Shown here one piece after another: positions 1 through 64,000 of a DNA stretch of 64,000 nt. Both the position numbers and the translations under genes were made by a program. The stretch lies in contig JAQIBX010000129.1 in the NCBI GenBank assembly GCA_027858895.1, forward strand, positions 1 to 64,000. The letters run 5' to 3'. The notes below the pieces were generated by a model. That model did no database searches. It had not been told where the DNA came from and saw nothing but the letters and a program-made list of their open reading frames with translations. The first letter of the stretch is position 1. Each line of letters starts with the position of its first letter. Origin of the DNA: Desulfuromusa sp. (GTDB lineage: Bacteria > Desulfobacterota > Desulfuromonadia > Desulfuromonadales > Geopsychrobacteraceae).

Positions 1-465
1 GAAGCCGTTTTCCATAACTCCAAGAACATACGTATTACCGACTTCTTCGCTCAGAAGCTCCTTGCCAATAGGACCATTTATGATGGTATCAACATCGTCA
101 TAATCATTGAAGAAGTAGGGGAGATCCATTAGTGCCCATTTGGGATTATAATCGTATAAGGCAAATGTCCCTGTGAGGGCCATCTGTGCAATGCCCATCT
201 GAACACTATCAGCAGCTTGGATATCACCACCTAAGGTTCCTTGAGGAAATATTGTAACTTCGACTTGTCCGTTAGTCCGCTCAGCAACGAGATCTTTAAA
301 TTTGACATAGCCTTTATGATAGGCATGTGAGGTAGGAACAGAGTGGGCTAGTTTTATTTTTATTTTATCAGCAGAAAAAACAGCCCCGGGAAAAATAAAC
401 ACGAACGAGAGGAGCAGTGTTAAAAGAAAATAAAATCTGGGGGAAGGTACAATTTTTTTGTGCAT
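1..465 (-). CDS. TRAP transporter solute-binding protein (DctP family), partial, C-terminus off the window
   Basis: Reverse-strand reading from ATG at 463-465 (SD GGAG) gives MHKKIVPSPRFYFLLTLLLSFVFIFPGAVFSADKIKIKLAHSVPTSHAYHKGYVKFKDLVAERTNGQVEVTIFPQGTLGGDIQAADSVQMGIAQMALTG: signal peptide plus typical DctP motifs. Missing from the ORF track because it has no stop in the window. Confidence 0.85.
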   Translation of the reverse strand, partial: MHKKIVPSPRFYFLLTLLLSFVFIFPGAVFSADKIKIKLAHSVPTSHAYHKGYVKFKDLVAERTNGQVEVTIFPQGTLGGDIQAADSVQMGIAQMALTGTFALYDYNPKWALMDLPYFFNDYDDVDTIINGPIGKELLSEEVGNTYVLGVMENGF

Positions 466-527
466 GTTGTTCTCCTTTTCATTAAAAAATAGTTGATGGC
501 AGCCAGTCAAATTGTGACAACATGGTA

Positions 528-1943
528 CTAGCTTTTTGGCTGCATAGCAAGAAAAATCCATCTTATAGTCAGTCTGCATTTCAAATTGCCCCCACCCCGG
601 CATTGTATGTTCACCTGCAATTGAGAACCATCATGACATTGCAAATAAATTGTTTGATAGACTGCTTCTGGGGTCTTATCCAGATCATAGAATGAGCTGT
701 TGGAATTGGGAAGAGCCAAAAATATCATGCAGTGTGACTTGCGATAATGAGCTGCCGATACATTGATAGAGTTTATGATGATCAGAGTTAGTGGCCAGGA
801 GTTCACCGCTGGATGAAACGATACAGGCAGGAGTTCCGGGGACTGGCAGCGCAATACATCCATGCCCATGGTTGTTTTCAGATCACGAAAGGACAGTTCG
901 ACATCCCAGCGCTTGAAATAAAGTTCTGCAAGCTCTTCTGCTGGATATTGTGTGGCATCGAGCAATGTTGTGACTAGGTAAAAACTTTGTTTTCTGAACC
1001 CGGGGTACTTAATTTCCACTCTTATCTGACGCAAGGTGAGTTCTTTGGGAAGCTCTTCCCATTGCTCTCTGGAATATGCCAACTTCTTAGTATATTTAGG
1101 GCGTTCCCAGCTGATCAGCAGGTCATTCGAGCCAAGCTTCTTTTTACAGGATCTGGCGGTAACGGGGGCTCTCCGGGCAAGGGTGACGACACTATCAACC
1201 TTGCGCTTTTTCAGCTCCGCGATGTCGAAGTAACTACAGAACCCCTTGTCCCCCAAGAAAATATCGCCTTCGTTGAAGGTTTGCCACTGCTTGCGAAACA
1301 TGGTCAATTCACTGCTTTTTTTGTTGCCAATTTTGTAGCTGAGTAAACCCCCTGTTTGCAAGGAGAAGCAGGCACAAATATGAGCAACCGGAAAGCTGCA
1401 TCCTGCCTTCAACATGGAGGACTGAGGCCAAGTCTTTTGGTTCATCAAGGTGTCTGGCATACTGACGCCTGTACCATCAACAACAATGACGCGCCGGTTG
1501 TTCAATAAGCCGGTTTCTGGCATCTTTTCAAGTTGTCTAGCCGTATGATCAAGGATGTCGGAAAGCATCTCTTCATCCAACTTCTTGCGAGCTGTGCAAT
1601 AGGACGCTGTCGAAGACGAAGGAATCTGGACTCCCTTGATAGAGGCATAAGCTTGAAGCTTGCGGATGACCTCCTTGCAACCACCATCGGCATCCAGTAT
1701 CTGACTGAAAAAGGCCCAGAAGGTGTTCTCTTTGGAAAAGAGTCTTCTGCGGCTCATCTTCCCAGCTTGTTCAGGCTTGAGAAGCGAACGGGGAATGAAA
1801 TTTTCAAAGAACTCGCCGATCTGCTTGAACGATTTTTGTTTCAGCTGAGCCATCTCTTTTGCAAGTTTTTGCTGTGCAGATTGCGGCTTTCGACGGAGTG
1901 TTTGCAGGTGAAATCCTGGGAACATTGGCGTTGTATTTTTCAT
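528..1943 (-). mobile_element. IS4-family-like DDE transposase with an apparently aberrant C-terminus
   Basis: 471 aa; VIVVDGTGVSMPDT, IFLGDKGFCSYFD, YFKRWDVELSFRDLKTTMGMDVLRCQSPE (DDE, Y-R-E type) match IS4-like transposases. Sequence after CQSPE does not resemble the usual family C-terminus. Confidence 0.75.
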
Positions 1944-2066
1944 GTGCCATTATGCCATTTTTAGCCAATATTTTCAGCTACTTTCCCATGCAAAATTGCT
2001 TAAACTAGCGCCATTCGGGACAGTATATCTATTTAAGATAATGGCAACTAAACCTTGATTTACGTT

Positions 2067-2615
2067 TCAGACAGAACCACCATCCTTGTCCAGCATGTCT
2101 TTTATCTGCTTGAATTCTTCCAACATTCCCTCATGTTCCGACCAACGTTCAACCTCAGCAAGATCAACCTGATTATCGGCAGCGACCAGAATAGCCTGGT
2201 CCAGACACTGCCGGTCTTGCCAATGATAATAAGCCGCAAGGCGATCTTTTACACAGTCCGTCGGGGAAATAAGACGTAACCTTCCCGTGGAAAAGTCCAA
2301 TTCGACAACCTCTTTGACTGACTCACTTCCAACTGCCAGAGGTCCAGAAGGAAATTCAACAAAATACTCGGATTCAGGATGGATAAAGTATTTATTCTTT
2401 TCGAAAAAACCAAGATCCAAAAGGACGGATTTGATATTTTTACGTTCCGCTCCTTGGCCACTAATAAAATCAAGATCAAATGACTGATAATGGTTGTGGC
2501 TATAGATTGTCACGCAACTACCACCACTTAATACGACGTCTATACCTTGCACCCTTAAATTATCAGAAACAAAAGCTCCAAATTCACCTATGGTCATCTT
2601 CTGAATTGACTTCAT
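2067..2615 (-). CDS. Nucleotidyltransferase-fold protein (AbiEii/MNT-like)
   Basis: 182 aa; GGSCVTIY...SFDLDFI resembles the NTase GGS...DxD core; overlaps the upstream wHTH gene by 4 nt. Confidence 0.55.
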   Translation of the reverse strand: MKSIQKMTIGEFGAFVSDNLRVQGIDVVLSGGSCVTIYSHNHYQSFDLDFISGQGAERKNIKSVLLDLGFFEKNKYFIHPESEYFVEFPSGPLAVGSESVKEVVELDFSTGRLRLISPTDCVKDRLAAYYHWQDRQCLDQAILVAADNQVDLAEVERWSEHEGMLEEFKQIKDMLDKDGGSV

Positions 2616-2941
2616 AGTGGCTTACCAGAACGTCTCGGTCGCCGCCTGTTCATCAGCAACAATTTCTTCATCCCTTCAGGGTAAAACGTAAGCACTTTTT
2701 CCATAAGGGCTTTGAGCTCTTGCAGGAATGGATAGCGAGGATTAAACGCATAAACACGGGTGCGTCCAACTTTTTTGCTATAGACAACACCACCGTTTTC
2801 CAGCTTTTCAAGTTGTTTTTGAACTGGGGCGAGGCCGACCTCAAAAAATCTTGCAATCTCACGGGCATACCCCTCATCACGGGCAATCAGATAAATCATG
2901 ACTCGTTCACAATTGAGTGATCCCAATATTGATTCTAGCAT
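2612..2941 (-). CDS. Winged-helix (ArsR-like) transcriptional regulator
   Basis: 109 aa; YAREIARFFEVGLAPVQKQLEKLENGGVVYSKKVGRTRVYAFNPRYPF is a typical winged-helix pattern. Confidence 0.7.
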   Translation of the reverse strand: MLESILGSLNCERVMIYLIARDEGYAREIARFFEVGLAPVQKQLEKLENGGVVYSKKVGRTRVYAFNPRYPFLQELKALMEKVLTFYPEGMKKLLLMNRRRPRRSGKPL

Positions 2942-3036
2942 TATAGACCTCCATAGTAGGTCATATTACCTTAAATAGAGGTCAGTTTATCTTTTAGTAA
3001 CGATCCAAGCAAGAAAAAATTCTAACCAGGCAACAA

Positions 3037-4506
3037 TTAAAGATACTCCGCATACTTAGGTTTGCAACCGCCCCCTTCGGCAGGGACAAGTTGCATTTCA
3101 TTTGTGATGGACGGGATTCCGTCTTCAGGATGATGCGTCACATAGATGATCTGCGTCCCCTCTTTTCTGCCAATATAATCGATAAGTTTTAACACCATCG
3201 CCCTGTTGATCTCATCGAGCCCCTGGCAGGGCTCATCCAGAATCAGCAGTCTGGGTTGTTTAATCATTGCTCTGGCCAGTAGGACCATCCGCTGTTCTCC
3301 GAAGGATAACCTGCGAAAAGATACGTTACGTTGCTGTTCCATGTGGATCATCTCAAGCCATTTCAGGGCAATCTCTTCCTGTTGCTTTGAATACTTACTA
3401 TACACCCCGATGGAGTCAAAAAACCCTGAAATGATAACCATTCTGGCCGTCCCGCCGACCCGGTAATTCTGCTGCAGAGCTGTCGATATATAGCCGATCT
3501 GTTTTTTGATATCCCAGACACTCTCGCCCGAGCCTTTTTTTCGGCCAAACAAACGAATGTCATTGCCGTAGGCCTGGGTGTTGTCACCGGTAATAAGGCT
3601 TAACAGGGTTGATTTACCCGAACCATTTGGCCCGATGACCTGCCAGTGCTGATCATGTTTCACGGTCCAATTCAGCTTATTCAGGACAATATTTCCATCA
3701 TATTTGACCGTGACATCTCTCATTTCAATCAACGGAACCTCAAACACGACTGCAGAGAGATCTGCCTGATCAGCTGCGCCGGGAAATTGCAGGGCGGGTA
3801 AGTAATGAAAAGAATGAAACCGCAACAGCGCCTTGGATTGCAAAATTTCAGCTCTGGGTCCTGAGATAAAAAGGGCACAGTCCCTGATATAGGCAATGTG
3901 GGTTATTTCGGGAATGATTTCGCTGAACCGGTTCAAGAGCAATACGATCTGGATGCCGGTTTCTATACAGCCGGTAATCAGCTTTTTCAGAACATCACAG
4001 GACTCAAGATCAAGACCGTCGAATGGTTCATCAAGGACCAATATTTCCGGTTCTTTGATGATTGTTCTACAGATAATCGCTTTACGCATTTCTCCAGTCG
4101 ATAAGGTTTTTATTCCGTGGTCGAGAAGTTTTGTGAATTTCAGCTGCCGTGCAAGAACATGCAGCTGCGGCTCTTTTTCAGGATCGCCATTAAGGATAAA
4201 TTTCCGCACTGTTATGCCTATATCTATCCGGCCTCCCATAAAGTCAGAATCATCATTCAGTCTTTCACGTTCCAGTATTTCATTGACCTTCTCGAAAGAC
4301 ACATAATCGACCCTCGCGGGGATCTGTGCTTCTCCTGATATGATCTTCAAGTCATTGCACAACAATTTCCCCAGGGCAGATTTTCCCGAACCGTTTGCTC
4401 CAACAACAGCCCAGTGTTCACCTGTCTTGAATTTGAGATTTATTTTTCTTAATAATACCTTGTCACTAATCTGCGCAGTAACATTGCTTAAAGTCATTCC
4501 AGCCAA
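3037..4506 (-). CDS. modF: Tandem ABC ATP-binding protein, ModF/PhrA-like
   Basis: 489 aa; two Walker A motifs (GANGSGKSALG, GPNGSGKSTLL), two ABC signatures (LSTGEMRK, LSFGEQRM) and Walker B motifs (LVLDEPFDGLD, LILDEPCQGLD). Confidence 0.7.
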   Translation of the reverse strand: MAGMTLSNVTAQISDKVLLRKINLKFKTGEHWAVVGANGSGKSALGKLLCNDLKIISGEAQIPARVDYVSFEKVNEILERERLNDDSDFMGGRIDIGITVRKFILNGDPEKEPQLHVLARQLKFTKLLDHGIKTLSTGEMRKAIICRTIIKEPEILVLDEPFDGLDLESCDVLKKLITGCIETGIQIVLLLNRFSEIIPEITHIAYIRDCALFISGPRAEILQSKALLRFHSFHYLPALQFPGAADQADLSAVVFEVPLIEMRDVTVKYDGNIVLNKLNWTVKHDQHWQVIGPNGSGKSTLLSLITGDNTQAYGNDIRLFGRKKGSGESVWDIKKQIGYISTALQQNYRVGGTARMVIISGFFDSIGVYSKYSKQQEEIALKWLEMIHMEQQRNVSFRRLSFGEQRMVLLARAMIKQPRLLILDEPCQGLDEINRAMVLKLIDYIGRKEGTQIIYVTHHPEDGIPSITNEMQLVPAEGGGCKPKYAEYL

Positions 4507-4659
4507 GAACTTGCCCTTTCTTTCTGCTGAGAAACATAGCTATGAAATGAAGAATATTTTGCTATAGTAATTCGAGATGCCCTGAAATGCGGAAGCAAAT
4601 AAACGGCTGCTTACCAGGTTACAGTTTATAAATATCACGCTGCAAAGGAGAAGCGAATA

Positions 4660-5073
4660 ATGAGATTTTTGATTGTAATGATCAGTGTCGGATTGTTTTG
4701 TGGAATGGCCTTTGCCGGACCCAATATAAACCCTGGCCTGTGGGAAATGACAAACGAGACTGAGATGGTCGGCATGTCCGGAATGAAAGTGCCGCCGCAA
4801 ACCCATAGACAATGCCTGACGCAAAAGGATCTGGTGCCCCAAAGTGAAGAAGCCGCAAAAGAATGCCAGATTATGGATGTTCGGCAAAGCGGGAACACAG
4901 TCGTTTGGAAAATTGTCTGCTCAGGGCAAAATGGGGGCATGGAAGGAACCGGTAAAACCACCTACCGTGGTGACACTCTGAACGGAACAATGGACATGGT
5001 CATCCAGGGTGCCAATATGCAGATCAAAAACACAATTAAGGGACGTCGAATTGGAGACTGTCCTTCTCAGTAG
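4660..5073 (+). CDS. DUF3617-like secreted protein
   Basis: 137 aa; signal peptide, then PGLWEMTNETEMVGM...CLTQKD, typical of DUF3617. Confidence 0.7.
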   Translation: MRFLIVMISVGLFCGMAFAGPNINPGLWEMTNETEMVGMSGMKVPPQTHRQCLTQKDLVPQSEEAAKECQIMDVRQSGNTVVWKIVCSGQNGGMEGTGKTTYRGDTLNGTMDMVIQGANMQIKNTIKGRRIGDCPSQ

Positions 5074-5121
5074 CAGTGTGGATTGGATATTAATCTCTGC
5101 GAGTATAATTGCTCGACAGAT

Positions 5122-5349
5122 TTACTCTGTCATGCCGTCCTTGAATTTGTCATAAACAGCCTGAAATCCATTTCTCATTCCGGAAAAACATTCCTGCTGA
5201 GCTTCAGTCATTTCATCCCAGCTGTGATATTTGCTGCCGGACTCATTAATCACACTGACAAAAACACTTTCAACAATCTCAACCGATTCTTTTGCATTAA
5301 TTTTAATCATCATAGAATGAAAGTCTCCAATTTGAAATATTTCCAACAA
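5122..5349 (-). CDS. Small hypothetical protein
   Basis: 75 aa ORF in an otherwise empty gap with non-biased composition; no family recognised. Confidence 0.45.
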   Translation of the reverse strand: MLEIFQIGDFHSMMIKINAKESVEIVESVFVSVINESGSKYHSWDEMTEAQQECFSGMRNGFQAVYDKFKDGMTE

Positions 5350-5424
5350 AATTCACTAAATGAGAATGGTCCGCCTATCCAACCTACTGAAACAGCTTGG
5401 ACAGTTTCATACAGAAAAAAACAA

Positions 5425-6858
5425 TCAATCCCGGTTTTCCAGTTGATGAACTTTTAACAAATTTGTCGTTCCCGGTGCCGAAAGCGGGCTTCCCATAGTA
5501 ATGACAACGATATCGCTACACTTTAATAAACCATGCTCAAGAACGGCTGCCTCGACCGATAGGATTTGTGCCTCGGTATCTCCCTGAATATCAACCAGCA
5601 TCGAATCTACACCACGATAAAGGGCAAGTTGACGTTTCACCTGTTGATTTGGGGTGACCGCAATAATTGGCAAAGCCGGTTGATACTTAGCTATCAAGGC
5701 TGCCGTGCTGCCGGTCTGGGTAAAGGCGAGAATAGCGGCAGCACCAATATTTTCAGCCACTTGACAGGCGGCGTGCCCAATCGTATCGGGAAGACTCTGC
5801 TGCGACAATGAAGGCTCAGCAAAAAGATAATGTCTTGATTTTAATTTAGGTTCTCTCTCAACATCCCGTGCGACGCGATCCATGACTTTGACTGCTTCTA
5901 CGGGGTAAAGACCGGCCGCAGTTTCCCCCGAAAGCATGACGGCATCAGTCCCGTCCAGGATAGCATTGGCGACATCAGAGGTTTCTGCCCGGGTTGGTCG
6001 TGGATGGGCTATCATACTTTCCAACATCTGGGTTGCGGTAATGACCGGTTTCCCTTGCAGGTTACATTCACGGATAATTCTTTTCTGAATTAGCGGAACC
6101 TGCTCTGAGGGCACTTCTACTCCGAGATCCCCGCGTGCGACCATCACCCCGTCGGTCACAGCAAGGATTGCAGAAAAATTTGCCACAGCTTCCGGCTTTT
6201 CAATTTTCGCAATAACTTTCATCGTTGAATTCTGCTCAGCTAACAGTTGCTTTAAGCGATCGACTTCTTCCGCAGTTCGAACGAAAGAAAGTGCAATCCA
6301 ATCGAGCTGATGGTTAATCGCAAATTCAAGATCAGCAAAATCCTTTTCAGTCATTGCTGGAGCTGAAACATTGACACCTGGCAAGTTGATTCCTTTGCGA
6401 TTCTTAAGTACTCCACCCACCTTAACCCGGCAAAAGACGTCATCGGCTTCGATTCTTAAAACTTCCAATTCCAACTGACCATCGTCAAGTAGAATTTGAT
6501 TACCAGGAATAACATCTTGAGGTAACGCCTGATAACTCGTAGGAATGACACCATCAGCACCTTCGACGTCAGCAGTCGTTATCACCACTTCCTGCCCGAC
6601 TTCCAGCTGTTGACTGCCACCACGCATCAGACCGGTACGGATTTTTGGTCCCTGCAAGTCACCAAGGATGGAAACTGTTTTTTGATATGCAGCAGAAAGA
6701 TCACGAATCTGTTGAATCCAGGTTGCTTTTTGCTCAAGCTCACCATGGGAAAAGTTCAATCTAAAAACATCGACTCCAGCTTTTAGCAGACTTTCTAATT
6801 GGCTTTTCTCAGCACAGGACGGTCCAACTGTGGCAACAATTTTTGTTCGACGTGACAT
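5425..6858 (-). CDS. pyk: Pyruvate kinase
   Basis: MSRRTKIVATVGPSC, MVARGDLGVEVP, KPVITATQMLESMI, RAETSDVANAILDGTDAVMLSGETAAG. Start placed at MSRRTK (SD GGAGAG) rather than the longer track ORF. Confidence 0.97.
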   Translation of the reverse strand: MSRRTKIVATVGPSCAEKSQLESLLKAGVDVFRLNFSHGELEQKATWIQQIRDLSAAYQKTVSILGDLQGPKIRTGLMRGGSQQLEVGQEVVITTADVEGADGVIPTSYQALPQDVIPGNQILLDDGQLELEVLRIEADDVFCRVKVGGVLKNRKGINLPGVNVSAPAMTEKDFADLEFAINHQLDWIALSFVRTAEEVDRLKQLLAEQNSTMKVIAKIEKPEAVANFSAILAVTDGVMVARGDLGVEVPSEQVPLIQKRIIRECNLQGKPVITATQMLESMIAHPRPTRAETSDVANAILDGTDAVMLSGETAAGLYPVEAVKVMDRVARDVEREPKLKSRHYLFAEPSLSQQSLPDTIGHAACQVAENIGAAAILAFTQTGSTAALIAKYQPALPIIAVTPNQQVKRQLALYRGVDSMLVDIQGDTEAQILSVEAAVLEHGLLKCSDIVVITMGSPLSAPGTTNLLKVHQLENRD

Positions 6859-6919
6859 TAAATGCTCTCCAAATGTAAGCGGTTGAATTGAATGATTAGT
6901 AGTAAGAGTCATGAGCTGG

Positions 6920-8260
6920 CTAAGTATTATTGCCAATAAGAATGATCCGCAAATCCATCACATTGGTGTTAGTTGGGCCAATTTTATACAGATCGCCCAA
7001 TTTGTCAAAAAAATGATAGGAATCATTATTGTCGAGATAAGCCTGCGGATTGAGGCCAGTTTCTTGAGCCCTTTGCAGCGTTGTTTCATCGGCCAGGGCT
7101 CCAGCGGCGTCGGTAGGGCCATCTGTACCATCAGTTCCTGCACTTAGAACAACAATATTTTTCATGCCGGACATCTTTATAGCAGCAGCCAGAGTAAATT
7201 CCTGATTTCTACCGCCCTTACCTGCCCCCTGAATTCTAACCGTCGTCTCCCCACCGGAGAGCAGACAGGCTGGTTGCTGCAACGGGTAACCATGAAGCTG
7301 AACCTCTCGCGCTATCGCAATATGGTTGGCTGCAACATCACGGGTCTCCCCTTCGAGCATGGAAGAAAGAAGTAAGGTATTGTAGCCCAATTCATCAGCT
7401 TTTTCTTTTGCCTTCAATAAAGCGATAAAATTGCTGGCAACAATAACATTTTGCGTTTTTTTTAAAAAATCCTGCCCGGCTTTCGGCGTTTCTGGAACGT
7501 GACCGGAAATACCTGAATCAATATGTTCGACGACGTTGGAGGGAATTTTATCCTCAATAGAATATTTGGCAAATATAGCTTTGCAAGCGGAAAAAGTTCT
7601 TGAGTCGGGGACACAGGGTCCTGACGCGATACTGTCAAGATCATCACCGACCACATCGGATAAAATCAAGGTGATTAAGGTGGCTGGATAAACCGTCTTG
7701 GCCAATCCTCCCCCTTTGATGACAGACAAATGTTTTCTGATCGCATTAATTTCATGGATAGTCGCTCCGCAGGCAAGCAGGACTTTGGTCGTTTCTTGCT
7801 TGTCTTCAAGAGTCACCCCATCGACAGGTAACGGCATCAACGCCGAACCACCACCAGAAATCAGGCAAATGACTAAAGTTGTCTCGTCAGCCGATGAGGC
7901 AAGTCGGTAAATTGCTTGCGCTCCATCCAAACCGTTTTGATCAGGAACCGGGTGCCCGGCTTCCTGGATTTTTATTGTCTCCAGTTTTTCCAGATGGCCA
8001 TATTTGACAGTGATGATGCCAGCAGAAATACGTTCACCTAAGATTTCCTCTATTGCTTTAGCCATTGAAGCGCCAGCTTTACCTGCGCCAAGGACAAAGA
8101 TTTTATCAAATCGGCTGAGATCATAGTTTTGACCATCAACCGTCAACATTTCTTCATTGAGTTGACAAAAATTCTTAATCGCCGCACCGGGAGCAACGGC
8201 TTGTAGACCTGTCTGGAAAATATTGACGGCATGATGATGTTTAAGGGAATTGTTAAGCAT
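6920..8260 (-). CDS. Glycerate 2-kinase / MOFRL-family protein
   Basis: 446 aa; FVLGAGKAGASMAKAIEEIL, LISGGGSALMPLP, LLSGGETTVRIQGAGKGGRNQEFTLAAA, GTDGTDGPTDAAGA. Confidence 0.9.
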   Translation of the reverse strand: MLNNSLKHHHAVNIFQTGLQAVAPGAAIKNFCQLNEEMLTVDGQNYDLSRFDKIFVLGAGKAGASMAKAIEEILGERISAGIITVKYGHLEKLETIKIQEAGHPVPDQNGLDGAQAIYRLASSADETTLVICLISGGGSALMPLPVDGVTLEDKQETTKVLLACGATIHEINAIRKHLSVIKGGGLAKTVYPATLITLILSDVVGDDLDSIASGPCVPDSRTFSACKAIFAKYSIEDKIPSNVVEHIDSGISGHVPETPKAGQDFLKKTQNVIVASNFIALLKAKEKADELGYNTLLLSSMLEGETRDVAANHIAIAREVQLHGYPLQQPACLLSGGETTVRIQGAGKGGRNQEFTLAAAIKMSGMKNIVVLSAGTDGTDGPTDAAGALADETTLQRAQETGLNPQAYLDNNDSYHFFDKLGDLYKIGPTNTNVMDLRIILIGNNT

Positions 8261-8428
8261 CGGGCACTCACAGAGCTAGTTAATCCAAAATATGCTGAAT
8301 TTACTTGAAATTAATGATATTTTTTAGTTTAATGCTTCTTAACGTTTACTCACGAACGGTGTAGCTAGTTTCAATCACTACTGAATTCTACTTCTATTTT
8401 CACAAATAGACGACAGGAAGGGCAGCAG

Positions 8429-10249
8429 ATGCCATTAACCGGCGAGCTTGAACACTTACCAATCGTTGATGTTATTCAGCTCATTCATTCGACCCGCAAA
8501 TCGGGAACATTGAACGTATATAGCCGTAAGGGTGAAGGGCAGTTAGTATTTAACAAAGGTTATATAGTAAGCGCAACTCATTCCAGTGAAAAACTGAAAA
8601 TTGGTAAAATTCTTCTGGAAAGTCACATCATCGGCCAGGCTGATTTAAATAAAGCTCTGGATATCCAAGAGCTCTCTGGTGATGACCGAAAACCCCTCAT
8701 CGCCACCCTGCTGGAACATTGTGGGCTGTCTAAAGATGCCGCCTTTAAGGCACTTGAAACATTGATTGAAATGACGGTTGTCGAAATGATCTGTTGGACG
8801 CGGGGTATTTTCACTCTGGATATCGACGAGATCAATGTTTCAGATGACTATCGTTATTTACCCAAGCAACTACAAACCGTCACTTTAGACACACAGATGG
8901 TTCTGATGGATGCACTGCGTATCTTTGATGAGAAAGTGCATTCAGGCGAAATTAAGCTATCCGACGAACCGCTGGAAGAAAATCCGCTTACAAAACTTGA
9001 AAACATCAGAGAACCGGAACAACTAGAGGATATTGAAACAGAGGAAATTCTGGTTTCAGAAGACCTTCTTGGTCTGGCCGATCTGGACAAATTAGAGCGA
9101 AAGAAACCGTATGTTTTTAAGGGATTAGAAGCTTTTGATCCGGCTGAAATCCATCGCCAGGTAATTGACAAAATACTTACTGATATCCCGGATGAGGGCA
9201 AAGAAAAACTGGTCAGTTTTTTATCCAGCATATCGACAAATTATCATCTAGATGATGGATCTGTCGCTTCTGCAACAAAGTCTCAAGCGGTCATTTTTTA
9301 TACCTGTGATGAGTTTCTGCAGCATGCCATCATGACTGTTTGTAAAAAAGAAGGAATCCTTGTTTTTGTCACAGCCGATCGACATGAATTGGATAATTTG
9401 ATCGACAGAGCTCTCTTTAAATACCTTGAACCTATCCTGGTTTTTGGTAGCCCTGTTGCTGATACCGAGGGTTTTAGTAAGGCAGAAATTATTGATGTCC
9501 GTTCGCTAAAGATGGCGCAATATCCACAGATTTCTATTATTCAGTTGGCTTCACCGCTTGATTTTACCTTTTCACTGCAATCACTCAATGACGGAGCACG
9601 GGCTGTTTTTCCCATGCCTTATTTTTCTGAGCGTGAAGAAACATTTTCTGAGGATATGATTAACTTCCTCAATACCTTCCAGGTTTATATTCGTGGTTGC
9701 TTCAATGAAGAACGTCGGCAACAATTTGCAAAACTGCGTAACAGCCTGTCTGGATTGAGGTTACTACGTAAGGCTCCGGATATATCGTTATTGGCTTTAC
9801 AGTTTGTCAGTGAACTCTTTGAACGCTCGCTGACATTGATTGTCGACAAATCGAGCATGATTGCGGAACGCAGTGTTGGAATAATGTCAGATAAAGACAA
9901 TGGTCCCGCAGCCCCGATGAAGTTTCGCATTCCGATCCGTAAAGATTCTGTTTTTAATGACATTATCAAATCGGGAGATAGTTTTTTTGGAAAATCGGAA
10001 GACAGTACTTTTGATGACCTGATCTATCCAGAAATTGGCGCTCCAACAGACGCAACGTTCTTGCTGCTCCCCCTCAAAAGTAATGACCGGGTCATTACGA
10101 TCACCTATGCAGATTTTGGTGATCGTCCAGCAAGTCAGGTTTCACTCGATTTTCTTGAGTTTTTTGTTGGGCAGGCTGGGATAGCTATGGAAAACGCTTT
10201 ATTCCGCAAACAACTTGATAGTTCCAATCAGCCAGAAGTTATGCGTTAG
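8429..10249 (+). CDS. DUF4388 (PATAN-type) N-terminal protein with GAF-like C-terminus
   Basis: 606 aa; MPLTGELEHLPIVDVIQLIHSTRKSGTLNVYSRKGEGQLVFNKGYIVSATHS is typical DUF4388. Confidence 0.75.
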   Translation: MPLTGELEHLPIVDVIQLIHSTRKSGTLNVYSRKGEGQLVFNKGYIVSATHSSEKLKIGKILLESHIIGQADLNKALDIQELSGDDRKPLIATLLEHCGLSKDAAFKALETLIEMTVVEMICWTRGIFTLDIDEINVSDDYRYLPKQLQTVTLDTQMVLMDALRIFDEKVHSGEIKLSDEPLEENPLTKLENIREPEQLEDIETEEILVSEDLLGLADLDKLERKKPYVFKGLEAFDPAEIHRQVIDKILTDIPDEGKEKLVSFLSSISTNYHLDDGSVASATKSQAVIFYTCDEFLQHAIMTVCKKEGILVFVTADRHELDNLIDRALFKYLEPILVFGSPVADTEGFSKAEIIDVRSLKMAQYPQISIIQLASPLDFTFSLQSLNDGARAVFPMPYFSEREETFSEDMINFLNTFQVYIRGCFNEERRQQFAKLRNSLSGLRLLRKAPDISLLALQFVSELFERSLTLIVDKSSMIAERSVGIMSDKDNGPAAPMKFRIPIRKDSVFNDIIKSGDSFFGKSEDSTFDDLIYPEIGAPTDATFLLLPLKSNDRVITITYADFGDRPASQVSLDFLEFFVGQAGIAMENALFRKQLDSSNQPEVMR

Positions 10250-10258
10250 GATATATTT

Positions 10259-11329
10259 ATGGATAGTAAAACTCTCAATCAAATTCTGGAAATTGCCTTT
10301 GCGAAGCGGGTTTCCGATGTTCATTTTGAAGTCGACAACCCTCCCTTCTTCCGCGCCCATGGACAACTTTTACGTTCTAAATTAGCCAGCTTGAAACCTG
10401 CAGATACTGAGTTTATTGCTGCAACGATCATGAAAAACAATAAACGCGATCTCCCTGCAGATTTCACTGAGTTCGATGCTTCTTATTCCCTGGCTAACAG
10501 TGGTCGCTTTCGGGTCAGTATTTTTAAACAACGTGGCAATATTGGTATTGTCATGCGTGTTATTCCGCCCGAAATTGGCGATTTCAAAAAACTAAAACTG
10601 CCGGCGGTTCTCTCAGAAATAGTTAAAGCGCCAAACGGTCTCGTGTTAGTCACTGGGCCAACTGGAAATGGCAAATCGACGACCCTTGCATCAATGATCA
10701 ATTACATCAATGATAAGTACGCATACAATATTATTACCATTGAAGACCCGATAGAGTTCCTGTTCGCATCGATAAAAAGTTGTATTATCCAGCGTGAAGT
10801 TGGCATAGACACGACAGATTTTGGCTCTGCATTGAAGGCTTCCTTGAGAATGGATCCAGATGTCATCATGGTTGGAGAATTAAGGGATCTGGAAACTATA
10901 GATGCCTGCATAAAAGCATCTGAAACCGGGCATCTGGTCTTTTCAACTCTGCACACCCAGAATGCGGCTTCAACAATAAATCGGATTATTGGACATTACC
11001 CCCCTGATTCGCAGAAGATTGTCCGGCAACGACTGGCAGATATTCTGGTTGCAACAATTTCTTTAAGGCTGGTCGAAGATAAGGAGGGTGAAAACCTTAT
11101 CCCAGTTGTCGAGGTTATGCGCACAACGACGACGATTCAGGCCTGCATCCGAGATGGAAACCTCAATGAGATAGAAGGCCATATCGAAAAAGGGGCGGCT
11201 CAATACCAGATGCAGTCAATGGATCAACACTTGATCCAACTTTGCAACAAAGGACTGATCTCGGTAAGAGAAGCGAAGCGGGTTTCTAATTCCATGGATT
11301 TGGAGCGAAAGCTGACTTTCACTCAATAG
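10259..11329 (+). CDS. PilT/PilU-like twitching ATPase
   Basis: 356 aa; Walker A GPTGNGKSTTLASMI, ITIEDPIEFLF, MVGELRDLETI, GHLVFSTLHTQNAASTINRII. Confidence 0.92.
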   Translation: MDSKTLNQILEIAFAKRVSDVHFEVDNPPFFRAHGQLLRSKLASLKPADTEFIAATIMKNNKRDLPADFTEFDASYSLANSGRFRVSIFKQRGNIGIVMRVIPPEIGDFKKLKLPAVLSEIVKAPNGLVLVTGPTGNGKSTTLASMINYINDKYAYNIITIEDPIEFLFASIKSCIIQREVGIDTTDFGSALKASLRMDPDVIMVGELRDLETIDACIKASETGHLVFSTLHTQNAASTINRIIGHYPPDSQKIVRQRLADILVATISLRLVEDKEGENLIPVVEVMRTTTTIQACIRDGNLNEIEGHIEKGAAQYQMQSMDQHLIQLCNKGLISVREAKRVSNSMDLERKLTFTQ

Positions 11330-11333
11330 ACAA

Positions 11334-11368
11334 AAAACCCCGGTGTAAAGTACAGCCGGGCTTTTTAC
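11334..11368. terminator. Intrinsic (bidirectional) terminator between the convergent pilT-like and phosphagen kinase genes
   Basis: AAAAAACCCGG-tgtaaagtacag-CCGGGCTTTTT hairpin with A/T tracts on both sides. Confidence 0.75.
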
Positions 11369-11387
11369 TTTCTGTCATGATTACAGG

Positions 11388-12440
11388 TTACAGCTCTTTT
11401 TCTTTGTTGATGAGAGCAACAACCCCATTGTACATATCCTGAACACATTCAACTTCTGTCACGCCCAACCGCCTTTTATTGCTGATATCAAAAATACCAC
11501 TCTCACTTTCCGAATGTTCACCGTGAATACCGCGTATCTGTAGGTGATGTGAATCGGCAATGTTCTTAAAAGCAGGCATGTCGGCAGCGAGTTTAGGTAA
11601 GCGGATATGCACACTGGCCCGCATGGCCGTTCCCAGATTGGTCGGACAACTGGTCACATACCCGAGCCGCTGATCAAACATGAAAGTAACAGTTTTTTCG
11701 ATTTCCTTAACCGCAGTGACCAAGCGAGTGAATACGGCTTCAATATCACCACCTTGCTGCATAGAAATAATCCGCAACTGGTCTTCTTCGTTCACCCAAA
11801 CCAGAAACGTTTTCTCCCGGTTATGAAAAATTCCCCGACCTTCAGGCCAGTCGCGGTTTAACCCAGCGGCATCAAGAAATCGATCTCCGGCTTTGAATAA
11901 AAAATGATCGGCAACCAATTGATCTCGAACTGTTTCGTCCATCCCCAATAAAGGATAATAAGTTCCTGCCAGTTCTCCACTTAAGTTGCATAGAGATTTG
12001 GCGACCTGAGATTCAATTGTATTTCTCTGTTCTCTAGAGAGAGCAGGACCGAGCGGCACCTCAGCAACATTACGCCCTACTCTGATTCTGGTGGAGAGAA
12101 TATACAGACCGTCGGGATCTGGATTTGGAGCAGACAGAGTTTTCATATTTAAATTGCTGCGATGTATATCGGTCTTGGTAAAACCATGATAATCGGCAAT
12201 AATCGGGTCGAAAAGAGCGCTAAAAAGGGTATACGATTCAGCATCTCCGGCATAAATGCCAATACTGCTATCCTGATTTACAACGCCCGAATTGATTGCC
12301 TGAGCAAAAGTAAAACCGCTCCCGGTAATCTTGTCTTTCAACTGTTCAAAAGCTGGTTCAGACAAATGTCGGTACAACAGCGAAGAGCAATTCGGTTTAA
12401 ACTCAGGAAAAGTTGAACCATCCCATCTCATTGCAGTCAC
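11388..12440 (-). CDS. Phosphagen (ATP:guanido) kinase, arginine-kinase-like, two-domain form
   Basis: 350 aa; DPDGLYILSTRIRVGRN, CPTNLGTAMRASVHIRLPKL (ATP:guanido phosphotransferase signature), GEHSESESGIFDISNKRRLG. Has an N-terminal helical domain ahead of the catalytic domain. Start may be GTG 12440 or ATG 12431. Confidence 0.85.
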   Translation of the reverse strand: MTAMRWDGSTFPEFKPNCSSLLYRHLSEPAFEQLKDKITGSGFTFAQAINSGVVNQDSSIGIYAGDAESYTLFSALFDPIIADYHGFTKTDIHRSNLNMKTLSAPNPDPDGLYILSTRIRVGRNVAEVPLGPALSREQRNTIESQVAKSLCNLSGELAGTYYPLLGMDETVRDQLVADHFLFKAGDRFLDAAGLNRDWPEGRGIFHNREKTFLVWVNEEDQLRIISMQQGGDIEAVFTRLVTAVKEIEKTVTFMFDQRLGYVTSCPTNLGTAMRASVHIRLPKLAADMPAFKNIADSHHLQIRGIHGEHSESESGIFDISNKRRLGVTEVECVQDMYNGVVALINKEKEL

Positions 12441-12604
12441 ACACCTTCCTTGTCAGAATTTATTTTCTCTTTGGAGTCAGATTGACTTTCTTCTGTTGTT
12501 TGTTTCGGTTTTTTTTTGGCCTTGTTCACCATCCACAAAATTGCGAAAGTGATCACCAGGGTAAGAAATATAAACAAAATATCAGCAAAACGAATCGTTT
12601 CCAT
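12437..12604 (-). CDS. Small single-pass membrane protein (55 aa), not in the supplied ORF track
   Basis: ATG at 12602-12604 preceded by GGAGG; METIRFADILFIFLTLVITFAILWMVNKAKKKPKQTTEESQSDSKEKINSDKEGV*; its stop overlaps the GTG start of the phosphagen kinase (GTGTGA). Confidence 0.65.
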   Translation of the reverse strand: METIRFADILFIFLTLVITFAILWMVNKAKKKPKQTTEESQSDSKEKINSDKEGV

Positions 12605-12716
12605 TAATCCTCCGTATAGGCTATTTCCTGTACCTCAGAATATCACGCCATGTTTCGTTGCGCTATTCAGCCTGTTTTGTGTTTTAATTTAGCACCGGAA
12701 AGAAGCAATAGAAATA

Positions 12717-12748
12717 AAAAAAGGATGATGCTAATGCATCATCCTTTT
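12717..12748 (-). terminator. Intrinsic terminator downstream of tRNA-Gln
   Basis: AAAAAGGATGATGC-ta-atGCATCATCCTTTT near-perfect hairpin with a T run on the minus strand. Confidence 0.75.
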
Positions 12749-12778
12749 AGTTGTTACCCCTCAGGGTAACTAAAAATC

Positions 12779-12959
12779 AATGGCTGGGGCGACAGGGATC
12801 GTCCACTTTGTCACAGACATCATGTCGGTTCCTGCGTAGACTCCCCTACACTCACTGTCGCGGACATCCTGTCCGCTTTTCTGACATTAAGTCAGCGTTC
12901 GTTTCGCTTCGATCCCTTTCGAGATTCGTTTATTTTAATGGCTGGGGCGACAGGGATCG
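12779..12959 (-). repeat. 23-bp direct repeat of the tRNA-Gln 3' end within the tRNA trailer
   Basis: aatggctggggcgacagggatcg occurs at 12779-12801 and again at 12937-12959 (the real tRNA 3' end), 158 bp apart. Confidence 0.85.
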
Positions 12960-13013
12960 AACCTGTGAATGCTGGAATCAAAATCCAGTGCCTTACCGCT
13001 TGGCGACGCCCCA
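12939..13013 (-). tRNA. tRNA-Gln (TTG)
   Basis: TGGGGCGTCGCCAAGCGGTAAGGCACTGGATTTTGATTCCAGCATTCACAGGTTCGATCCCTGTCGCCCCAGCCA; cloverleaf, anticodon TTG, encoded CCA. Confidence 0.95.
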
Positions 13014-13062
13014 TTAAATGAGATGGGTTTTCTAACAAAGTTAGCCTATGCCGTCAAGCAAA

Positions 13063-13099
13063 AATCGACCCTGCCACGGTAATCATGGCAGGGTCGATT
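13063..13099 (-). terminator. Intrinsic terminator of the aminotransferase gene
   Basis: AATCGACCCTGCCA-cggtaatca-TGGCAGGGTCGATT, 14-bp perfect stem. Confidence 0.75.
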
Positions 13100-13120
13100 A
13101 ATATTGAGTGACAAGGGTGA

Positions 13121-14311
13121 TCAAAGAACTGATTTGATCGCTTCGCAGAGTCTGTCCATATTGTCAGGAGTCATTCCGGCGACATTGATACGGCCAGAAC
13201 CAACGATGTAGATGGAGTATTCATCACGCAATCGGTCAACCTGGTCCTTGGTTAGACCAGAAAAACTGAACATGCCACGTTGCTTAATAATTGAAGAAAA
13301 ATCCTGCTGCACCCCTTTTTCTTTGAGCGTTTTGACAAACAGGTGGCGCATCTCGTTGATCCGGTCACGGATTTCAGCTACTTCTTCGAGCCACTTAGCT
13401 TTAAGTTCAGAATCACTCAAAACAACAGCCACAATCTGACCACCGTGAGAAGGAGGGTTCGAGTAATTATAGCGAATTCTCTGCTTAACTTGACTCATCA
13501 CTGTATTGGCCTGATTTGCATCATCGGCAACAACTGTCAATGCACCGGTTCTTTCACGGTAAAGGCCAAAATTTTTGGAAAAACTTGAGCAGACCAGCAT
13601 CTGCTTAACCTTTTTAACAAGCTCAAGCAGACCAGCTCGATCCTCTTCTATACCGGTCGCCAAGCCTTGATAAGCAAAGTCTACTAAAGGCAAAACCCCC
13701 AATTCCGCAAGCAAGTCACCGATCTTGGACCATTGCTCTAGAGTTGGGTCAATACCTGTTGGATTATGGCAGCAGCCATGCAGAAGAATAACGTCTCCCT
13801 TAGGTATTTTCTTGATCGACTCATACATTGCGTCGAAATCAAGACCGTTAGTCTCGGGGTCACGATAAGCGTACTTTTCACACTTAACTCCGGCCGCTTC
13901 AAAGATCGTATTATGATTAGCCCAAGTCGGGTTACTTAACCAGATTTTAGCACCAGGATGGACAATATTTAGATAATCACCGGCCACACGTAATGCTCCT
14001 GTACCACCTGGGCATTGAGCGGTTGCTGCACGCTTACTGTCGATGATCTCATGACCTTCGCCAAACAAGAGCTCCTGAACTTTTGCACAGTAAACAGGCT
14101 CGCCAGTCATCGCCAGGTAGCCTTTGGTATTTTCCTGCTCAAGAATGCGCCTCTCAGCCTCTTTCACAGTATCAAGAACCGGGGTTTTGCCGGTAGAATC
14201 TTGATAGACACCAACGGAAAGATTAATCTTATCGGGATTAGGATCGGCCTTGAATGTTTCGGTCAAACCAAGTATCGGATCTGGAGGGGCAATTTTCACA
14301 TTCTCGAACAT
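13121..14311 (-). CDS. Aromatic/aspartate aminotransferase (class I)
   Basis: 396 aa; MFENVKIAPPDPILGLTETFKADPNPDKINLSVGVYQD, LLHGCCHNPTGID, SFSKNFGLYRERTGAL. Confidence 0.93.
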   Translation of the reverse strand: MFENVKIAPPDPILGLTETFKADPNPDKINLSVGVYQDSTGKTPVLDTVKEAERRILEQENTKGYLAMTGEPVYCAKVQELLFGEGHEIIDSKRAATAQCPGGTGALRVAGDYLNIVHPGAKIWLSNPTWANHNTIFEAAGVKCEKYAYRDPETNGLDFDAMYESIKKIPKGDVILLHGCCHNPTGIDPTLEQWSKIGDLLAELGVLPLVDFAYQGLATGIEEDRAGLLELVKKVKQMLVCSSFSKNFGLYRERTGALTVVADDANQANTVMSQVKQRIRYNYSNPPSHGGQIVAVVLSDSELKAKWLEEVAEIRDRINEMRHLFVKTLKEKGVQQDFSSIIKQRGMFSFSGLTKDQVDRLRDEYSIYIVGSGRINVAGMTPDNMDRLCEAIKSVL

Positions 14312-14498
14312 GCCAGTAAACCTTTCATAAATTCAGGGTTAATTAGATGCTGTATCAGGGATACATACTCTTTCTCCAAAGCAGCAAAATACGCTTCTCT
14401 TACCAATTATGTGATCTAATATCAAGTAGGTACTGCTGATTTCTTCTACCTCAAGCAAGAGTCCTTGTCAAAGCCAAAAGAGCCAAAGTCATTAAACT

Positions 14499-17400
14499 TT
14501 AACCATTGACCTTTGTTCTCCAGAATTTGTCTCTTGCAGACTCAGCCAATGAATATAAAACTGGAACGACCACCAAAGTAAGCAGTGTCGCAAATGCTAA
14601 ACCAAAAATAACTGCTACAGCCATTGGCCCCCACCAGTCTGCCGATTCACCACCGATAATCCAACTGAACGTTTTAAAATCAAAACTTATTCCTATAGCC
14701 ATTGGCAAAAGACCAAGAATTGTCGTCGTTGCTGTCAACAGCACTGGCCGAAAACGTACCGTTCCGGCACGGACCAACGCTGCATTTAATTCCATCCCCT
14801 CTTTAACCAATTGATTGATATAGTCGATCAGAACAATAGCATTATTAACAACCACTCCAGCAAGCGAAATAACCCCGATTCCAGTCATAATAATTCCAAA
14901 CGGGGTCGCAGTAATCATCAGGCCAAGAAACACCCCGGTGAGGGATAATAAAACTGACGTCATAACAATCAGCGCCTGCAGGACGGAATTAAATTGGGTA
15001 ATCAGCACCAACATGATCAGCAAAATTGCTCCGATGAAGGCTTTGGATAAAAATGCCGCTGCTTTTTGTTGTTCTTCCTGCTCTCCGGAATAATTGATCC
15101 GGTAACCGGAAGGGAGTTGCATGGATGCCAGGCGTTCCTGTACTTCCAAGAGGACTTCGTTGCTGTTACGCCCGAATGTTTCGGCCGATATCGTCACAAC
15201 CCGTTTCTGGTCAATGTGCCGAATAGAACCAAACCCTGCACCAAGATTAACCTGCGCAACGGTAGATAACGGAACCGGTGAACCATCTGCAGCCGGGATA
15301 AGCAGGTTTTTGATGTCAGCCATCGAAGTACGACGTTCTGCTGGCATGCGGGCAATAATGTCATATTCGTCTTCACCTTCACGATACACCCCCAACTTTG
15401 TTCCACTGATTGCTGCTTTAACCATCTCAGAAATTTCAGCCGTTGATAGTTTCAGCAAACTCGCTTTTTCGCGATCAACATCAATCCTGATTTCTGGTTT
15501 AGCTTTAGAAAAATCATCTTTCAGATCAACTAATCCAGTGACATCTTTAATCCTGCGTCGAACTTCTGTTACCAGCTGGTCGAGTATCACAATTTTATCA
15601 CCGCTGATTTCAACACTCACCGGAGGCCCTGTCGGGGGGCCCTCTTCCTGCCTTTCAACTTTGAATTCTGCTCCAGAGATTGGTCCCAAAGCCGTTCTGA
15701 TCCGGTCGAGGACATCGCGGGAATCTTCTTTTCGGTCTTGCCGTTCAATGAAATCAAGAGAAATTTTACTTAAGTTGGATTGAGCACTTCCGCCACCTCG
15801 ATCGCTCCCTGAGACACCAATTTCAGCGACGACATGACGAATATCATCTTCCGCAACAGCAAAGGCTTCGACTTGTTGAGACAACATATTACTGGCAGCA
15901 AGATTTGCCCCTTCAGGAGCCTTAATTTCGACAAAGGCGAGATTCGGTTGCATATCAGGGAACAGTTCAACTCCATGCCCCAACACTGCGTAAGCAGCAC
16001 CGATCCCAAACAGCAGCAGAAAAGAGGCAACAACAACCAATAATCTCTGCTTCAGCGCATATTCAAGGATGATCGCGTACCACTGGATGATTTTACTCGG
16101 CGCTTTTTTAATTTGACCACTTTTTCTGTCTAGCGACATAAAATGGCCACAGATCGTCGGGTTAATAACCAACGCAACAAACAAGGATGCCGACAGGGTG
16201 ATAATCAAGGTCAACGGCAGAAACTTCATGAATTCGCCCATAATTCCCGGCCAGAAGGTCATCGGGAAAAAAGCGCAGAGTGTCGTTGCAGTTGAACTGA
16301 TAACGGGCCAACCAACTTCTGCTGCAGCTATTTTGGCAGCTTCTACTCCCGGGTAGCCATCTTGCATGTGCCGATAAATATTTTCGACGATAACAATTGC
16401 ATTATCGACCAGCATCCCTAAAGCCAGAATTAAACTGAATAGCACGACCATGTTGAGAGTAATGCCCAACAATTGCAGCACCGCAAAAGAGAGAAGCATC
16501 GAAAAAGGAATCGCAATGGCGACAAATATGGAATTACGTAGGCCAAGGAACATAAACAGGACTACGACAACCAGAATCAGACCGGTGATAATATTATTTT
16601 CCAGCTCCGATACCATGCGACGGATATCTTTGGACTGATTAAATGTGACCGACAGGTCAATTCCCGGTGGGACGAGTTCATCAGCAGATGCGAGCAAAGC
16701 AAAAACCCGATCAGCCACTTCAATAATGTTGGCACCGGTTCTTTTTTTAATCGCAAGGGAAACACTTTGATTGCCATTGAGGCGCGCATAACTGGTGCGA
16801 TCTTCAAAAGAATCAACAATCCGGGCAACATCTTTAAAATAAATAACCTGCCCATCCCGTTCGGTCAGAACCAGATTGTCAATTTCATCCGGGTTAGAAA
16901 ATTCACCCGGAATGCGCAGCAGATATTTCCCTTGTCCAATATCAATACTGCCACCGGGGATGTTGACATTTTCTTGCCGGATCGCCCGCACAATTTCACT
17001 CAGTGAGATGCGATAAGCATAGAGACGATCTGGATCAAATTCGACCCGAATCTCGCGTTCTCGACCACCAGTCAAGACGACATCAAGGACTCCAGATATT
17101 CCTTCTATCCGTTCTTCCAGTTTTTCCCCAACCGCTTTCAGAATAGTTTCGTCTACTTCTCCTGAGACAGCAACCATCAGAATCGGGAACTCAGATAAAT
17201 TGATTTCCAGTACAGATGGGTCATTTTCCAGATCTTTAGGCAAATCTCCCTTGGCCTGATCCACCTTATCCCTGACCCACTGCAGCGCATTATCAATGTT
17301 GACATCAGGGTTAAATTCTATGGTGATCATCGAAGAGCCTTCAGCGCTGACTGAGCTGATCTTCTCAACATCTTTGAGCCCTTTGAGTTTACGCTCAATC

Positions 17401-17597
17401 GGGTAAGTGATGAGACTTTCGATGTCATCCGGCGTCACCCCTTCGTAGGGCGTAACCACCAGAACATAAGGAACGGTAATATCGGGAGTCGATTCACGCG
17501 GCAAAGTAATATAGCTGTAAATTCCGACAATCAGGATGATCAACATCAGCGCAAAAACAGTGCTACGCCGATCAATTGATGCATTTGAAATCAGCAT
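14499..17597 (-). CDS. RND efflux transporter permease (AcrB/CusA-like)
   Basis: 1032 aa; PRESTPDITVPYVLVVTPYEGVTPDDIESLITYPIE, GMLVDNAIVIVENIYR, PLTLIITLSASLFVALVINPT. Confidence 0.95.
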   Translation of the reverse strand: MLISNASIDRRSTVFALMLIILIVGIYSYITLPRESTPDITVPYVLVVTPYEGVTPDDIESLITYPIERKLKGLKDVEKISSVSAEGSSMITIEFNPDVNIDNALQWVRDKVDQAKGDLPKDLENDPSVLEINLSEFPILMVAVSGEVDETILKAVGEKLEERIEGISGVLDVVLTGGREREIRVEFDPDRLYAYRISLSEIVRAIRQENVNIPGGSIDIGQGKYLLRIPGEFSNPDEIDNLVLTERDGQVIYFKDVARIVDSFEDRTSYARLNGNQSVSLAIKKRTGANIIEVADRVFALLASADELVPPGIDLSVTFNQSKDIRRMVSELENNIITGLILVVVVLFMFLGLRNSIFVAIAIPFSMLLSFAVLQLLGITLNMVVLFSLILALGMLVDNAIVIVENIYRHMQDGYPGVEAAKIAAAEVGWPVISSTATTLCAFFPMTFWPGIMGEFMKFLPLTLIITLSASLFVALVINPTICGHFMSLDRKSGQIKKAPSKIIQWYAIILEYALKQRLLVVVASFLLLFGIGAAYAVLGHGVELFPDMQPNLAFVEIKAPEGANLAASNMLSQQVEAFAVAEDDIRHVVAEIGVSGSDRGGGSAQSNLSKISLDFIERQDRKEDSRDVLDRIRTALGPISGAEFKVERQEEGPPTGPPVSVEISGDKIVILDQLVTEVRRRIKDVTGLVDLKDDFSKAKPEIRIDVDREKASLLKLSTAEISEMVKAAISGTKLGVYREGEDEYDIIARMPAERRTSMADIKNLLIPAADGSPVPLSTVAQVNLGAGFGSIRHIDQKRVVTISAETFGRNSNEVLLEVQERLASMQLPSGYRINYSGEQEEQQKAAAFLSKAFIGAILLIMLVLITQFNSVLQALIVMTSVLLSLTGVFLGLMITATPFGIIMTGIGVISLAGVVVNNAIVLIDYINQLVKEGMELNAALVRAGTVRFRPVLLTATTTILGLLPMAIGISFDFKTFSWIIGGESADWWGPMAVAVIFGLAFATLLTLVVVPVLYSLAESARDKFWRTKVNG

Positions 17598-17600
17598 CGC

Positions 17601-18668
17601 TTAATTTTCTCCCACTTCAATTTTTGCACCATCGATCAAGAGTTGTTGCCCTGCAACGATAAGAGACTGATTTGCGGACAAGCCCTGTTCAACAATCACT
17701 CGCTGGCCAAGAGAACTGCCCAGAATGACATTAACTTTCCGAGCTTGACCATTTTCGGCGAGAAAAACAATTTTTTCACCATCCCGATCCATGACTGCAT
17801 AAAGAGGGATTGAAATCACCTGCTCTAATTGTTGTCTGACAAATTTTGCGCGCACAATCATCCCCGATCGAAGTTTGCCAGAACTATTGTCAATCACAGT
17901 TTTAGTCCGATAAGTCCGGGTCGTATTGTTTGCAGAAAATGCAATTTGTTCAATAACTCCAGATATAGGTGCTGAAGATTGCGTATTGATAGACGCCGGA
18001 ATGATTTCAACTTGCTGCCCTATTTTAAGGAACGGGACATCTTTTTCCGGCACATCAGCTATGACTTTAAGTTTTTTGACCTGAACCAGCCTTAATAACG
18101 GTTTGCCTGGATCGACATATTCACCACGATCAATATAGAGGCGATCAACAATTCCACTCACCGGTGCCCGCGGAAAACTTTTTTCCAATTGCAATTTTGT
18201 TGTTTCCAAAGTTGCTTTAGCTGCGGTCAAGCCATTTTCAAGATCATCCAGTTCCTGCTTACTGACCAATCCTTCAGCTTCCAGCGTCTGATAGCGGTTA
18301 AATTTTCGGTCGATAACTTCAACATTCTGCTGATCTCGATACAGATAACTTTTAATCGTTTCGGGATCAATTTCCAATAAAATTTCGTTAGCCTGAACCC
18401 GATCACCTTCTTTGAAATGAATCTGTTGAACCGATCCGGCAATCTCAGCAGCCAGAGAGAGGTCTTCCCAGGCTTCCAGACTCGCCGGCAGGGTAAAGGT
18501 TTCTGTTAAATCGGTCAGGTCAACCTGTTCTATGGTGACCGGCACAACTTTTTCAGGCTTGATCGTTGTCTGTGCAGCACTCTCATCCTGACGATTACAA
18601 GCTGACAGGAGACAGAAACTTAACAACCCAAGCAGGATTATCTGGACAGGCAGTTTATCTATTTTCAA
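17601..18668 (-). CDS. RND efflux periplasmic adaptor (MFP) lipoprotein
   Basis: 355 aa; lipoprotein signal LLSFCLLSAC, GSVQQIHFKEGDRVQANEILLEID, FPRAPVSGIVDRLYIDRGEYVDPGKPL. Confidence 0.93.
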   Translation of the reverse strand: MKIDKLPVQIILLGLLSFCLLSACNRQDESAAQTTIKPEKVVPVTIEQVDLTDLTETFTLPASLEAWEDLSLAAEIAGSVQQIHFKEGDRVQANEILLEIDPETIKSYLYRDQQNVEVIDRKFNRYQTLEAEGLVSKQELDDLENGLTAAKATLETTKLQLEKSFPRAPVSGIVDRLYIDRGEYVDPGKPLLRLVQVKKLKVIADVPEKDVPFLKIGQQVEIIPASINTQSSAPISGVIEQIAFSANNTTRTYRTKTVIDNSSGKLRSGMIVRAKFVRQQLEQVISIPLYAVMDRDGEKIVFLAENGQARKVNVILGSSLGQRVIVEQGLSANQSLIVAGQQLLIDGAKIEVGEN

Positions 18669-20205
18669 GGCTCAACTCCTCATTATTGTTTGTCAGGATA
18701 ATTCCATGCCGTTCAAGAATATTACCGCGTGCAAATTCCATTTGTGCCAGCGCTAAGTGGTAGCGAGTCAGAGCGTTAACACGGCCTATTTTTGCTTCAA
18801 TCATTTTGCTCTGGAACGAAATCATTCTAAATGTATTTGACAGCCCCTCTTCTAAACGGCGTTGCTCCTGATTAAGTGTAATTTTTGCCAAAGCTGAAAA
18901 ATGTTCAGCAATCTTAAGCTGTTCCAGTGCATGGGAAACATTGAGTTGCTGCTGTACTAAATCACTTCTGATGGCAGCCTCTAAATCCTGCTGACGGTAG
19001 TGGTCTTGTTTCAATTGTAGTTCTGACTGTCGATAGCGTGATTTAGCTGAGCGGTTGCCAAGGGGCATAGAAAACTGCAACCCGGCACTCCACTGATAGC
19101 CGTCAGCTTCGCCCATGCTGCCAAATGAGTTTAGCCAGGAACCCGAATAACGACTGCTCGCAGCTGCGTGTCTTTCATCCCCGGAAAGCCCGTTAACGCC
19201 AGCTTGAAATTTCAAATCAAGCTGCGGTTTTAGTTGATTGCGTAAATAGTTCTGCTGCAGAGAACTGTTTTTTACTGAGTAATCGTGAATTTTAAGTTCT
19301 ATGCGTTTAAGCCTTGCGGATGCAAAGAGTTGAGTCAGGTCAGGATATTTAACCTCCTCTGCAGACAGGCTATAATCAACTATCGTTTCAAGCTTAAAAT
19401 CATCCTTAAGGGTATGATTTAATTGCCGATTCAACTCTTCAAACAATATATCCCGACTTTGTATTGCCAGCGATAAACTGAGTTGTCGATCCGCCTGTTC
19501 TGTTTCTGCTTCCTGCACCTCTGAAACGGGAATGACACCCGCATCAAAACGCTTTTGATTATCCATATAAAGAGTATTAGCCAACTCCAGCGATTCTTGA
19601 CGCAAGCGGGTAATTTCAGATTCCCTGGCTATCTGTCGCGCAGCAGCTTCCAGTTGCAACACTAAATTCTGCGCCTGTAATAGGTAAGTTAAAGATGCCT
19701 GCCGCTGGCGGTTACGTGATATTTCCAGGCTGGTTGTGTTGATTGAGCCACCAAGATCACGCAACAGTGGCTGGTTCAGGTCGATCAGCAAAGCGGTACT
19801 ATAGTGGGGATCAAGATTATTGGTGTAATCATTATCAGAGACCCATGCGGAACTTAACGATAATGATGTTGTGAGACCAGTGACTAATTTTTTGCTGATC
19901 CCGACCTGAGCAGAAAATTGTTCAGAGTCACTAGTAGTCGAAGGACTGAAGCTCGACTCAAAAGGAGTCGAAGACCGGTCATATCCGGTCGCGGCAAAAA
20001 GTTCACTATCAAAAACTGCTTTTTCTATTTCAGTTGCTTCAGATCCCTGTGAAATATTAATCATTTCAATCTGTAAGCCGAGATTACTTTCCAACCCCAG
20101 AGCGATCAGATCACGTATACTTTGTGGAATTTGTTTAGATGCCTGTGCAACTAGTGGCAAAAAACAAAGCAAAAACAAAAATGCAGCTGCTATTTCTTTT
20201 TTCAT
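18655..20205 (-). CDS. TolC-family outer membrane efflux protein
   Basis: 516 aa; signal peptide; IALGLESNLGLQIEM, DAGVIPVSEVQEAETEQADRQ; operon position with RND and MFP genes. Confidence 0.9.
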   Translation of the reverse strand: MKKEIAAAFLFLLCFLPLVAQASKQIPQSIRDLIALGLESNLGLQIEMINISQGSEATEIEKAVFDSELFAATGYDRSSTPFESSFSPSTTSDSEQFSAQVGISKKLVTGLTTSLSLSSAWVSDNDYTNNLDPHYSTALLIDLNQPLLRDLGGSINTTSLEISRNRQRQASLTYLLQAQNLVLQLEAAARQIARESEITRLRQESLELANTLYMDNQKRFDAGVIPVSEVQEAETEQADRQLSLSLAIQSRDILFEELNRQLNHTLKDDFKLETIVDYSLSAEEVKYPDLTQLFASARLKRIELKIHDYSVKNSSLQQNYLRNQLKPQLDLKFQAGVNGLSGDERHAAASSRYSGSWLNSFGSMGEADGYQWSAGLQFSMPLGNRSAKSRYRQSELQLKQDHYRQQDLEAAIRSDLVQQQLNVSHALEQLKIAEHFSALAKITLNQEQRRLEEGLSNTFRMISFQSKMIEAKIGRVNALTRYHLALAQMEFARGNILERHGIILTNNNEELSLENR

Positions 20206-20801
20206 TTTGCAATCCCCCCCATCACCTGACTGAACAGCACACGCATTCCAGCTTCGGCTTCCTGCAGCGAATCCACATAACCGGTATACCAGCCTGCGAG
20301 GATTCCAAGATAAAGTGAAAAGAAATGGACTGAGAGATAAAAGAGATCATGGTCGCTGGAAATCTCGCCCTTGTCTTGAGCTGTTCTGAAAAAGCCTTCA
20401 ATAATATCGAAATAGCGCTGATCATGAACCTTGGCTTTTTCATTTATTGCACTGGGAAAAACCATGTCGCGGAGCATTTGACGACCAAATTCCCGATTTT
20501 TGGTGACAAAAGTGAATTTGATCATAAAAAATTCAACCAACTGATCAACTAATGCCTTTTCAGCATTATCCGTCCCCTGCAGTTGCGCAAATGCCTGGTC
20601 AAGCTCGTCATCACAATAATCTATGAAAATGTCATCCTTAGTCGCAAAATAGCCGTAAACGGTTGTTTTCCCGATCCCGGCTTCTTTCGCAATATCTTCA
20701 ATGCTGGTTTTTTCAAAACTTTTTTCAGCAAAAAGTTTAACCGCGGCAGTTTGTATTGCCCGTCTTGTCTCCAACTTTTTTTGTTCCCTGATCCCTGCCA
20801 T
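20202..20801 (-). CDS. TetR-family transcriptional regulator
   Basis: MAGIREQKKLETRRAIQTAAVKLFAEKSFEKTSIEDIAKEAGIGKTTVYGYFATKDDIF is a TetR HTH; start at MAGIR supported by GGAGG upstream. Confidence 0.92.
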   Translation of the reverse strand: MAGIREQKKLETRRAIQTAAVKLFAEKSFEKTSIEDIAKEAGIGKTTVYGYFATKDDIFIDYCDDELDQAFAQLQGTDNAEKALVDQLVEFFMIKFTFVTKNREFGRQMLRDMVFPSAINEKAKVHDQRYFDIIEGFFRTAQDKGEISSDHDLFYLSVHFFSLYLGILAGWYTGYVDSLQEAEAGMRVLFSQVMGGIAK

Positions 20802-20820
20802 ACATGCCTCCATATGCAAT

Positions 20821-20882
20821 CTCGAACCTATTCGAGTTTAATCAATTTATTTCACCTGTCAATAAATCTCGAACTTGTTCGA
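20821..20882. promoter_or_regulatory. Paired TetR-type operator palindromes
   Basis: CTCGAACCTATTCGAG (20821-20836) and TCGAACTTGTTCGA (20869-20882), same consensus, directly upstream of tetR. Confidence 0.7.
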
Positions 20883-20970
20883 CATTTTAATTGTGTCATT
20901 ATGTAAATTTAAGTATTGCATCATAATGAAAGATGGAATACCTTACATGTTATAAAACATTGAGGAAATT

Positions 20971-21330
20971 ATGGAAAACGAAACTGAACGACCCAAAGCG
21001 GATTTAAGAACAACTTTACGCTCCCCTTTGATTATTCAAAAAATTCTTATCAATGGTGAGCGACCGGCTTTTTTTGGCTACAGCAAAAATATCAGCAAAA
21101 GTGGGATGTTTATTGCGACGACTAACCCGATTCAAGCCGGAGAGCAGGTTGACCTGGAATTTCAGCTACCTGCCCCTCTAAAAGGGACTGCTCGCTGTCG
21201 CTGTGAGGTGGTGTGGAAACGCCCACATGGAACTCACCTCCCCTTTGAACCGGGGATGGGAATGAGATTTATTGATATGCCAGTGGAAGTGTCTGATCGA
21301 TTAGAAGAGTGGATTACAGAACAATTGTAG
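20971..21330 (+). CDS. PilZ-domain protein
   Basis: 119 aa; R-rich start, YSKNISKSGMFIATTNPIQAGEQVDLEFQLP, MGMRFIDMP. Confidence 0.8.
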   Translation: MENETERPKADLRTTLRSPLIIQKILINGERPAFFGYSKNISKSGMFIATTNPIQAGEQVDLEFQLPAPLKGTARCRCEVVWKRPHGTHLPFEPGMGMRFIDMPVEVSDRLEEWITEQL

Positions 21331-21333
21331 TTT

Positions 21334-21373
21334 TAAAAAAGCTCGGCAAGAAGATTCCGAGCCGAGCTTTTTT
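21334..21373. terminator. Bidirectional intrinsic terminator (pilZ / gltX)
   Basis: AAAAAAGCTCGGC...GCCGAGCTTTTTT hairpin. Confidence 0.8.
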
Positions 21374-21387
21374 CTTTCCTGTACCAT

Positions 21388-22788
21388 CTAGTCATCAAGA
21401 GATTCAATAGCCTGCTCAATCCTTTTCAAAGAAACTTTTTTTCCTAGGACCTGAAGAACATCATAAATACTTGGACTGGCTGTTCCGCCAGTCAAAGCAA
21501 CCCGTAAAGGTTGCGCAACCTTACCGAATTTCAATTCGGTCACCTGCATTATTTCGGCAAAAGATGATTCAAGTTGTTCCTCAGTAAATAAGGCACAAGT
21601 ACCTAGTTTTTTGAGAATAACCTCAAACATATCTTTTTGTTCCGACTGCAAAAATTTATTTTTTGCCTTTTCGTCATATTCAACTTGATCGACAAAATAG
21701 AACGCGGCACCATTGGCCATTTCAATCATGGTTGCTGAGCGTTCTTGCAAACTCTTCACCACGGCCACGAGATCCGGTCCATTTTCAACGACTATCCCCT
21801 TCTGCTGAAGAAACGGTTTCAGCAAATCGGCCAGCCGCTGGGGATCACCTGTTTTGATATAATGACTGTTAAGCCAGAGGAGCTTTTCGGGATTAAATAC
21901 TCCGGCCGAGCGACCAACATTTTCCAGGCTGAATTTCTCGATCAGATCAGCCATGCTGAAAATTTCTTCATCACCCGACGACCAACCCAAGCGCACTAAG
22001 TAATTAACTAGCGCCTCTGGAAGATAACCCATTTCCTGATAGGCCATCACCGAAGTTGCACCGTGGCGTTTTGAGAGGCGTTTTTTGTCTGAACCAAGAA
22101 TCATTGGTACATGAGCAAATTCGGGGACAGAATAACCAAGTGCTTCATAGAGTAGAATCTGCCGGGGGGTATTGTTGATATGATCATCCCCGCGGATAAC
22201 CAGACTAATGCCCATTTCAGCATCATCAACAACTACGACAAAATTATAGGTTGGCGTGCCGTCGGTACGTTGAATAATCAGGTCATCCAGTTCCTCATGC
22301 CGAAAACTGATCGACCCTTTTATCCGGTCAACAAAAGTTGTTTCTTCACGATCTGCCGGAAGTTTAAATCGCACAACGAAAGGAGCATCGGGTTGATCAT
22401 TCCGGTTACGACAGGTGCCGTCGTATTTTGGTTTCCGCCCCTCCTCTTTAGCCTTTTCCCGTTTTGCATCAAGTTCTTCTGCGGTGCAGTAACAGCGGTA
22501 GGCCTTGCCCTCGTCAAGCAGTTGCTGAACTTTCTGCCGATACAGATCAAAACGCTCGGATTGGTAAACAGGGCCTTCATCACAGGAGAAACCGAGCCAT
22601 GTCATTGCATCCAGAATAGCGTCAACCGATTCCTGGGTTGAACGAGCGACGTCAGTATCTTCTATTCTGAGAATAAATTTTCCCGTTTCTTTTTTGGCTA
22701 AGAGATAATTAAATAAAGCTGTTCTGGCTCCACCGATGTGCAGATATCCCGTGGGACTGGGGGCAAAACGAACCCGTAGTTCAGACAT
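21388..22788 (-). CDS. gltX: Glutamyl-tRNA synthetase
   Basis: [38 protein letters not shown]. Confidence 0.97.
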
Positions 22789-22842
22789 GGAAACTCCTCT
22801 AAAAAGATTAAGATGTTATCAACCACTCGTTCTCTTCGATCA

Positions 22843-22915
22843 CTAGAGACACAGAGGCTCTGAGAAAACCAAAATAAGTTGGTAATCTCTGTGTTCTCAG
22901 TGGCTCTGTGGTAAT
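22843..22915. repeat. Dispersed imperfect inverted repeat (CACAGAG/CTCTGTG type)
   Basis: ctagagacacagaggctctgagaaaacc ... ggtaatctctgtgttctcagtggctctgtggtaatt; related to the element at 40242-40330. Confidence 0.6.
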
Positions 22916-22924
22916 TTCAATTAT

Positions 22925-23728
22925 CTATTTCAGTATCAGACCGGCATAACCAACTACCCGGCTGTTATCACCATTCACTTGTCCGGAATGGGCATAGCGA
23001 ACAAGTCGGCATGTAGTAGCACCTAGATCCTGAGCCGCTTGCATCACAGTGATCGTCGGCAGCACTCCGCACATACTGATGTGATTGTCCCTGACAATTT
23101 GATAAAGGCGCTGTGGATCATAAGCGGTCATGGCATTGATTGCCATAAAATCAAGCTTCTCGGAGGTTGCTGCCGTGCTGAAATGATTCATATCTGTGCT
23201 GGCCAGGAGTAGCACATTTTCTTTCCAAGTTTTTAATGTTTGTGCAATAGAAGTTCCCAGTTGGAGACAATCGGCTAGCGATAATTGGCCCAGCACAATA
23301 GGAACAATTTGCAATTTCGGCTGACGATGGAACAGGAATGGCAACATCACTTCCAGGGAATGTTCATATGTATGGGCTTGGTTATCAACCGATAAGGCAG
23401 AAATATTACCCACCAACTGATCACGTAAGGCCATTGCAATCGGAATATTTCCCAGTGGTGTTGCCCAACTGTCGGCTCCGCTGGCCGCAATATCAGCACC
23501 AGTACCATGATGGTTCGGACCAATCAGAATAACCTGTTGTGGAATTTCAGCTGCCGTAAATACTTCTCCAGCAACCGCTCCAGAATAAACATAACCAGCG
23601 TGTGGAACAATGACGCCTTTGACTTGTCTGGATTCATGCTCGTCGTTCAACAAAGCATCAAGCTGAGCTGACAACTCATCAGGATTAGCGGGATAAAAAC
23701 TTCCAGAGACTGTGGGTTGGCGTATCAT
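22925..23728 (-). CDS. AmmeMemoRadiSam system protein B (MEMO1 family)
   Basis: MIRQPTVSGSFYPANPDELSAQLDALL, GVIVPHAGYVYSGAVAGEVF, LLASTDMNHF. Confidence 0.9.
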   Translation of the reverse strand: MIRQPTVSGSFYPANPDELSAQLDALLNDEHESRQVKGVIVPHAGYVYSGAVAGEVFTAAEIPQQVILIGPNHHGTGADIAASGADSWATPLGNIPIAMALRDQLVGNISALSVDNQAHTYEHSLEVMLPFLFHRQPKLQIVPIVLGQLSLADCLQLGTSIAQTLKTWKENVLLLASTDMNHFSTAATSEKLDFMAINAMTAYDPQRLYQIVRDNHISMCGVLPTITVMQAAQDLGATTCRLVRYAHSGQVNGDNSRVVGYAGLILK

Positions 23729-23737
23729 CTGTTCCTC

Positions 23738-24553
23738 CTACAGTTTTAGTAGAATTTTGATACCGACAAACATCAACAAAACAGCAAATATTTTCACTAA
23801 TTTTGTTTGACTGGTACGAGTCGCAAATTTAACCCCGATTCTGGCAAAAATCATTGCTGCAGGAGCGACCAAGAATGTGACCAACAGATTAACATAGCCG
23901 ATGGAAAAAGGTGCGGGGCTAGAGTTTTGGATGCCATACCAAATATAACAAATGACGGCTGAAAAGGAAGAAACAACTATCAGCGCGCTGGAATTTCCAA
24001 CCGCAAGATGAATTGGCAGGTGGAGCGCCATCAACATCAGCGGCACAGCAACGACACCGCCGCCCACACCAAAGAAGGCAGAATAAAGGCCCCCGGCAAA
24101 ACCGACCAACGCCAATGATGTTTTTTTTGCTCGCGCCAGATTTTCAGGTGGAATATAGGGTTTATAGAAAAGTAATTTCAAGCTGATGAGAATCTGCATC
24201 AAACCAAAATACATTTTAAGTTTTTCTCCAGGGATCACTGCTGCAGCTGAGGATCCAAGCAGAGAACCAAAGATTCCACCAAGTGCCAAAAAAGCAACCA
24301 TGTGCCAATCAACATTACCACGTTTACGATGAGCCAAGGTGCTGCTGATTGCCGTTGGCAAGATAATGGCGAGACTGGTTCCAAAGGCGGTATGAACAAT
24401 CAGATCGGGAGGAAAACCAACAATGGAAAATAACCAGAGAAAGAGGGGAACCAGAATGACCCCGCCACCAATTCCCAACAATCCGGCTAAAAAACCGGCA
24501 AAGGAACCCATGACCAGGGCCAGTAAAATAATTTGTGGGGAGAAAATATCCAT
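23738..24553 (-). CDS. TSUP (TauE/SafE) family sulfite-exporter-like membrane protein
   Basis: 271 aa; GFLAGLLGIGGGVILVPLFL, GGLYSAFFGVGGGVVAVPLML. Confidence 0.9.
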   Translation of the reverse strand: MDIFSPQIILLALVMGSFAGFLAGLLGIGGGVILVPLFLWLFSIVGFPPDLIVHTAFGTSLAIILPTAISSTLAHRKRGNVDWHMVAFLALGGIFGSLLGSSAAAVIPGEKLKMYFGLMQILISLKLLFYKPYIPPENLARAKKTSLALVGFAGGLYSAFFGVGGGVVAVPLMLMALHLPIHLAVGNSSALIVVSSFSAVICYIWYGIQNSSPAPFSIGYVNLLVTFLVAPAAMIFARIGVKFATRTSQTKLVKIFAVLLMFVGIKILLKL

Positions 24554-24572
24554 AACTAATCAATAGCTAAGA

Positions 24573-24608
24573 AAAAAAAGAGTGCTAACCGGAAATGGCT
24601 AGCACTCT
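24573..24608 (-). terminator. Intrinsic terminator downstream of tRNA-Cys
   Basis: Minus strand AGAGTGCTAGCCATTTCCGGTTAGCACTCTTTTTTTT. Confidence 0.75.
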
Positions 24609-24616
24609 GTATTATT

Positions 24617-24690
24617 TGGAGGCCCCGAGCAGATTCGAACTGCTGATAAAGGTGTTGCAGACCTCTGCCTTACCACTTGGCGACGGGGCC
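24617..24690 (-). tRNA. tRNA-Cys (GCA)
   Basis: GGCCCCGTCGCCAAGTGGTAAGGCAGAGGTCTGCAACACCTTTATCAGCAGTTCGAATCTGCTCGGGGCCTCCA; anticodon GCA. Confidence 0.95.
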
Positions 24691-24813
24691 GTTAAACGCT
24701 GCGTTAGCGTGGGCATTGAAGTACCAAATCGCCTCTGAGGTGTCAAGGGGAAAATCATTCTGAAACTGCCCCTTGCGCTTTCATCAGGTGCCTTACAAAA
24801 CTGAAAACCCACA

Positions 24814-26202
24814 TTATTCCTGCTTTACCCAGCTGATCTGATAAATTGCGTCAGCGTGATCATCGCTCAAGTAGAGGTTTCCATCGGGACCAACTACGGG
24901 CGCAACTGGCCGACCCCAGGCTTTACCGCCAACCAGCCAACCACGCAAAAATTCTTTCCCAGAGGCGTTCATTTGCTGATTTTGATAAGGGATACGAGCT
25001 AATTTGTAGCCGGTCGGCTTGCTGCGATTCCAGGAGCCATGAAACGCTACATATAGACTGTTCCGGTATTCTTCTGGTGCCCTCAAGCGATCTCCAAAAG
25101 CGATTCCCAAAGGTGCTGAGTGAGCTGGCAAGTCAACGGTACTGGCAAATGTTTCCTGGCAAAGGTCAGGAGATCCCAGTTCAGGATCTGGCACCTGCTG
25201 TCCGTAGCAGTTAGGCCAACCGTAATCGCCACCAGCAACAATTCGGTTAATTTCATCAGGGGGAAGTTCATCTCCCAGCATGTCTCGACCGTTATCACTG
25301 CCCCAGAGGGTTTGTCCATCCGGGGAGAGGGTTAAACCTACAGTGTTTCTCAAACCGCGAGCAAAAACGGAAGATTCCCCGGTCGCGGGATTAATCTTAA
25401 GAATAGATGCACGCCTGAGGTCGTGTTCTTCACAGGCGTTACAACGCGAGCCAACAGACAGATAAAGAAAACCATCCCTTCCCAAAGCAAGGCTTCTGGT
25501 CCAATGGCCGCCATCATCCGGCAACCCGTCCAGAACAACTCGGACGCTATCGACTTGATCGTCCTGATTTGTATCCTTGAGTTCAAGAAGCTGTGACGTT
25601 TCTGCAACGTATAAACTGTCGTTGTTCCACACCAACCCATGCGGGCGATCCATACCGACGTGGTAAAGGACAGGTTGTTCAGTAAAGCCATCCTTGTTGA
25701 TATCGCGTAAGAGATAGATGGCTCCAAGTTGGGGAATGCTGGCATACAAATTACCTGCTGCATCAAATGCCATCATTCTAGCCGGGCCTGGCAATCTGGC
25801 AAATAGTTGCACTTTGATGCTGGCAAAAGCCTCCAGAAAATGGGTATTCTCAAAAACACCGGTACGATCAGTGTCTCTGACAGTCAGCTGTATAGACTCT
25901 CCGCTTTTTTCATTGTCCTGTAACCGGTTCTGGAATGCAGAAATACTGACACTACGGTTGGGATAAAGCTGGTTTATCATCAGCACCGCAGTTAAAGCTG
26001 TCAGCGCCAGAGTGAGGGCTGTTAGTTTCCAACTGACAGTTTTAAGCACAACCCCCATGCCAACCCCAAGCAGCAAGGTAGGCCCAAGAATATAGAGGGA
26101 GCTATTCTGCGGTACACTATTGAGCAGAAAGGCGCTTAGCCATCCTGCGAGCAACATGATGCAACCCAAGGCAAGCAGAAGTTGTCTTTTCATAAGTATC
26201 AA
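24814..26202 (-). CDS. PQQ-dependent sugar (sorbosone/glucose) dehydrogenase-like beta-propeller protein, membrane-anchored
   Basis: 462 aa; N-terminal TM segments; GPARMMAFDAAGNLYASIP, RDGFLYLSVGSRCNACEE, GLRNTVGLTLSPDGQTLWGSDNGRD, PPDEINRIVAGGDYGWPNCYG. Confidence 0.85.
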   Translation of the reverse strand: MILMKRQLLLALGCIMLLAGWLSAFLLNSVPQNSSLYILGPTLLLGVGMGVVLKTVSWKLTALTLALTALTAVLMINQLYPNRSVSISAFQNRLQDNEKSGESIQLTVRDTDRTGVFENTHFLEAFASIKVQLFARLPGPARMMAFDAAGNLYASIPQLGAIYLLRDINKDGFTEQPVLYHVGMDRPHGLVWNNDSLYVAETSQLLELKDTNQDDQVDSVRVVLDGLPDDGGHWTRSLALGRDGFLYLSVGSRCNACEEHDLRRASILKINPATGESSVFARGLRNTVGLTLSPDGQTLWGSDNGRDMLGDELPPDEINRIVAGGDYGWPNCYGQQVPDPELGSPDLCQETFASTVDLPAHSAPLGIAFGDRLRAPEEYRNSLYVAFHGSWNRSKPTGYKLARIPYQNQQMNASGKEFLRGWLVGGKAWGRPVAPVVGPDGNLYLSDDHADAIYQISWVKQE

Positions 26203-26264
26203 CCTCCCATGCTTATGTATTGATGAGCATTTTACTGAAGGATACCACAGCTCAGGAAAAAGGC

Positions 26265-26981
26265 TTAAAGCGATTGAGGAAAGATGTGTCCATAAAAATG
26301 AAACTTCTGAATAGATATAAATTCTTTTTTTGTCGCGATACTACAAACATAGTCAGGAGCAATTGGGAAAGCAATTAAGTGCCATTTTTTAGTTTTAGAA
26401 TGCTCATCGGCGAGAAGTATTTTTTGAAACCCAGCCCCATCAGCCTTTAATATAGCTTCTTTTTGGGTCCAGAGTCGATAAAATCCCCTTCTCTGTCTTT
26501 TAGCTGGATATGCTTCTAAGTGGAGTTTTTCATTCTCTGCAAAGTATCGATCGGCCAACTGAAAAAAATTTATTCCTGGTTCAATCTTCTCTATATCGAT
26601 ACCGACAGTAGCTTTATTGACAATTGCCAAAACACCCCAATCCCCGGAGTGGGATAAATTAAATGACAACAAGGAATGATGCGATTCCGCTAGCGTTGGT
26701 TTACCGTGTTGATTATATTGAAACTTGATCTGATCAGGATCAATTTTTTGATAATGACCCAATATTTGTCTTAAGCGAGCCCTTGCGACAATAAACTGTT
26801 TTTTTTTCTGCAGATCGAGTAAACGATCCGCCCGTCTTATTTCATCCGGCGTTAGCAGCTTCAGCAATATCTCTAATTTGTGTTCTGGGCAATCCAGCTT
26901 AAATCGCCAGAGATGCAGTTCACCCTCGTGGATAGTTGCCTCTTGCGGCGCTGGCTGCCAGCGCGTGATCTCAGGTTTCAC
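26265..26981 (-). CDS. Sfp-type 4'-phosphopantetheinyl transferase (PfaE-like)
   Basis: NLSHSGDWGVLAIVNKATVGIDIEKIEPG and RLWTQKEAILKADGAGF are Sfp/AcpT motifs. GTG at 26979-26981 is a plausible start next to the oleD stop; the track ORF extends to 27032. Confidence 0.85.
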   Translation of the reverse strand: MKPEITRWQPAPQEATIHEGELHLWRFKLDCPEHKLEILLKLLTPDEIRRADRLLDLQKKKQFIVARARLRQILGHYQKIDPDQIKFQYNQHGKPTLAESHHSLLSFNLSHSGDWGVLAIVNKATVGIDIEKIEPGINFFQLADRYFAENEKLHLEAYPAKRQRRGFYRLWTQKEAILKADGAGFQKILLADEHSKTKKWHLIAFPIAPDYVCSIATKKEFISIQKFHFYGHIFPQSL

Positions 26982-26982
26982 A

Positions 26983-27975
26983 TCATCGCCCTTGCTGCAA
27001 CCATTTTTGTAAATGCCGAATCCCCTCATCAAGAGACACCTCCGGATGATAGCCGAAATCTTCCTTTGCAGCGTTAAGATTGAACCAGTGGGCAGTCGAC
27101 AGTTCTTTTGCTACAAACCGTGTCATGCGTGGTTCGCCAGACAGCTTAAAGAGTCGATAAAGAGTTTCCAATACCGCACCAGCGGCATAAGCAGCTGCCG
27201 GAGAAATTGTTTTCGTCACACCAGGGAGATCCCCCGCAGCCAGAATCCGATTGATAATATCCCAGAGCGGACGTGGCTCATCGTTGGAAATAAAATATAC
27301 TTTCCCGGCAACAACAGAACCAACGGAAAGTTTTTCCGCGGCCTGGAGATGAGCTATGGCAGCATTGTCAATATAAACGCTATCGACCAGGCAAGGACTA
27401 TCTCCGATTCGGCGCAGAGTTCCAGCCCTGCCCCGTTCCAGAATGCGTGGCACCAGATGGTTATCCCCCGGCCCCCAAATCAGATGCGGTCGCAGCGCAA
27501 CGGTTGCCAGTGAAGCATCGTTAGCGGCAAGAACAAGCTGCTCGGCCTCAGCCTTGGTTTGTGGATACCAGGAATGAAAATGGGTTGGATAGGGGACCGA
27601 TTCATCGACCCCTTCCATATCAGAACCGTCAAAAACCACACTGGGAGAGCTGGTATAAACCAACCGGGTAATCTCACATTTTCTACAGGCCTGAATAACA
27701 TTTTTAGTGCCGATGACATTAGGTTGATAAAATTCTTCATAACCGCCCCAGACACCGGCTTTAGCAGCGACATGATAAATCAGATCACAACCATCAGCAG
27801 CCTTGATAACGGCAGAGAGGTCGGTCAAGTCGCCAACAAACTGCTCAACTCCCAATTGAGTTAGTTGTGGGTAAAGATTCCGCGCAAAAGAACAGACCTC
27901 AGTTCCCTGCTCAAGCAGTAATTCAACAATCGCCTTACCGAGAAACCCTCCACCACCAGTGACGAGAACCTTCAT
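26983..27975 (-). CDS. oleD: OleD-like NAD(P)-dependent 2-alkyl-3-oxoalkanoate reductase (extended SDR)
   Basis: MKVLVTGGGGFLGKAIVELLLEQG, YHVAAKAGVWGGYEEFYQPNVIGTKNVIQAC, SYPQTKAEAEQL-type YxxxK; adjacent to oleC/B/A. Confidence 0.85.
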   Translation of the reverse strand: MKVLVTGGGGFLGKAIVELLLEQGTEVCSFARNLYPQLTQLGVEQFVGDLTDLSAVIKAADGCDLIYHVAAKAGVWGGYEEFYQPNVIGTKNVIQACRKCEITRLVYTSSPSVVFDGSDMEGVDESVPYPTHFHSWYPQTKAEAEQLVLAANDASLATVALRPHLIWGPGDNHLVPRILERGRAGTLRRIGDSPCLVDSVYIDNAAIAHLQAAEKLSVGSVVAGKVYFISNDEPRPLWDIINRILAAGDLPGVTKTISPAAAYAAGAVLETLYRLFKLSGEPRMTRFVAKELSTAHWFNLNAAKEDFGYHPEVSLDEGIRHLQKWLQQGR

Positions 27976-29636
27976 CGCAATTGCTCCTGAGCCCAGACTG
28001 CAAGTTTTTCCCGGAAAATTTTAGCATTATGACGAATATCAACCGGAAATGCGGGATGAATCAAAAAATGCTGGATGTTTTTTGTCATATCATTGGTCTG
28101 GGCGATCCTCTGCAAATCTGCAAGAATAAGGTTTTCCTCTTGCTTCTTAACGCCCTTTTCCAGTTCGACACACATCACTGGCTGTTGCTTATTAATTTCA
28201 CCGACACCAACCAATGCGCTACGTAAAACTTTGTCATGGGTATTAAAAATCGCTTCACAGGGGATAGTAAACAAAGTTTCCGTTGGAGTTATAACCCGAT
28301 GTGCCTTCCGCCCACAAAACCAGATCCGCCCTTGCTCATCCCGATAACCAAGGTCTCCCATGCGGTGGAAATAACCCCCTCCGGATACTGCAATTTTTGC
28401 CAGCCGGGTTGATTCAGTGCGATTATAATAACCGCAGGTCACCTGTGGCCCTTTGACCACAATTTCACCGATTTCTCCATCATTCACCTTTAAATCATCC
28501 TGCCAGAATGGGAGTTCCTGATCATCAATCCGAATAATTTCAAGTTGTATACTTGGAACCGAAAAGCCGACACAGACCCCCTGCCCCTGATCAGTGGCAA
28601 AACGAGTTTCCTGAAGGATTGTCTCACTCCCGATAGAGCAGACCGGTAACGCCTCGGTCGCACCGTACGGGGTGAAAACCTGAACCCCGCTATTGAGCAT
28701 GGTAATAAATCGTTCCAACACCACAGCTGGAACCGGTGCCCCTGCTGAAATAGCCCTTTTCAGCGATGGTAGTTTAATACCGCGCCCTTCACCATACAGC
28801 CCAACTCGACGAATCAACGCCGGAGAACCGAACATCGTGGTCACATTGAAACGCTTAATGGCAGCGATGATATTTTCTGGATCAACAGAACCGGGGCGGG
28901 TAAAATCCATTTCCGGAATGACAGAAGTCATCCCAAGCGCTGGAGCAAACAAAGCAAAGAGCGGAAAGGTCGGCAGGTCAATTTCTCCAGGCTCAATCTG
29001 GTAGATAGTCTTTAATGCATCGACCTGAGCGATGAAGTTTCCATGACTGTACACTGCCCCCTTAGGAACACCGGTACTACCACTGGTAAAAAGAATTGCA
29101 GCCGTTTCATCAGCTGCAGTATGAGAAGTTTCGTAGTAATAATTGTGGGCAATAGGTTCGATCAGTTGAGTCAGGGTTGTTCCTCTCCAGAATAAACGCG
29201 GCCCAACCGTCAGAATTATCTTCAGACTCTCTTTCCCCCAACCAAGCAGCAATCTGGCAATCTGCGCTTTAGGTATGCCGATAAAGGCTTCGGGTTCAGC
29301 TTCAGCAAGACAGACCTTGAGGTTTTTGATTCCCATACCAGGATCGATCAATATCGGTATCGCACCAACCTTGAAAAGGGCAAATGTCAGAGCAAAAAAA
29401 TCGAGACTCGGTTTAACCATCAGGACAGTGCGTACACCACGACCAATACCGATTGACTCCAAACCAGCAGCAATTCGATTACTCTGCTGTTCAAGTTCAG
29501 CGTAAGTATAACTCTGATAAAGCGGTTGATTATGTTTATCCCGCTTATAGGGAAAATGAACTGCTGCGGTGGCCGGTTGTTTCGCCGCCATGAGGGGTAA
29601 ATGGGCAGCGATATTATGGCTTTGGGAACCGGACAT
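27972..29636 (-). CDS. oleC: OleC-like beta-lactone synthetase (AMP-dependent synthetase family)
   Basis: 554 aa; ILFTSGSTGVPKGAVYSHGNF, YGATEALPVCSIG, MGDLGYRDEQGRIWFCGRKAHRV; 4-nt overlap with oleD. Confidence 0.88.
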   Translation of the reverse strand: MSGSQSHNIAAHLPLMAAKQPATAAVHFPYKRDKHNQPLYQSYTYAELEQQSNRIAAGLESIGIGRGVRTVLMVKPSLDFFALTFALFKVGAIPILIDPGMGIKNLKVCLAEAEPEAFIGIPKAQIARLLLGWGKESLKIILTVGPRLFWRGTTLTQLIEPIAHNYYYETSHTAADETAAILFTSGSTGVPKGAVYSHGNFIAQVDALKTIYQIEPGEIDLPTFPLFALFAPALGMTSVIPEMDFTRPGSVDPENIIAAIKRFNVTTMFGSPALIRRVGLYGEGRGIKLPSLKRAISAGAPVPAVVLERFITMLNSGVQVFTPYGATEALPVCSIGSETILQETRFATDQGQGVCVGFSVPSIQLEIIRIDDQELPFWQDDLKVNDGEIGEIVVKGPQVTCGYYNRTESTRLAKIAVSGGGYFHRMGDLGYRDEQGRIWFCGRKAHRVITPTETLFTIPCEAIFNTHDKVLRSALVGVGEINKQQPVMCVELEKGVKKQEENLILADLQRIAQTNDMTKNIQHFLIHPAFPVDIRHNAKIFREKLAVWAQEQLR

Positions 29637-29639
29637 AAA

Positions 29640-30569
29640 TTATCGGCCAGGAGTTGGGAGAGGATGGTCCTGCAGGAAATTTCTAATTATTGGCAGAACC
29701 TCATCGCGAGCATCTTCCAGAATATAATGTCCACAGTCGGCAAACGAGTGAACTTCAGCAGCAGGAAAATATTTCTGCCACTCAGTGAAAAAATTTCGAT
29801 CAAAAACAAAATCCTTTTCACCCCAACAGATACAGATTGGTAGTTCTGCAAAAGATGATAGACCGTTTTCAACCTGACTGATTAAATCATAACCAGGATC
29901 TGTTTTCTTAAGTGGAATATCCTGCACAAACCGGAGCGTCGCAATGCGATGCTGCCAATTATCATAGGGACTGCAATAAATTTTACGTAAATCAGCCGGC
30001 ATCCGCTTACGTTGGCAACCAACCCATGCAGCACCGCGGGCGAACAGGTTAAAGCCTTGCACCAGAAACACACCAAGTTGAGTGTCACGACAGATTTTAA
30101 GCGCCAATGGAAATCTTTTCGTGGTGGGCAAATGAAATGCTGCTGTGTTTAAAATAACCAATCGAGCTATGCGCTCCGGATGACGGATCGCCCAGGCCAT
30201 GCCAATCATTCCACCCCAATCGTGCAGAACCAGAGTGATTTTTTTCTTTAGGTTCAAGTTTTGCAACAAAACATCAAGATCATCGACCCGTTGTTCCAAG
30301 GTATACGAGTATTGTGAATCAGCAGGCTTGTCAGACAGTCCACAGCCAATATGATCGGGGACAATGAGACGATAGTTGCCCCGCAGTTCACGCACCAGAT
30401 GACGATAATAAAAAGACCAGGAAGGGTTGCCATGCAACATGACAACCGGATCGCCTTTGCCCTCATCCAGATAATGGTATTTCAAACCGTTCAGGTCTAA
30501 ATAATTATTTTTAAAAGGATATTCAGATTTGAACAAAGCAGTATCTAGCACGGTTAAATGTTCTCTCAA
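29640..30569 (-). CDS. oleB: OleB-like alpha/beta hydrolase (beta-lactone decarboxylase; haloalkane-dehalogenase fold)
   Basis: 309 aa; HGNPSWSFYYRHLVRELR, LVLHDWGGMIGMAWAIRHPERI (Asp nucleophile), FADCGHYILEDARDEV. Confidence 0.87.
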   Translation of the reverse strand: MREHLTVLDTALFKSEYPFKNNYLDLNGLKYHYLDEGKGDPVVMLHGNPSWSFYYRHLVRELRGNYRLIVPDHIGCGLSDKPADSQYSYTLEQRVDDLDVLLQNLNLKKKITLVLHDWGGMIGMAWAIRHPERIARLVILNTAAFHLPTTKRFPLALKICRDTQLGVFLVQGFNLFARGAAWVGCQRKRMPADLRKIYCSPYDNWQHRIATLRFVQDIPLKKTDPGYDLISQVENGLSSFAELPICICWGEKDFVFDRNFFTEWQKYFPAAEVHSFADCGHYILEDARDEVLPIIRNFLQDHPLPTPGR

Positions 30570-30605
30570 TAGTGTATTAGATTAGATGGCGTCTTGACGC
30601 CAGCA

Positions 30606-31649
30606 TTACCATTGAATAGCCATCATAATACAGTTAAGCCCACTGCCAATACCAAGAAAGCCAACCAGATCCCCCGGGCGAAGTTCATCACGTTCCCTGG
30701 CAATCGCAGCGGTAATCGGCAAAGAGACTGTCCCCATATTGCCAAGAAATTCAAAAGTAGGAAAGTCTTTCGCTGGATCAACTCCAATTGTTTGCAATAT
30801 CAGCTTCTGATGAGCTTCGCCGACCTGATGACAGATAACTTTATCAATCCTGTCAGCAGTAATTCCAAGTTCACTGGAAAATTCTGCCCAGGTACGTTTG
30901 CCCAACTCTACTCCATGTTTCATGACCGCAGCGGCATCAGTCTGCATATAAGGAACATGATTTTCGGGAGATTCGGTGTTGATTCCCCAGCGACAAAGTT
31001 TGTGAAATTGAGGTTCTGCGATGTTAACCCCACCGAGCAATTTAGGCCGTCTGGAAGGTGAAAATGATCCATCAGTCAAAAGAACAGCAGCAGCCCCGGA
31101 CCCCCCGGTTAACGTCGCTAAAGAAGTTGAAAACAATGCCATGGATGGATTGGCCAACATCTCCCCGATCATGATTTCATTGATTTCCCGGGAACTTTCG
31201 CACGCCACAACCAGACCCGCGCGAATCTGCCCCAGCTCTATCCGGTTAGCGATATCAAGAACTCCATTTAACACCCCAAGACAGGCATTTGAAGTATCAT
31301 AGATAGCAGCATTCCCCTGAACACCAAGAGCAGCTGCAACCTGACATGCCGTTGCCGGCTCAAAATGCTCACGGCAAACCCCGGCATAGACCACGGCACC
31401 AAGATCTTGTGGAGAAATATTACGTTCCTGCAGAGCCTTTTTAGCGGCAGCAATAGCACCGTGAGAAATCGGAGTGTTAGGCTTCCACCAGCGCCGCTCA
31501 CGAATCCCGGTCAACGCTTCTAACTGGCCGGGCGTAATGTGCAACGCTGTGTACATCGGTCGCAGACGATTTTCCAGCTCCGAAGAGGTGATGACAATCG
31601 GTGCCAATTCGTAACCGACAGACTCTATGTAAACTCTTGAATATTTCAT
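30606..31649 (-). CDS. oleA: OleA-like thiolase-superfamily acyl condensing enzyme
   Basis: TSNACLGVLNGV (Cys nucleophile), AGVCREHFEPATA (Glu region), VICHQVGEAHQ (His), EFLGNMGTVSLP (Asn). Start taken at MKYSRVYIES. Confidence 0.9.
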   Translation of the reverse strand: MKYSRVYIESVGYELAPIVITSSELENRLRPMYTALHITPGQLEALTGIRERRWWKPNTPISHGAIAAAKKALQERNISPQDLGAVVYAGVCREHFEPATACQVAAALGVQGNAAIYDTSNACLGVLNGVLDIANRIELGQIRAGLVVACESSREINEIMIGEMLANPSMALFSTSLATLTGGSGAAAVLLTDGSFSPSRRPKLLGGVNIAEPQFHKLCRWGINTESPENHVPYMQTDAAAVMKHGVELGKRTWAEFSSELGITADRIDKVICHQVGEAHQKLILQTIGVDPAKDFPTFEFLGNMGTVSLPITAAIARERDELRPGDLVGFLGIGSGLNCIMMAIQW

Positions 31650-31780
31650 CTGATCTTTTCGTCGATTTAAAAAATAATAAAGGGACACTCACAAAAAGGG
31701 CTAAGAATGTCAGAATGGATATGTAACATAAAGATACATGGCAGGTGAAGTGGCTCCATTCTGGAGATATCCGTCAATAA

Positions 31781-33166
31781 TTATTTCAATTGAAACAACG
31801 CCTTGTTCAGAGCATCCTTCATCACCTCCTCCAAAGAGGGGTGATAGACCGGCATCTGGAGGATTTCAGCGACTGTCATTTCATGCTCAATCGCCAACAC
31901 CAGAGTCTGCGCCATGTGTTCAGCGCCCCGACCGAATATTTCTGCTCCTAGCAGAGAGCCGCTCTCTTTATTGACATAAACCTGAATCATGCCGCGAGAA
32001 TCGTTATAAATTTCGTGACGGGGACCATGCCCCATCCGTGCCAGGCCGATTATGGTCTGATCAGGGTCAAGTGAGCTATAAGCAGTACCAACAGAGGCCA
32101 TTTGCGGGTCGGTAAAATAAACTCCCATCCCTGGAACCCTTTTACCCTCTTTCCGAGCGGGAAATTTGATGGCACTTGATGCGGCAATCCGACCTTCAAT
32201 ATATGCCTCGTGCCACAGGGGCAGATCTTCGGTTGCATCACCGGCAATAAAGACCGGCGCATCACCACATTGCATAGTCAGTGGATCATACTGAGGCAGC
32301 CCTCTAGAGTCGAGAGTGAGACCGGCGTTCTCAAGCTTCATACTGTGCAGATTAGAAATCCTACCGCTGGCAAGCAGCACCCGTTCATAGGATTTTGTAA
32401 TGATTTCACCATCCCCGGTGCGATAGGCCAGTTCATAACCGCCATCAACCTTGGTCGCATGGGTAAAATTTCCCTGTGGAATGATATTGAGTTCCTGCTG
32501 CAAGGTTCGCATCACTTCACGTTGCATGTCAGCGTGAGTAAAGGAACCGATCCGACCGCTGCGACCATAAAGAGTGGTTTCAACTCCGAGACGGTGAAAC
32601 GCTTGCCCCAGTTCCAGTGCGATGACTCCGAGGCCAACAACAGCCAGAGATTTGGGCAGAGCATCGAGCTCAAAGATGGTATCACTGGTATCAAGTTCAT
32701 GGCTCAGGGGTTCAAACACCGGTGAAACATAGGGGGTGGAACCGCAAGCGAGAATTATCTTGTCGGCCTTCACTCGCAATTTACCATCAACATCAATCGT
32801 ATGCAGATCGATAAACGTCGCTTTTCCTTCAACCTTAAATTGAGCCTTGATACTGTCAACATATTTCAGCACACTGCCAACAAACTTTTCCGCTCGATCC
32901 TGCTTTATCCGCTCAAATACGCGCTTGCCGTTGACCTGATAATGGCCATCAATGCCAAAATATGCACCTTCATCAATAGCATGTGCTATGTCTCCGGCAG
33001 CAATCAACATTTTACTCGGCATGCAGCCAACCCGGGCACAGGTGGTGCCGTAGGGGCCATGCTGAATCAGCAATACACTATCAGTCTGTTTACGAATCCG
33101 GCTGAAAGCACCAAGCCCCGCAGTCCCAACACCGAGAATGACATATTCTACTTCACGTGTTTCCAT
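31781..33166 (-). CDS. Dihydrolipoamide-dehydrogenase-like FAD/NAD(P) disulfide oxidoreductase
   Basis: 461 aa; VILGVGTAGLGAFSRIR, GTTCARVGCMPSKMLIAAG (CX4C redox pair), VVGLGVIALELGQAFHRLG, VFIAGDATEDLPLWHEAYIEG, MPVYHPSLEEVMKDAL. Confidence 0.92.
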   Translation of the reverse strand: METREVEYVILGVGTAGLGAFSRIRKQTDSVLLIQHGPYGTTCARVGCMPSKMLIAAGDIAHAIDEGAYFGIDGHYQVNGKRVFERIKQDRAEKFVGSVLKYVDSIKAQFKVEGKATFIDLHTIDVDGKLRVKADKIILACGSTPYVSPVFEPLSHELDTSDTIFELDALPKSLAVVGLGVIALELGQAFHRLGVETTLYGRSGRIGSFTHADMQREVMRTLQQELNIIPQGNFTHATKVDGGYELAYRTGDGEIITKSYERVLLASGRISNLHSMKLENAGLTLDSRGLPQYDPLTMQCGDAPVFIAGDATEDLPLWHEAYIEGRIAASSAIKFPARKEGKRVPGMGVYFTDPQMASVGTAYSSLDPDQTIIGLARMGHGPRHEIYNDSRGMIQVYVNKESGSLLGAEIFGRGAEHMAQTLVLAIEHEMTVAEILQMPVYHPSLEEVMKDALNKALFQLK

Positions 33167-33202
33167 CTATATCTCCCTACGTAAATCATAGCAATACTTA
33201 TC

Positions 33203-36200
33203 TTAACTCAGCAGTTTGATAGAAAAATCTTTCAGCTGGTAGATGATTTTCCCGTCCACCGAGAGGTAACCATCCGCTTTCAGTGACCTAAGTTCGTCAT
33301 CGACCGCAGTAATTAATGCTTCAACCAGGACCTTTTTATTGGCTGGAACAATCTGACCACGATAATTCCAGCTGTGTTTTTCGCCGAGCACAACCGTTTC
33401 GAACTGTGAATTAGTGTCTACTCCCCACTTTTTGGCAGCAACGACCCTTAACAGTTGCAGGAACGATTCCAAACCAAGGGAACCGGGGCAGACAGGATCT
33501 TGATAAAAATGGGCCTTAAAAAACCACTCTTCGGGATCAACCATTTTACTGCCACGAATATAACCCAAACGATGAGGTCCGCCTTGCGGGGCAAATACCT
33601 CGATTTCATCAATCATACACAGTTTGGTGTCTGGATAGGGCAATTTTTGAGGATAAGCAAACTGCTCGGAGTTGGCAAGCTCCGCATCACTTACCAAATA
33701 GAGTGAAGCTCCCTGTACCCCAACCTGTTGCGCCAGTGACTCTTTGGAGAAGAAACCAAAAACGGTGTCACCACTGTAAACCGGTCCAGAGGAATCATTA
33801 ATTTCAAAATCGTAACCCTGAATGATCATCCCGCCACTGCTGGCAATCCGGGTGATTTTCACATTGGTGGTTAAGGTTCCAGATTGCGCCGTCACCGGTT
33901 TATGCTGAACGGCATGACCATCCAGATTGCGGAAGGAAAGATCGGTCTCACTGGTTAACGCCGAACCGAGATACGCGGCCAGCCAGCCGCAAGGTTGCAG
34001 GCCGATTTCAAGCAGAACGCTGAAAGGCATATTGGTCTGCCGATTGGCGTCAAAGTACCAGGCATCGGTTGGCACATCATATTCAGCTTCAACCGTCACC
34101 CCTTCAACCAGCTTCCATGGTTCACCGTTGATGGTAACAATCCGGTCCAGAAACTGAAACGGCGGACCCGGCAACCGGGCAATTTTACGCCCCTGATCAA
34201 ATATCCGATACGGTTCACCGAAGGCTTCAGATGGATTACCGATCGCGAAAGCGGTGATTCGATCAGTATCATAAAGTATTTGTTTCGGAGACAACTCTGG
34301 TTTTTGGAAACTTTGTGGCCGCCAGTGCGCTTCAACCTTTTCCCTATCCAACCCAGCCAGACGGACCGACATGTCGGGGATTTCTACGATCGGGTGGCCA
34401 TCAGCAAACATGAGGGCATCGACGATGGCATAGGGCTCTGGACGGTAGCCAAGCTCCTTGATGCTGACCTGATATGTTACGGTTCTGGTCGTCGCTATCA
34501 CCTGTCCACGACACTTCAGGCCGCTGGCAATTCCTGGAACCGGTTCACACCAGGTCTGACCTTCCTCACCTATCCAGCCCATCCGCAACAAATAGATGCG
34601 CAGAGTATGCATACAGCATTCGTACATCAGGGTACCAGGCATCACCTGATCATCAATAAAATGACAGGTCAAAAACCATGCATCCGGTTGAATATCCATC
34701 TCAGCAGTAATCTGCCCAATGCCGTAACGGCCGCCCTGCGGATCAAGTTCAATGACCCGATCAACCAGCTTCAATTGCCCTCCAGGTAGAGTGTACGGCT
34801 TGAAGGGCAAAGCAGAGAAATGCTTGCCGAAGCAGGTTTGTAAATCTCCCGCATAGAGAGCATTAATTTGATCGTCACGATAAGATTCGGTCTGCATCGG
34901 CACAAGTTCCTGCCAAGCGTGCGGCAGAATCCCTGGTTGCGGCATTAAATCGAGTTTGGTATGGATAATCCCTTGCCCTGCAGCAAGATCTTCCGCAGTA
35001 AAAAATCCGGCACAACCATGACGCATCGAGAGTAGCGGTTCATCATTCACTGTTCCCTCAAAATTAAAACGGAACAGATAAGTTTGATCCTGACGGAAAA
35101 ATTCTTCAATTTTTATATCGTAATGAATCGTATCTCCGACAACCGGCAAGCCACGATGGAAGGTCACAACGGCATCGAGGAGACGGTAGACAGCCTTACC
35201 TTTACTGATAAAATCGATCCCCAGGTAACCCGAGAGAAATAGATCCGCCTGCCCTGCTTCGACAGCAATGCAGGTGGGGATACGACCGCCGTCCAGATAC
35301 CAGCGCTCAGCGGTGACATCATGTTCCGTGACAACCCGACCATGGGTCATGGAACGTGGAACACCTTCGACCCCGAGGATTCGATCAACCAGCATCAGCG
35401 GACCATCAGGAAGGCGCACCCGGGTTGGATACGTATCAACTTCGGCAAAATCAGTACCGAGCATCTTCTCTACCGAACCAATAGCAAACTCCATACACAT
35501 GGATCGATCAAAAGCAATCGATCGATGCGGAGCAGCAAGATCGGTCACAATGGGGCTAGCTGTCACTGTCGAAACCGCACGGCTTGGAATTTTAGCCACA
35601 GATTGAAATGCAGGAATTTTCTCACCATTGTCAACAATCTGTTGCAACAGCGACGTTTGCAGAGAAATGTTCTCTGCCAAGGCCTGCCCAATCGTTTTAG
35701 AAAAACCAAGATAGGCTTCATGCGCAGCAACACCTGCGGATAACGTCTGATTAAATTGAGCGAGAATTGGATCAGAGATATCGGTATTTAGCGCTTGTTC
35801 CGATACCTCTGGTGGAACAGTCTTTTCTTTATCATCTACCTTAACTTGTTCATCAACATTCATTGTTTCAAAATCTAAATTATGTTTTTCAATTATTTTA
35901 ACATTGAAAGATTTTCCGCCAATAGTTGTGTAAATGCGATGCTCATGACGATCCGCTTGTAGAAATTCTTCAGGTAAAGGTGGATACAGTTTGTTGAGAT
36001 CTACCGGAATACGTTCGGCAAGACAGCTTCCAAGCAAACGAAGTAGTTGCGTGGTGGCATCCAGACCTGGGGCACACACTGAACGAGTCAGGTGGGATTG
36101 ATCTGACAGAATGCTGTTGATCATCCGACTACAGGACGTTCCGGGACCAACTTCGAGAAAAATCCGTGCACCATCAGCATACAACTGTTCAATCACCTGC

Positions 36201-39200
36201 GGATAATCGATAGTATCAAGTGCCTGAGCAAGGATAACATCAGCGGCATTACTGGAAGTCAGCGGGTATTTTTTTCCCAGCGCACAGCTGTAAAAATCGA
36301 TACCAGATGGTGGGGTCACACTAAAAAGGTGCAGTTGACGATAAGCATCAGAAACCGCTTTTGTCACTTCACAATGAACTGTCGTCACCCCTTGCAAGGG
36401 GATGAAATGGCAGCCGAGCTCCGCAACCAGTTTTTCAATCTGGGAGCGGTTTCCACCGACAACACATTCCCGTCGGGTATTGATAATCAACAGGTACGCC
36501 TGCTTCTTCCCTTGAAGATACTGTCGGACCTGTTCAGCAGGGAGATTCACCATTCCCAGAATCCAATCAACCTGCTGGTTAGACTTCAGTCCCCAAATCC
36601 GTTTTGCTGCCCGGCATTCTCCCGCGAGTTCATTAGTAAACAAGGGCGACTTTTCAAGTCGCTGCAGCATCCCGTCGCGATCCTTCCAGGCACCGGAAGA
36701 AAAAAGTCCGGCCGACTCACCCAAACTATAACCACTAATCATCTGTGGTTTAATTCCGAAATGCCTTACCAGATCACTCAAAGCTGTGCATTGGGCAACA
36801 TGAGAGATCACCAGCGCATTATGATTGTCCTGAATCGACTCCGACAATTCTGCTTTCCAGAAATGTTCGGGGAGATATTGATCCGCCAGATATTTATTGT
36901 TCTGCTCCTGCTGCAGGTAGATCTCAGGCCAGTGTGCCGACAGCTCACGTCCCATCCCAGCAAAATGGTTACCAGAACCGGGAAACACAAAAGCAACTTT
37001 ACTTTTTGCGCCTAAGGGTTTTGCAGCATAAAAAATACGATCACGGATGGCAGGAATAAGTTGCAGCTCTCCGTTAACACCAATAGATTGGTGAGGACTT
37101 TCTGCAATCAGCTGTTGTGCATAATCAAGCTGGGTGGCGAAGGTCTTATAATCGTCCGCTATGAGACTCAGGCAATATTGCTGTTCAGGGTCGAGCGGAT
37201 TTTGCACAATCCACAAACGTGCGAGAGTATCGATCGGCTGATCGGCAAATTTATAAGAAAATTGCCGCAACGTGTCTATTTTAGCAAGCAGCTTCTCAGG
37301 GGTAGCGGCTTCAATAACAAACAACCCTTCCGGTAACGCTCCTAGAGGGCGGAAGGATGATGTAGATTTCCCTGGGGTTGATGTGCCCACATATTCTTCC
37401 AAAATGACTTGCGAGCAAGACCCATCACTGCCAATTCCACTGACCAGTGCTCGTCGCAACCCTTCAGCGCGATTGCTCAACCAGTATTGAGCTGCCGCTG
37501 GAGCAATAAATTTTCGCTTATCACGAACCCATTCTGGACTTAAAACGTGCAAATTCCGCAACGGTGGTAGAATTTTATGCTGCAGACAGAGTGCTGTTTT
37601 GACCAGCGAAGCCAGACCGGCAGCAGCTCCAGCATGACCGATATCTGCCTTTACGCTGCCAATTTTACAGCTATTGCTGTTTACTTTAAGACCAATCACA
37701 GACCCAAGGACTTGTGCCTCCAGGCGATCAACAGCCGGAACGCCACAGCCTTCAGCCTCAAGATAAGAGATTGATTCTGGAGGGATATTGCCATTTTGGC
37801 AGGCTAGCTCTACAGACTTAGCATATATTTCTTGTTTGGGGATGATGCTATCAATTTGCCCACCGATTGCCGTGCCGGTGCCTTTGATAACAGCATAGAT
37901 ACGATCACCATCCTGCCGGGCATCTTCCAGCCGCTTTAAGACCAGGGCCGCGGCACCTTCACCAATCAAGCTACCAGCGCTATCTTTATCAAAAGGGCAC
38001 CCTGCCCCATTAGTAGAAAAAGACTTATTACTGTGACGGCTGAGAACCGCTCGCAGATCTCCAGCCAGGTCAACTGCACCAACAATAGCACGGTTAATCG
38101 ACCCTTCCTGAAGGGAGTGGATCGCCACTTCAAGAGCTCTGAGACCTGAATTTTCCTCGCTTGAAAGAGTAAAGCTGGGGCCACCAATACGAAATTCTTT
38201 GGCAATCCGACTGGCAACGACGCTGCCGAGAGCTCCCATGGTACGATTCGCTGTCAGCGCCGGCCCCGCTGCTTCGCGCAATTCGTCCAGCCAGGCCGAA
38301 AACTGTCGCTCGTCCAAGTTCAGGCCCAACTCATCAGCCCATTGACGGGCGTATCTTTGCAGCCCCCAGCGAAAACTGAAATTTGTCGCATTGAGATCGA
38401 GACCGCTGCCGATATAGACACCGGCAAACAAGAGATCTTTATCGGTCAGCTGTGCATCCTTCAGTGCCGCTGCTGCAACTTTCAACATCAGCAACTGGCG
38501 TGGCAGCATCTCTTCCTGTTCTTTCGGCGGAATACGAAATTCACCTGGGTTGGAACATACTTCCGGGACGAAAAAACCCCGGAAATTGACCTTATCCAGC
38601 CCTGATTGTTGATACCAACGACTCCCCTGTATTCCCCACCAGTTGGTCGGAGTTGCCGATTTAACCTCATCCAGCGCTCCGAATACGCGGTGCTGGAACT
38701 GTTCCAGATTTTCCCAGGGACCAAATTGAGCACCCATACCGACAATGGCAACGGGCTCGTTTCTCTGACTGGACGATGGGTGCAATCTTACCGGGCTCTT
38801 CTGTTTTTTTTCAGGAACCCATTCCTCCAGGAGTAGATGAGCATTGATTCCACCAAAGCCGAAGGCACTCACAGCAGCGCGACGCGGTTGTCCACCTTTT
38901 CTGCTATCCCAGTGCTCGGTTTGATTGAGGATCCGAAAAGGGCTTTTATCCAGAGCAATACCAGTTGCGGGATCGGTAAAATTAACCATCGGCGGCAAAG
39001 TCTGCTTGTTCATAGCCAGTATGGTTTTAATCATTGCAGCAGACCCAGCTGCAGTCAGCAAATGACCAATGTTTGCCTTAACCGAACCAATCACACATTG
39101 CCCAGGCCGCCAGCCGCTTTCTTGCCAAAGCTGTTGCAGACTAGAAAATTCGACCGCATCGCCGACCGGTGTACCGGTCGCGTGACATTCGATCAGATCG

Positions 39201-40165
39201 ACATCGGCGGGTGACCATCGCGCCTGTTGATAAGCTGCACGCATCGCTCGCAATTGCCCTTCAGCGGCAGGGGCCAGCAGATTTCCACCCAGGTCATTTG
39301 ACAAACCAATACCGCGGATAACGGCATGGATATGATCCCCATCCCGAAGCGCATCCTCAGTGCGTTTAAGCAGGAGCAGCCCACATCCCTCGCCAACAAC
39401 AAGACCGTTACCATGCTGATCAAAGGGGGAACAAATCCCGCTTGGGGAAAGAGCGCGTAATTGTGAAAATCCCATCTGGGTATAGAGTGAGTCGGGTCGT
39501 GACAATCCACCGGCAAGCATGGCATCAGCTCGACCAGATTTCAGTTCATCCACAGCAAGTTTGATGGCATAGAGAGATGAAGCGCAAGCAGCATCAACGG
39601 TAAAGCAAGTCCCTTCGAATCCCAGGACCTTGGCCAACAGACCCGCTGGAAGACCCGCGACATAATGATTGATCGGTGCAATCGTTGAATCATCAAGCGA
39701 TAGCTCTTGCTCGGACAGTTTCTCCATAAAGGTTCGGCCAAGATAATGTCTTGCCAATGCTGATGCTTTCTCACTTGGCAGCGCCAGATTGCCAATAATA
39801 ATGCCGGCACGACTGCGATTAACTTTCTCCGTAGCAACGGTGGATAAAGTTTGTTGGCCAACGCGCAGCAACAGCCGAAACATGGGATCAAGGCTGGCAA
39901 GAAAGTCGGGATCAATAACCAGTCCGGGGATGTGTGCCGTATCGATTTCATCATCGAGAAAACAGGCTTTTTGAGAATAGACTTTATCGGGGGAACCTAC
40001 CTGCGGATCAAAAACATCTTCGACTGGAAGTAACCAGCGGCCCTGTGGTGGTTGGCGCGAGGTATTTACGTTAGCAACAATATTATCCCAGAAACGATCA
40101 AGGGTCGGAGAATTAGGGAACATTCCACCGACCCCGACAATCGCAACAGATTTTTCAGACAACAT
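33203..40165 (-). CDS. pfaC: PUFA-synthase-type megasynthase PfaC/Pfa3-like: KS-CLF-AT-(hotdog DH)x4
   Basis: 2320 aa; KS DAACASSLYA...ECHATGTPVGD...IGSVKANIGH; CLF SSEENSGLRAL lacking the active Cys; AT GYSLGESAGL; four FabA-like hotdog segments (LPDGPLMLVDRI, LPGGQLKLVDRV, LPGPPFQFLDRI, LPYPDTKLCMIDEI). Ends right after the last hotdog, with no AGPAT or thioesterase. Confidence 0.93.
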   Translation of the reverse strand: MLSEKSVAIVGVGGMFPNSPTLDRFWDNIVANVNTSRQPPQGRWLLPVEDVFDPQVGSPDKVYSQKACFLDDEIDTAHIPGLVIDPDFLASLDPMFRLLLRVGQQTLSTVATEKVNRSRAGIIIGNLALPSEKASALARHYLGRTFMEKLSEQELSLDDSTIAPINHYVAGLPAGLLAKVLGFEGTCFTVDAACASSLYAIKLAVDELKSGRADAMLAGGLSRPDSLYTQMGFSQLRALSPSGICSPFDQHGNGLVVGEGCGLLLLKRTEDALRDGDHIHAVIRGIGLSNDLGGNLLAPAAEGQLRAMRAAYQQARWSPADVDLIECHATGTPVGDAVEFSSLQQLWQESGWRPGQCVIGSVKANIGHLLTAAGSAAMIKTILAMNKQTLPPMVNFTDPATGIALDKSPFRILNQTEHWDSRKGGQPRRAAVSAFGFGGINAHLLLEEWVPEKKQKSPVRLHPSSSQRNEPVAIVGMGAQFGPWENLEQFQHRVFGALDEVKSATPTNWWGIQGSRWYQQSGLDKVNFRGFFVPEVCSNPGEFRIPPKEQEEMLPRQLLMLKVAAAALKDAQLTDKDLLFAGVYIGSGLDLNATNFSFRWGLQRYARQWADELGLNLDERQFSAWLDELREAAGPALTANRTMGALGSVVASRIAKEFRIGGPSFTLSSEENSGLRALEVAIHSLQEGSINRAIVGAVDLAGDLRAVLSRHSNKSFSTNGAGCPFDKDSAGSLIGEGAAALVLKRLEDARQDGDRIYAVIKGTGTAIGGQIDSIIPKQEIYAKSVELACQNGNIPPESISYLEAEGCGVPAVDRLEAQVLGSVIGLKVNSNSCKIGSVKADIGHAGAAAGLASLVKTALCLQHKILPPLRNLHVLSPEWVRDKRKFIAPAAAQYWLSNRAEGLRRALVSGIGSDGSCSQVILEEYVGTSTPGKSTSSFRPLGALPEGLFVIEAATPEKLLAKIDTLRQFSYKFADQPIDTLARLWIVQNPLDPEQQYCLSLIADDYKTFATQLDYAQQLIAESPHQSIGVNGELQLIPAIRDRIFYAAKPLGAKSKVAFVFPGSGNHFAGMGRELSAHWPEIYLQQEQNNKYLADQYLPEHFWKAELSESIQDNHNALVISHVAQCTALSDLVRHFGIKPQMISGYSLGESAGLFSSGAWKDRDGMLQRLEKSPLFTNELAGECRAAKRIWGLKSNQQVDWILGMVNLPAEQVRQYLQGKKQAYLLIINTRRECVVGGNRSQIEKLVAELGCHFIPLQGVTTVHCEVTKAVSDAYRQLHLFSVTPPSGIDFYSCALGKKYPLTSSNAADVILAQALDTIDYPQVIEQLYADGARIFLEVGPGTSCSRMINSILSDQSHLTRSVCAPGLDATTQLLRLLGSCLAERIPVDLNKLYPPLPEEFLQADRHEHRIYTTIGGKSFNVKIIEKHNLDFETMNVDEQVKVDDKEKTVPPEVSEQALNTDISDPILAQFNQTLSAGVAAHEAYLGFSKTIGQALAENISLQTSLLQQIVDNGEKIPAFQSVAKIPSRAVSTVTASPIVTDLAAPHRSIAFDRSMCMEFAIGSVEKMLGTDFAEVDTYPTRVRLPDGPLMLVDRILGVEGVPRSMTHGRVVTEHDVTAERWYLDGGRIPTCIAVEAGQADLFLSGYLGIDFISKGKAVYRLLDAVVTFHRGLPVVGDTIHYDIKIEEFFRQDQTYLFRFNFEGTVNDEPLLSMRHGCAGFFTAEDLAAGQGIIHTKLDLMPQPGILPHAWQELVPMQTESYRDDQINALYAGDLQTCFGKHFSALPFKPYTLPGGQLKLVDRVIELDPQGGRYGIGQITAEMDIQPDAWFLTCHFIDDQVMPGTLMYECCMHTLRIYLLRMGWIGEEGQTWCEPVPGIASGLKCRGQVIATTRTVTYQVSIKELGYRPEPYAIVDALMFADGHPIVEIPDMSVRLAGLDREKVEAHWRPQSFQKPELSPKQILYDTDRITAFAIGNPSEAFGEPYRIFDQGRKIARLPGPPFQFLDRIVTINGEPWKLVEGVTVEAEYDVPTDAWYFDANRQTNMPFSVLLEIGLQPCGWLAAYLGSALTSETDLSFRNLDGHAVQHKPVTAQSGTLTTNVKITRIASSGGMIIQGYDFEINDSSGPVYSGDTVFGFFSKESLAQQVGVQGASLYLVSDAELANSEQFAYPQKLPYPDTKLCMIDEIEVFAPQGGPHRLGYIRGSKMVDPEEWFFKAHFYQDPVCPGSLGLESFLQLLRVVAAKKWGVDTNSQFETVVLGEKHSWNYRGQIVPANKKVLVEALITAVDDELRSLKADGYLSVDGKIIYQLKDFSIKLLS

Positions 40166-40241
40166 AAATTAATATTCTCGTAAATAAAAGCAATTCACTA
40201 TTTCTAGTGACAACATCGATAAAATCAGAGTCAAAAGCATT

Positions 40242-40330
40242 CTCACACTGAGGCACAAAGAACACTGAGAAGGCTTGACACTAAAAGATTATTTTTGCCT
40301 CTCTTCGTGGCTTTGTGACTTTGTGTGAAA
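40242..40330. repeat. Dispersed imperfect inverted repeat between the two megasynthase genes
   Basis: tctcacactgaggcacaaagaacactgagaaggc ... gcctctcttcgtggctttgtgactttgtgtgaaa; same family as 22843-22915. Confidence 0.6.
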
Positions 40331-40365
40331 CAATAGATTTTCATTCCCTTTTAGCTCTTCGTGAT

Positions 40366-43300
40366 TCAAGCAACTCCGATCAACTTATTACGCTGAAACG
40401 TCGCATTCAAGGAGGCATCGATAACACATTCATAGTTTTCTATCCGCGCAACCAATAGATCATTAAGTGGATCAATGAAGTCGATATTGGCTATGGCCCG
40501 GTTATGGTTTTGTTGGGTCAATTGAACTCGTATTTCAACGCCACTTTCAGGAAATTTCGGTTGATATTGCCGGTAACGTTCGACAAAAACCGGTAAAGAC
40601 CCCGACTTGTATTGTTCAAAACTCCACAAAATCAACATTTGAAAGCTGCAGTCCAACGCCAGAGGATCAGCAAGCCAGGAGTTACGTAACGGTTGCTCAA
40701 TCCACCGACTTGGCAAAGGCGCCGGATTAACCAGAGCGCTGATACCCTCAATGGAGGAGCCAATAACTTCACGGATGCCGTGAAAATCTGCGCCATGAAA
40801 TAAACGTTCCGGTTGATAAATCTCACTTCTTGAAAATGGATATTCGGGCAAGGTCAACTTTTCAGCTTTCATTTTCCGCTCTGGCAAACGGGAAGCAAGA
40901 ACAATTTTTGCCCGGGCATGTGCGATCTGCCGACCCTGGTTATCAACCCCGGAAAGTTCAACCGGAACAACATGAACGCCATCCCCTTTAATAGCTTTGC
41001 CCGTCAGCACCTGCAGAGTAACGCCCTGCTGCGGTTCAAGGGTTACCCCTTTAAGGATGCGCAGATCATTGAACCCCTGGAATTTAAGACCCGGATTATT
41101 GTGGAGTGCACCGTGAGCCAACCATTCAACAACAATTGCTGTTGGCAGGACGGCTTTACCATCCATGACATGCGACTTTAAAAACGGATACTGTGCAATA
41201 TCAAGATCCAGATCGAACGCTTTGGAAACACAGATATTCTGCGGTAACTCAGCCAATTCTTCAGCTTTGGCGTCAATATCCCCTCCAGAAATGATCAATT
41301 CAACCGGTCCACCAGGAGTGGTTGAAAGCTCCTTAAGTAGATAGTCGGCCCCAGCCTGCAGATCGATCACCTCGATCCCTTCCCGTTCAAAAACCTTTTT
41401 CAGGGCCGGAGTCACCATTCCCCCATTCCAGGGTCCCCAATTCAATGAAAGGACCCGGCAACCTGGTCGCAATTCTGCTTGTTGGTCGGCTATTTTATTG
41501 AGAATTTCATTCGCTACGGCGTAGTCGACTTGTCCTATTCTGCCAAAGCGTCCGGTTGAGGAAGAGAACATCACCAGAAACTTCAGATCGTCTTCACCTA
41601 TTGCAGCAAGAAGTGCTCTAAACCCTGCAACTTTAGTCGAATAAACCTGCTCAAACTGTTCTACGGTCTTCTCTTTGATCAACTTATCTGCCAGGACCCC
41701 GGCACCATGAATCAAACCTTTGACCGGGCCATATTGTTCTCGGATTTCATCAAGAAGAGAGCTCATTGCTTGCTGATCACGTAAATCAACTGAGCGATAA
41801 ATTGCCGTTCCTCCTGATTTTAAAATCCGCTCCAAAGTTGTGCGAATTTCTCGCTCCGCCAGTATTTGTTGGTATTGGCGTGCCACATCCAACGGTTTCA
41901 AAGGAACTTCAGATTGAGCTAGCAGAGCCTTTTTTATCTCTCCTTCAACCTGGAGATCAGCTAACCATGCAGGTTCATTCTCAGGTAGTGGGGTGCGCCC
42001 CAACAGCAACAACGTTGCCTGAGTCGCAATGCTGAGTGCCACAGCAACTTCCGCCGTTACCCCTCGAGCACCACCACTAATAACAATCAGATCTCCAGAC
42101 TGAACAGGCAGATGAGGAGCAACCCCAGCAAGCGGCTCTGAAACCAACTCAAGCGTATTCAACCCCTGAGTGCTGATCCCAATTTCAACCGGGCTCACTT
42201 TGAATATTTCAGCAACAATCGCGGTCGCGGTCGGCAGAACCTCCATCCCCATCGCCAGATCAATTGCTTTACAATGGATTGCCGGCCACTCCAAGGCAGC
42301 TGTTTTACTCAATCCAGCCAAGCCACCAGAAAGTGAATCATTGATCAATTTGGTTGCACCAAGGCCAAAATAACCATTTATTCGTGAAACGGTTGCGAAA
42401 AAAGCACCACCACGCTCTGCGCTATTGTGCAATGCTGGTTCCACTTTCTGCAACAATTTAAAAGCATTGCGAAGAAACAGATCATCTGCGCCCGGCAAAG
42501 GTGCAAGAATAACCAGACCAGCCAAGTTATCAGGGAGAGAAATAGAATTCAGATCCGCTAGAGAAGTTTTACGGGGAATAAGCTGGCGATCGCTTAAGTT
42601 GGAACAAAGCGCATCAGATAATGACGATCCATCATCGGTAATCCAGACTTCTGCTCCGATGGCAAAGTCAAGTTTCTTGCCCGCTCGTTTTTGCGGCAAA
42701 GAAACAGAATGCAACACTTGCCTGAGGATCTCTTTTGGCACAGCAGTTTCACCGCTGCTGGCCTTAATTTCCTTCTCTTCTGCACCGGATATGCTCGCCA
42801 GGAAATCAACAATTTGTCCAACTGTCTGCAACGTTCCAAGATGCTCCGGTTTAATTGCCGGTGTTCCTGGCAAGTGCTCCTGCAGAGCAGAGAGTATTTC
42901 TACTCGTTTAATTGAATCAATTCCCAGGTCGGTATCAAGCGCCATGTCCAGTTCCAGCATCTCGACCGGATAGCCAGTTTTCTCTGCAATAACATCGAGT
43001 AAAATAGTCGAAACCTGCTGTCGATCGACCTGTCCCAGTTGTGGCGGTTCCGCCGCAATGGTTGGGATTCGTTGCTGGGTTTCCTGGCAGAGATGATCGA
43101 CAATTTGTCCAAGAGTTTGCAGGACACCAAGATCCTCGGGACGAACTGCGGGGAGCTCTGGTAGCTGCTCCTGTAAGGCAGAAAGAATTTCAACCCGCTT
43201 GATCGAATCAATTCCCAGGTCGGTATCAAGGGCCATTTCCAGCTCCAGCATCTCGGCCGGATAACCAGTCTTTTCAGCAATCACTCCCAGTAAAGTGGAT

Positions 43301-46300
43301 GAAATAGAGTCCCGATCGGCCTGACCACTTGGTCGCGTTGCAGAAATAGTTGGGATATGCTGCTGCTCCCCCTGACAAAGATGATCGATAATTTGTGCTA
43401 GAGTTTGTAGCACTCCGAGATCCTCGGGACGAACCGCTGGAAGGTTTGGTAGCTGCTCCTGCAGAGCAGAGAGAATTTCAACCCGTTTAATTGAATCAAT
43501 TCCCAGGTCGGTATCAAGGGCCATGTTCAGTTCCAGCATCTCGACTGGGTAGCCAGTCTTTTCAGCAACGACTCCCAGCAGTACGTCTGCAACTTGATCT
43601 TGATCAGCACCGGTTGCAACTGCTGGAATAGCCATCGATCCAGGAATACCTGAATCGAGATAATCGACTATCTGCCCGAGAGTTTGCAGTGCACCCAGAT
43701 CTTCCGGACGGATAACTGGAGCGGACGGTAGTTTTTCCTGCAGAGCCGAGAGGATTTCGACCCGCTTGATCGAATCAATTCCCAAATCGGTATCCAGCGC
43801 CATCTCCAGTTCCAGCATCTCGACCGGATAACCAGTTTTTTCGGCAATAATCTCAAGCAAAAGAGGTGCGACACTTTCGTTGTTCGTAGCAGCGACAGGT
43901 TCCTGTGTTGGCTCTAAAACACTCAGGTCTGGCTGCACACTAACTGGTTCAGTAGCAGGAGATAGTATTGGTGCTGGCGGTACAACCATAGATGAACCCG
44001 TTGCGCCCTGGAGTAACATACGCTGTTGATCAACCAGTTGCATAAATGACTGGGTTGCCGTTTGCTGCCCTTCTAAAAATTGTTGATGCAGTTTAGATGT
44101 CTGTTCCTGTAGAGTTTGCAAAGCTTGCATACTCTGCTGCGTGATCCGCAAGGCCTCCTGCAAATTGCCGGTTTCGACCGAAGCTGCGACCGACTGGTTG
44201 GGTATTGATTGAGCTGTGCTCTTGGCAGTTACAACATCTTGTGTTGATTGAGGCACAGAGGTAACATTCTTCACCTTTAAAGGTGGTCGTTTTTCAGGTT
44301 TTTTATAGTAGTTAGCACCACAGATAGAAACGGAGATCCCCTTCTTTTTCTGCCCCGATTGCTGCTGTGTGGCGGCAAATCCTTCGTCCCATAGCGATAA
44401 TGCTATCGGTTGACCAAGAACAGACAGTTTCGCCAACATTCGTGCCAGATCATTAATTGCTGAACGCTTACCGTTAGAAGAATCAAGAGCCACAGCCTGG
44501 TATTCCCGGCCAGCAAGGATCGCCTTAACCATACTGGTCAAGCGCCCACCAGGTCCGGCTTCAACAAATATCCGATGGCCTGCCTGATACATAGTTTCGA
44601 TTTCAGTAACAAAATCGACCGGGCTGGCTAATTGCTCCGCCAGTAATTTCCTGACTGCAACAGCAGAATCTGGATAGCTTGCACCGGTGGTGTTGGAAAA
44701 GACATTTTTCCGCGGGTCTTTAAAGTTAACGCTCTGCAGTTTTTCAGCAAATGGCTGTGCTGCTGAGGCAATAAGTTGACTGTGAAAAGCAGCCGCTACC
44801 GCCAGCTGTTTGTTGCTGATTCCTCTTTGATTCAGCAACTCAATCGCTTTTTCAATTTCAGCAGTGGCACCTGACAAAACAGCTTGCTCTGGCGTATTGC
44901 GGTTGGCTAATACCAGATCGAGAGCTTCTTCAGCCAGAAAGTCTTCAACTTGTTTGAGGGGTGCCGAAACCGCTACCATCGAACCTCGATCACCTTCACC
45001 GGCAGCCATCAACTCACCACGCAAGCGGGAAAGATTATGCAAATCTTCAGTGGTAAAAACTTCAGCAGCGCAGAGAGCAACTAACTCGCCATAACTATGC
45101 CCAGCGACAGCATCCGCCTCAACACCAAATCCGGCTAGAACCCGGCCAGCCGCTAAACTGACAGCGCCAAGAGCGGGCTGAGCAACCTCTGTCGCCTGTA
45201 ATTCAGCGACTGCATTCTGTTTTGCTTCCGGGATAAACATAGGACGGGGATAGACCATATTGGTCAGACTTCCGCTCGCCAATTCAGCGTTTAAACCAAA
45301 AGCCTGATCGGCATCCTGTAAAGTTGCCAGGAAGGTTGGAAACTGGAGGGCAAGATCTTTCAACATCCCCGGATATTGAGCTCCCTGACCCGGGAAAAGC
45401 ATGGCAATGGTGCCACAAGATTCACCCGCCGCGTAGTAAATGCCGTCGGGTGTTTCCCAGAGCTGTTGGCCCTGGTTTTTCTCCAGCATAGCGAGAGCTT
45501 TTTTCAATTGGTCAGGTCGATCCGTTTGACCTTTTTCAGCGACTAAAATAAGGCGCTTCGGATCTGTCGGTTTAAACTGACTCCGTTTTTCGGCAGCAGC
45601 CAAGCGAAATTGAGACCAGTCCCCTTCGCTTGAAAAATTGCGCACTGTGTTCACAAGTTCAATATCATTAGCGGCAGAAAATGGGATAATCTGGACATTG
45701 CCATCCCAATCGACAACCTGTTTCTCTGACTGATACTCTTCCAGTAGACAATGAAAATTACTGCCGCCGAAACCAAGAGCACTAACTCCGGCACGACGTG
45801 GGTGGTCAACCTTTTGTATCCATGGACAAGTTTCGGTATTGACATAGAAAGGGGTATCAGCAGCGATAAGACTTTCTGGCGGTTTTTCTACCTTAATCGT
45901 TGCCGGTAAAACCTTATGATAGAGTGCCAAAGTCGCTTTAATCAGACCAGCCACACCGGCTGCCGCTTTGGTATGACCAATCTGTGATTTGATTGATCCC
46001 AGGGCACACCAAGGTTTTTCCGCAACGCCAAATACTTCATGTAATGCATTAACTTCAATCGCATCGCCGACTCTGGTTCCGGTGCCATGACCTTCGATCA
46101 GCTCAATTGTATCGGGGGTGACATTGCCTTGCTCATAAGCCCTTAACAGCGCTTTCGCCTGACCTTTGGCATTTGGTTCATAAATTGCGGAGCCGCGCCC
46201 ATCACTCGACGCACCGATCCCCTTGATGACGGCATAAATGTTATCCCCATCCCGCTCGGCATCCTCCAGCCGCTTCAGAACCACTATACCTAAACCCTCA

Positions 46301-47151
46301 CCTAATGTGGTGCCATCGGTGTTGGCATCGTAAGGTCGTGCATGACCTGATGGTGACAATGCGGGGGTCTTGCTGAAACAGGTGTACATGAAAATGTCAT
46401 TAAAAGTATCAATTCCGCCGGTGACAACCATATCGGAACGACCCGAAGTGAGTTCAAGGGCCGCCAGGTTGAGGGCACTTAAAGAACTGCCGCAGGCGGC
46501 GTCAACGGTACAGTTGGTACCGCCGAAATTGAAATGTTTGCTGATCCGGCCGGCAACAACATTGCCAAGCAAACCTGGGAATGAATTTTCCTGCCAGGGG
46601 ACGTAGGAGTCAGAAATCCGCTGGATCACATCATCGGCAAGCTCCTTCTCCACCCCGGCATCCTCTAAGGCTTCCTTCCAGCGCGGATAACCAAGTCTTG
46701 CCCCCAGGGGAACAACCAATTCCAGTGTTCCGGTGATACCGAGAATAACGCTGACCCGTTCATGATCAAAATCATTTTCCGCAGCATATCCAGCATCTTT
46801 TAGAGCCTGCTCAACTGTCAAGAGTCCAAGCAACTGCGAGGTATCGATTGCCTCAATCGCATTCGGTAAAATACCGTAGTCCATCGGATTAAATTCAACC
46901 GGTGAAAGAAAGCCACCCAGTTTAGCGTAGACCTTATCAGCAACCTTTGGATCCTGATTGTAATAATCTTCAGCGCGCCAATGACTATCCGGCACCTCAG
47001 TGATCGCATCGACCCGGTTCTTGATATTGGTCCAGAACTTGCCGGTATTATCGGCCTGCGGATACATGGAACCGAGTCCAATGATAGCAACCGGTGCGGC
47101 GGCTGGGATGTGATGAAGCTGATTATTTGTTTTACTGCTGTCAGTTTTCAA
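40366..47151 (-). CDS. pfaA: PUFA-synthase-type megasynthase PfaA/Pfa2-like: KS-AT-ACPx4-KR-DH
   Basis: 2261 aa; KS DAACGSSLSALN, IEGHGTGTRVGD, LGSIKSQIGHTKAAAG; AT AGHSYGELVALCAAEVF; four copies of LDTDLGIDSIKRVEILSALQE; KR VISGGARGVTAEVAVALS and DYAVANEIL; C-terminal PS-DH-like region. Confidence 0.95.
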   Translation of the reverse strand: MKTDSSKTNNQLHHIPAAAPVAIIGLGSMYPQADNTGKFWTNIKNRVDAITEVPDSHWRAEDYYNQDPKVADKVYAKLGGFLSPVEFNPMDYGILPNAIEAIDTSQLLGLLTVEQALKDAGYAAENDFDHERVSVILGITGTLELVVPLGARLGYPRWKEALEDAGVEKELADDVIQRISDSYVPWQENSFPGLLGNVVAGRISKHFNFGGTNCTVDAACGSSLSALNLAALELTSGRSDMVVTGGIDTFNDIFMYTCFSKTPALSPSGHARPYDANTDGTTLGEGLGIVVLKRLEDAERDGDNIYAVIKGIGASSDGRGSAIYEPNAKGQAKALLRAYEQGNVTPDTIELIEGHGTGTRVGDAIEVNALHEVFGVAEKPWCALGSIKSQIGHTKAAAGVAGLIKATLALYHKVLPATIKVEKPPESLIAADTPFYVNTETCPWIQKVDHPRRAGVSALGFGGSNFHCLLEEYQSEKQVVDWDGNVQIIPFSAANDIELVNTVRNFSSEGDWSQFRLAAAEKRSQFKPTDPKRLILVAEKGQTDRPDQLKKALAMLEKNQGQQLWETPDGIYYAAGESCGTIAMLFPGQGAQYPGMLKDLALQFPTFLATLQDADQAFGLNAELASGSLTNMVYPRPMFIPEAKQNAVAELQATEVAQPALGAVSLAAGRVLAGFGVEADAVAGHSYGELVALCAAEVFTTEDLHNLSRLRGELMAAGEGDRGSMVAVSAPLKQVEDFLAEEALDLVLANRNTPEQAVLSGATAEIEKAIELLNQRGISNKQLAVAAAFHSQLIASAAQPFAEKLQSVNFKDPRKNVFSNTTGASYPDSAVAVRKLLAEQLASPVDFVTEIETMYQAGHRIFVEAGPGGRLTSMVKAILAGREYQAVALDSSNGKRSAINDLARMLAKLSVLGQPIALSLWDEGFAATQQQSGQKKKGISVSICGANYYKKPEKRPPLKVKNVTSVPQSTQDVVTAKSTAQSIPNQSVAASVETGNLQEALRITQQSMQALQTLQEQTSKLHQQFLEGQQTATQSFMQLVDQQRMLLQGATGSSMVVPPAPILSPATEPVSVQPDLSVLEPTQEPVAATNNESVAPLLLEIIAEKTGYPVEMLELEMALDTDLGIDSIKRVEILSALQEKLPSAPVIRPEDLGALQTLGQIVDYLDSGIPGSMAIPAVATGADQDQVADVLLGVVAEKTGYPVEMLELNMALDTDLGIDSIKRVEILSALQEQLPNLPAVRPEDLGVLQTLAQIIDHLCQGEQQHIPTISATRPSGQADRDSISSTLLGVIAEKTGYPAEMLELEMALDTDLGIDSIKRVEILSALQEQLPELPAVRPEDLGVLQTLGQIVDHLCQETQQRIPTIAAEPPQLGQVDRQQVSTILLDVIAEKTGYPVEMLELDMALDTDLGIDSIKRVEILSALQEHLPGTPAIKPEHLGTLQTVGQIVDFLASISGAEEKEIKASSGETAVPKEILRQVLHSVSLPQKRAGKKLDFAIGAEVWITDDGSSLSDALCSNLSDRQLIPRKTSLADLNSISLPDNLAGLVILAPLPGADDLFLRNAFKLLQKVEPALHNSAERGGAFFATVSRINGYFGLGATKLINDSLSGGLAGLSKTAALEWPAIHCKAIDLAMGMEVLPTATAIVAEIFKVSPVEIGISTQGLNTLELVSEPLAGVAPHLPVQSGDLIVISGGARGVTAEVAVALSIATQATLLLLGRTPLPENEPAWLADLQVEGEIKKALLAQSEVPLKPLDVARQYQQILAEREIRTTLERILKSGGTAIYRSVDLRDQQAMSSLLDEIREQYGPVKGLIHGAGVLADKLIKEKTVEQFEQVYSTKVAGFRALLAAIGEDDLKFLVMFSSSTGRFGRIGQVDYAVANEILNKIADQQAELRPGCRVLSLNWGPWNGGMVTPALKKVFEREGIEVIDLQAGADYLLKELSTTPGGPVELIISGGDIDAKAEELAELPQNICVSKAFDLDLDIAQYPFLKSHVMDGKAVLPTAIVVEWLAHGALHNNPGLKFQGFNDLRILKGVTLEPQQGVTLQVLTGKAIKGDGVHVVPVELSGVDNQGRQIAHARAKIVLASRLPERKMKAEKLTLPEYPFSRSEIYQPERLFHGADFHGIREVIGSSIEGISALVNPAPLPSRWIEQPLRNSWLADPLALDCSFQMLILWSFEQYKSGSLPVFVERYRQYQPKFPESGVEIRVQLTQQNHNRAIANIDFIDPLNDLLVARIENYECVIDASLNATFQRNKLIGVA
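42790..43880 (-). repeat. Tandem array of four acyl-carrier-protein modules within pfaA
   Basis: LGIDSIK-encoding ttccca(g/a) motif at 42921, 43212, 43500 and 43779; spacings 291, 288 and 279 bp, all multiples of 3. Confidence 0.92.
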
Positions 47152-48779
47152 CTGATAAACTCCTTGATCTGTTCAATTTCCAAGGGTGCCAGCATGCGGG
47201 AATCGATTTGAAACTGGCTGTCCTGTTGCTTTAATTGGTTGGCGCGCAGTAGCACTGCAGCTCCAAACAGAATATTATAGGCGACGGTGGCCACCTTGCG
47301 TTGCGCAACATCTGCTAAAAAAGAACCACGCACCCACTCGTTAAAAGCACCCATCGCCGGGCCACACCAGATTTGGAAATCAATTTTGCGCGAGGCAACT
47401 CCGCGGTTAGCCCAAACCGGAGATTGACCCAGATACCAGCGAAACACCAGAGCCATTTTATATTTAGAATCGAGCTCTGCTTTCTCTACCTGGCGTGGGT
47501 CACGCAGAGTAAAATAACTGCGGGTTTGTTCCCATACCGTCTCTAGAGGGGTCTTGAAAAAGGTTTTTTCCAGTTTTTCCCGCTCTGTTACAGGCAGCTC
47601 CTCAATACTGTTATAAGCTCGATACAGGTCATAGAGCTTATGGGCTCGAATCGAAAACATGGTGCCGCGTTTCACCACCTGCACCTTGACTCCCATCTCA
47701 AACATATCTCCCGATGGTGCCATAGTGATATCTGCTTGCCGGGTTTCGGCCAGCATTTTCCTGACTTCATCACAGGTTCCCGATTCGATGCATGCCTGAT
47801 TAACCGACCCTGTGACCAGATAAGCAGCTCCCATAGAAAAAGCTGCGGCAGCTGATGCGGGTGTTGAAATGCCACCACCCAGTCCAACCCTGAGTTTATT
47901 GAGATAACCATATTGTTGCTGAAACTGTTCCTTCTGCGCCAGGATGGTTGGAAATAGTGAAAGTGCCGGGCGGTTATCGGTATGTCCCCCAGAATCAGCC
48001 TCAACCGTAACATCCTGAGCCACCGGGATTTCTACGGCCATTGCAGCTTGATCGATTGTCAGATCACCTGATTCAACCAGTTGCCGTAAATATTTCTCCG
48101 GCGACGGGGCGAAAAAACGGGCAGCGACTTCCTCACGTGAGACCTTAGCAATAACCCGGTTTGGGACGACCACCTCACCTGCGGTGTTGCGATAGATGCC
48201 GGCAGTGCGATAGCGAATAATTGGCAAGGTTAAAGAGAGAAAGGCAGACGCCTCAATTAAGCGGATTTCGTGGCGCAGGTAAAGCTCAACCAAAGCCTTT
48301 TCCAATTCTGGTTCGGAAGGGCTATGAATCAGGTTAAAGCCAAAAGGGTGGCCAGACTGTTTTAAGCTGGCAATAGCAACTTCAACATCCTCCAGGCTCT
48401 GCCCTGCTGACCCATAAAAACCGAGCATCCCGGCTCGTCCAAACTCCAGAGCCATTCTGGCGGAACTGATCCCTTTGGCCATGGATCCACCCAGATAGGG
48501 GTAGCGAATGTCATGATCCCGACAAAATTCAGCATCACCCAGATCTTCCATTCGACAAGGAAGGACCATCCCCGAAAATTTCATGGCCGCAGTTTCAGGA
48601 TCAGCTTCTGAATAGATGGTTCCGGCATTCAGCTTTGTTTTGCCCTCATTTGTAGATAAAAATAATGGTTTTTGAATCTGCCGAAGCTGTGAAATAAAAT
48701 CACCATCGGCCCCACTATCAGAATCTATTGGGTGAAACAAACCAAGCGGATCAAAAATCTTTTTTTCTGCAACTTTCAA
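47148..48779 (-). CDS. pfaD: PfaD-like enoyl reductase (2-nitropropane dioxygenase fold)
   Basis: LGLFHPIDSDSG, YLGGSMAKGISSARMALEFGRAGMLGFYGSAG, GLGGGISTPASAAAAFSMGAAYLVTGSVNQACIESGT. TTG start at 48777-48779 with AGGAG 7 nt upstream; the track ORF runs to 48824. Confidence 0.92.
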   Translation of the reverse strand: MKVAEKKIFDPLGLFHPIDSDSGADGDFISQLRQIQKPLFLSTNEGKTKLNAGTIYSEADPETAAMKFSGMVLPCRMEDLGDAEFCRDHDIRYPYLGGSMAKGISSARMALEFGRAGMLGFYGSAGQSLEDVEVAIASLKQSGHPFGFNLIHSPSEPELEKALVELYLRHEIRLIEASAFLSLTLPIIRYRTAGIYRNTAGEVVVPNRVIAKVSREEVAARFFAPSPEKYLRQLVESGDLTIDQAAMAVEIPVAQDVTVEADSGGHTDNRPALSLFPTILAQKEQFQQQYGYLNKLRVGLGGGISTPASAAAAFSMGAAYLVTGSVNQACIESGTCDEVRKMLAETRQADITMAPSGDMFEMGVKVQVVKRGTMFSIRAHKLYDLYRAYNSIEELPVTEREKLEKTFFKTPLETVWEQTRSYFTLRDPRQVEKAELDSKYKMALVFRWYLGQSPVWANRGVASRKIDFQIWCGPAMGAFNEWVRGSFLADVAQRKVATVAYNILFGAAVLLRANQLKQQDSQFQIDSRMLAPLEIEQIKEFIS

Positions 48780-48789
48780 ACTGACTCTC

Positions 48790-49641
48790 CTAAAGGGATT
48801 CCAAAGCTGCCTGAATTTGGTCAACGATCTTCTTTGGGGTCGAAGCCCCAGCCGTCAGACCAATTTTATCGAATTTTCGCAATTCAGCCAGAGGTAATTC
48901 ATCGGCTGTTTCAACGTGCAAAGCCTTGGTTCCACTGGTTTCTATCACCTGCGCTAAGCGCCTGGTATTGCTGCTGTTATAGCCACCTGCAACAATGACA
49001 AAATCGGATTGATCGGCAATGTTGATTGCCTCCCCTTGGCGCATTTTTGTCGCATCACAGATTGTATGCAGAACAACGAGATCAAGACCCTTGCGCTTTG
49101 ATAACTCACGGCTGATTGCATCAAAAATATGCTTATCCTGGGTTGTTTGTGCCGCTAGACAATACTTGAAGTCGGGATTGATATCACACTTCTGGCACTC
49201 TTCAAGACTGTCAAAAACGATGGTATCACCAGCCGCATAGCTCAGCAAACATTTAACCTCTGGATGAGCCTCCTCACCAAACAGGAGAAGAACCCTCCCC
49301 TTATCCGTATTATCTTCAATTAACAGGCAGGCATCTTTCACCTTGGGACAGGTTGCATCAATGACATGAATACCTCGCTGAGAGAGCGAATACTGCACCT
49401 GCTTGGTAATTCCGTGAGCACGAATAACCACGATTGAACCGGCAGGAATATCTTCCGGCGAATCGGCGCTTATCACCCCTTTTTCGGCATACGCTGCAAC
49501 GACCTGGGGGTTGTGAATAATAGAACCGAGAATGTAAATATCCCCGGAGATATTTTTCTTCTCTATTATTTCATCCAACTTATGTAATGCCAGGCTGACC
49601 CCCATACAGAAGCCAGCACTTTTGGCGCGAATGAACTCCAT
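48790..49641 (-). CDS. ispH: 4-hydroxy-3-methylbut-2-enyl diphosphate reductase
   Basis: AKSAGFCMGVSLALHKLDE, VIRAHGITKQV, IDATCPKVKDA, GYNSSNTRRLAQV, LTAGASTPKKIVDQI. Confidence 0.95.
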   Translation of the reverse strand: MEFIRAKSAGFCMGVSLALHKLDEIIEKKNISGDIYILGSIIHNPQVVAAYAEKGVISADSPEDIPAGSIVVIRAHGITKQVQYSLSQRGIHVIDATCPKVKDACLLIEDNTDKGRVLLLFGEEAHPEVKCLLSYAAGDTIVFDSLEECQKCDINPDFKYCLAAQTTQDKHIFDAISRELSKRKGLDLVVLHTICDATKMRQGEAINIADQSDFVIVAGGYNSSNTRRLAQVIETSGTKALHVETADELPLAELRKFDKIGLTAGASTPKKIVDQIQAALESL

Positions 49642-49720
49642 CAAAAACCCCAACAATTATTAATACCATGCTCCACAAACTTTATATTTTGTCATCAAAT
49701 AGGTATCTAAGGCAAGGCGT

Positions 49721-49909
49721 TAAAAGTACGGCTCTATCCACCAAACGAAGGTTGTAGCTTGAAAATTCACTGAAAAGTGCTATTTCAAGCGGATTTCTGA
49801 GTAACGCTTTTTGTTTATTACCACTTTTGTTCAAAAGGTGACTTTCTCTTAGATTTCAAGACATTGAAGTCTAATCACCTTTTTTTCGTGGATAGAACCG
49901 TAAAAGTAC
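49721..49909. mobile_element. MITE-like element (about 172 bp) with TIRs and flanking direct repeat
   Basis: TIR CGGCTCTATCCAC (49729-49741) / GTGGATAGAACCG (49888-49900); direct repeat TAAAAGTAC at 49721-49729 and 49901-49909. Confidence 0.6.
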
Positions 49910-49957
49910 TATTTTAGGTGTCAAGGGTAGATTTTAATTGTAGGGCATTACTCAAAA

Positions 49958-49992
49958 AAAAACACCCAAGTCAATTTTGACCTGGGTGTTTG
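49958..49992 (-). terminator. Intrinsic terminator downstream of tRNA-Gly
   Basis: Minus strand AACACCCAGGTCAAAATTGACTTGGGTGTTTTTTTTT. Confidence 0.8.
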
Positions 49993-49999
49993 AATTTTA

Positions 50000-50074
<75 letters not shown>

Positions 50075-50183
50075 TCAAATGACTCGCCGTAACGAGCGGA
50101 TGTATGTATAGCAAAACGGCTTATCGGGTGTCAATATAAATTTCTATTTTCTAAATATGTAAAAATCTATAAATATCAATAAG

Positions 50184-50774
50184 TTACTTTTTTGCAAAAA
50201 CCTTGAAAAATTTCATAAAATAATCGCCACCGGACCAGACAGTGAGAAATAGTGAAATATAGTAAATAAAAATACCGGCGTTATGCAGTGATGGATAGAG
50301 AAAATCAAATTGCACGCCGAAGAACCAGTAATAGCGATAATGCAACAACAACCCGACTATGGCAATCATTTGAAAAATGGTTTTGTACTTACCGAGATCG
50401 CTGGCAGCGATCACGATCCCTTCAGATGCAGCAATTGAGCGAATCCCGGAAACAATGAGTTCGCGGGAAAGAATCACAAAAACTGTCCAGGCCGGAACCC
50501 GATCCAGGGGAATCAACATGATCAAAGCCGCCATGACGATCAGCTTATCGGCTAATGGATCAAGAAACTTACCAAGGATGGTCACGATGCCCCATTTACG
50601 GGCCAGATAGCCGTCAAGCCAATCAGTCATTGAAGCCGCAGTAAACACAAACGCAGCCCAGAAACAATTCTGCCGCGACTCGAACAACAACAAAAAAACC
50701 ACAATCGGAACTGCTGCAATTCGTGACAGAGTCAGAATGTTTGGCAAATTGAGGAGCTTGACATCACGAGCCAT
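50184..50774 (-). CDS. pgsA: CDP-diacylglycerol--glycerol-3-phosphate 3-phosphatidyltransferase
   Basis: LLNLPNILTLSRIAAVPIVVF, DWLDGYLARKWGIVTILGKFLDPLADKL. Confidence 0.93.
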   Translation of the reverse strand: MARDVKLLNLPNILTLSRIAAVPIVVFLLLFESRQNCFWAAFVFTAASMTDWLDGYLARKWGIVTILGKFLDPLADKLIVMAALIMLIPLDRVPAWTVFVILSRELIVSGIRSIAASEGIVIAASDLGKYKTIFQMIAIVGLLLHYRYYWFFGVQFDFLYPSLHNAGIFIYYISLFLTVWSGGDYFMKFFKVFAKK

Positions 50775-51343
50775 TAGAAATTGTCCTTTGAACGTGAATA
50801 AAAATCAAAGTAGTGCTTAACCTTTTTAACATAGTTCTGCGTTTCTTCAAACGGCGGAATTCCACCATATTTGCGCACCGCATTAGGCCCTGCATTATAG
50901 GCCGCAAGAGCATAATCCAAGTTCAGATCAAAATAATCAAGCATTTTACGCAAATAAAGTGACCCTCCATAAATTGAATCGGAAGGGTCAAAAGGGTTAT
51001 TCACCCCAACCTCACGAGCTGTTTCAGGCATAAGCTGCATCAACCCCTGTGCTCCCTTGATTGAAACAACCTGTGGATTGAAATTACTTTCAACTTTGAT
51101 AACGGCTTTAAGAAGCGATCTGTCAAGCTGAAATTTTTCAGCAAAATGGGTAATGAGTGATTCCAGTTGATATTTCTCCCCTTCGCTTCGGTAAAAAAGA
51201 AATTTATTGGTCGTTGGCACATTGGTGAAATGGACACGACCATGTTCATCAACATGGCGGTAGATTCCAGCCTGTACAGGAGCTGGAGTCAGCATCAAGG
51301 TCAACAGCACAAGAACCGGTATGAGTCGAAAAAGCATAAACAT
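50774..51343 (-). CDS. Lytic transglycosylase (SLT) with DUF4124-like N-terminus
   Basis: GIYRHVDEHGRVHFTNVP, LLKAVIKVESNFNPQVVSIKGAQGLMQLMPETARE, LAAYNAGPNAVRKYGGIPP. Confidence 0.92.
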   Translation of the reverse strand: MFMLFRLIPVLVLLTLMLTPAPVQAGIYRHVDEHGRVHFTNVPTTNKFLFYRSEGEKYQLESLITHFAEKFQLDRSLLKAVIKVESNFNPQVVSIKGAQGLMQLMPETAREVGVNNPFDPSDSIYGGSLYLRKMLDYFDLNLDYALAAYNAGPNAVRKYGGIPPFEETQNYVKKVKHYFDFYSRSKDNF

Positions 51344-51465
51344 GAGTGTTCTATAACCTCTTACAGTCCTTCATGTCAATGTAAAGGGTGAAACGCTTGA
51401 CAACACTGAATTCGGGACAGATAATGCCGTTCAAAATATTCCTCTACGAGACAGATGGTAATGTT

Positions 51466-53079
51466 ATGAAAATCACAACAGATTTTTTGATTATCGGTAC
51501 TGGAATTGCGGGTCTCTCCTATGCTTTAAAAGTGGCTGATAGAGGGACTGTCTCACTTGTGACCAAGCGCGATATCGATATTTCAGCCACCCAGTTAGCT
51601 CAGGGCGGTATTGCAACAGTGTTCTCCGCTGAGGACAGTTTTGCTTCCCATGCCGAAGATACAATGGTTGCAGGCGCCTATCTTTCTGATCCCCAGATTG
51701 TCGACCTGGTCGTCGAAGCCGGCCCTCCAGCGATTCATGACCTGATCGATTGGGGGGTAAAATTCAGCCGCAAGACAGATAATCTGTACGACCTGACCCG
51801 CGAAGGGGGGCATAGTCATCGACGGATTCTCCATGCCAAAGATGCCACCGGTCGAGAAATTGAGCGTGCCCTGGTTGCAGCAGCCCTCAATCATCCCAAT
51901 ATCACCCTTTACCAACACCATATTGCAGTTGATCTCATCACCGAAGGGAAAGTTTCACAAACAAAATTGTCCCAAAATCACTGTCTTGGTGCCTACGTTC
52001 TGGATATAAAAAACAAGGCTGTTATCGCCTTTGGTGCTCAGTTTACCGTTCTGGCAACCGGCGGTGCCGGAAAGGTTTATTTCTATACCTGCAATCCGGA
52101 CATTGCGACCGGTGACGGAATAGCCATCGGTTGGCGGGCCGGAGCCGATGTTGCCAACATGGAATTTATGCAGTTCCACCCGACCACCCTTTATCATCCA
52201 CAAGCCAAATCTTTCCTGATCTCAGAAGCCGTGCGCGGGGAAGGTGGAATTCTGAAGCGTGCTGACGGGTATGCTTTTATGCCTGATTACCACGAGCTGA
52301 AGGACCTGGCCCCACGCGACATTGTTGCCAGAGCCATCGATAGTGAAATGAAAAAAACCGGGGCGGACTGTGTCTATCTTGACATAACCCATAAAGGTTC
52401 CGATTTCATCAAAGATCATTTCCCGATGATTCATGAAACCTGTCTCGGCTTCGGTATTGATATGACCAAAGATCCGATCCCAGTAGTTCCTGCAACCCAT
52501 TATCTTTGTGGCGGATTATGTACCGACAAAAATGGAGAAACTAATATCCGCAATCTGTTTGCGATCGGTGAAGTTGCCTGTACCGGATTACATGGTGCCA
52601 ACCGCTTGGCCAGCAACAGTCTGCTCGAAGGAATTGTGTTTGCCAAAATAGCTGCCGAAGTTTCATTAGCACGGTTCGGAGAACAGCCTGCCCCGAACTT
52701 ACACGTCCCCCCCTGGGATTGCGGCAATGCAACTGATAGCGATGAGGAAGTCATTGTTGTCCACAACTGGGATGAAATTCGCCGCTGCATGTGGAACTAT
52801 GTCGGCATTGTTCGCTCTGACAAACGCCTCCAGCGAGCGATGAATCGGATTCTATTAATTCAGAGGGAAATTGATGAGTATTACTGGGATTTCCTGCTGA
52901 CCTCTGACCTGCTGGAACTGCGCAACATCACCACTGTCGCCAGGCTGATTGTTCAAAGTGCCCTCTCACGCCATGAAAGTCGCGGGCTGCACTATACAAT
53001 CGACTACCCTGAACGTGATGATGTTAATTTCCAGCGCGATACAATCATTCCTGGTTCCACTAATTTAGGTAAAGGATAA
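51466..53079 (+). CDS. nadB: L-aspartate oxidase
   Basis: DFLIIGTGIAGLSYALKVAD, TQLAQGGIATVFS, GGHSHRRILHAKDATGREIE, MQFHPTTLYHP; start taken at MKITTDF. Confidence 0.93.
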   Translation: MKITTDFLIIGTGIAGLSYALKVADRGTVSLVTKRDIDISATQLAQGGIATVFSAEDSFASHAEDTMVAGAYLSDPQIVDLVVEAGPPAIHDLIDWGVKFSRKTDNLYDLTREGGHSHRRILHAKDATGREIERALVAAALNHPNITLYQHHIAVDLITEGKVSQTKLSQNHCLGAYVLDIKNKAVIAFGAQFTVLATGGAGKVYFYTCNPDIATGDGIAIGWRAGADVANMEFMQFHPTTLYHPQAKSFLISEAVRGEGGILKRADGYAFMPDYHELKDLAPRDIVARAIDSEMKKTGADCVYLDITHKGSDFIKDHFPMIHETCLGFGIDMTKDPIPVVPATHYLCGGLCTDKNGETNIRNLFAIGEVACTGLHGANRLASNSLLEGIVFAKIAAEVSLARFGEQPAPNLHVPPWDCGNATDSDEEVIVVHNWDEIRRCMWNYVGIVRSDKRLQRAMNRILLIQREIDEYYWDFLLTSDLLELRNITTVARLIVQSALSRHESRGLHYTIDYPERDDVNFQRDTIIPGSTNLGKG

Positions 53080-53082
53080 ATT

Positions 53083-53358
53083 TTGGATATCAATACAATC
53101 CGGACAAAAATCAATCAACTCGACAATGACCTGTTGCACATATTCAATGAGCGAGCAGCTTTGGCTCTAGAAATCGGTAAGATTAAAAAGCAACTCGACT
53201 TACCGATTTATGACCCAAAAAGGGAAAAATTGATTTTTGACCGGATCCAAAAGGAAAATAAAGGTCCACTGGATAATTCAGCCATTATTCGCCTGTTTGA
53301 GCGGGTAATTGACGAAAGCCGTAGCCTGGAACGGACGCAGACAAAAGGAATCCGCTGA
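53083..53358 (+). CDS. Chorismate mutase (AroQ type), stand-alone
   Basis: 91 aa; IRTKINQLDNDLLHIFNERAALALEIGKIKKQLDLPIYDPKREKLIFDRI. Confidence 0.88.
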   Translation: MDINTIRTKINQLDNDLLHIFNERAALALEIGKIKKQLDLPIYDPKREKLIFDRIQKENKGPLDNSAIIRLFERVIDESRSLERTQTKGIR

Positions 53359-53359
53359 A

Positions 53360-53569
53360 ATGCTGGTTATTATGAAAAGAAAAGCAACTGAGGACAATCT
53401 GGAGCAGGTTAAACAATTTCTGGTTGGACAGGATTGTGATTTTCATCAATCAACCGGAGCCGATCGAATTATTCTTGGGGTGGTTGGTGATACCAGTAAT
53501 ATCAATGGCAAGACGCTCAAGAAAATTGCCGGCGTGCTCGATTATTACAAAATCCCTGCTGAAGAGTAG
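53360..53569 (+). CDS. Stand-alone DAHP-synthase N-terminal ferredoxin-like regulatory domain
   Basis: 69 aa; MLVIMKRKATEDNLEQVKQFLVGQDCDFHQSTGADRIILGVVGDTSNINGKTLKKIAGVLDYYKI resembles the N-terminal domain of type Ib DAHP synthases. Confidence 0.7.
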   Translation: MLVIMKRKATEDNLEQVKQFLVGQDCDFHQSTGADRIILGVVGDTSNINGKTLKKIAGVLDYYKIPAEE

Positions 53570-53582
53570 GAAGGCTAAGCCA

Positions 53583-54134
53583 TCAACCGATAACTTCAGA
53601 CTTGGTAAACACAGTTCGCAGCACCTGCCCTGCCCCTTCAATCGCTTCGCGCGCCCCTTCTTCTCGATCCACCAGGGTCACAATTCCAACCACCTCAAGC
53701 CCTGCTCCAATCGCACGTTCAACCGCCTTCATTGAGGAGCCACCGGTGGTGGTCACATCTTCGACAATGACGACTTTGGAGCCTGGGGGCAGGTTTTTCC
53801 GACCCTCCAACCATTGACCGGTGCCGTGCCCTTTTGGTTCTTTGCGGATAATAAATGCGTGAACGCTGACACCTTCCAGTTGTGCTGCAATGGACGGTGC
53901 CGTCGCAATCGGATCGGCTCCCAGGGTCAAACCACCAACACCATCAATTGTTACGCCAAACTTTTTCAGTTCGTCCCAGAAAGCCTGACCAACCAGCAAC
54001 CCACCGCGTGCATGTAAGGTCGTCTGCTTTCCATCAAAATAAAAATTACTTTTCCGGCCAGATGCAAGGGTAACTTCGCGTTCTTCATAGGATAATTCAC
54101 AAATAATTGTCTTTAATTCTTCTTTAACACTCAT
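53583..54134 (-). CDS. pyrE: Orotate phosphoribosyltransferase
   Basis: FYFDGKQTTLHARGGLLVGQAF, VVIVEDVTTTGGSSMKAVE. Confidence 0.95.
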   Translation of the reverse strand: MSVKEELKTIICELSYEEREVTLASGRKSNFYFDGKQTTLHARGGLLVGQAFWDELKKFGVTIDGVGGLTLGADPIATAPSIAAQLEGVSVHAFIIRKEPKGHGTGQWLEGRKNLPPGSKVVIVEDVTTTGGSSMKAVERAIGAGLEVVGIVTLVDREEGAREAIEGAGQVLRTVFTKSEVIG

Positions 54135-54188
54135 CGCTTTTCTCCTTGAAATAACTTTAAGTATAAATATCTAACAAACTGTTCTATA

Positions 54189-55607
54189 TCAAAAAAGTCC
54201 CAGTTGATTATTATCATGTAACCCCGGAAATTTGACCGGATACTCACCGCTAAAACAAGCATCACAAAAATCAACCTTATGATCACCAAACTGACGCAGT
54301 GTCGTGTGCAAACCCTCAAGACCAAGGTAACAGAGGCTGTCCGCCGTAATGTAGCGGGCAATTTCATCAATCGTATGAGAAGCAGAGATCAGTTCTTTAC
54401 GCGAAGGAGTATCAATGCCGTAGAAACAGGGATAGCTGACCGCCGGGCTGGAAATACGAACATGAACCTCTTTCGCTCCTGCATCACGAATCATCTTAAC
54501 AATTTTTCGCGACGTGGTGCCACGTACAATCGAATCATCGACCACCACCACCCGTTTCCCTTCAAGCACCTCACGAACCGGATTGAGTTTCAGCTTGACC
54601 CCAAAATGTCGAATTGACTGCTGTGGCTCAATAAAAGTACGACCAATATAATGATTACGAATCAAGCCCAACTCAAACGGCAAGCCCGCCTCTTCAGCAT
54701 AGCCCATCGCTGCGGGCATACCGGAATCGGGAACGGCTATCACCAGATCAGCATCTACGGGGTACTGACGTGCCAGTTGGCGACCAAACTCTTTCCGGAC
54801 CGGGTAGACCATCCGGTTAAAGATACGACTGTCAGGACGGGCAAAATAGATATACTCAAAAATACAGGGGGTATTGCGTACTTTCTCCTTAAATGGAAAG
54901 TATGATTTCATCCCTTTCTTATCGATAACAATCATTTCACCCGGCTCGATCTCCCGAATATATTCTGCTTCAATTAAATCAAACGCGCACGATTCAGAGG
55001 AAACCACAAAAGCACCATCCAACTTAGCGATACTCAAAGGTCGAAATCCACTCGGGTCGCGGACAGCAATCATCCGCGTTTCAGTCAGAAAAGCCAGGCT
55101 GTAAGCACCCTTGACCTGTTGCAACGATTCACTGAGCCGCTCAACCAATGAATCGGACTGAGACCGGGCAATCAGATGGATAATGGTTTCAGTATCGGCA
55201 GTGGTCGAAAATATTGAACCGCTCTTTTCCAGCTCATTGCGCAATTCCGGGGAATTTACCAGGTTGCCGTTGTGGGCAACAGCAATGCTGCCACGGGAAT
55301 AATCAACCATGATCGGCTGACAGTTTTTCATGTCATTGCCGCCGGCCGTCGAATAGCGGACATGACCGATTGCGGCACGCCCTGGTAACTTTTCAAAAAT
55401 ATCATCGCGCTTGAAAACATCGGCGACCAGTCCCATACCAAGATGAGCCTTGAGATGCATGCCATCTGACGCGACAATACCGCAACTTTCCTGCCCGCGA
55501 TGTTGCAGTGCATAGAGGCCCAGATAGGTCAGATTGGCAGCTTCCGGGTGACCGAAAATTCCGAATACGCCACATTCTTCATGGAGTTTATCAAACATGA
55601 ATATCAA
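54189..55607 (-). CDS. purF: Amidophosphoribosyltransferase
   Basis: LHEECGVFGIFGHPEAANLTYLGLYALQHRGQES, VVVVDDSIVRGTTSRKIVKMI. Confidence 0.97.
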   Translation of the reverse strand: MIFMFDKLHEECGVFGIFGHPEAANLTYLGLYALQHRGQESCGIVASDGMHLKAHLGMGLVADVFKRDDIFEKLPGRAAIGHVRYSTAGGNDMKNCQPIMVDYSRGSIAVAHNGNLVNSPELRNELEKSGSIFSTTADTETIIHLIARSQSDSLVERLSESLQQVKGAYSLAFLTETRMIAVRDPSGFRPLSIAKLDGAFVVSSESCAFDLIEAEYIREIEPGEMIVIDKKGMKSYFPFKEKVRNTPCIFEYIYFARPDSRIFNRMVYPVRKEFGRQLARQYPVDADLVIAVPDSGMPAAMGYAEEAGLPFELGLIRNHYIGRTFIEPQQSIRHFGVKLKLNPVREVLEGKRVVVVDDSIVRGTTSRKIVKMIRDAGAKEVHVRISSPAVSYPCFYGIDTPSRKELISASHTIDEIARYITADSLCYLGLEGLHTTLRQFGDHKVDFCDACFSGEYPVKFPGLHDNNQLGLF

Positions 55608-55640
55608 GACTCCTTAAGTCAAGTATTTCTAGTAATTCAG

Positions 55641-55763
55641 GCTGTTAGGCTGTAGGTGTTTAGGCTGTAGTAGTTCAGGTGTTTAGGCTGTAGTCTATTA
55701 GGCTATAGGTGTGTAACTAACAGCCTTCAGCCTTCAGCCTTCAGCCTCACAGCCTTCAGCCTG
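55641..55763. repeat. Short-unit repeat array (TTAGGCTGTAGG and CAGCCTTCAG units in opposite orientation)
   Basis: gctgttaggctgtaggtgtttaggctgtagtagttcaggtgtttaggctgtagtctattaggctatagg ... cagccttcagccttcagccttcagcctcacagccttcagcctg. Confidence 0.85.
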
Positions 55764-55767
55764 CCCT

Positions 55768-56586
55768 CTACAGTAACTCTTGCTGAATAAAATTTACCGC
55801 ATTCTGATACAACCACAGCCCCATTCCCTCTTCCGGCAGATCTTCACGGGTCCAACGGGGATGGTGAGTGCGATGGATATAAGCCTCAGGATGGGGCATT
55901 AATCCGAACAACCGCCCGGTTTGATCACAAATCCCGGCTATAGCAGCCAGACTGCCATTCGGGTTTTCCGGATAGTTCAGCGTCGGCTGGAACTGCTGGT
56001 CAGCGTATTTCATCACGGTTAAATGGTGATTTTCCAACTGTTGCAGGGTATTCACATCAGTCGTTACAAACTTGCCTTCGCCATGGCGAACCGGAAGATA
56101 GAGATTTTCCAAGCCCTGGGTAAACACACAGGGGGAGGCTGAATCAACTTTCAGTCGACACCAACGATCCTCAAACCGTCCGCTATCGTTGTGAGTCAGG
56201 GTGCAGGTCTGCTGGATATTTCCATCAATCGCTGGTAACAATCCCATCTTAACCAGCAACTGAAAACCGTTACAGACGCCCATGACCAGCTTTCCAGCTG
56301 CTATAAAGTGCTGTAGTTGAGTGGCAAGGGAATCGGCACTGCCGGTCACCTGTGCGTGTAAAAGTCGATTCGCTCCAGCCTTGGCACTGCCGAGATCATC
56401 ACCATCAAGGAAGCCACCAGCTAAATTAAGAAAATGATAATCGTTCAAGTCCACTCGACCAGTCAGCAGCTCAGAGATATGGACAATATCAGCTTCAGCT
56501 CCAGCCAGGCGGCAAGCATGGGCAACCTCACGTTCGCAATTCGTCCCATTGCCGGAAATAACAATCGCTTTGACGGTTTTTGCCAT
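55768..56586 (-). CDS. purQ: Phosphoribosylformylglycinamidine synthase, glutaminase subunit (PurQ)
   Basis: AIVISGNGTNCEREVAHACRLAGAEADIVHI, VMGVCNGFQLLVKMGLLP, GLMPHPEAYIHRTHHPRW. Confidence 0.92.
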   Translation of the reverse strand: MAKTVKAIVISGNGTNCEREVAHACRLAGAEADIVHISELLTGRVDLNDYHFLNLAGGFLDGDDLGSAKAGANRLLHAQVTGSADSLATQLQHFIAAGKLVMGVCNGFQLLVKMGLLPAIDGNIQQTCTLTHNDSGRFEDRWCRLKVDSASPCVFTQGLENLYLPVRHGEGKFVTTDVNTLQQLENHHLTVMKYADQQFQPTLNYPENPNGSLAAIAGICDQTGRLFGLMPHPEAYIHRTHHPRWTREDLPEEGMGLWLYQNAVNFIQQELL

Positions 56587-56587
56587 G

Positions 56588-59569
56588 TCACATCTCCCGC
56601 AAAGGCGCTTGCCACGCCTGTTTTAACTGTTCCAGTGACTGCTGAATCAGGCTCTGCCCCTGCAAGCCGTTGATAATCAGATCACCATTGTCGACAACCT
56701 GTCCAATACAATGGCAACTCTGGGTCACAAACATCTCCTCAAATGTCTTATTATGCTCAGGATGAATCGTCACCAGCAAACGACTCTGTGATTCTGAAAA
56801 GAGGAGTTTATCCTCACGGATAGCTGTGTTGGTATCGACCAGAGAAAGATCAATCTGCATACCGAAACCACCGGCGAAAGCAGATTCTGCCAGAGCGACT
56901 CCCAGACCACCATCGGACAAATCGTGACAAGAAGCGATCAACCCCTGCTGTTGCGCCTGGTTCAGGGTTCGGTATCGAAGCAATGCCTGCGCTGCGTTAA
57001 CCTGCGGAACCTGACTGCCCAACTCATCATGTTGCGCGTAATATTCGGATCCCCCGAGTTCATCTGCAGTCAAGCCAAGCAGGTAGACCAGATCACCGGG
57101 GCGTTTCACATCCATTGAGACCGCTTTTCGTGCATCGGCAATTTTGCCAATCACCGAAAATAAAACCGTCGGCGGAATCGATATTTTATTGCCACCAATC
57201 TGATAATCGTTTTTCATCGAATCCTTGCCAGAAATCAACGGCACTCCGTAAGCAACGCAATAATCATACAGCGCCTGATTGGCACGAACCAGTTGCGCGG
57301 CCTTGTGTCTGCCATCCGGAGTCTTTTCACTTTCTACCGGATCGCACCAGCAGAAGTTATCCAGACCTGCGACATGATCAATATCACCACCAACAGAGAC
57401 ATAATTACGCAGGCCTTCATCAATTGCACAAGCCATCATGTGATACGTGTCAATATCGCTATAGTTGGGACAGATGCCATGGGCAACCACAACCCCCTCA
57501 AAAGAGTCGAGTAAGGGCCTGAATACGGCTGCATCTGAGGGTCCATCGTTGACCACCCCAACCAGTGGCTTGATGACAGTTCCCGCTTGCACTTCATGAT
57601 CATAACGCCGGACAACCGATTCTTTGGAACAGATATTCAATCGTGACAGAAGTTGCTTTAGTTCATTGGCAAGATCTTCCGGTTGGGCGAAGTCGGGTTC
57701 CGACAACTCTTTCGGCTGCCATTTGGCCGGAATAACAAGCTGCGGGACACCTTCATGGACAAAATCCATCCCCAGATACGAAACCGTCTTCCCTTCGTAG
57801 AGACAGTGGAAATAACCTGAGTCGGTAAAAATACCAAGGTCAGTCGCTTCAACATCCATCTCAGTTGCCAGAGAGATAAAAGCCTCCAGCTTCTCTTCAG
57901 GGACCGCCAGAGTCATCCGTTCCTGTGCTTCAGAGATGAGAATTTCCCAGGGTTGCAGACCCGGATACTTAAGCGGTGCGCGATCCAGATGAAGTTCAAA
58001 GCCACCCGTATCTTCGGCCATTTCTCCAACGGATGAAGAGAGCCCCCCGGCACCATTATCGGTTAATGAATTATACAAACCGCGGTCGCGAGCAATCAGC
58101 AAAAAATCAAACATTTTCCGCTGGGTAATCGGATCGCCAATCTGTACCGCTGTCACAGGTGATCCTTCGTGCAACTCCTCGGAAGAGAAAGTCGCGCCGT
58201 GGATTCCATCCTTACCAATCCGACCGCCCGTCATGACGATATGATCACCAACCAGAACCATTTTGTCGTGAGATGGTTTGCCATGAAGTAGCCGTGGCAT
58301 CAGTGCCGCAGTACCGCAATAAACGAGTGGTTTGCCAGCGTACCTTTCATCAAAAACGATCGATCCGTTGATCGTCGGAATCCCACTTTTATTGCCACCA
58401 TGTTCAACACCTTCAACCACACCCTCAAATATCCGCCGGGGGTGTAACAGGCGCGGGGGCAACTCCTTTTTAAAGAAAGGTGAGGCAAAACAGAAGACAT
58501 CGGTATTAAAAATCAACCGCGCCCCCATGCCGGTCCCCACCCCATCCCGATTCACTCCAACAATCCCAGTCAAGGCTCCGCCGTAGGGGTCGAGAGCACT
58601 GGGAGAATTGTGCGTTTCAACTTTAAAAACAACACTCCAATCGTCATTAAACTCAATGACTCCTGCGTTGTCTTTAAACACTGAAAGACAAAAATCAGCG
58701 GCACCAAGGTTCTCACGAACTTTAGCGGTCGCACCAACAATATAGGTCTTAAACAGGGAATCAATCAGCTGCAGGTTTCCTGCTTCATCTTCGTACTCAA
58801 TTTTTGCCGCAAAAATTTTATGTTTACAGTGTTCACTCCACGATTGAGCTAACGCTTCCAGCTCCACATCGGTCAGTCCATCGCCAAGGCCAACCTTTAG
58901 ACGCTCAAAAACAACGTGAGGATTTGCAATATAGTCCTTAATTTTATGCATCTCTTCAAGATTCAGGGCCAGCATTCCCTGGCGGCTGATATCGAGCAGT
59001 TCCTGATCGGACAACTGAAGGTTCAGAGTCCGGACGGTCGGAGCCTTATCACTGACAACCTTGGGAACAGTGGCAGGAACACCAACCTGAGGGTCAAGCT
59101 CATCAGCTGACAAAATCGTCCAGTGTTGAATCAAGCCGTTTGCCAGGAAGTCTGAGGCAATTTTTTCTGCCATCGATTTGTCGGTCAAGCCGCTGAACAG
59201 ATACTGGGTTGAGGTATAAACAGCTTCGCCTGTTGTGAATGGACGCCCGGTGAGGTATTGAATCGCTTCTTTGGCAGTGCGTCCGGTATTATCCGTCACT
59301 CCAGGACGAAAACCGACCTCAATCAACATGTCGAAAGCATTTGCCAGCGGGTGGTTGATGGCGTACTCCTGAATTACCGGATCAGAAAATGGACCGGCAG
59401 CCGCCAGTTCAACTTCTGCAGCGCTGAGGACTGCATCTAAGGTGTACACATCCAGGGTTCGCACCGCAGGCAGATCAATATTCAGATGGTTTTTAATCTG
59501 ACGCTTAATCTGTTCACCGCGAGCATCTTTGACATCTTTTTTAAGTCCTACAACGATTCTCCAGGCCAT
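56588..59569 (-). CDS. purL: Phosphoribosylformylglycinamidine synthase, large subunit with PurS-like N-terminus
   Basis: MAWRIVVGLKKDVKDARGEQIKRQIK..., LAQSWSEHCKHKIF, VVFKVETHNSPSALDPYGGALTGIVGVNRDG, SLTDNGAGGLSSSVGEMAE. Confidence 0.95.
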   Translation of the reverse strand: MAWRIVVGLKKDVKDARGEQIKRQIKNHLNIDLPAVRTLDVYTLDAVLSAAEVELAAAGPFSDPVIQEYAINHPLANAFDMLIEVGFRPGVTDNTGRTAKEAIQYLTGRPFTTGEAVYTSTQYLFSGLTDKSMAEKIASDFLANGLIQHWTILSADELDPQVGVPATVPKVVSDKAPTVRTLNLQLSDQELLDISRQGMLALNLEEMHKIKDYIANPHVVFERLKVGLGDGLTDVELEALAQSWSEHCKHKIFAAKIEYEDEAGNLQLIDSLFKTYIVGATAKVRENLGAADFCLSVFKDNAGVIEFNDDWSVVFKVETHNSPSALDPYGGALTGIVGVNRDGVGTGMGARLIFNTDVFCFASPFFKKELPPRLLHPRRIFEGVVEGVEHGGNKSGIPTINGSIVFDERYAGKPLVYCGTAALMPRLLHGKPSHDKMVLVGDHIVMTGGRIGKDGIHGATFSSEELHEGSPVTAVQIGDPITQRKMFDFLLIARDRGLYNSLTDNGAGGLSSSVGEMAEDTGGFELHLDRAPLKYPGLQPWEILISEAQERMTLAVPEEKLEAFISLATEMDVEATDLGIFTDSGYFHCLYEGKTVSYLGMDFVHEGVPQLVIPAKWQPKELSEPDFAQPEDLANELKQLLSRLNICSKESVVRRYDHEVQAGTVIKPLVGVVNDGPSDAAVFRPLLDSFEGVVVAHGICPNYSDIDTYHMMACAIDEGLRNYVSVGGDIDHVAGLDNFCWCDPVESEKTPDGRHKAAQLVRANQALYDYCVAYGVPLISGKDSMKNDYQIGGNKISIPPTVLFSVIGKIADARKAVSMDVKRPGDLVYLLGLTADELGGSEYYAQHDELGSQVPQVNAAQALLRYRTLNQAQQQGLIASCHDLSDGGLGVALAESAFAGGFGMQIDLSLVDTNTAIREDKLLFSESQSRLLVTIHPEHNKTFEEMFVTQSCHCIGQVVDNGDLIINGLQGQSLIQQSLEQLKQAWQAPLREM

Positions 59570-59632
59570 TTCTACTCCAAAAAAGATATAAGATTTAGGG
59601 TCTTGCAAAAAAACATAAGCTGGCTCAGCAAA

Positions 59633-60418
59633 CTATGAAACCATCACTGAACTGGCTTCAAAGCAAAAACTGGCTTGACTCTGTCGACCGATAATAATTT
59701 CGGGGGCATGACCGCAATCGGTCAAAGTTTTACGAAATACTTTTCCCGCAAGGTCGGGACAATTATTTTCTTCACTTAAATGTGCCAGAAAGAGAACTTC
59801 AAGACCAGGCCAACAAATCTCCTCCAACAATAAACACGACTCATTATTGGATAGGTGTCCATGACGACTGCGGATCCGTTGTTTCAGACTCCAGGGATAC
59901 GATCCATCCTGAAGCATCCGCTCATCATGATTTGCTTCAAGAACCAGCACCCGACAATTTTTCAATTGTTCAGAAACCAGACGTGTCTGCATCCCAAGGT
60001 CGGTCGCAAAGCCTATTTTACCTTCACTTGACTGGATCGTAAAACCAACAGGATTGACGGCATCATGGGTTGTTGAAAATGGTGATATTAACAGGTTTTG
60101 AAAGGAAAAAGATTCTCCGCTGGCAAAATATTGCAGATCTTCAATCTTGCCAAGTTTTGGTAAGGCGGCATGAGTGTGCCGATCGATATAGACTGGTAAA
60201 TTGTAACGGCGGGCAAGAGGACCAATCCCACCGACATGATCGTGATGTTCGTGAGTCACCAGGATGGCGTGCAAATCATCACCAGCCAACCCCACAGTAG
60301 AAAGCCGCCGCTCGGTCTCTATTCCGGACAACCCTGCGTCAATCAACAATCGACAGCCATCGACCTCGATCAATGTACTGTTTCCGCGACTACCACTGGC
60401 CAGCAAACATACCCGCAC
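59633..60418 (-). CDS. MBL-fold metallo-hydrolase (YycJ/WalJ-like)
   Basis: MRVCLLASGSRGNSTLIEVDGCRLLIDAGLSG, VTHEHHDHVGGIGPLARRY, LEANHDERML. Confidence 0.9.
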   Translation of the reverse strand: MRVCLLASGSRGNSTLIEVDGCRLLIDAGLSGIETERRLSTVGLAGDDLHAILVTHEHHDHVGGIGPLARRYNLPVYIDRHTHAALPKLGKIEDLQYFASGESFSFQNLLISPFSTTHDAVNPVGFTIQSSEGKIGFATDLGMQTRLVSEQLKNCRVLVLEANHDERMLQDGSYPWSLKQRIRSRHGHLSNNESCLLLEEICWPGLEVLFLAHLSEENNCPDLAGKVFRKTLTDCGHAPEIIIGRQSQASFCFEASSVMVS

Positions 60419-60638
60419 TTAACTGTTCCCTTTCGTCCCCTAAAGAGCGTTGCCCTTATACCTAATATTGGCCCCTTCTGCAAGGAAGAAAACCAGCAAA
60501 GATATTCCGTAAAAGAGATTTGCAAATCGGATAATTTTATGTACTCTTGAAGGAGGTTCCCCGGTATCGTATCAAATAACTGAGATTCTTGGGGAAATGC
60601 TCAACTATTTTTTTCATACTCTACAAGGAGACTATAAA

Positions 60639-61643
60639 ATGTCTGTAAAAATTGCGATTAACGGGTTTGGACGAATCGGCAGAAATGTCCTGCGTATTGC
60701 CAGCCAATCCAGTGACTTAGAAGTCGTTGCTGTCAACGACCTGACCGATGCGAAGACACTAGCACATCTGTTTAAATATGATTCAGTTCACGGTATTTTT
60801 TCGGGACAAGTTGAAACTGACGGGGAGAACCTGATCGTTAACGGTAAATCGGTCAAAATCCTCTCCCAGCGCGACCCAAGTCAGCTCCCATGGAAAGAAC
60901 TAGCAGTTGACATTGTCATCGAGGCGACCGGACTTTTTTCAGCTCGCGACCAGGCAGCACAACATCTGACCGCTGGAGCTAAAAAAGTAGTGATCAGCGC
61001 CCCAGGAAAAGATGCCGACATCACTATTTGTATGGGGATCAACGAAACTAATTTTAATCCTTCTAAACACAGTATCATTTCCAATGCCTCCTGCACCACC
61101 AACTGTTTGGCTCCGGTGGCTAAGGTTCTGCTGGAAAACTTCGGCATTGTCAGAGGCATGATGACCACGGTTCACTCGTACACTAATGATCAGAAGATTC
61201 TCGACCTGCCACACAAAGACCTGCGCCGCGCCAGAGCTGCCGGGGTCAATATTATTCCAACAACCACTGGCGCCGCTAAAGCAACTGCCCTGGTTCTGCC
61301 ACAGCTTAAAGGCAAACTTGATGGGATGGCGATTCGAGTTCCGACACCAAATGTCTCTCTGATTGATCTGGTTGTCGAGACCGAAAAAACAACCACTATC
61401 GATGAAGTTAATGCTGCCATGCGGTCAGCGTCAGAAAATGAGTTAAAAGGGATTCTCGATTATTGTGAACTCCCATTAGTCTCACGTGACTTCAATGGAT
61501 CGGCTGCATCGTCAACATTCGACTCCCTGATCACCAACGTTATCGGTGGAACCATGGTAAAAGTGCTGACCTGGTACGATAATGAATGGGGTTATTCTTG
61601 CCGAGTTTTTGATCTGGTGCGTTACATTGCTGCACAAAAATAA
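60639..61643 (+). CDS. gap: Glyceraldehyde-3-phosphate dehydrogenase
   Basis: [60 protein letters not shown]. Confidence 0.97.
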
Positions 61644-61692
61644 AAACAATGGGCAGGTCAGCAAATCATCATTTATTGCGGAGAGAGCAACA

Positions 61693-62883
61693 ATGTTTAA
61701 CAAAAAATCACTGAAAGATGTCGATGTTAAAGGCAAGAGGGTTTTCTGTCGCTGTGATTTCAATGTTCCCCTTGATGATAACGGTGCCATTACCGACGAT
61801 ACCCGCATCCAGGCAGCATTGCCGACAATTCGCCATCTGATTGGCCAAGGGGCAAAAGTCATCCTGGCCTCCCACCTTGGTCGCCCCAAAGGGAGGCCAG
61901 CACCAGCCTTCAGTCTCTGCCCGGTGGCAACACGCTTAAGTCAATTACTCGGGCAAGCGGTTATTATGGCGCCCGACTGTGTGGGTGAAAACATTCAACT
62001 CCTGGCCAATCAATTGGGCGAAGGCCAGGTTATGCTGCTGGAAAATGTTCGTTTCCATAATGAAGAAACAGACAATGATCCAACCTTTGCTGCACAACTG
62101 GCGGCTTTGGGTGAAATCTATGTCAACGATGCCTTTGGCACCGCGCATCGCGCCCACGCATCAACGGAAGGGGTTGCACATTTACTGCAGCCCGCAGTTG
62201 CCGGTTACCTGATGGAAAAAGAACTGCAATATTTAGGCGGGGCATTGGCAAACCCAGAACGTCCTTTTGTTGCTATTCTAGGTGGTGCCAAAGTCAGCGA
62301 TAAGATCACCGTCATTGAAAATCTTCTGACTAAGGTTGATGCGATTCTGATTGGTGGTGGAATGGCATATACCTTCCTGAAAGCCCAGGGGGTAGAAGTT
62401 GGCCTGTCACTGGTCGAGAATGACCGCATTGCCCTGGCTGGCGACTTACTGGATAAAGCTAAAAAAAGCGGCATCAAATTTCTCCTGCCGACAGATCATA
62501 TCGTTGCCGAAAAATTTTCCGCTGACAGCCCTGCAATTATTGCCAGAAATGAAGAATTCCCCATAACAGGCATGGGACTCGATATCGGCCCGGAAACAAT
62601 CACAACTTATGAAGAGCAGATTGGTAGTGCAAAAACAGTCATCTGGAATGGGCCGATGGGGGTGTTTGAATTTGACAACTTCGCTAAAGGTACCCTGGCT
62701 ATTGCCAAAGCTTTAGCAAAATCGGATTGCCTGTCAATTATTGGGGGTGGGGACTCTGTTGCTGCGGTCAATAAATCAAATTTACAAGATCAAATGACTC
62801 ATATTTCCACCGGCGGTGGGGCATCGCTGGAGTTTCTCGAAGGTAAAGATTTACCAGGGGTTGTTGCTCTGACAGATAGCTAA
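61693..62883 (+). CDS. pgk: Phosphoglycerate kinase
   Basis: [57 protein letters not shown]. Confidence 0.97.
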
Positions 62884-62896
62884 GGGAGAAATCAAG

Positions 62897-63652
62897 ATGC
62901 GCAAACCGATCATTGCAGGGAACTGGAAACTGAACAAAACCATAGCTGAAGCGCGGGAACTGGCTGCACAACTGACAGAAAATCTCAAGGGAATAGAGGA
63001 CAGAGAGGTCATTATTGCCCCTGTCTATACGGCATTATCAGCCGTTGCAGAAGTGCTAGAGAATTCTCCAATTCAACTGGCTGCACAAAACTGCTACCCC
63101 GAAATATCTGGCGCATTTACCGGTGAAATTTCCCCCCAATTTCTTCAAGATGCCGGCTGCCAATATGTCATTATCGGCCATTCTGAACGCCGTCATCTGA
63201 TGGCGGAAACCGATCACTTTATCAATCAAAAAATGATCAAAGTTCTTGAAACCGGACTGAAACCGATTCTCTGCATTGGAGAAACATTGCAGGAACGGGA
63301 AAACAATCAAATGTTGGAGATTTTAAGCAAGCAAATCAAAGGGGGTCTTGCCAACTTCACCACAGAGCAAATGTCCACCGTTGTGATTGCCTATGAACCT
63401 GTTTGGGCCATCGGTACCGGCAAAACGGCAAGCACTGAACAAGCACAAGATGCCCATTTCTTTATCCGCGGCTTAGTGCAAGAATTATTTAACCCAGAAG
63501 TCGCCGAGCAGACCCGCATTCTTTACGGTGGCAGCGTCAAGCCTGACAACGTTGATAGTTTAATGGCACAGCAAGATATTGACGGGGCACTCGTCGGTGG
63601 AGCCAGCCTGAAAGCAGAGGATTTTATTCGGATTGTTCAATTTGAAATTTAA
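62897..63652 (+). CDS. tpiA: Triosephosphate isomerase
   Basis: MRKPIIAGNWKLNKT, VIIGHSERRHL, AYEPVWAIGTGKTAS, ILYGGSVKPDN. Confidence 0.97.
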   Translation: MRKPIIAGNWKLNKTIAEARELAAQLTENLKGIEDREVIIAPVYTALSAVAEVLENSPIQLAAQNCYPEISGAFTGEISPQFLQDAGCQYVIIGHSERRHLMAETDHFINQKMIKVLETGLKPILCIGETLQERENNQMLEILSKQIKGGLANFTTEQMSTVVIAYEPVWAIGTGKTASTEQAQDAHFFIRGLVQELFNPEVAEQTRILYGGSVKPDNVDSLMAQQDIDGALVGGASLKAEDFIRIVQFEI

Positions 63653-63658
63653 ACAGCG

Positions 63659-63694
63659 GCCTCCCTTTCATGCCTGGTGAGAGGGGGGCCGCTC
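63659..63694 (+). terminator. Hairpin terminator after tpiA
   Basis: AGCGGCCTCCCT...AGAGGGGGGCCGCT stem; weak T tract. Confidence 0.45.
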
Positions 63695-63700
63695 TATTTC

Positions 63701-64000
63701 TCATCCATTGCTGCCACGATACCCTTGCCGATTCCCCTGCTGCCAGCGCCAACCATCCTGACACATTTCTTCCAACCCACGCTCAGCCTGCCAACCCAGT
63801 TCCTGCTTGGCAAAACTCGGATCAGCGTAACAGGCAGCAATATCCCCCGCCCGTCTGGGTTTGATCTGGTAAGGCACTTCACATCCGGAGATACGCGAAA
63901 ACGCCGCAACCATTTCGAGCACACTGTAGCCGCGACCCGTCCCCAAATTACACGTCACCAGACCCGGAGCTTTGGCTAAGCGTTCCAAGGCGCGCAGATG
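63701..64000 (-). CDS. galE: UDP-glucose 4-epimerase, C-terminal part (partial, N-terminus off the window)
   Basis: HLRALERLAKAPGLVTCNLGTGRGYSVLEMVAAFSRISGCEVPYQIKPRRAGDIAACYADPSFAKQELGWQAERGLEEMCQDGWRW is the typical GalE C-terminus. Confidence 0.9.
   Translation of the reverse strand, partial: HLRALERLAKAPGLVTCNLGTGRGYSVLEMVAAFSRISGCEVPYQIKPRRAGDIAACYADPSFAKQELGWQAERGLEEMCQDGWRWQQGNRQGYRGSNG

Follow-up and report, generated by a model that had tools for sequence, protein, structure and literature searches.

Clusters in which pfaB and pfaC are fused were described by Shulse and Allen (2011) as Type I, with the hosts Geobacter, Pelobacter, Desulfuromonas and Gemmata; they were proposed to supply olefin synthesis, and a 31:9 alkene was cited for Geobacter bemidjiensis (PMC3098273). 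When pfaA-E of Shewanella were combined with oleA in an Escherichia coli fadD mutant, a 31:8 ketone was obtained, and even inactive OleA lowered EPA (Allemann 2019, PMC6463001). PfaB has been described as a terminal acyltransferase (PMC12895367), and an AT-like counterpart in thraustochytrids was reported to be a thioesterase (PMC8003026). A C-terminal AGPAT domain has been described as a feature that only the synthases of terrestrial myxobacteria possess (PMC8436480).

We analyzed a stretch of 64,000 nucleotides from Desulfuromusa sp. (contig JAQIBX010000129.1; hereafter the window), in which ispH, pfaD, Pfa2/PfaA, Pfa3, a dihydrolipoyl-dehydrogenase-like gene, oleA, oleB, oleC, oleD and a phosphopantetheinyl transferase gene follow one another on the same strand (Table 1). 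It is highly probable that this locus encodes a Type I pfaBC-fusion synthase that serves OleABCD hydrocarbon synthesis exclusively or is at least coupled with it. The architecture, homology, conservation and synteny behind this explanation were computed here, whereas the actual product and the acyl donor in this organism are inferred; the use of Pfa-bound chains by OleA, the activity of PfaB and the 31:9 alkene of Geobacter bemidjiensis are taken from papers on relatives.

Table 1. Features of the pfa-ole locus, with positions in the window (residue numbers refer to Pfa3)
Feature	Position	Strand	Basis
Pfa3 / PfaBC fusion, KS-CLF-AT-DH2, 2320 aa	33203..40165	-	ATG start; Pfam, structure model
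KS domain, residues 5-448, triad C194/H328/H368	38822..40153	-	Pfam, residue check
CLF domain, residues 471-935, SSEENSG at 668	37361..38755	-	Pfam, motif
PfaB-type AT, residues 1054-1395, Y1146, S1147, N1229, H1264	35981..37006	-	PDB match 9RY8
FabA-like hotdog 1, about residues 1551-1725, without catalytic His, invariant E1636	34991..35515	-	Alignment, model
FabA-like hotdog 2, about residues 1760-1938, H1835, E1849	34352..34888	-	Alignment, model
FabA-like hotdog 3, about residues 1966-2147, without catalytic His, invariant E2053	33725..34270	-	Alignment, model
FabA-like hotdog 4, about residues 2160-2319, H2219, E2233; extends to C-terminus	33209..33688	-	Alignment, model
Pfa2 / PfaA, KS-MAT-4xACP-KR-PKS-type DH	40366..47151	-	Pfam; TIGR02813 1660.9 bits vs cut-off 1010.1
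PfaD / Pfa1 enoyl reductase	47148..48824	-	TIGR02814 613 bits vs cut-off 449
Dihydrolipoyl-dehydrogenase-like flavoprotein between pfa3 and oleA	31781..33166	-	Family match
OleA, head-to-head condensing thiolase	30606..31688	-	NF006720 472 bits vs cut-off 285
OleB, alpha/beta hydrolase (beta-lactone decarboxylase)	29640..30569	-	Haloalkane dehalogenase families below cut-off; operon position
OleC, beta-lactone synthetase	27972..29636	-	NF006754 over cut-off; olefin beta-lactone synthetase 699 vs cut-off 850 bits
OleD, 2-alkyl-3-oxoalkanoate reductase	26983..27975	-	NF042422 452 vs cut-off 580 bits
4'-Phosphopantetheinyl transferase (PfaE role), HGKP and FNLSH motifs	26265..27032	-	Family match, motifs

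Pfa3 had been read from its sequence as KS, CLF with SSEENSG, AT with GYSLGES and four FabA-like segments followed directly by the stop, and Pfam, the motifs and a structure model bear this out. Pfam found the KS and a second KS-like domain (CLF), and an Acyl_transf_1 match just below threshold (30.2 vs 32.7 bits); the AT motif GYSLGES lies at residue 1145. NCBIfam and Pfam agree on the order KS, CLF, AT and FabA-like domains. The KS triad is complete (C194/H328/H368). The acidic residues of the four hotdogs (E1636, E1849, E2053 and E2233) are invariant across 44 sequences, and a catalytic His is confined to hotdogs 2 and 4 (H1835, H2219), being missing from hotdogs 1 and 3; we read the four as two pseudo-dimeric (double-hotdog) dehydratases, that is, the 'DH2' unit of Pfa synthases.

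The sequence-only reading had likened this layout more to the myxobacterial type than to the marine one. This does not hold: the layout is specific to neither and corresponds to the published Type I (PMC3098273). The locus has the fused pfaBC with KS-CLF-AT-DH2, the ER (pfaD) and a pfaA-like KS-MAT-ACPn-KR subunit, with TIGR02813 and TIGR02814 above their cut-offs, and it has neither the separate AT-bearing pfaB of the marine pfaABCD clusters (Types A and B) nor the C-terminal AGPAT of myxobacterial Pfa3. The phosphopantetheinyl transferase carries HGKP and FNLSH, which fit the Type I motifs P1a, x(G/D)xP, and P1b, (F/S)NxSH; the P0 motif hRxhLS has no exact match, the corresponding LRQILG differing at the last letter. 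In a FastTree KS-CLF tree, whose rows are homologues other than the strains of PMC3098273 themselves, the KS grouped with Geobacter and planctomycete members in an 81-row Type I group, apart from six other fusions, on a starred branch with the fork drawn open. The KS/CLF phylogeny that had been proposed as a check thus places the synthase in Type I, while its other part, the relation to marine pfaABCD and characterized myxobacterial references, which are not in this tree, rests on the published tree. The Desulfuromusa-like locus is a Type I pfaBC-fusion cluster, of a type that has been published and occurs in many bacteria; its nearest named relative is that of Desulfuromusa sp. BB25 (L105, 80% identity). 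Two records titled Klebsiella pneumoniae and Akkermansia muciniphila (L069 and L097) also contain Type I pfa-ole loci; they group with environmental bins, and their titles look like those of mislabelled MAGs.

Homologues of OleA, OleB, OleC and OleD lie in one operon, in which OleC and OleD score under their equivalog cut-offs and are putatively identified by best family plus gene order. The order ER-Pfa2-Pfa3-ole had been recognized correctly, except that the dihydrolipoyl-dehydrogenase-like gene separates Pfa3 from oleA; among 80 related loci, a gene of this kind in that place was found only in two from Desulfuromusa (L045 and L105). The ispH gene (window 48790-49656) is the sole copy in the genome and lies immediately upstream of pfaD; its stop codon is directly followed by a GGAGAG box. 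This arrangement suggests that ispH, an essential isoprenoid gene, may be co-transcribed with the synthase, and PfaD likely starts at an internal TTG after this box, just past the ispH stop. An ispH gene precedes pfaD in eight related loci as well (L045, L047, L050, L055, L060, L075, L081 and L105). The spacer between pfa2 and pfa3 (window 40166-40365) is 200 bp long, compared with only about 2 bp in close relatives such as L009, and contains short CACAAAG/CACGAAG direct repeats; the idea that it is a dispersed repeat was rejected, as it has one copy in the genome.

We compared the internal AT of Pfa3 with solved structures and with other acyltransferases. Its best solved match was PfaB of Shewanella baltica (9RY8), aligned over the whole domain with an E value of 6.3e-31 (runner-up, 5e-12). 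In the AT tree, to be read with caution for its long branches, PfaB and the ATs of Pfa3 lay on one side of a starred branch and FabD and the malonyl transferases (MATs) of Pfa2 on the other. Six rows that bear the label Pfa2MAT yet fall on the Pfa3 side duplicate the Pfa3 AT as best hit (zero-length pairs); they arose where the Pfa2 copy was either outranked or absent from the sampled DNA. Ser1147 and His1264 are present in all sampled AT rows, Tyr precedes the Ser in 20 of 25, and the Desulfuromusa domain retains Tyr-Ser-His. The AT of Pfa3 accordingly combines a GYSxGE motif, a Ser-His dyad and a grouping with PfaB apart from the malonyl transferases. The profile for whole PfaB (TIGR02816) scored 105.6 bits, below its cut-off of 144.3, with a match that spans profile positions 174-529 only, the N-terminal part being absent. 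In a deep-branching Type I pair from MAGs with planctomycete and Bacillota titles (L119 and L121), the Pfa3 AT has GHSLGE instead of GYSLGE, and oleA directly follows pfa3.

The AT had been placed inside the CLF subunit, and the genome (2.78 Mb, 98.7% complete) is in accord with this: Acyl_transf_1 domains were found only in FabD, Pfa2 (MAT) and Pfa3 (AT), with no separate PfaB, and a class-wide sample of 369 genomes likewise yielded no separate PfaB. Because the AT is PfaB-like and keeps its catalytic residues, a candidate release activity is present in Pfa3, and the domain may be regarded as a candidate release enzyme in mid-protein. The claim that the synthase has no terminal release domain had overlooked this internal AT.

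The best 80 genome matches, taken as 80 homologous loci, were all of Type I. Among the 61 of these that include 1.5 kb or more of downstream sequence, 53 have oleA no more than 2 kb downstream of pfa3 on the same strand; the OleA match in 27 of these 53 starts at most 11 bases from the pfa3 stop, or at a negative distance from it. As for the remaining eight, oleA lies 6-9 kb away in two, a strong oleA is found elsewhere in the genome in five, and L114 gave a weak thiolase match only. The linkage of pfa and ole in Type I, known in 2011 from nine strains, is thereby extended to dozens of genomes, which by their NCBI titles belong to many phyla. Since the linkage is widespread and, in roughly half of the loci that show it, the pfa3 stop is near to or overlaps the oleA match, Type I is well suited to studying whether one and the same ACP-bound chain is contested by OleA and the PfaB-type AT.

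We propose the following pathway. The phosphopantetheinyl transferase would activate the four tandem ACPs of Pfa2, on which Pfa2 (KS-MAT-KR-DH), Pfa3 (KS-CLF with two FabA-like dehydratase/isomerase units) and PfaD would build a methylene-interrupted polyunsaturated chain. Two such chains would be taken by OleA, most likely straight from the ACPs, and condensed head to head, after which OleD, OleC and OleB would convert the OleA product to a long polyunsaturated alkene, which is probably of the 31:9 type. The AT of Pfa3, as a PfaB-type long-chain acyltransferase, may control the flux and could release chains.

A different main product, judged unlikely, would be membrane polyunsaturated fatty acid, released by the PfaB-type AT or by a separate thioesterase, with ole diverting part of the flux. 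The conserved catalytic residues of the AT would suit such a role, as would the 4HBT hotdog proteins (seven) and PF01553 acyltransferases (two) that are encoded elsewhere in the genome, and one Shewanella Pfa synthase supplies both EPA and alkene (PMC6463001). However, the operon has no thioesterase, and when four of the seven 4HBT proteins were compared with the PDB in a search for a PfaT (Orf6) homologue, none retrieved Photobacterium Orf6. The tight and widespread linkage of pfa3 and oleA in Type I suggests that hydrocarbon is the main product.

Somewhat less likely still is that OleA uses acyl-CoA formed by hydrolysis and re-activation rather than ACP-bound chains. OleA enzymes do accept acyl-CoA in vitro (for review, see PMC6463001 and PMC7064751), but the 31:8 ketone made from pfa and oleA in the fadD mutant indicates that an acyl-CoA synthetase is not required (PMC6463001), and no acyl-CoA ligase besides OleC was found among the operon genes scanned. 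Direct hand-over from ACP to OleA, which the sequence-only reading had suggested, is plausible; it already has experimental support in Shewanella (PMC6463001), and the synteny observed here agrees with it. We consider it improbable that this coupling goes further, such that Type I synthases are dedicated to hydrocarbons, the PfaB-type AT no longer releases fatty acids and instead loads or gates chains for a docked OleA, and the resulting Pfa3-AT-OleA complex sets the alkene chain length (C16).

We further analyzed the C-terminus of Pfa3. Its last 1000 residues, searched alone with Pfam, gave four FabA matches and no further match up to E = 1. The same type of search did detect the AGPAT of an Azospirillum homologue that served as positive control (L130; PF01553 at 2652-2794, 6.5e-10). 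A single-sequence model of these 1000 residues was uninformative (mean pLDDT 31.5), was not used, and was replaced by a model of residues 1540-2320 from a 44-row homologue alignment, with plasmid-derived rows left out. This model (mean pLDDT 91.5) contains four hotdogs, and its final strand is predicted to stop two residues short of the C-terminus. FabA dehydratases were its top PDB matches, two-hotdog acyl-ACP thioesterases ranking far lower, with a fold common to all. The structure prediction thus gave four hotdogs and no AGPAT or extra thioesterase domain, and the absence of an AGPAT, as first noted, is borne out alike by Pfam, by the model and by the relatives.

Among the best 80 loci, the C-terminus is complete in 69, and these end 69-114 residues past the last HxxxDxxxPG catalytic-His motif, most of them at 98-110; they are spread over many phyla and have the same end point with or without an adjacent oleA. 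Full-length homologues from the same order stop at the same position as Pfa3 of Desulfuromusa. In L055, L076, L080, L082, L086 and L114, both the AGPAT and, in the downstream DNA examined, oleA are absent. Five more distant AT-bearing fusions, from two Persicobacter plasmids, one Streptomyces plasmid and two genomes of a gammaproteobacterial sample (L129, L131, L132, L153 and L154), end 106-108 residues past the last His motif, and ole genes were not found in their flanks. Since complete relatives lack the AGPAT both with and without a nearby oleA, the adjacency of OleA and the absence of the AGPAT are unlinked.

That Pfa3 once had an AGPAT (release) domain, lost it and left its role to OleA, as first proposed, is very improbable: the AGPAT is indeed absent and the next gene is usually oleA, but every complete relative is without the domain, including the six loci with no oleA nearby, the distant fusions without ole in their flanks stop alike, the domain has been described as something that myxobacteria alone have added (PMC8436480), and the AT is still there, with Ser and His kept in all sampled ATs. 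No AGPAT has been lost from Pfa3; the Type I subfamily has none. In the compared set, the AGPAT is the exception (L130), which matches its published description as myxobacterial (PMC8436480). This corrects a tempting inference: to lack the end domain is normal, and the candidate release enzyme lies in mid-protein.

Two homologues have longer tails. On an Azospirillum lipoferum plasmid (L130:9591-18377), a 2929-aa Pfa3 homologue comprises KS, CLF, AT, four FabA-like domains, a PKS-type dehydratase and a C-terminal AGPAT, a Minicystis-like Pfa3 layout outside myxobacteria. The other (L158:8896-17934; 3013 aa) continues for about 840 residues past the last catalytic His; this tail includes a PKS-type dehydratase-like stretch but gave no AGPAT match in Pfam.

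Compared with known systems, the AT of Desulfuromusa Pfa3 resembles PfaB of Shewanella baltica (9RY8, PMC12895367) in its full-length alignment, GYSxGE motif and Ser-His dyad, whereas PfaB is stand-alone, the Desulfuromusa AT is fused between CLF and DH, and the position of Q539 is occupied by Asn. Myxobacterial Pfa1-3 of Aetherobacter and Minicystis (PMC6731297, PMC8436480) share the order ER, Pfa2, Pfa3 and, in both genera, an AT inside Pfa3, but their Pfa3 has the C-terminal AGPAT that is absent here. Shewanella pfaABCDE with oleABCD and its 31:9 alkene (PMC6463001) offers the same enzymes, the presumed chemistry and an OleA coupled to Pfa ACPs, although there the AT belongs to a separate PfaB whose N-terminal region is KS-like, and the pfa genes may be located away from the ole genes. 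The Type I cluster (PMC3098273) shares the fused pfaBC, the ER, the PfaA-like subunit, a nearby PPTase, an anaerobic deltaproteobacterial host, the co-occurrence with ole and the proposed olefin role; the Desulfuromusa locus differs from it in detail only, by the dihydrolipoyl-dehydrogenase-like gene between pfa3 and oleA and by ispH directly upstream of pfaD.
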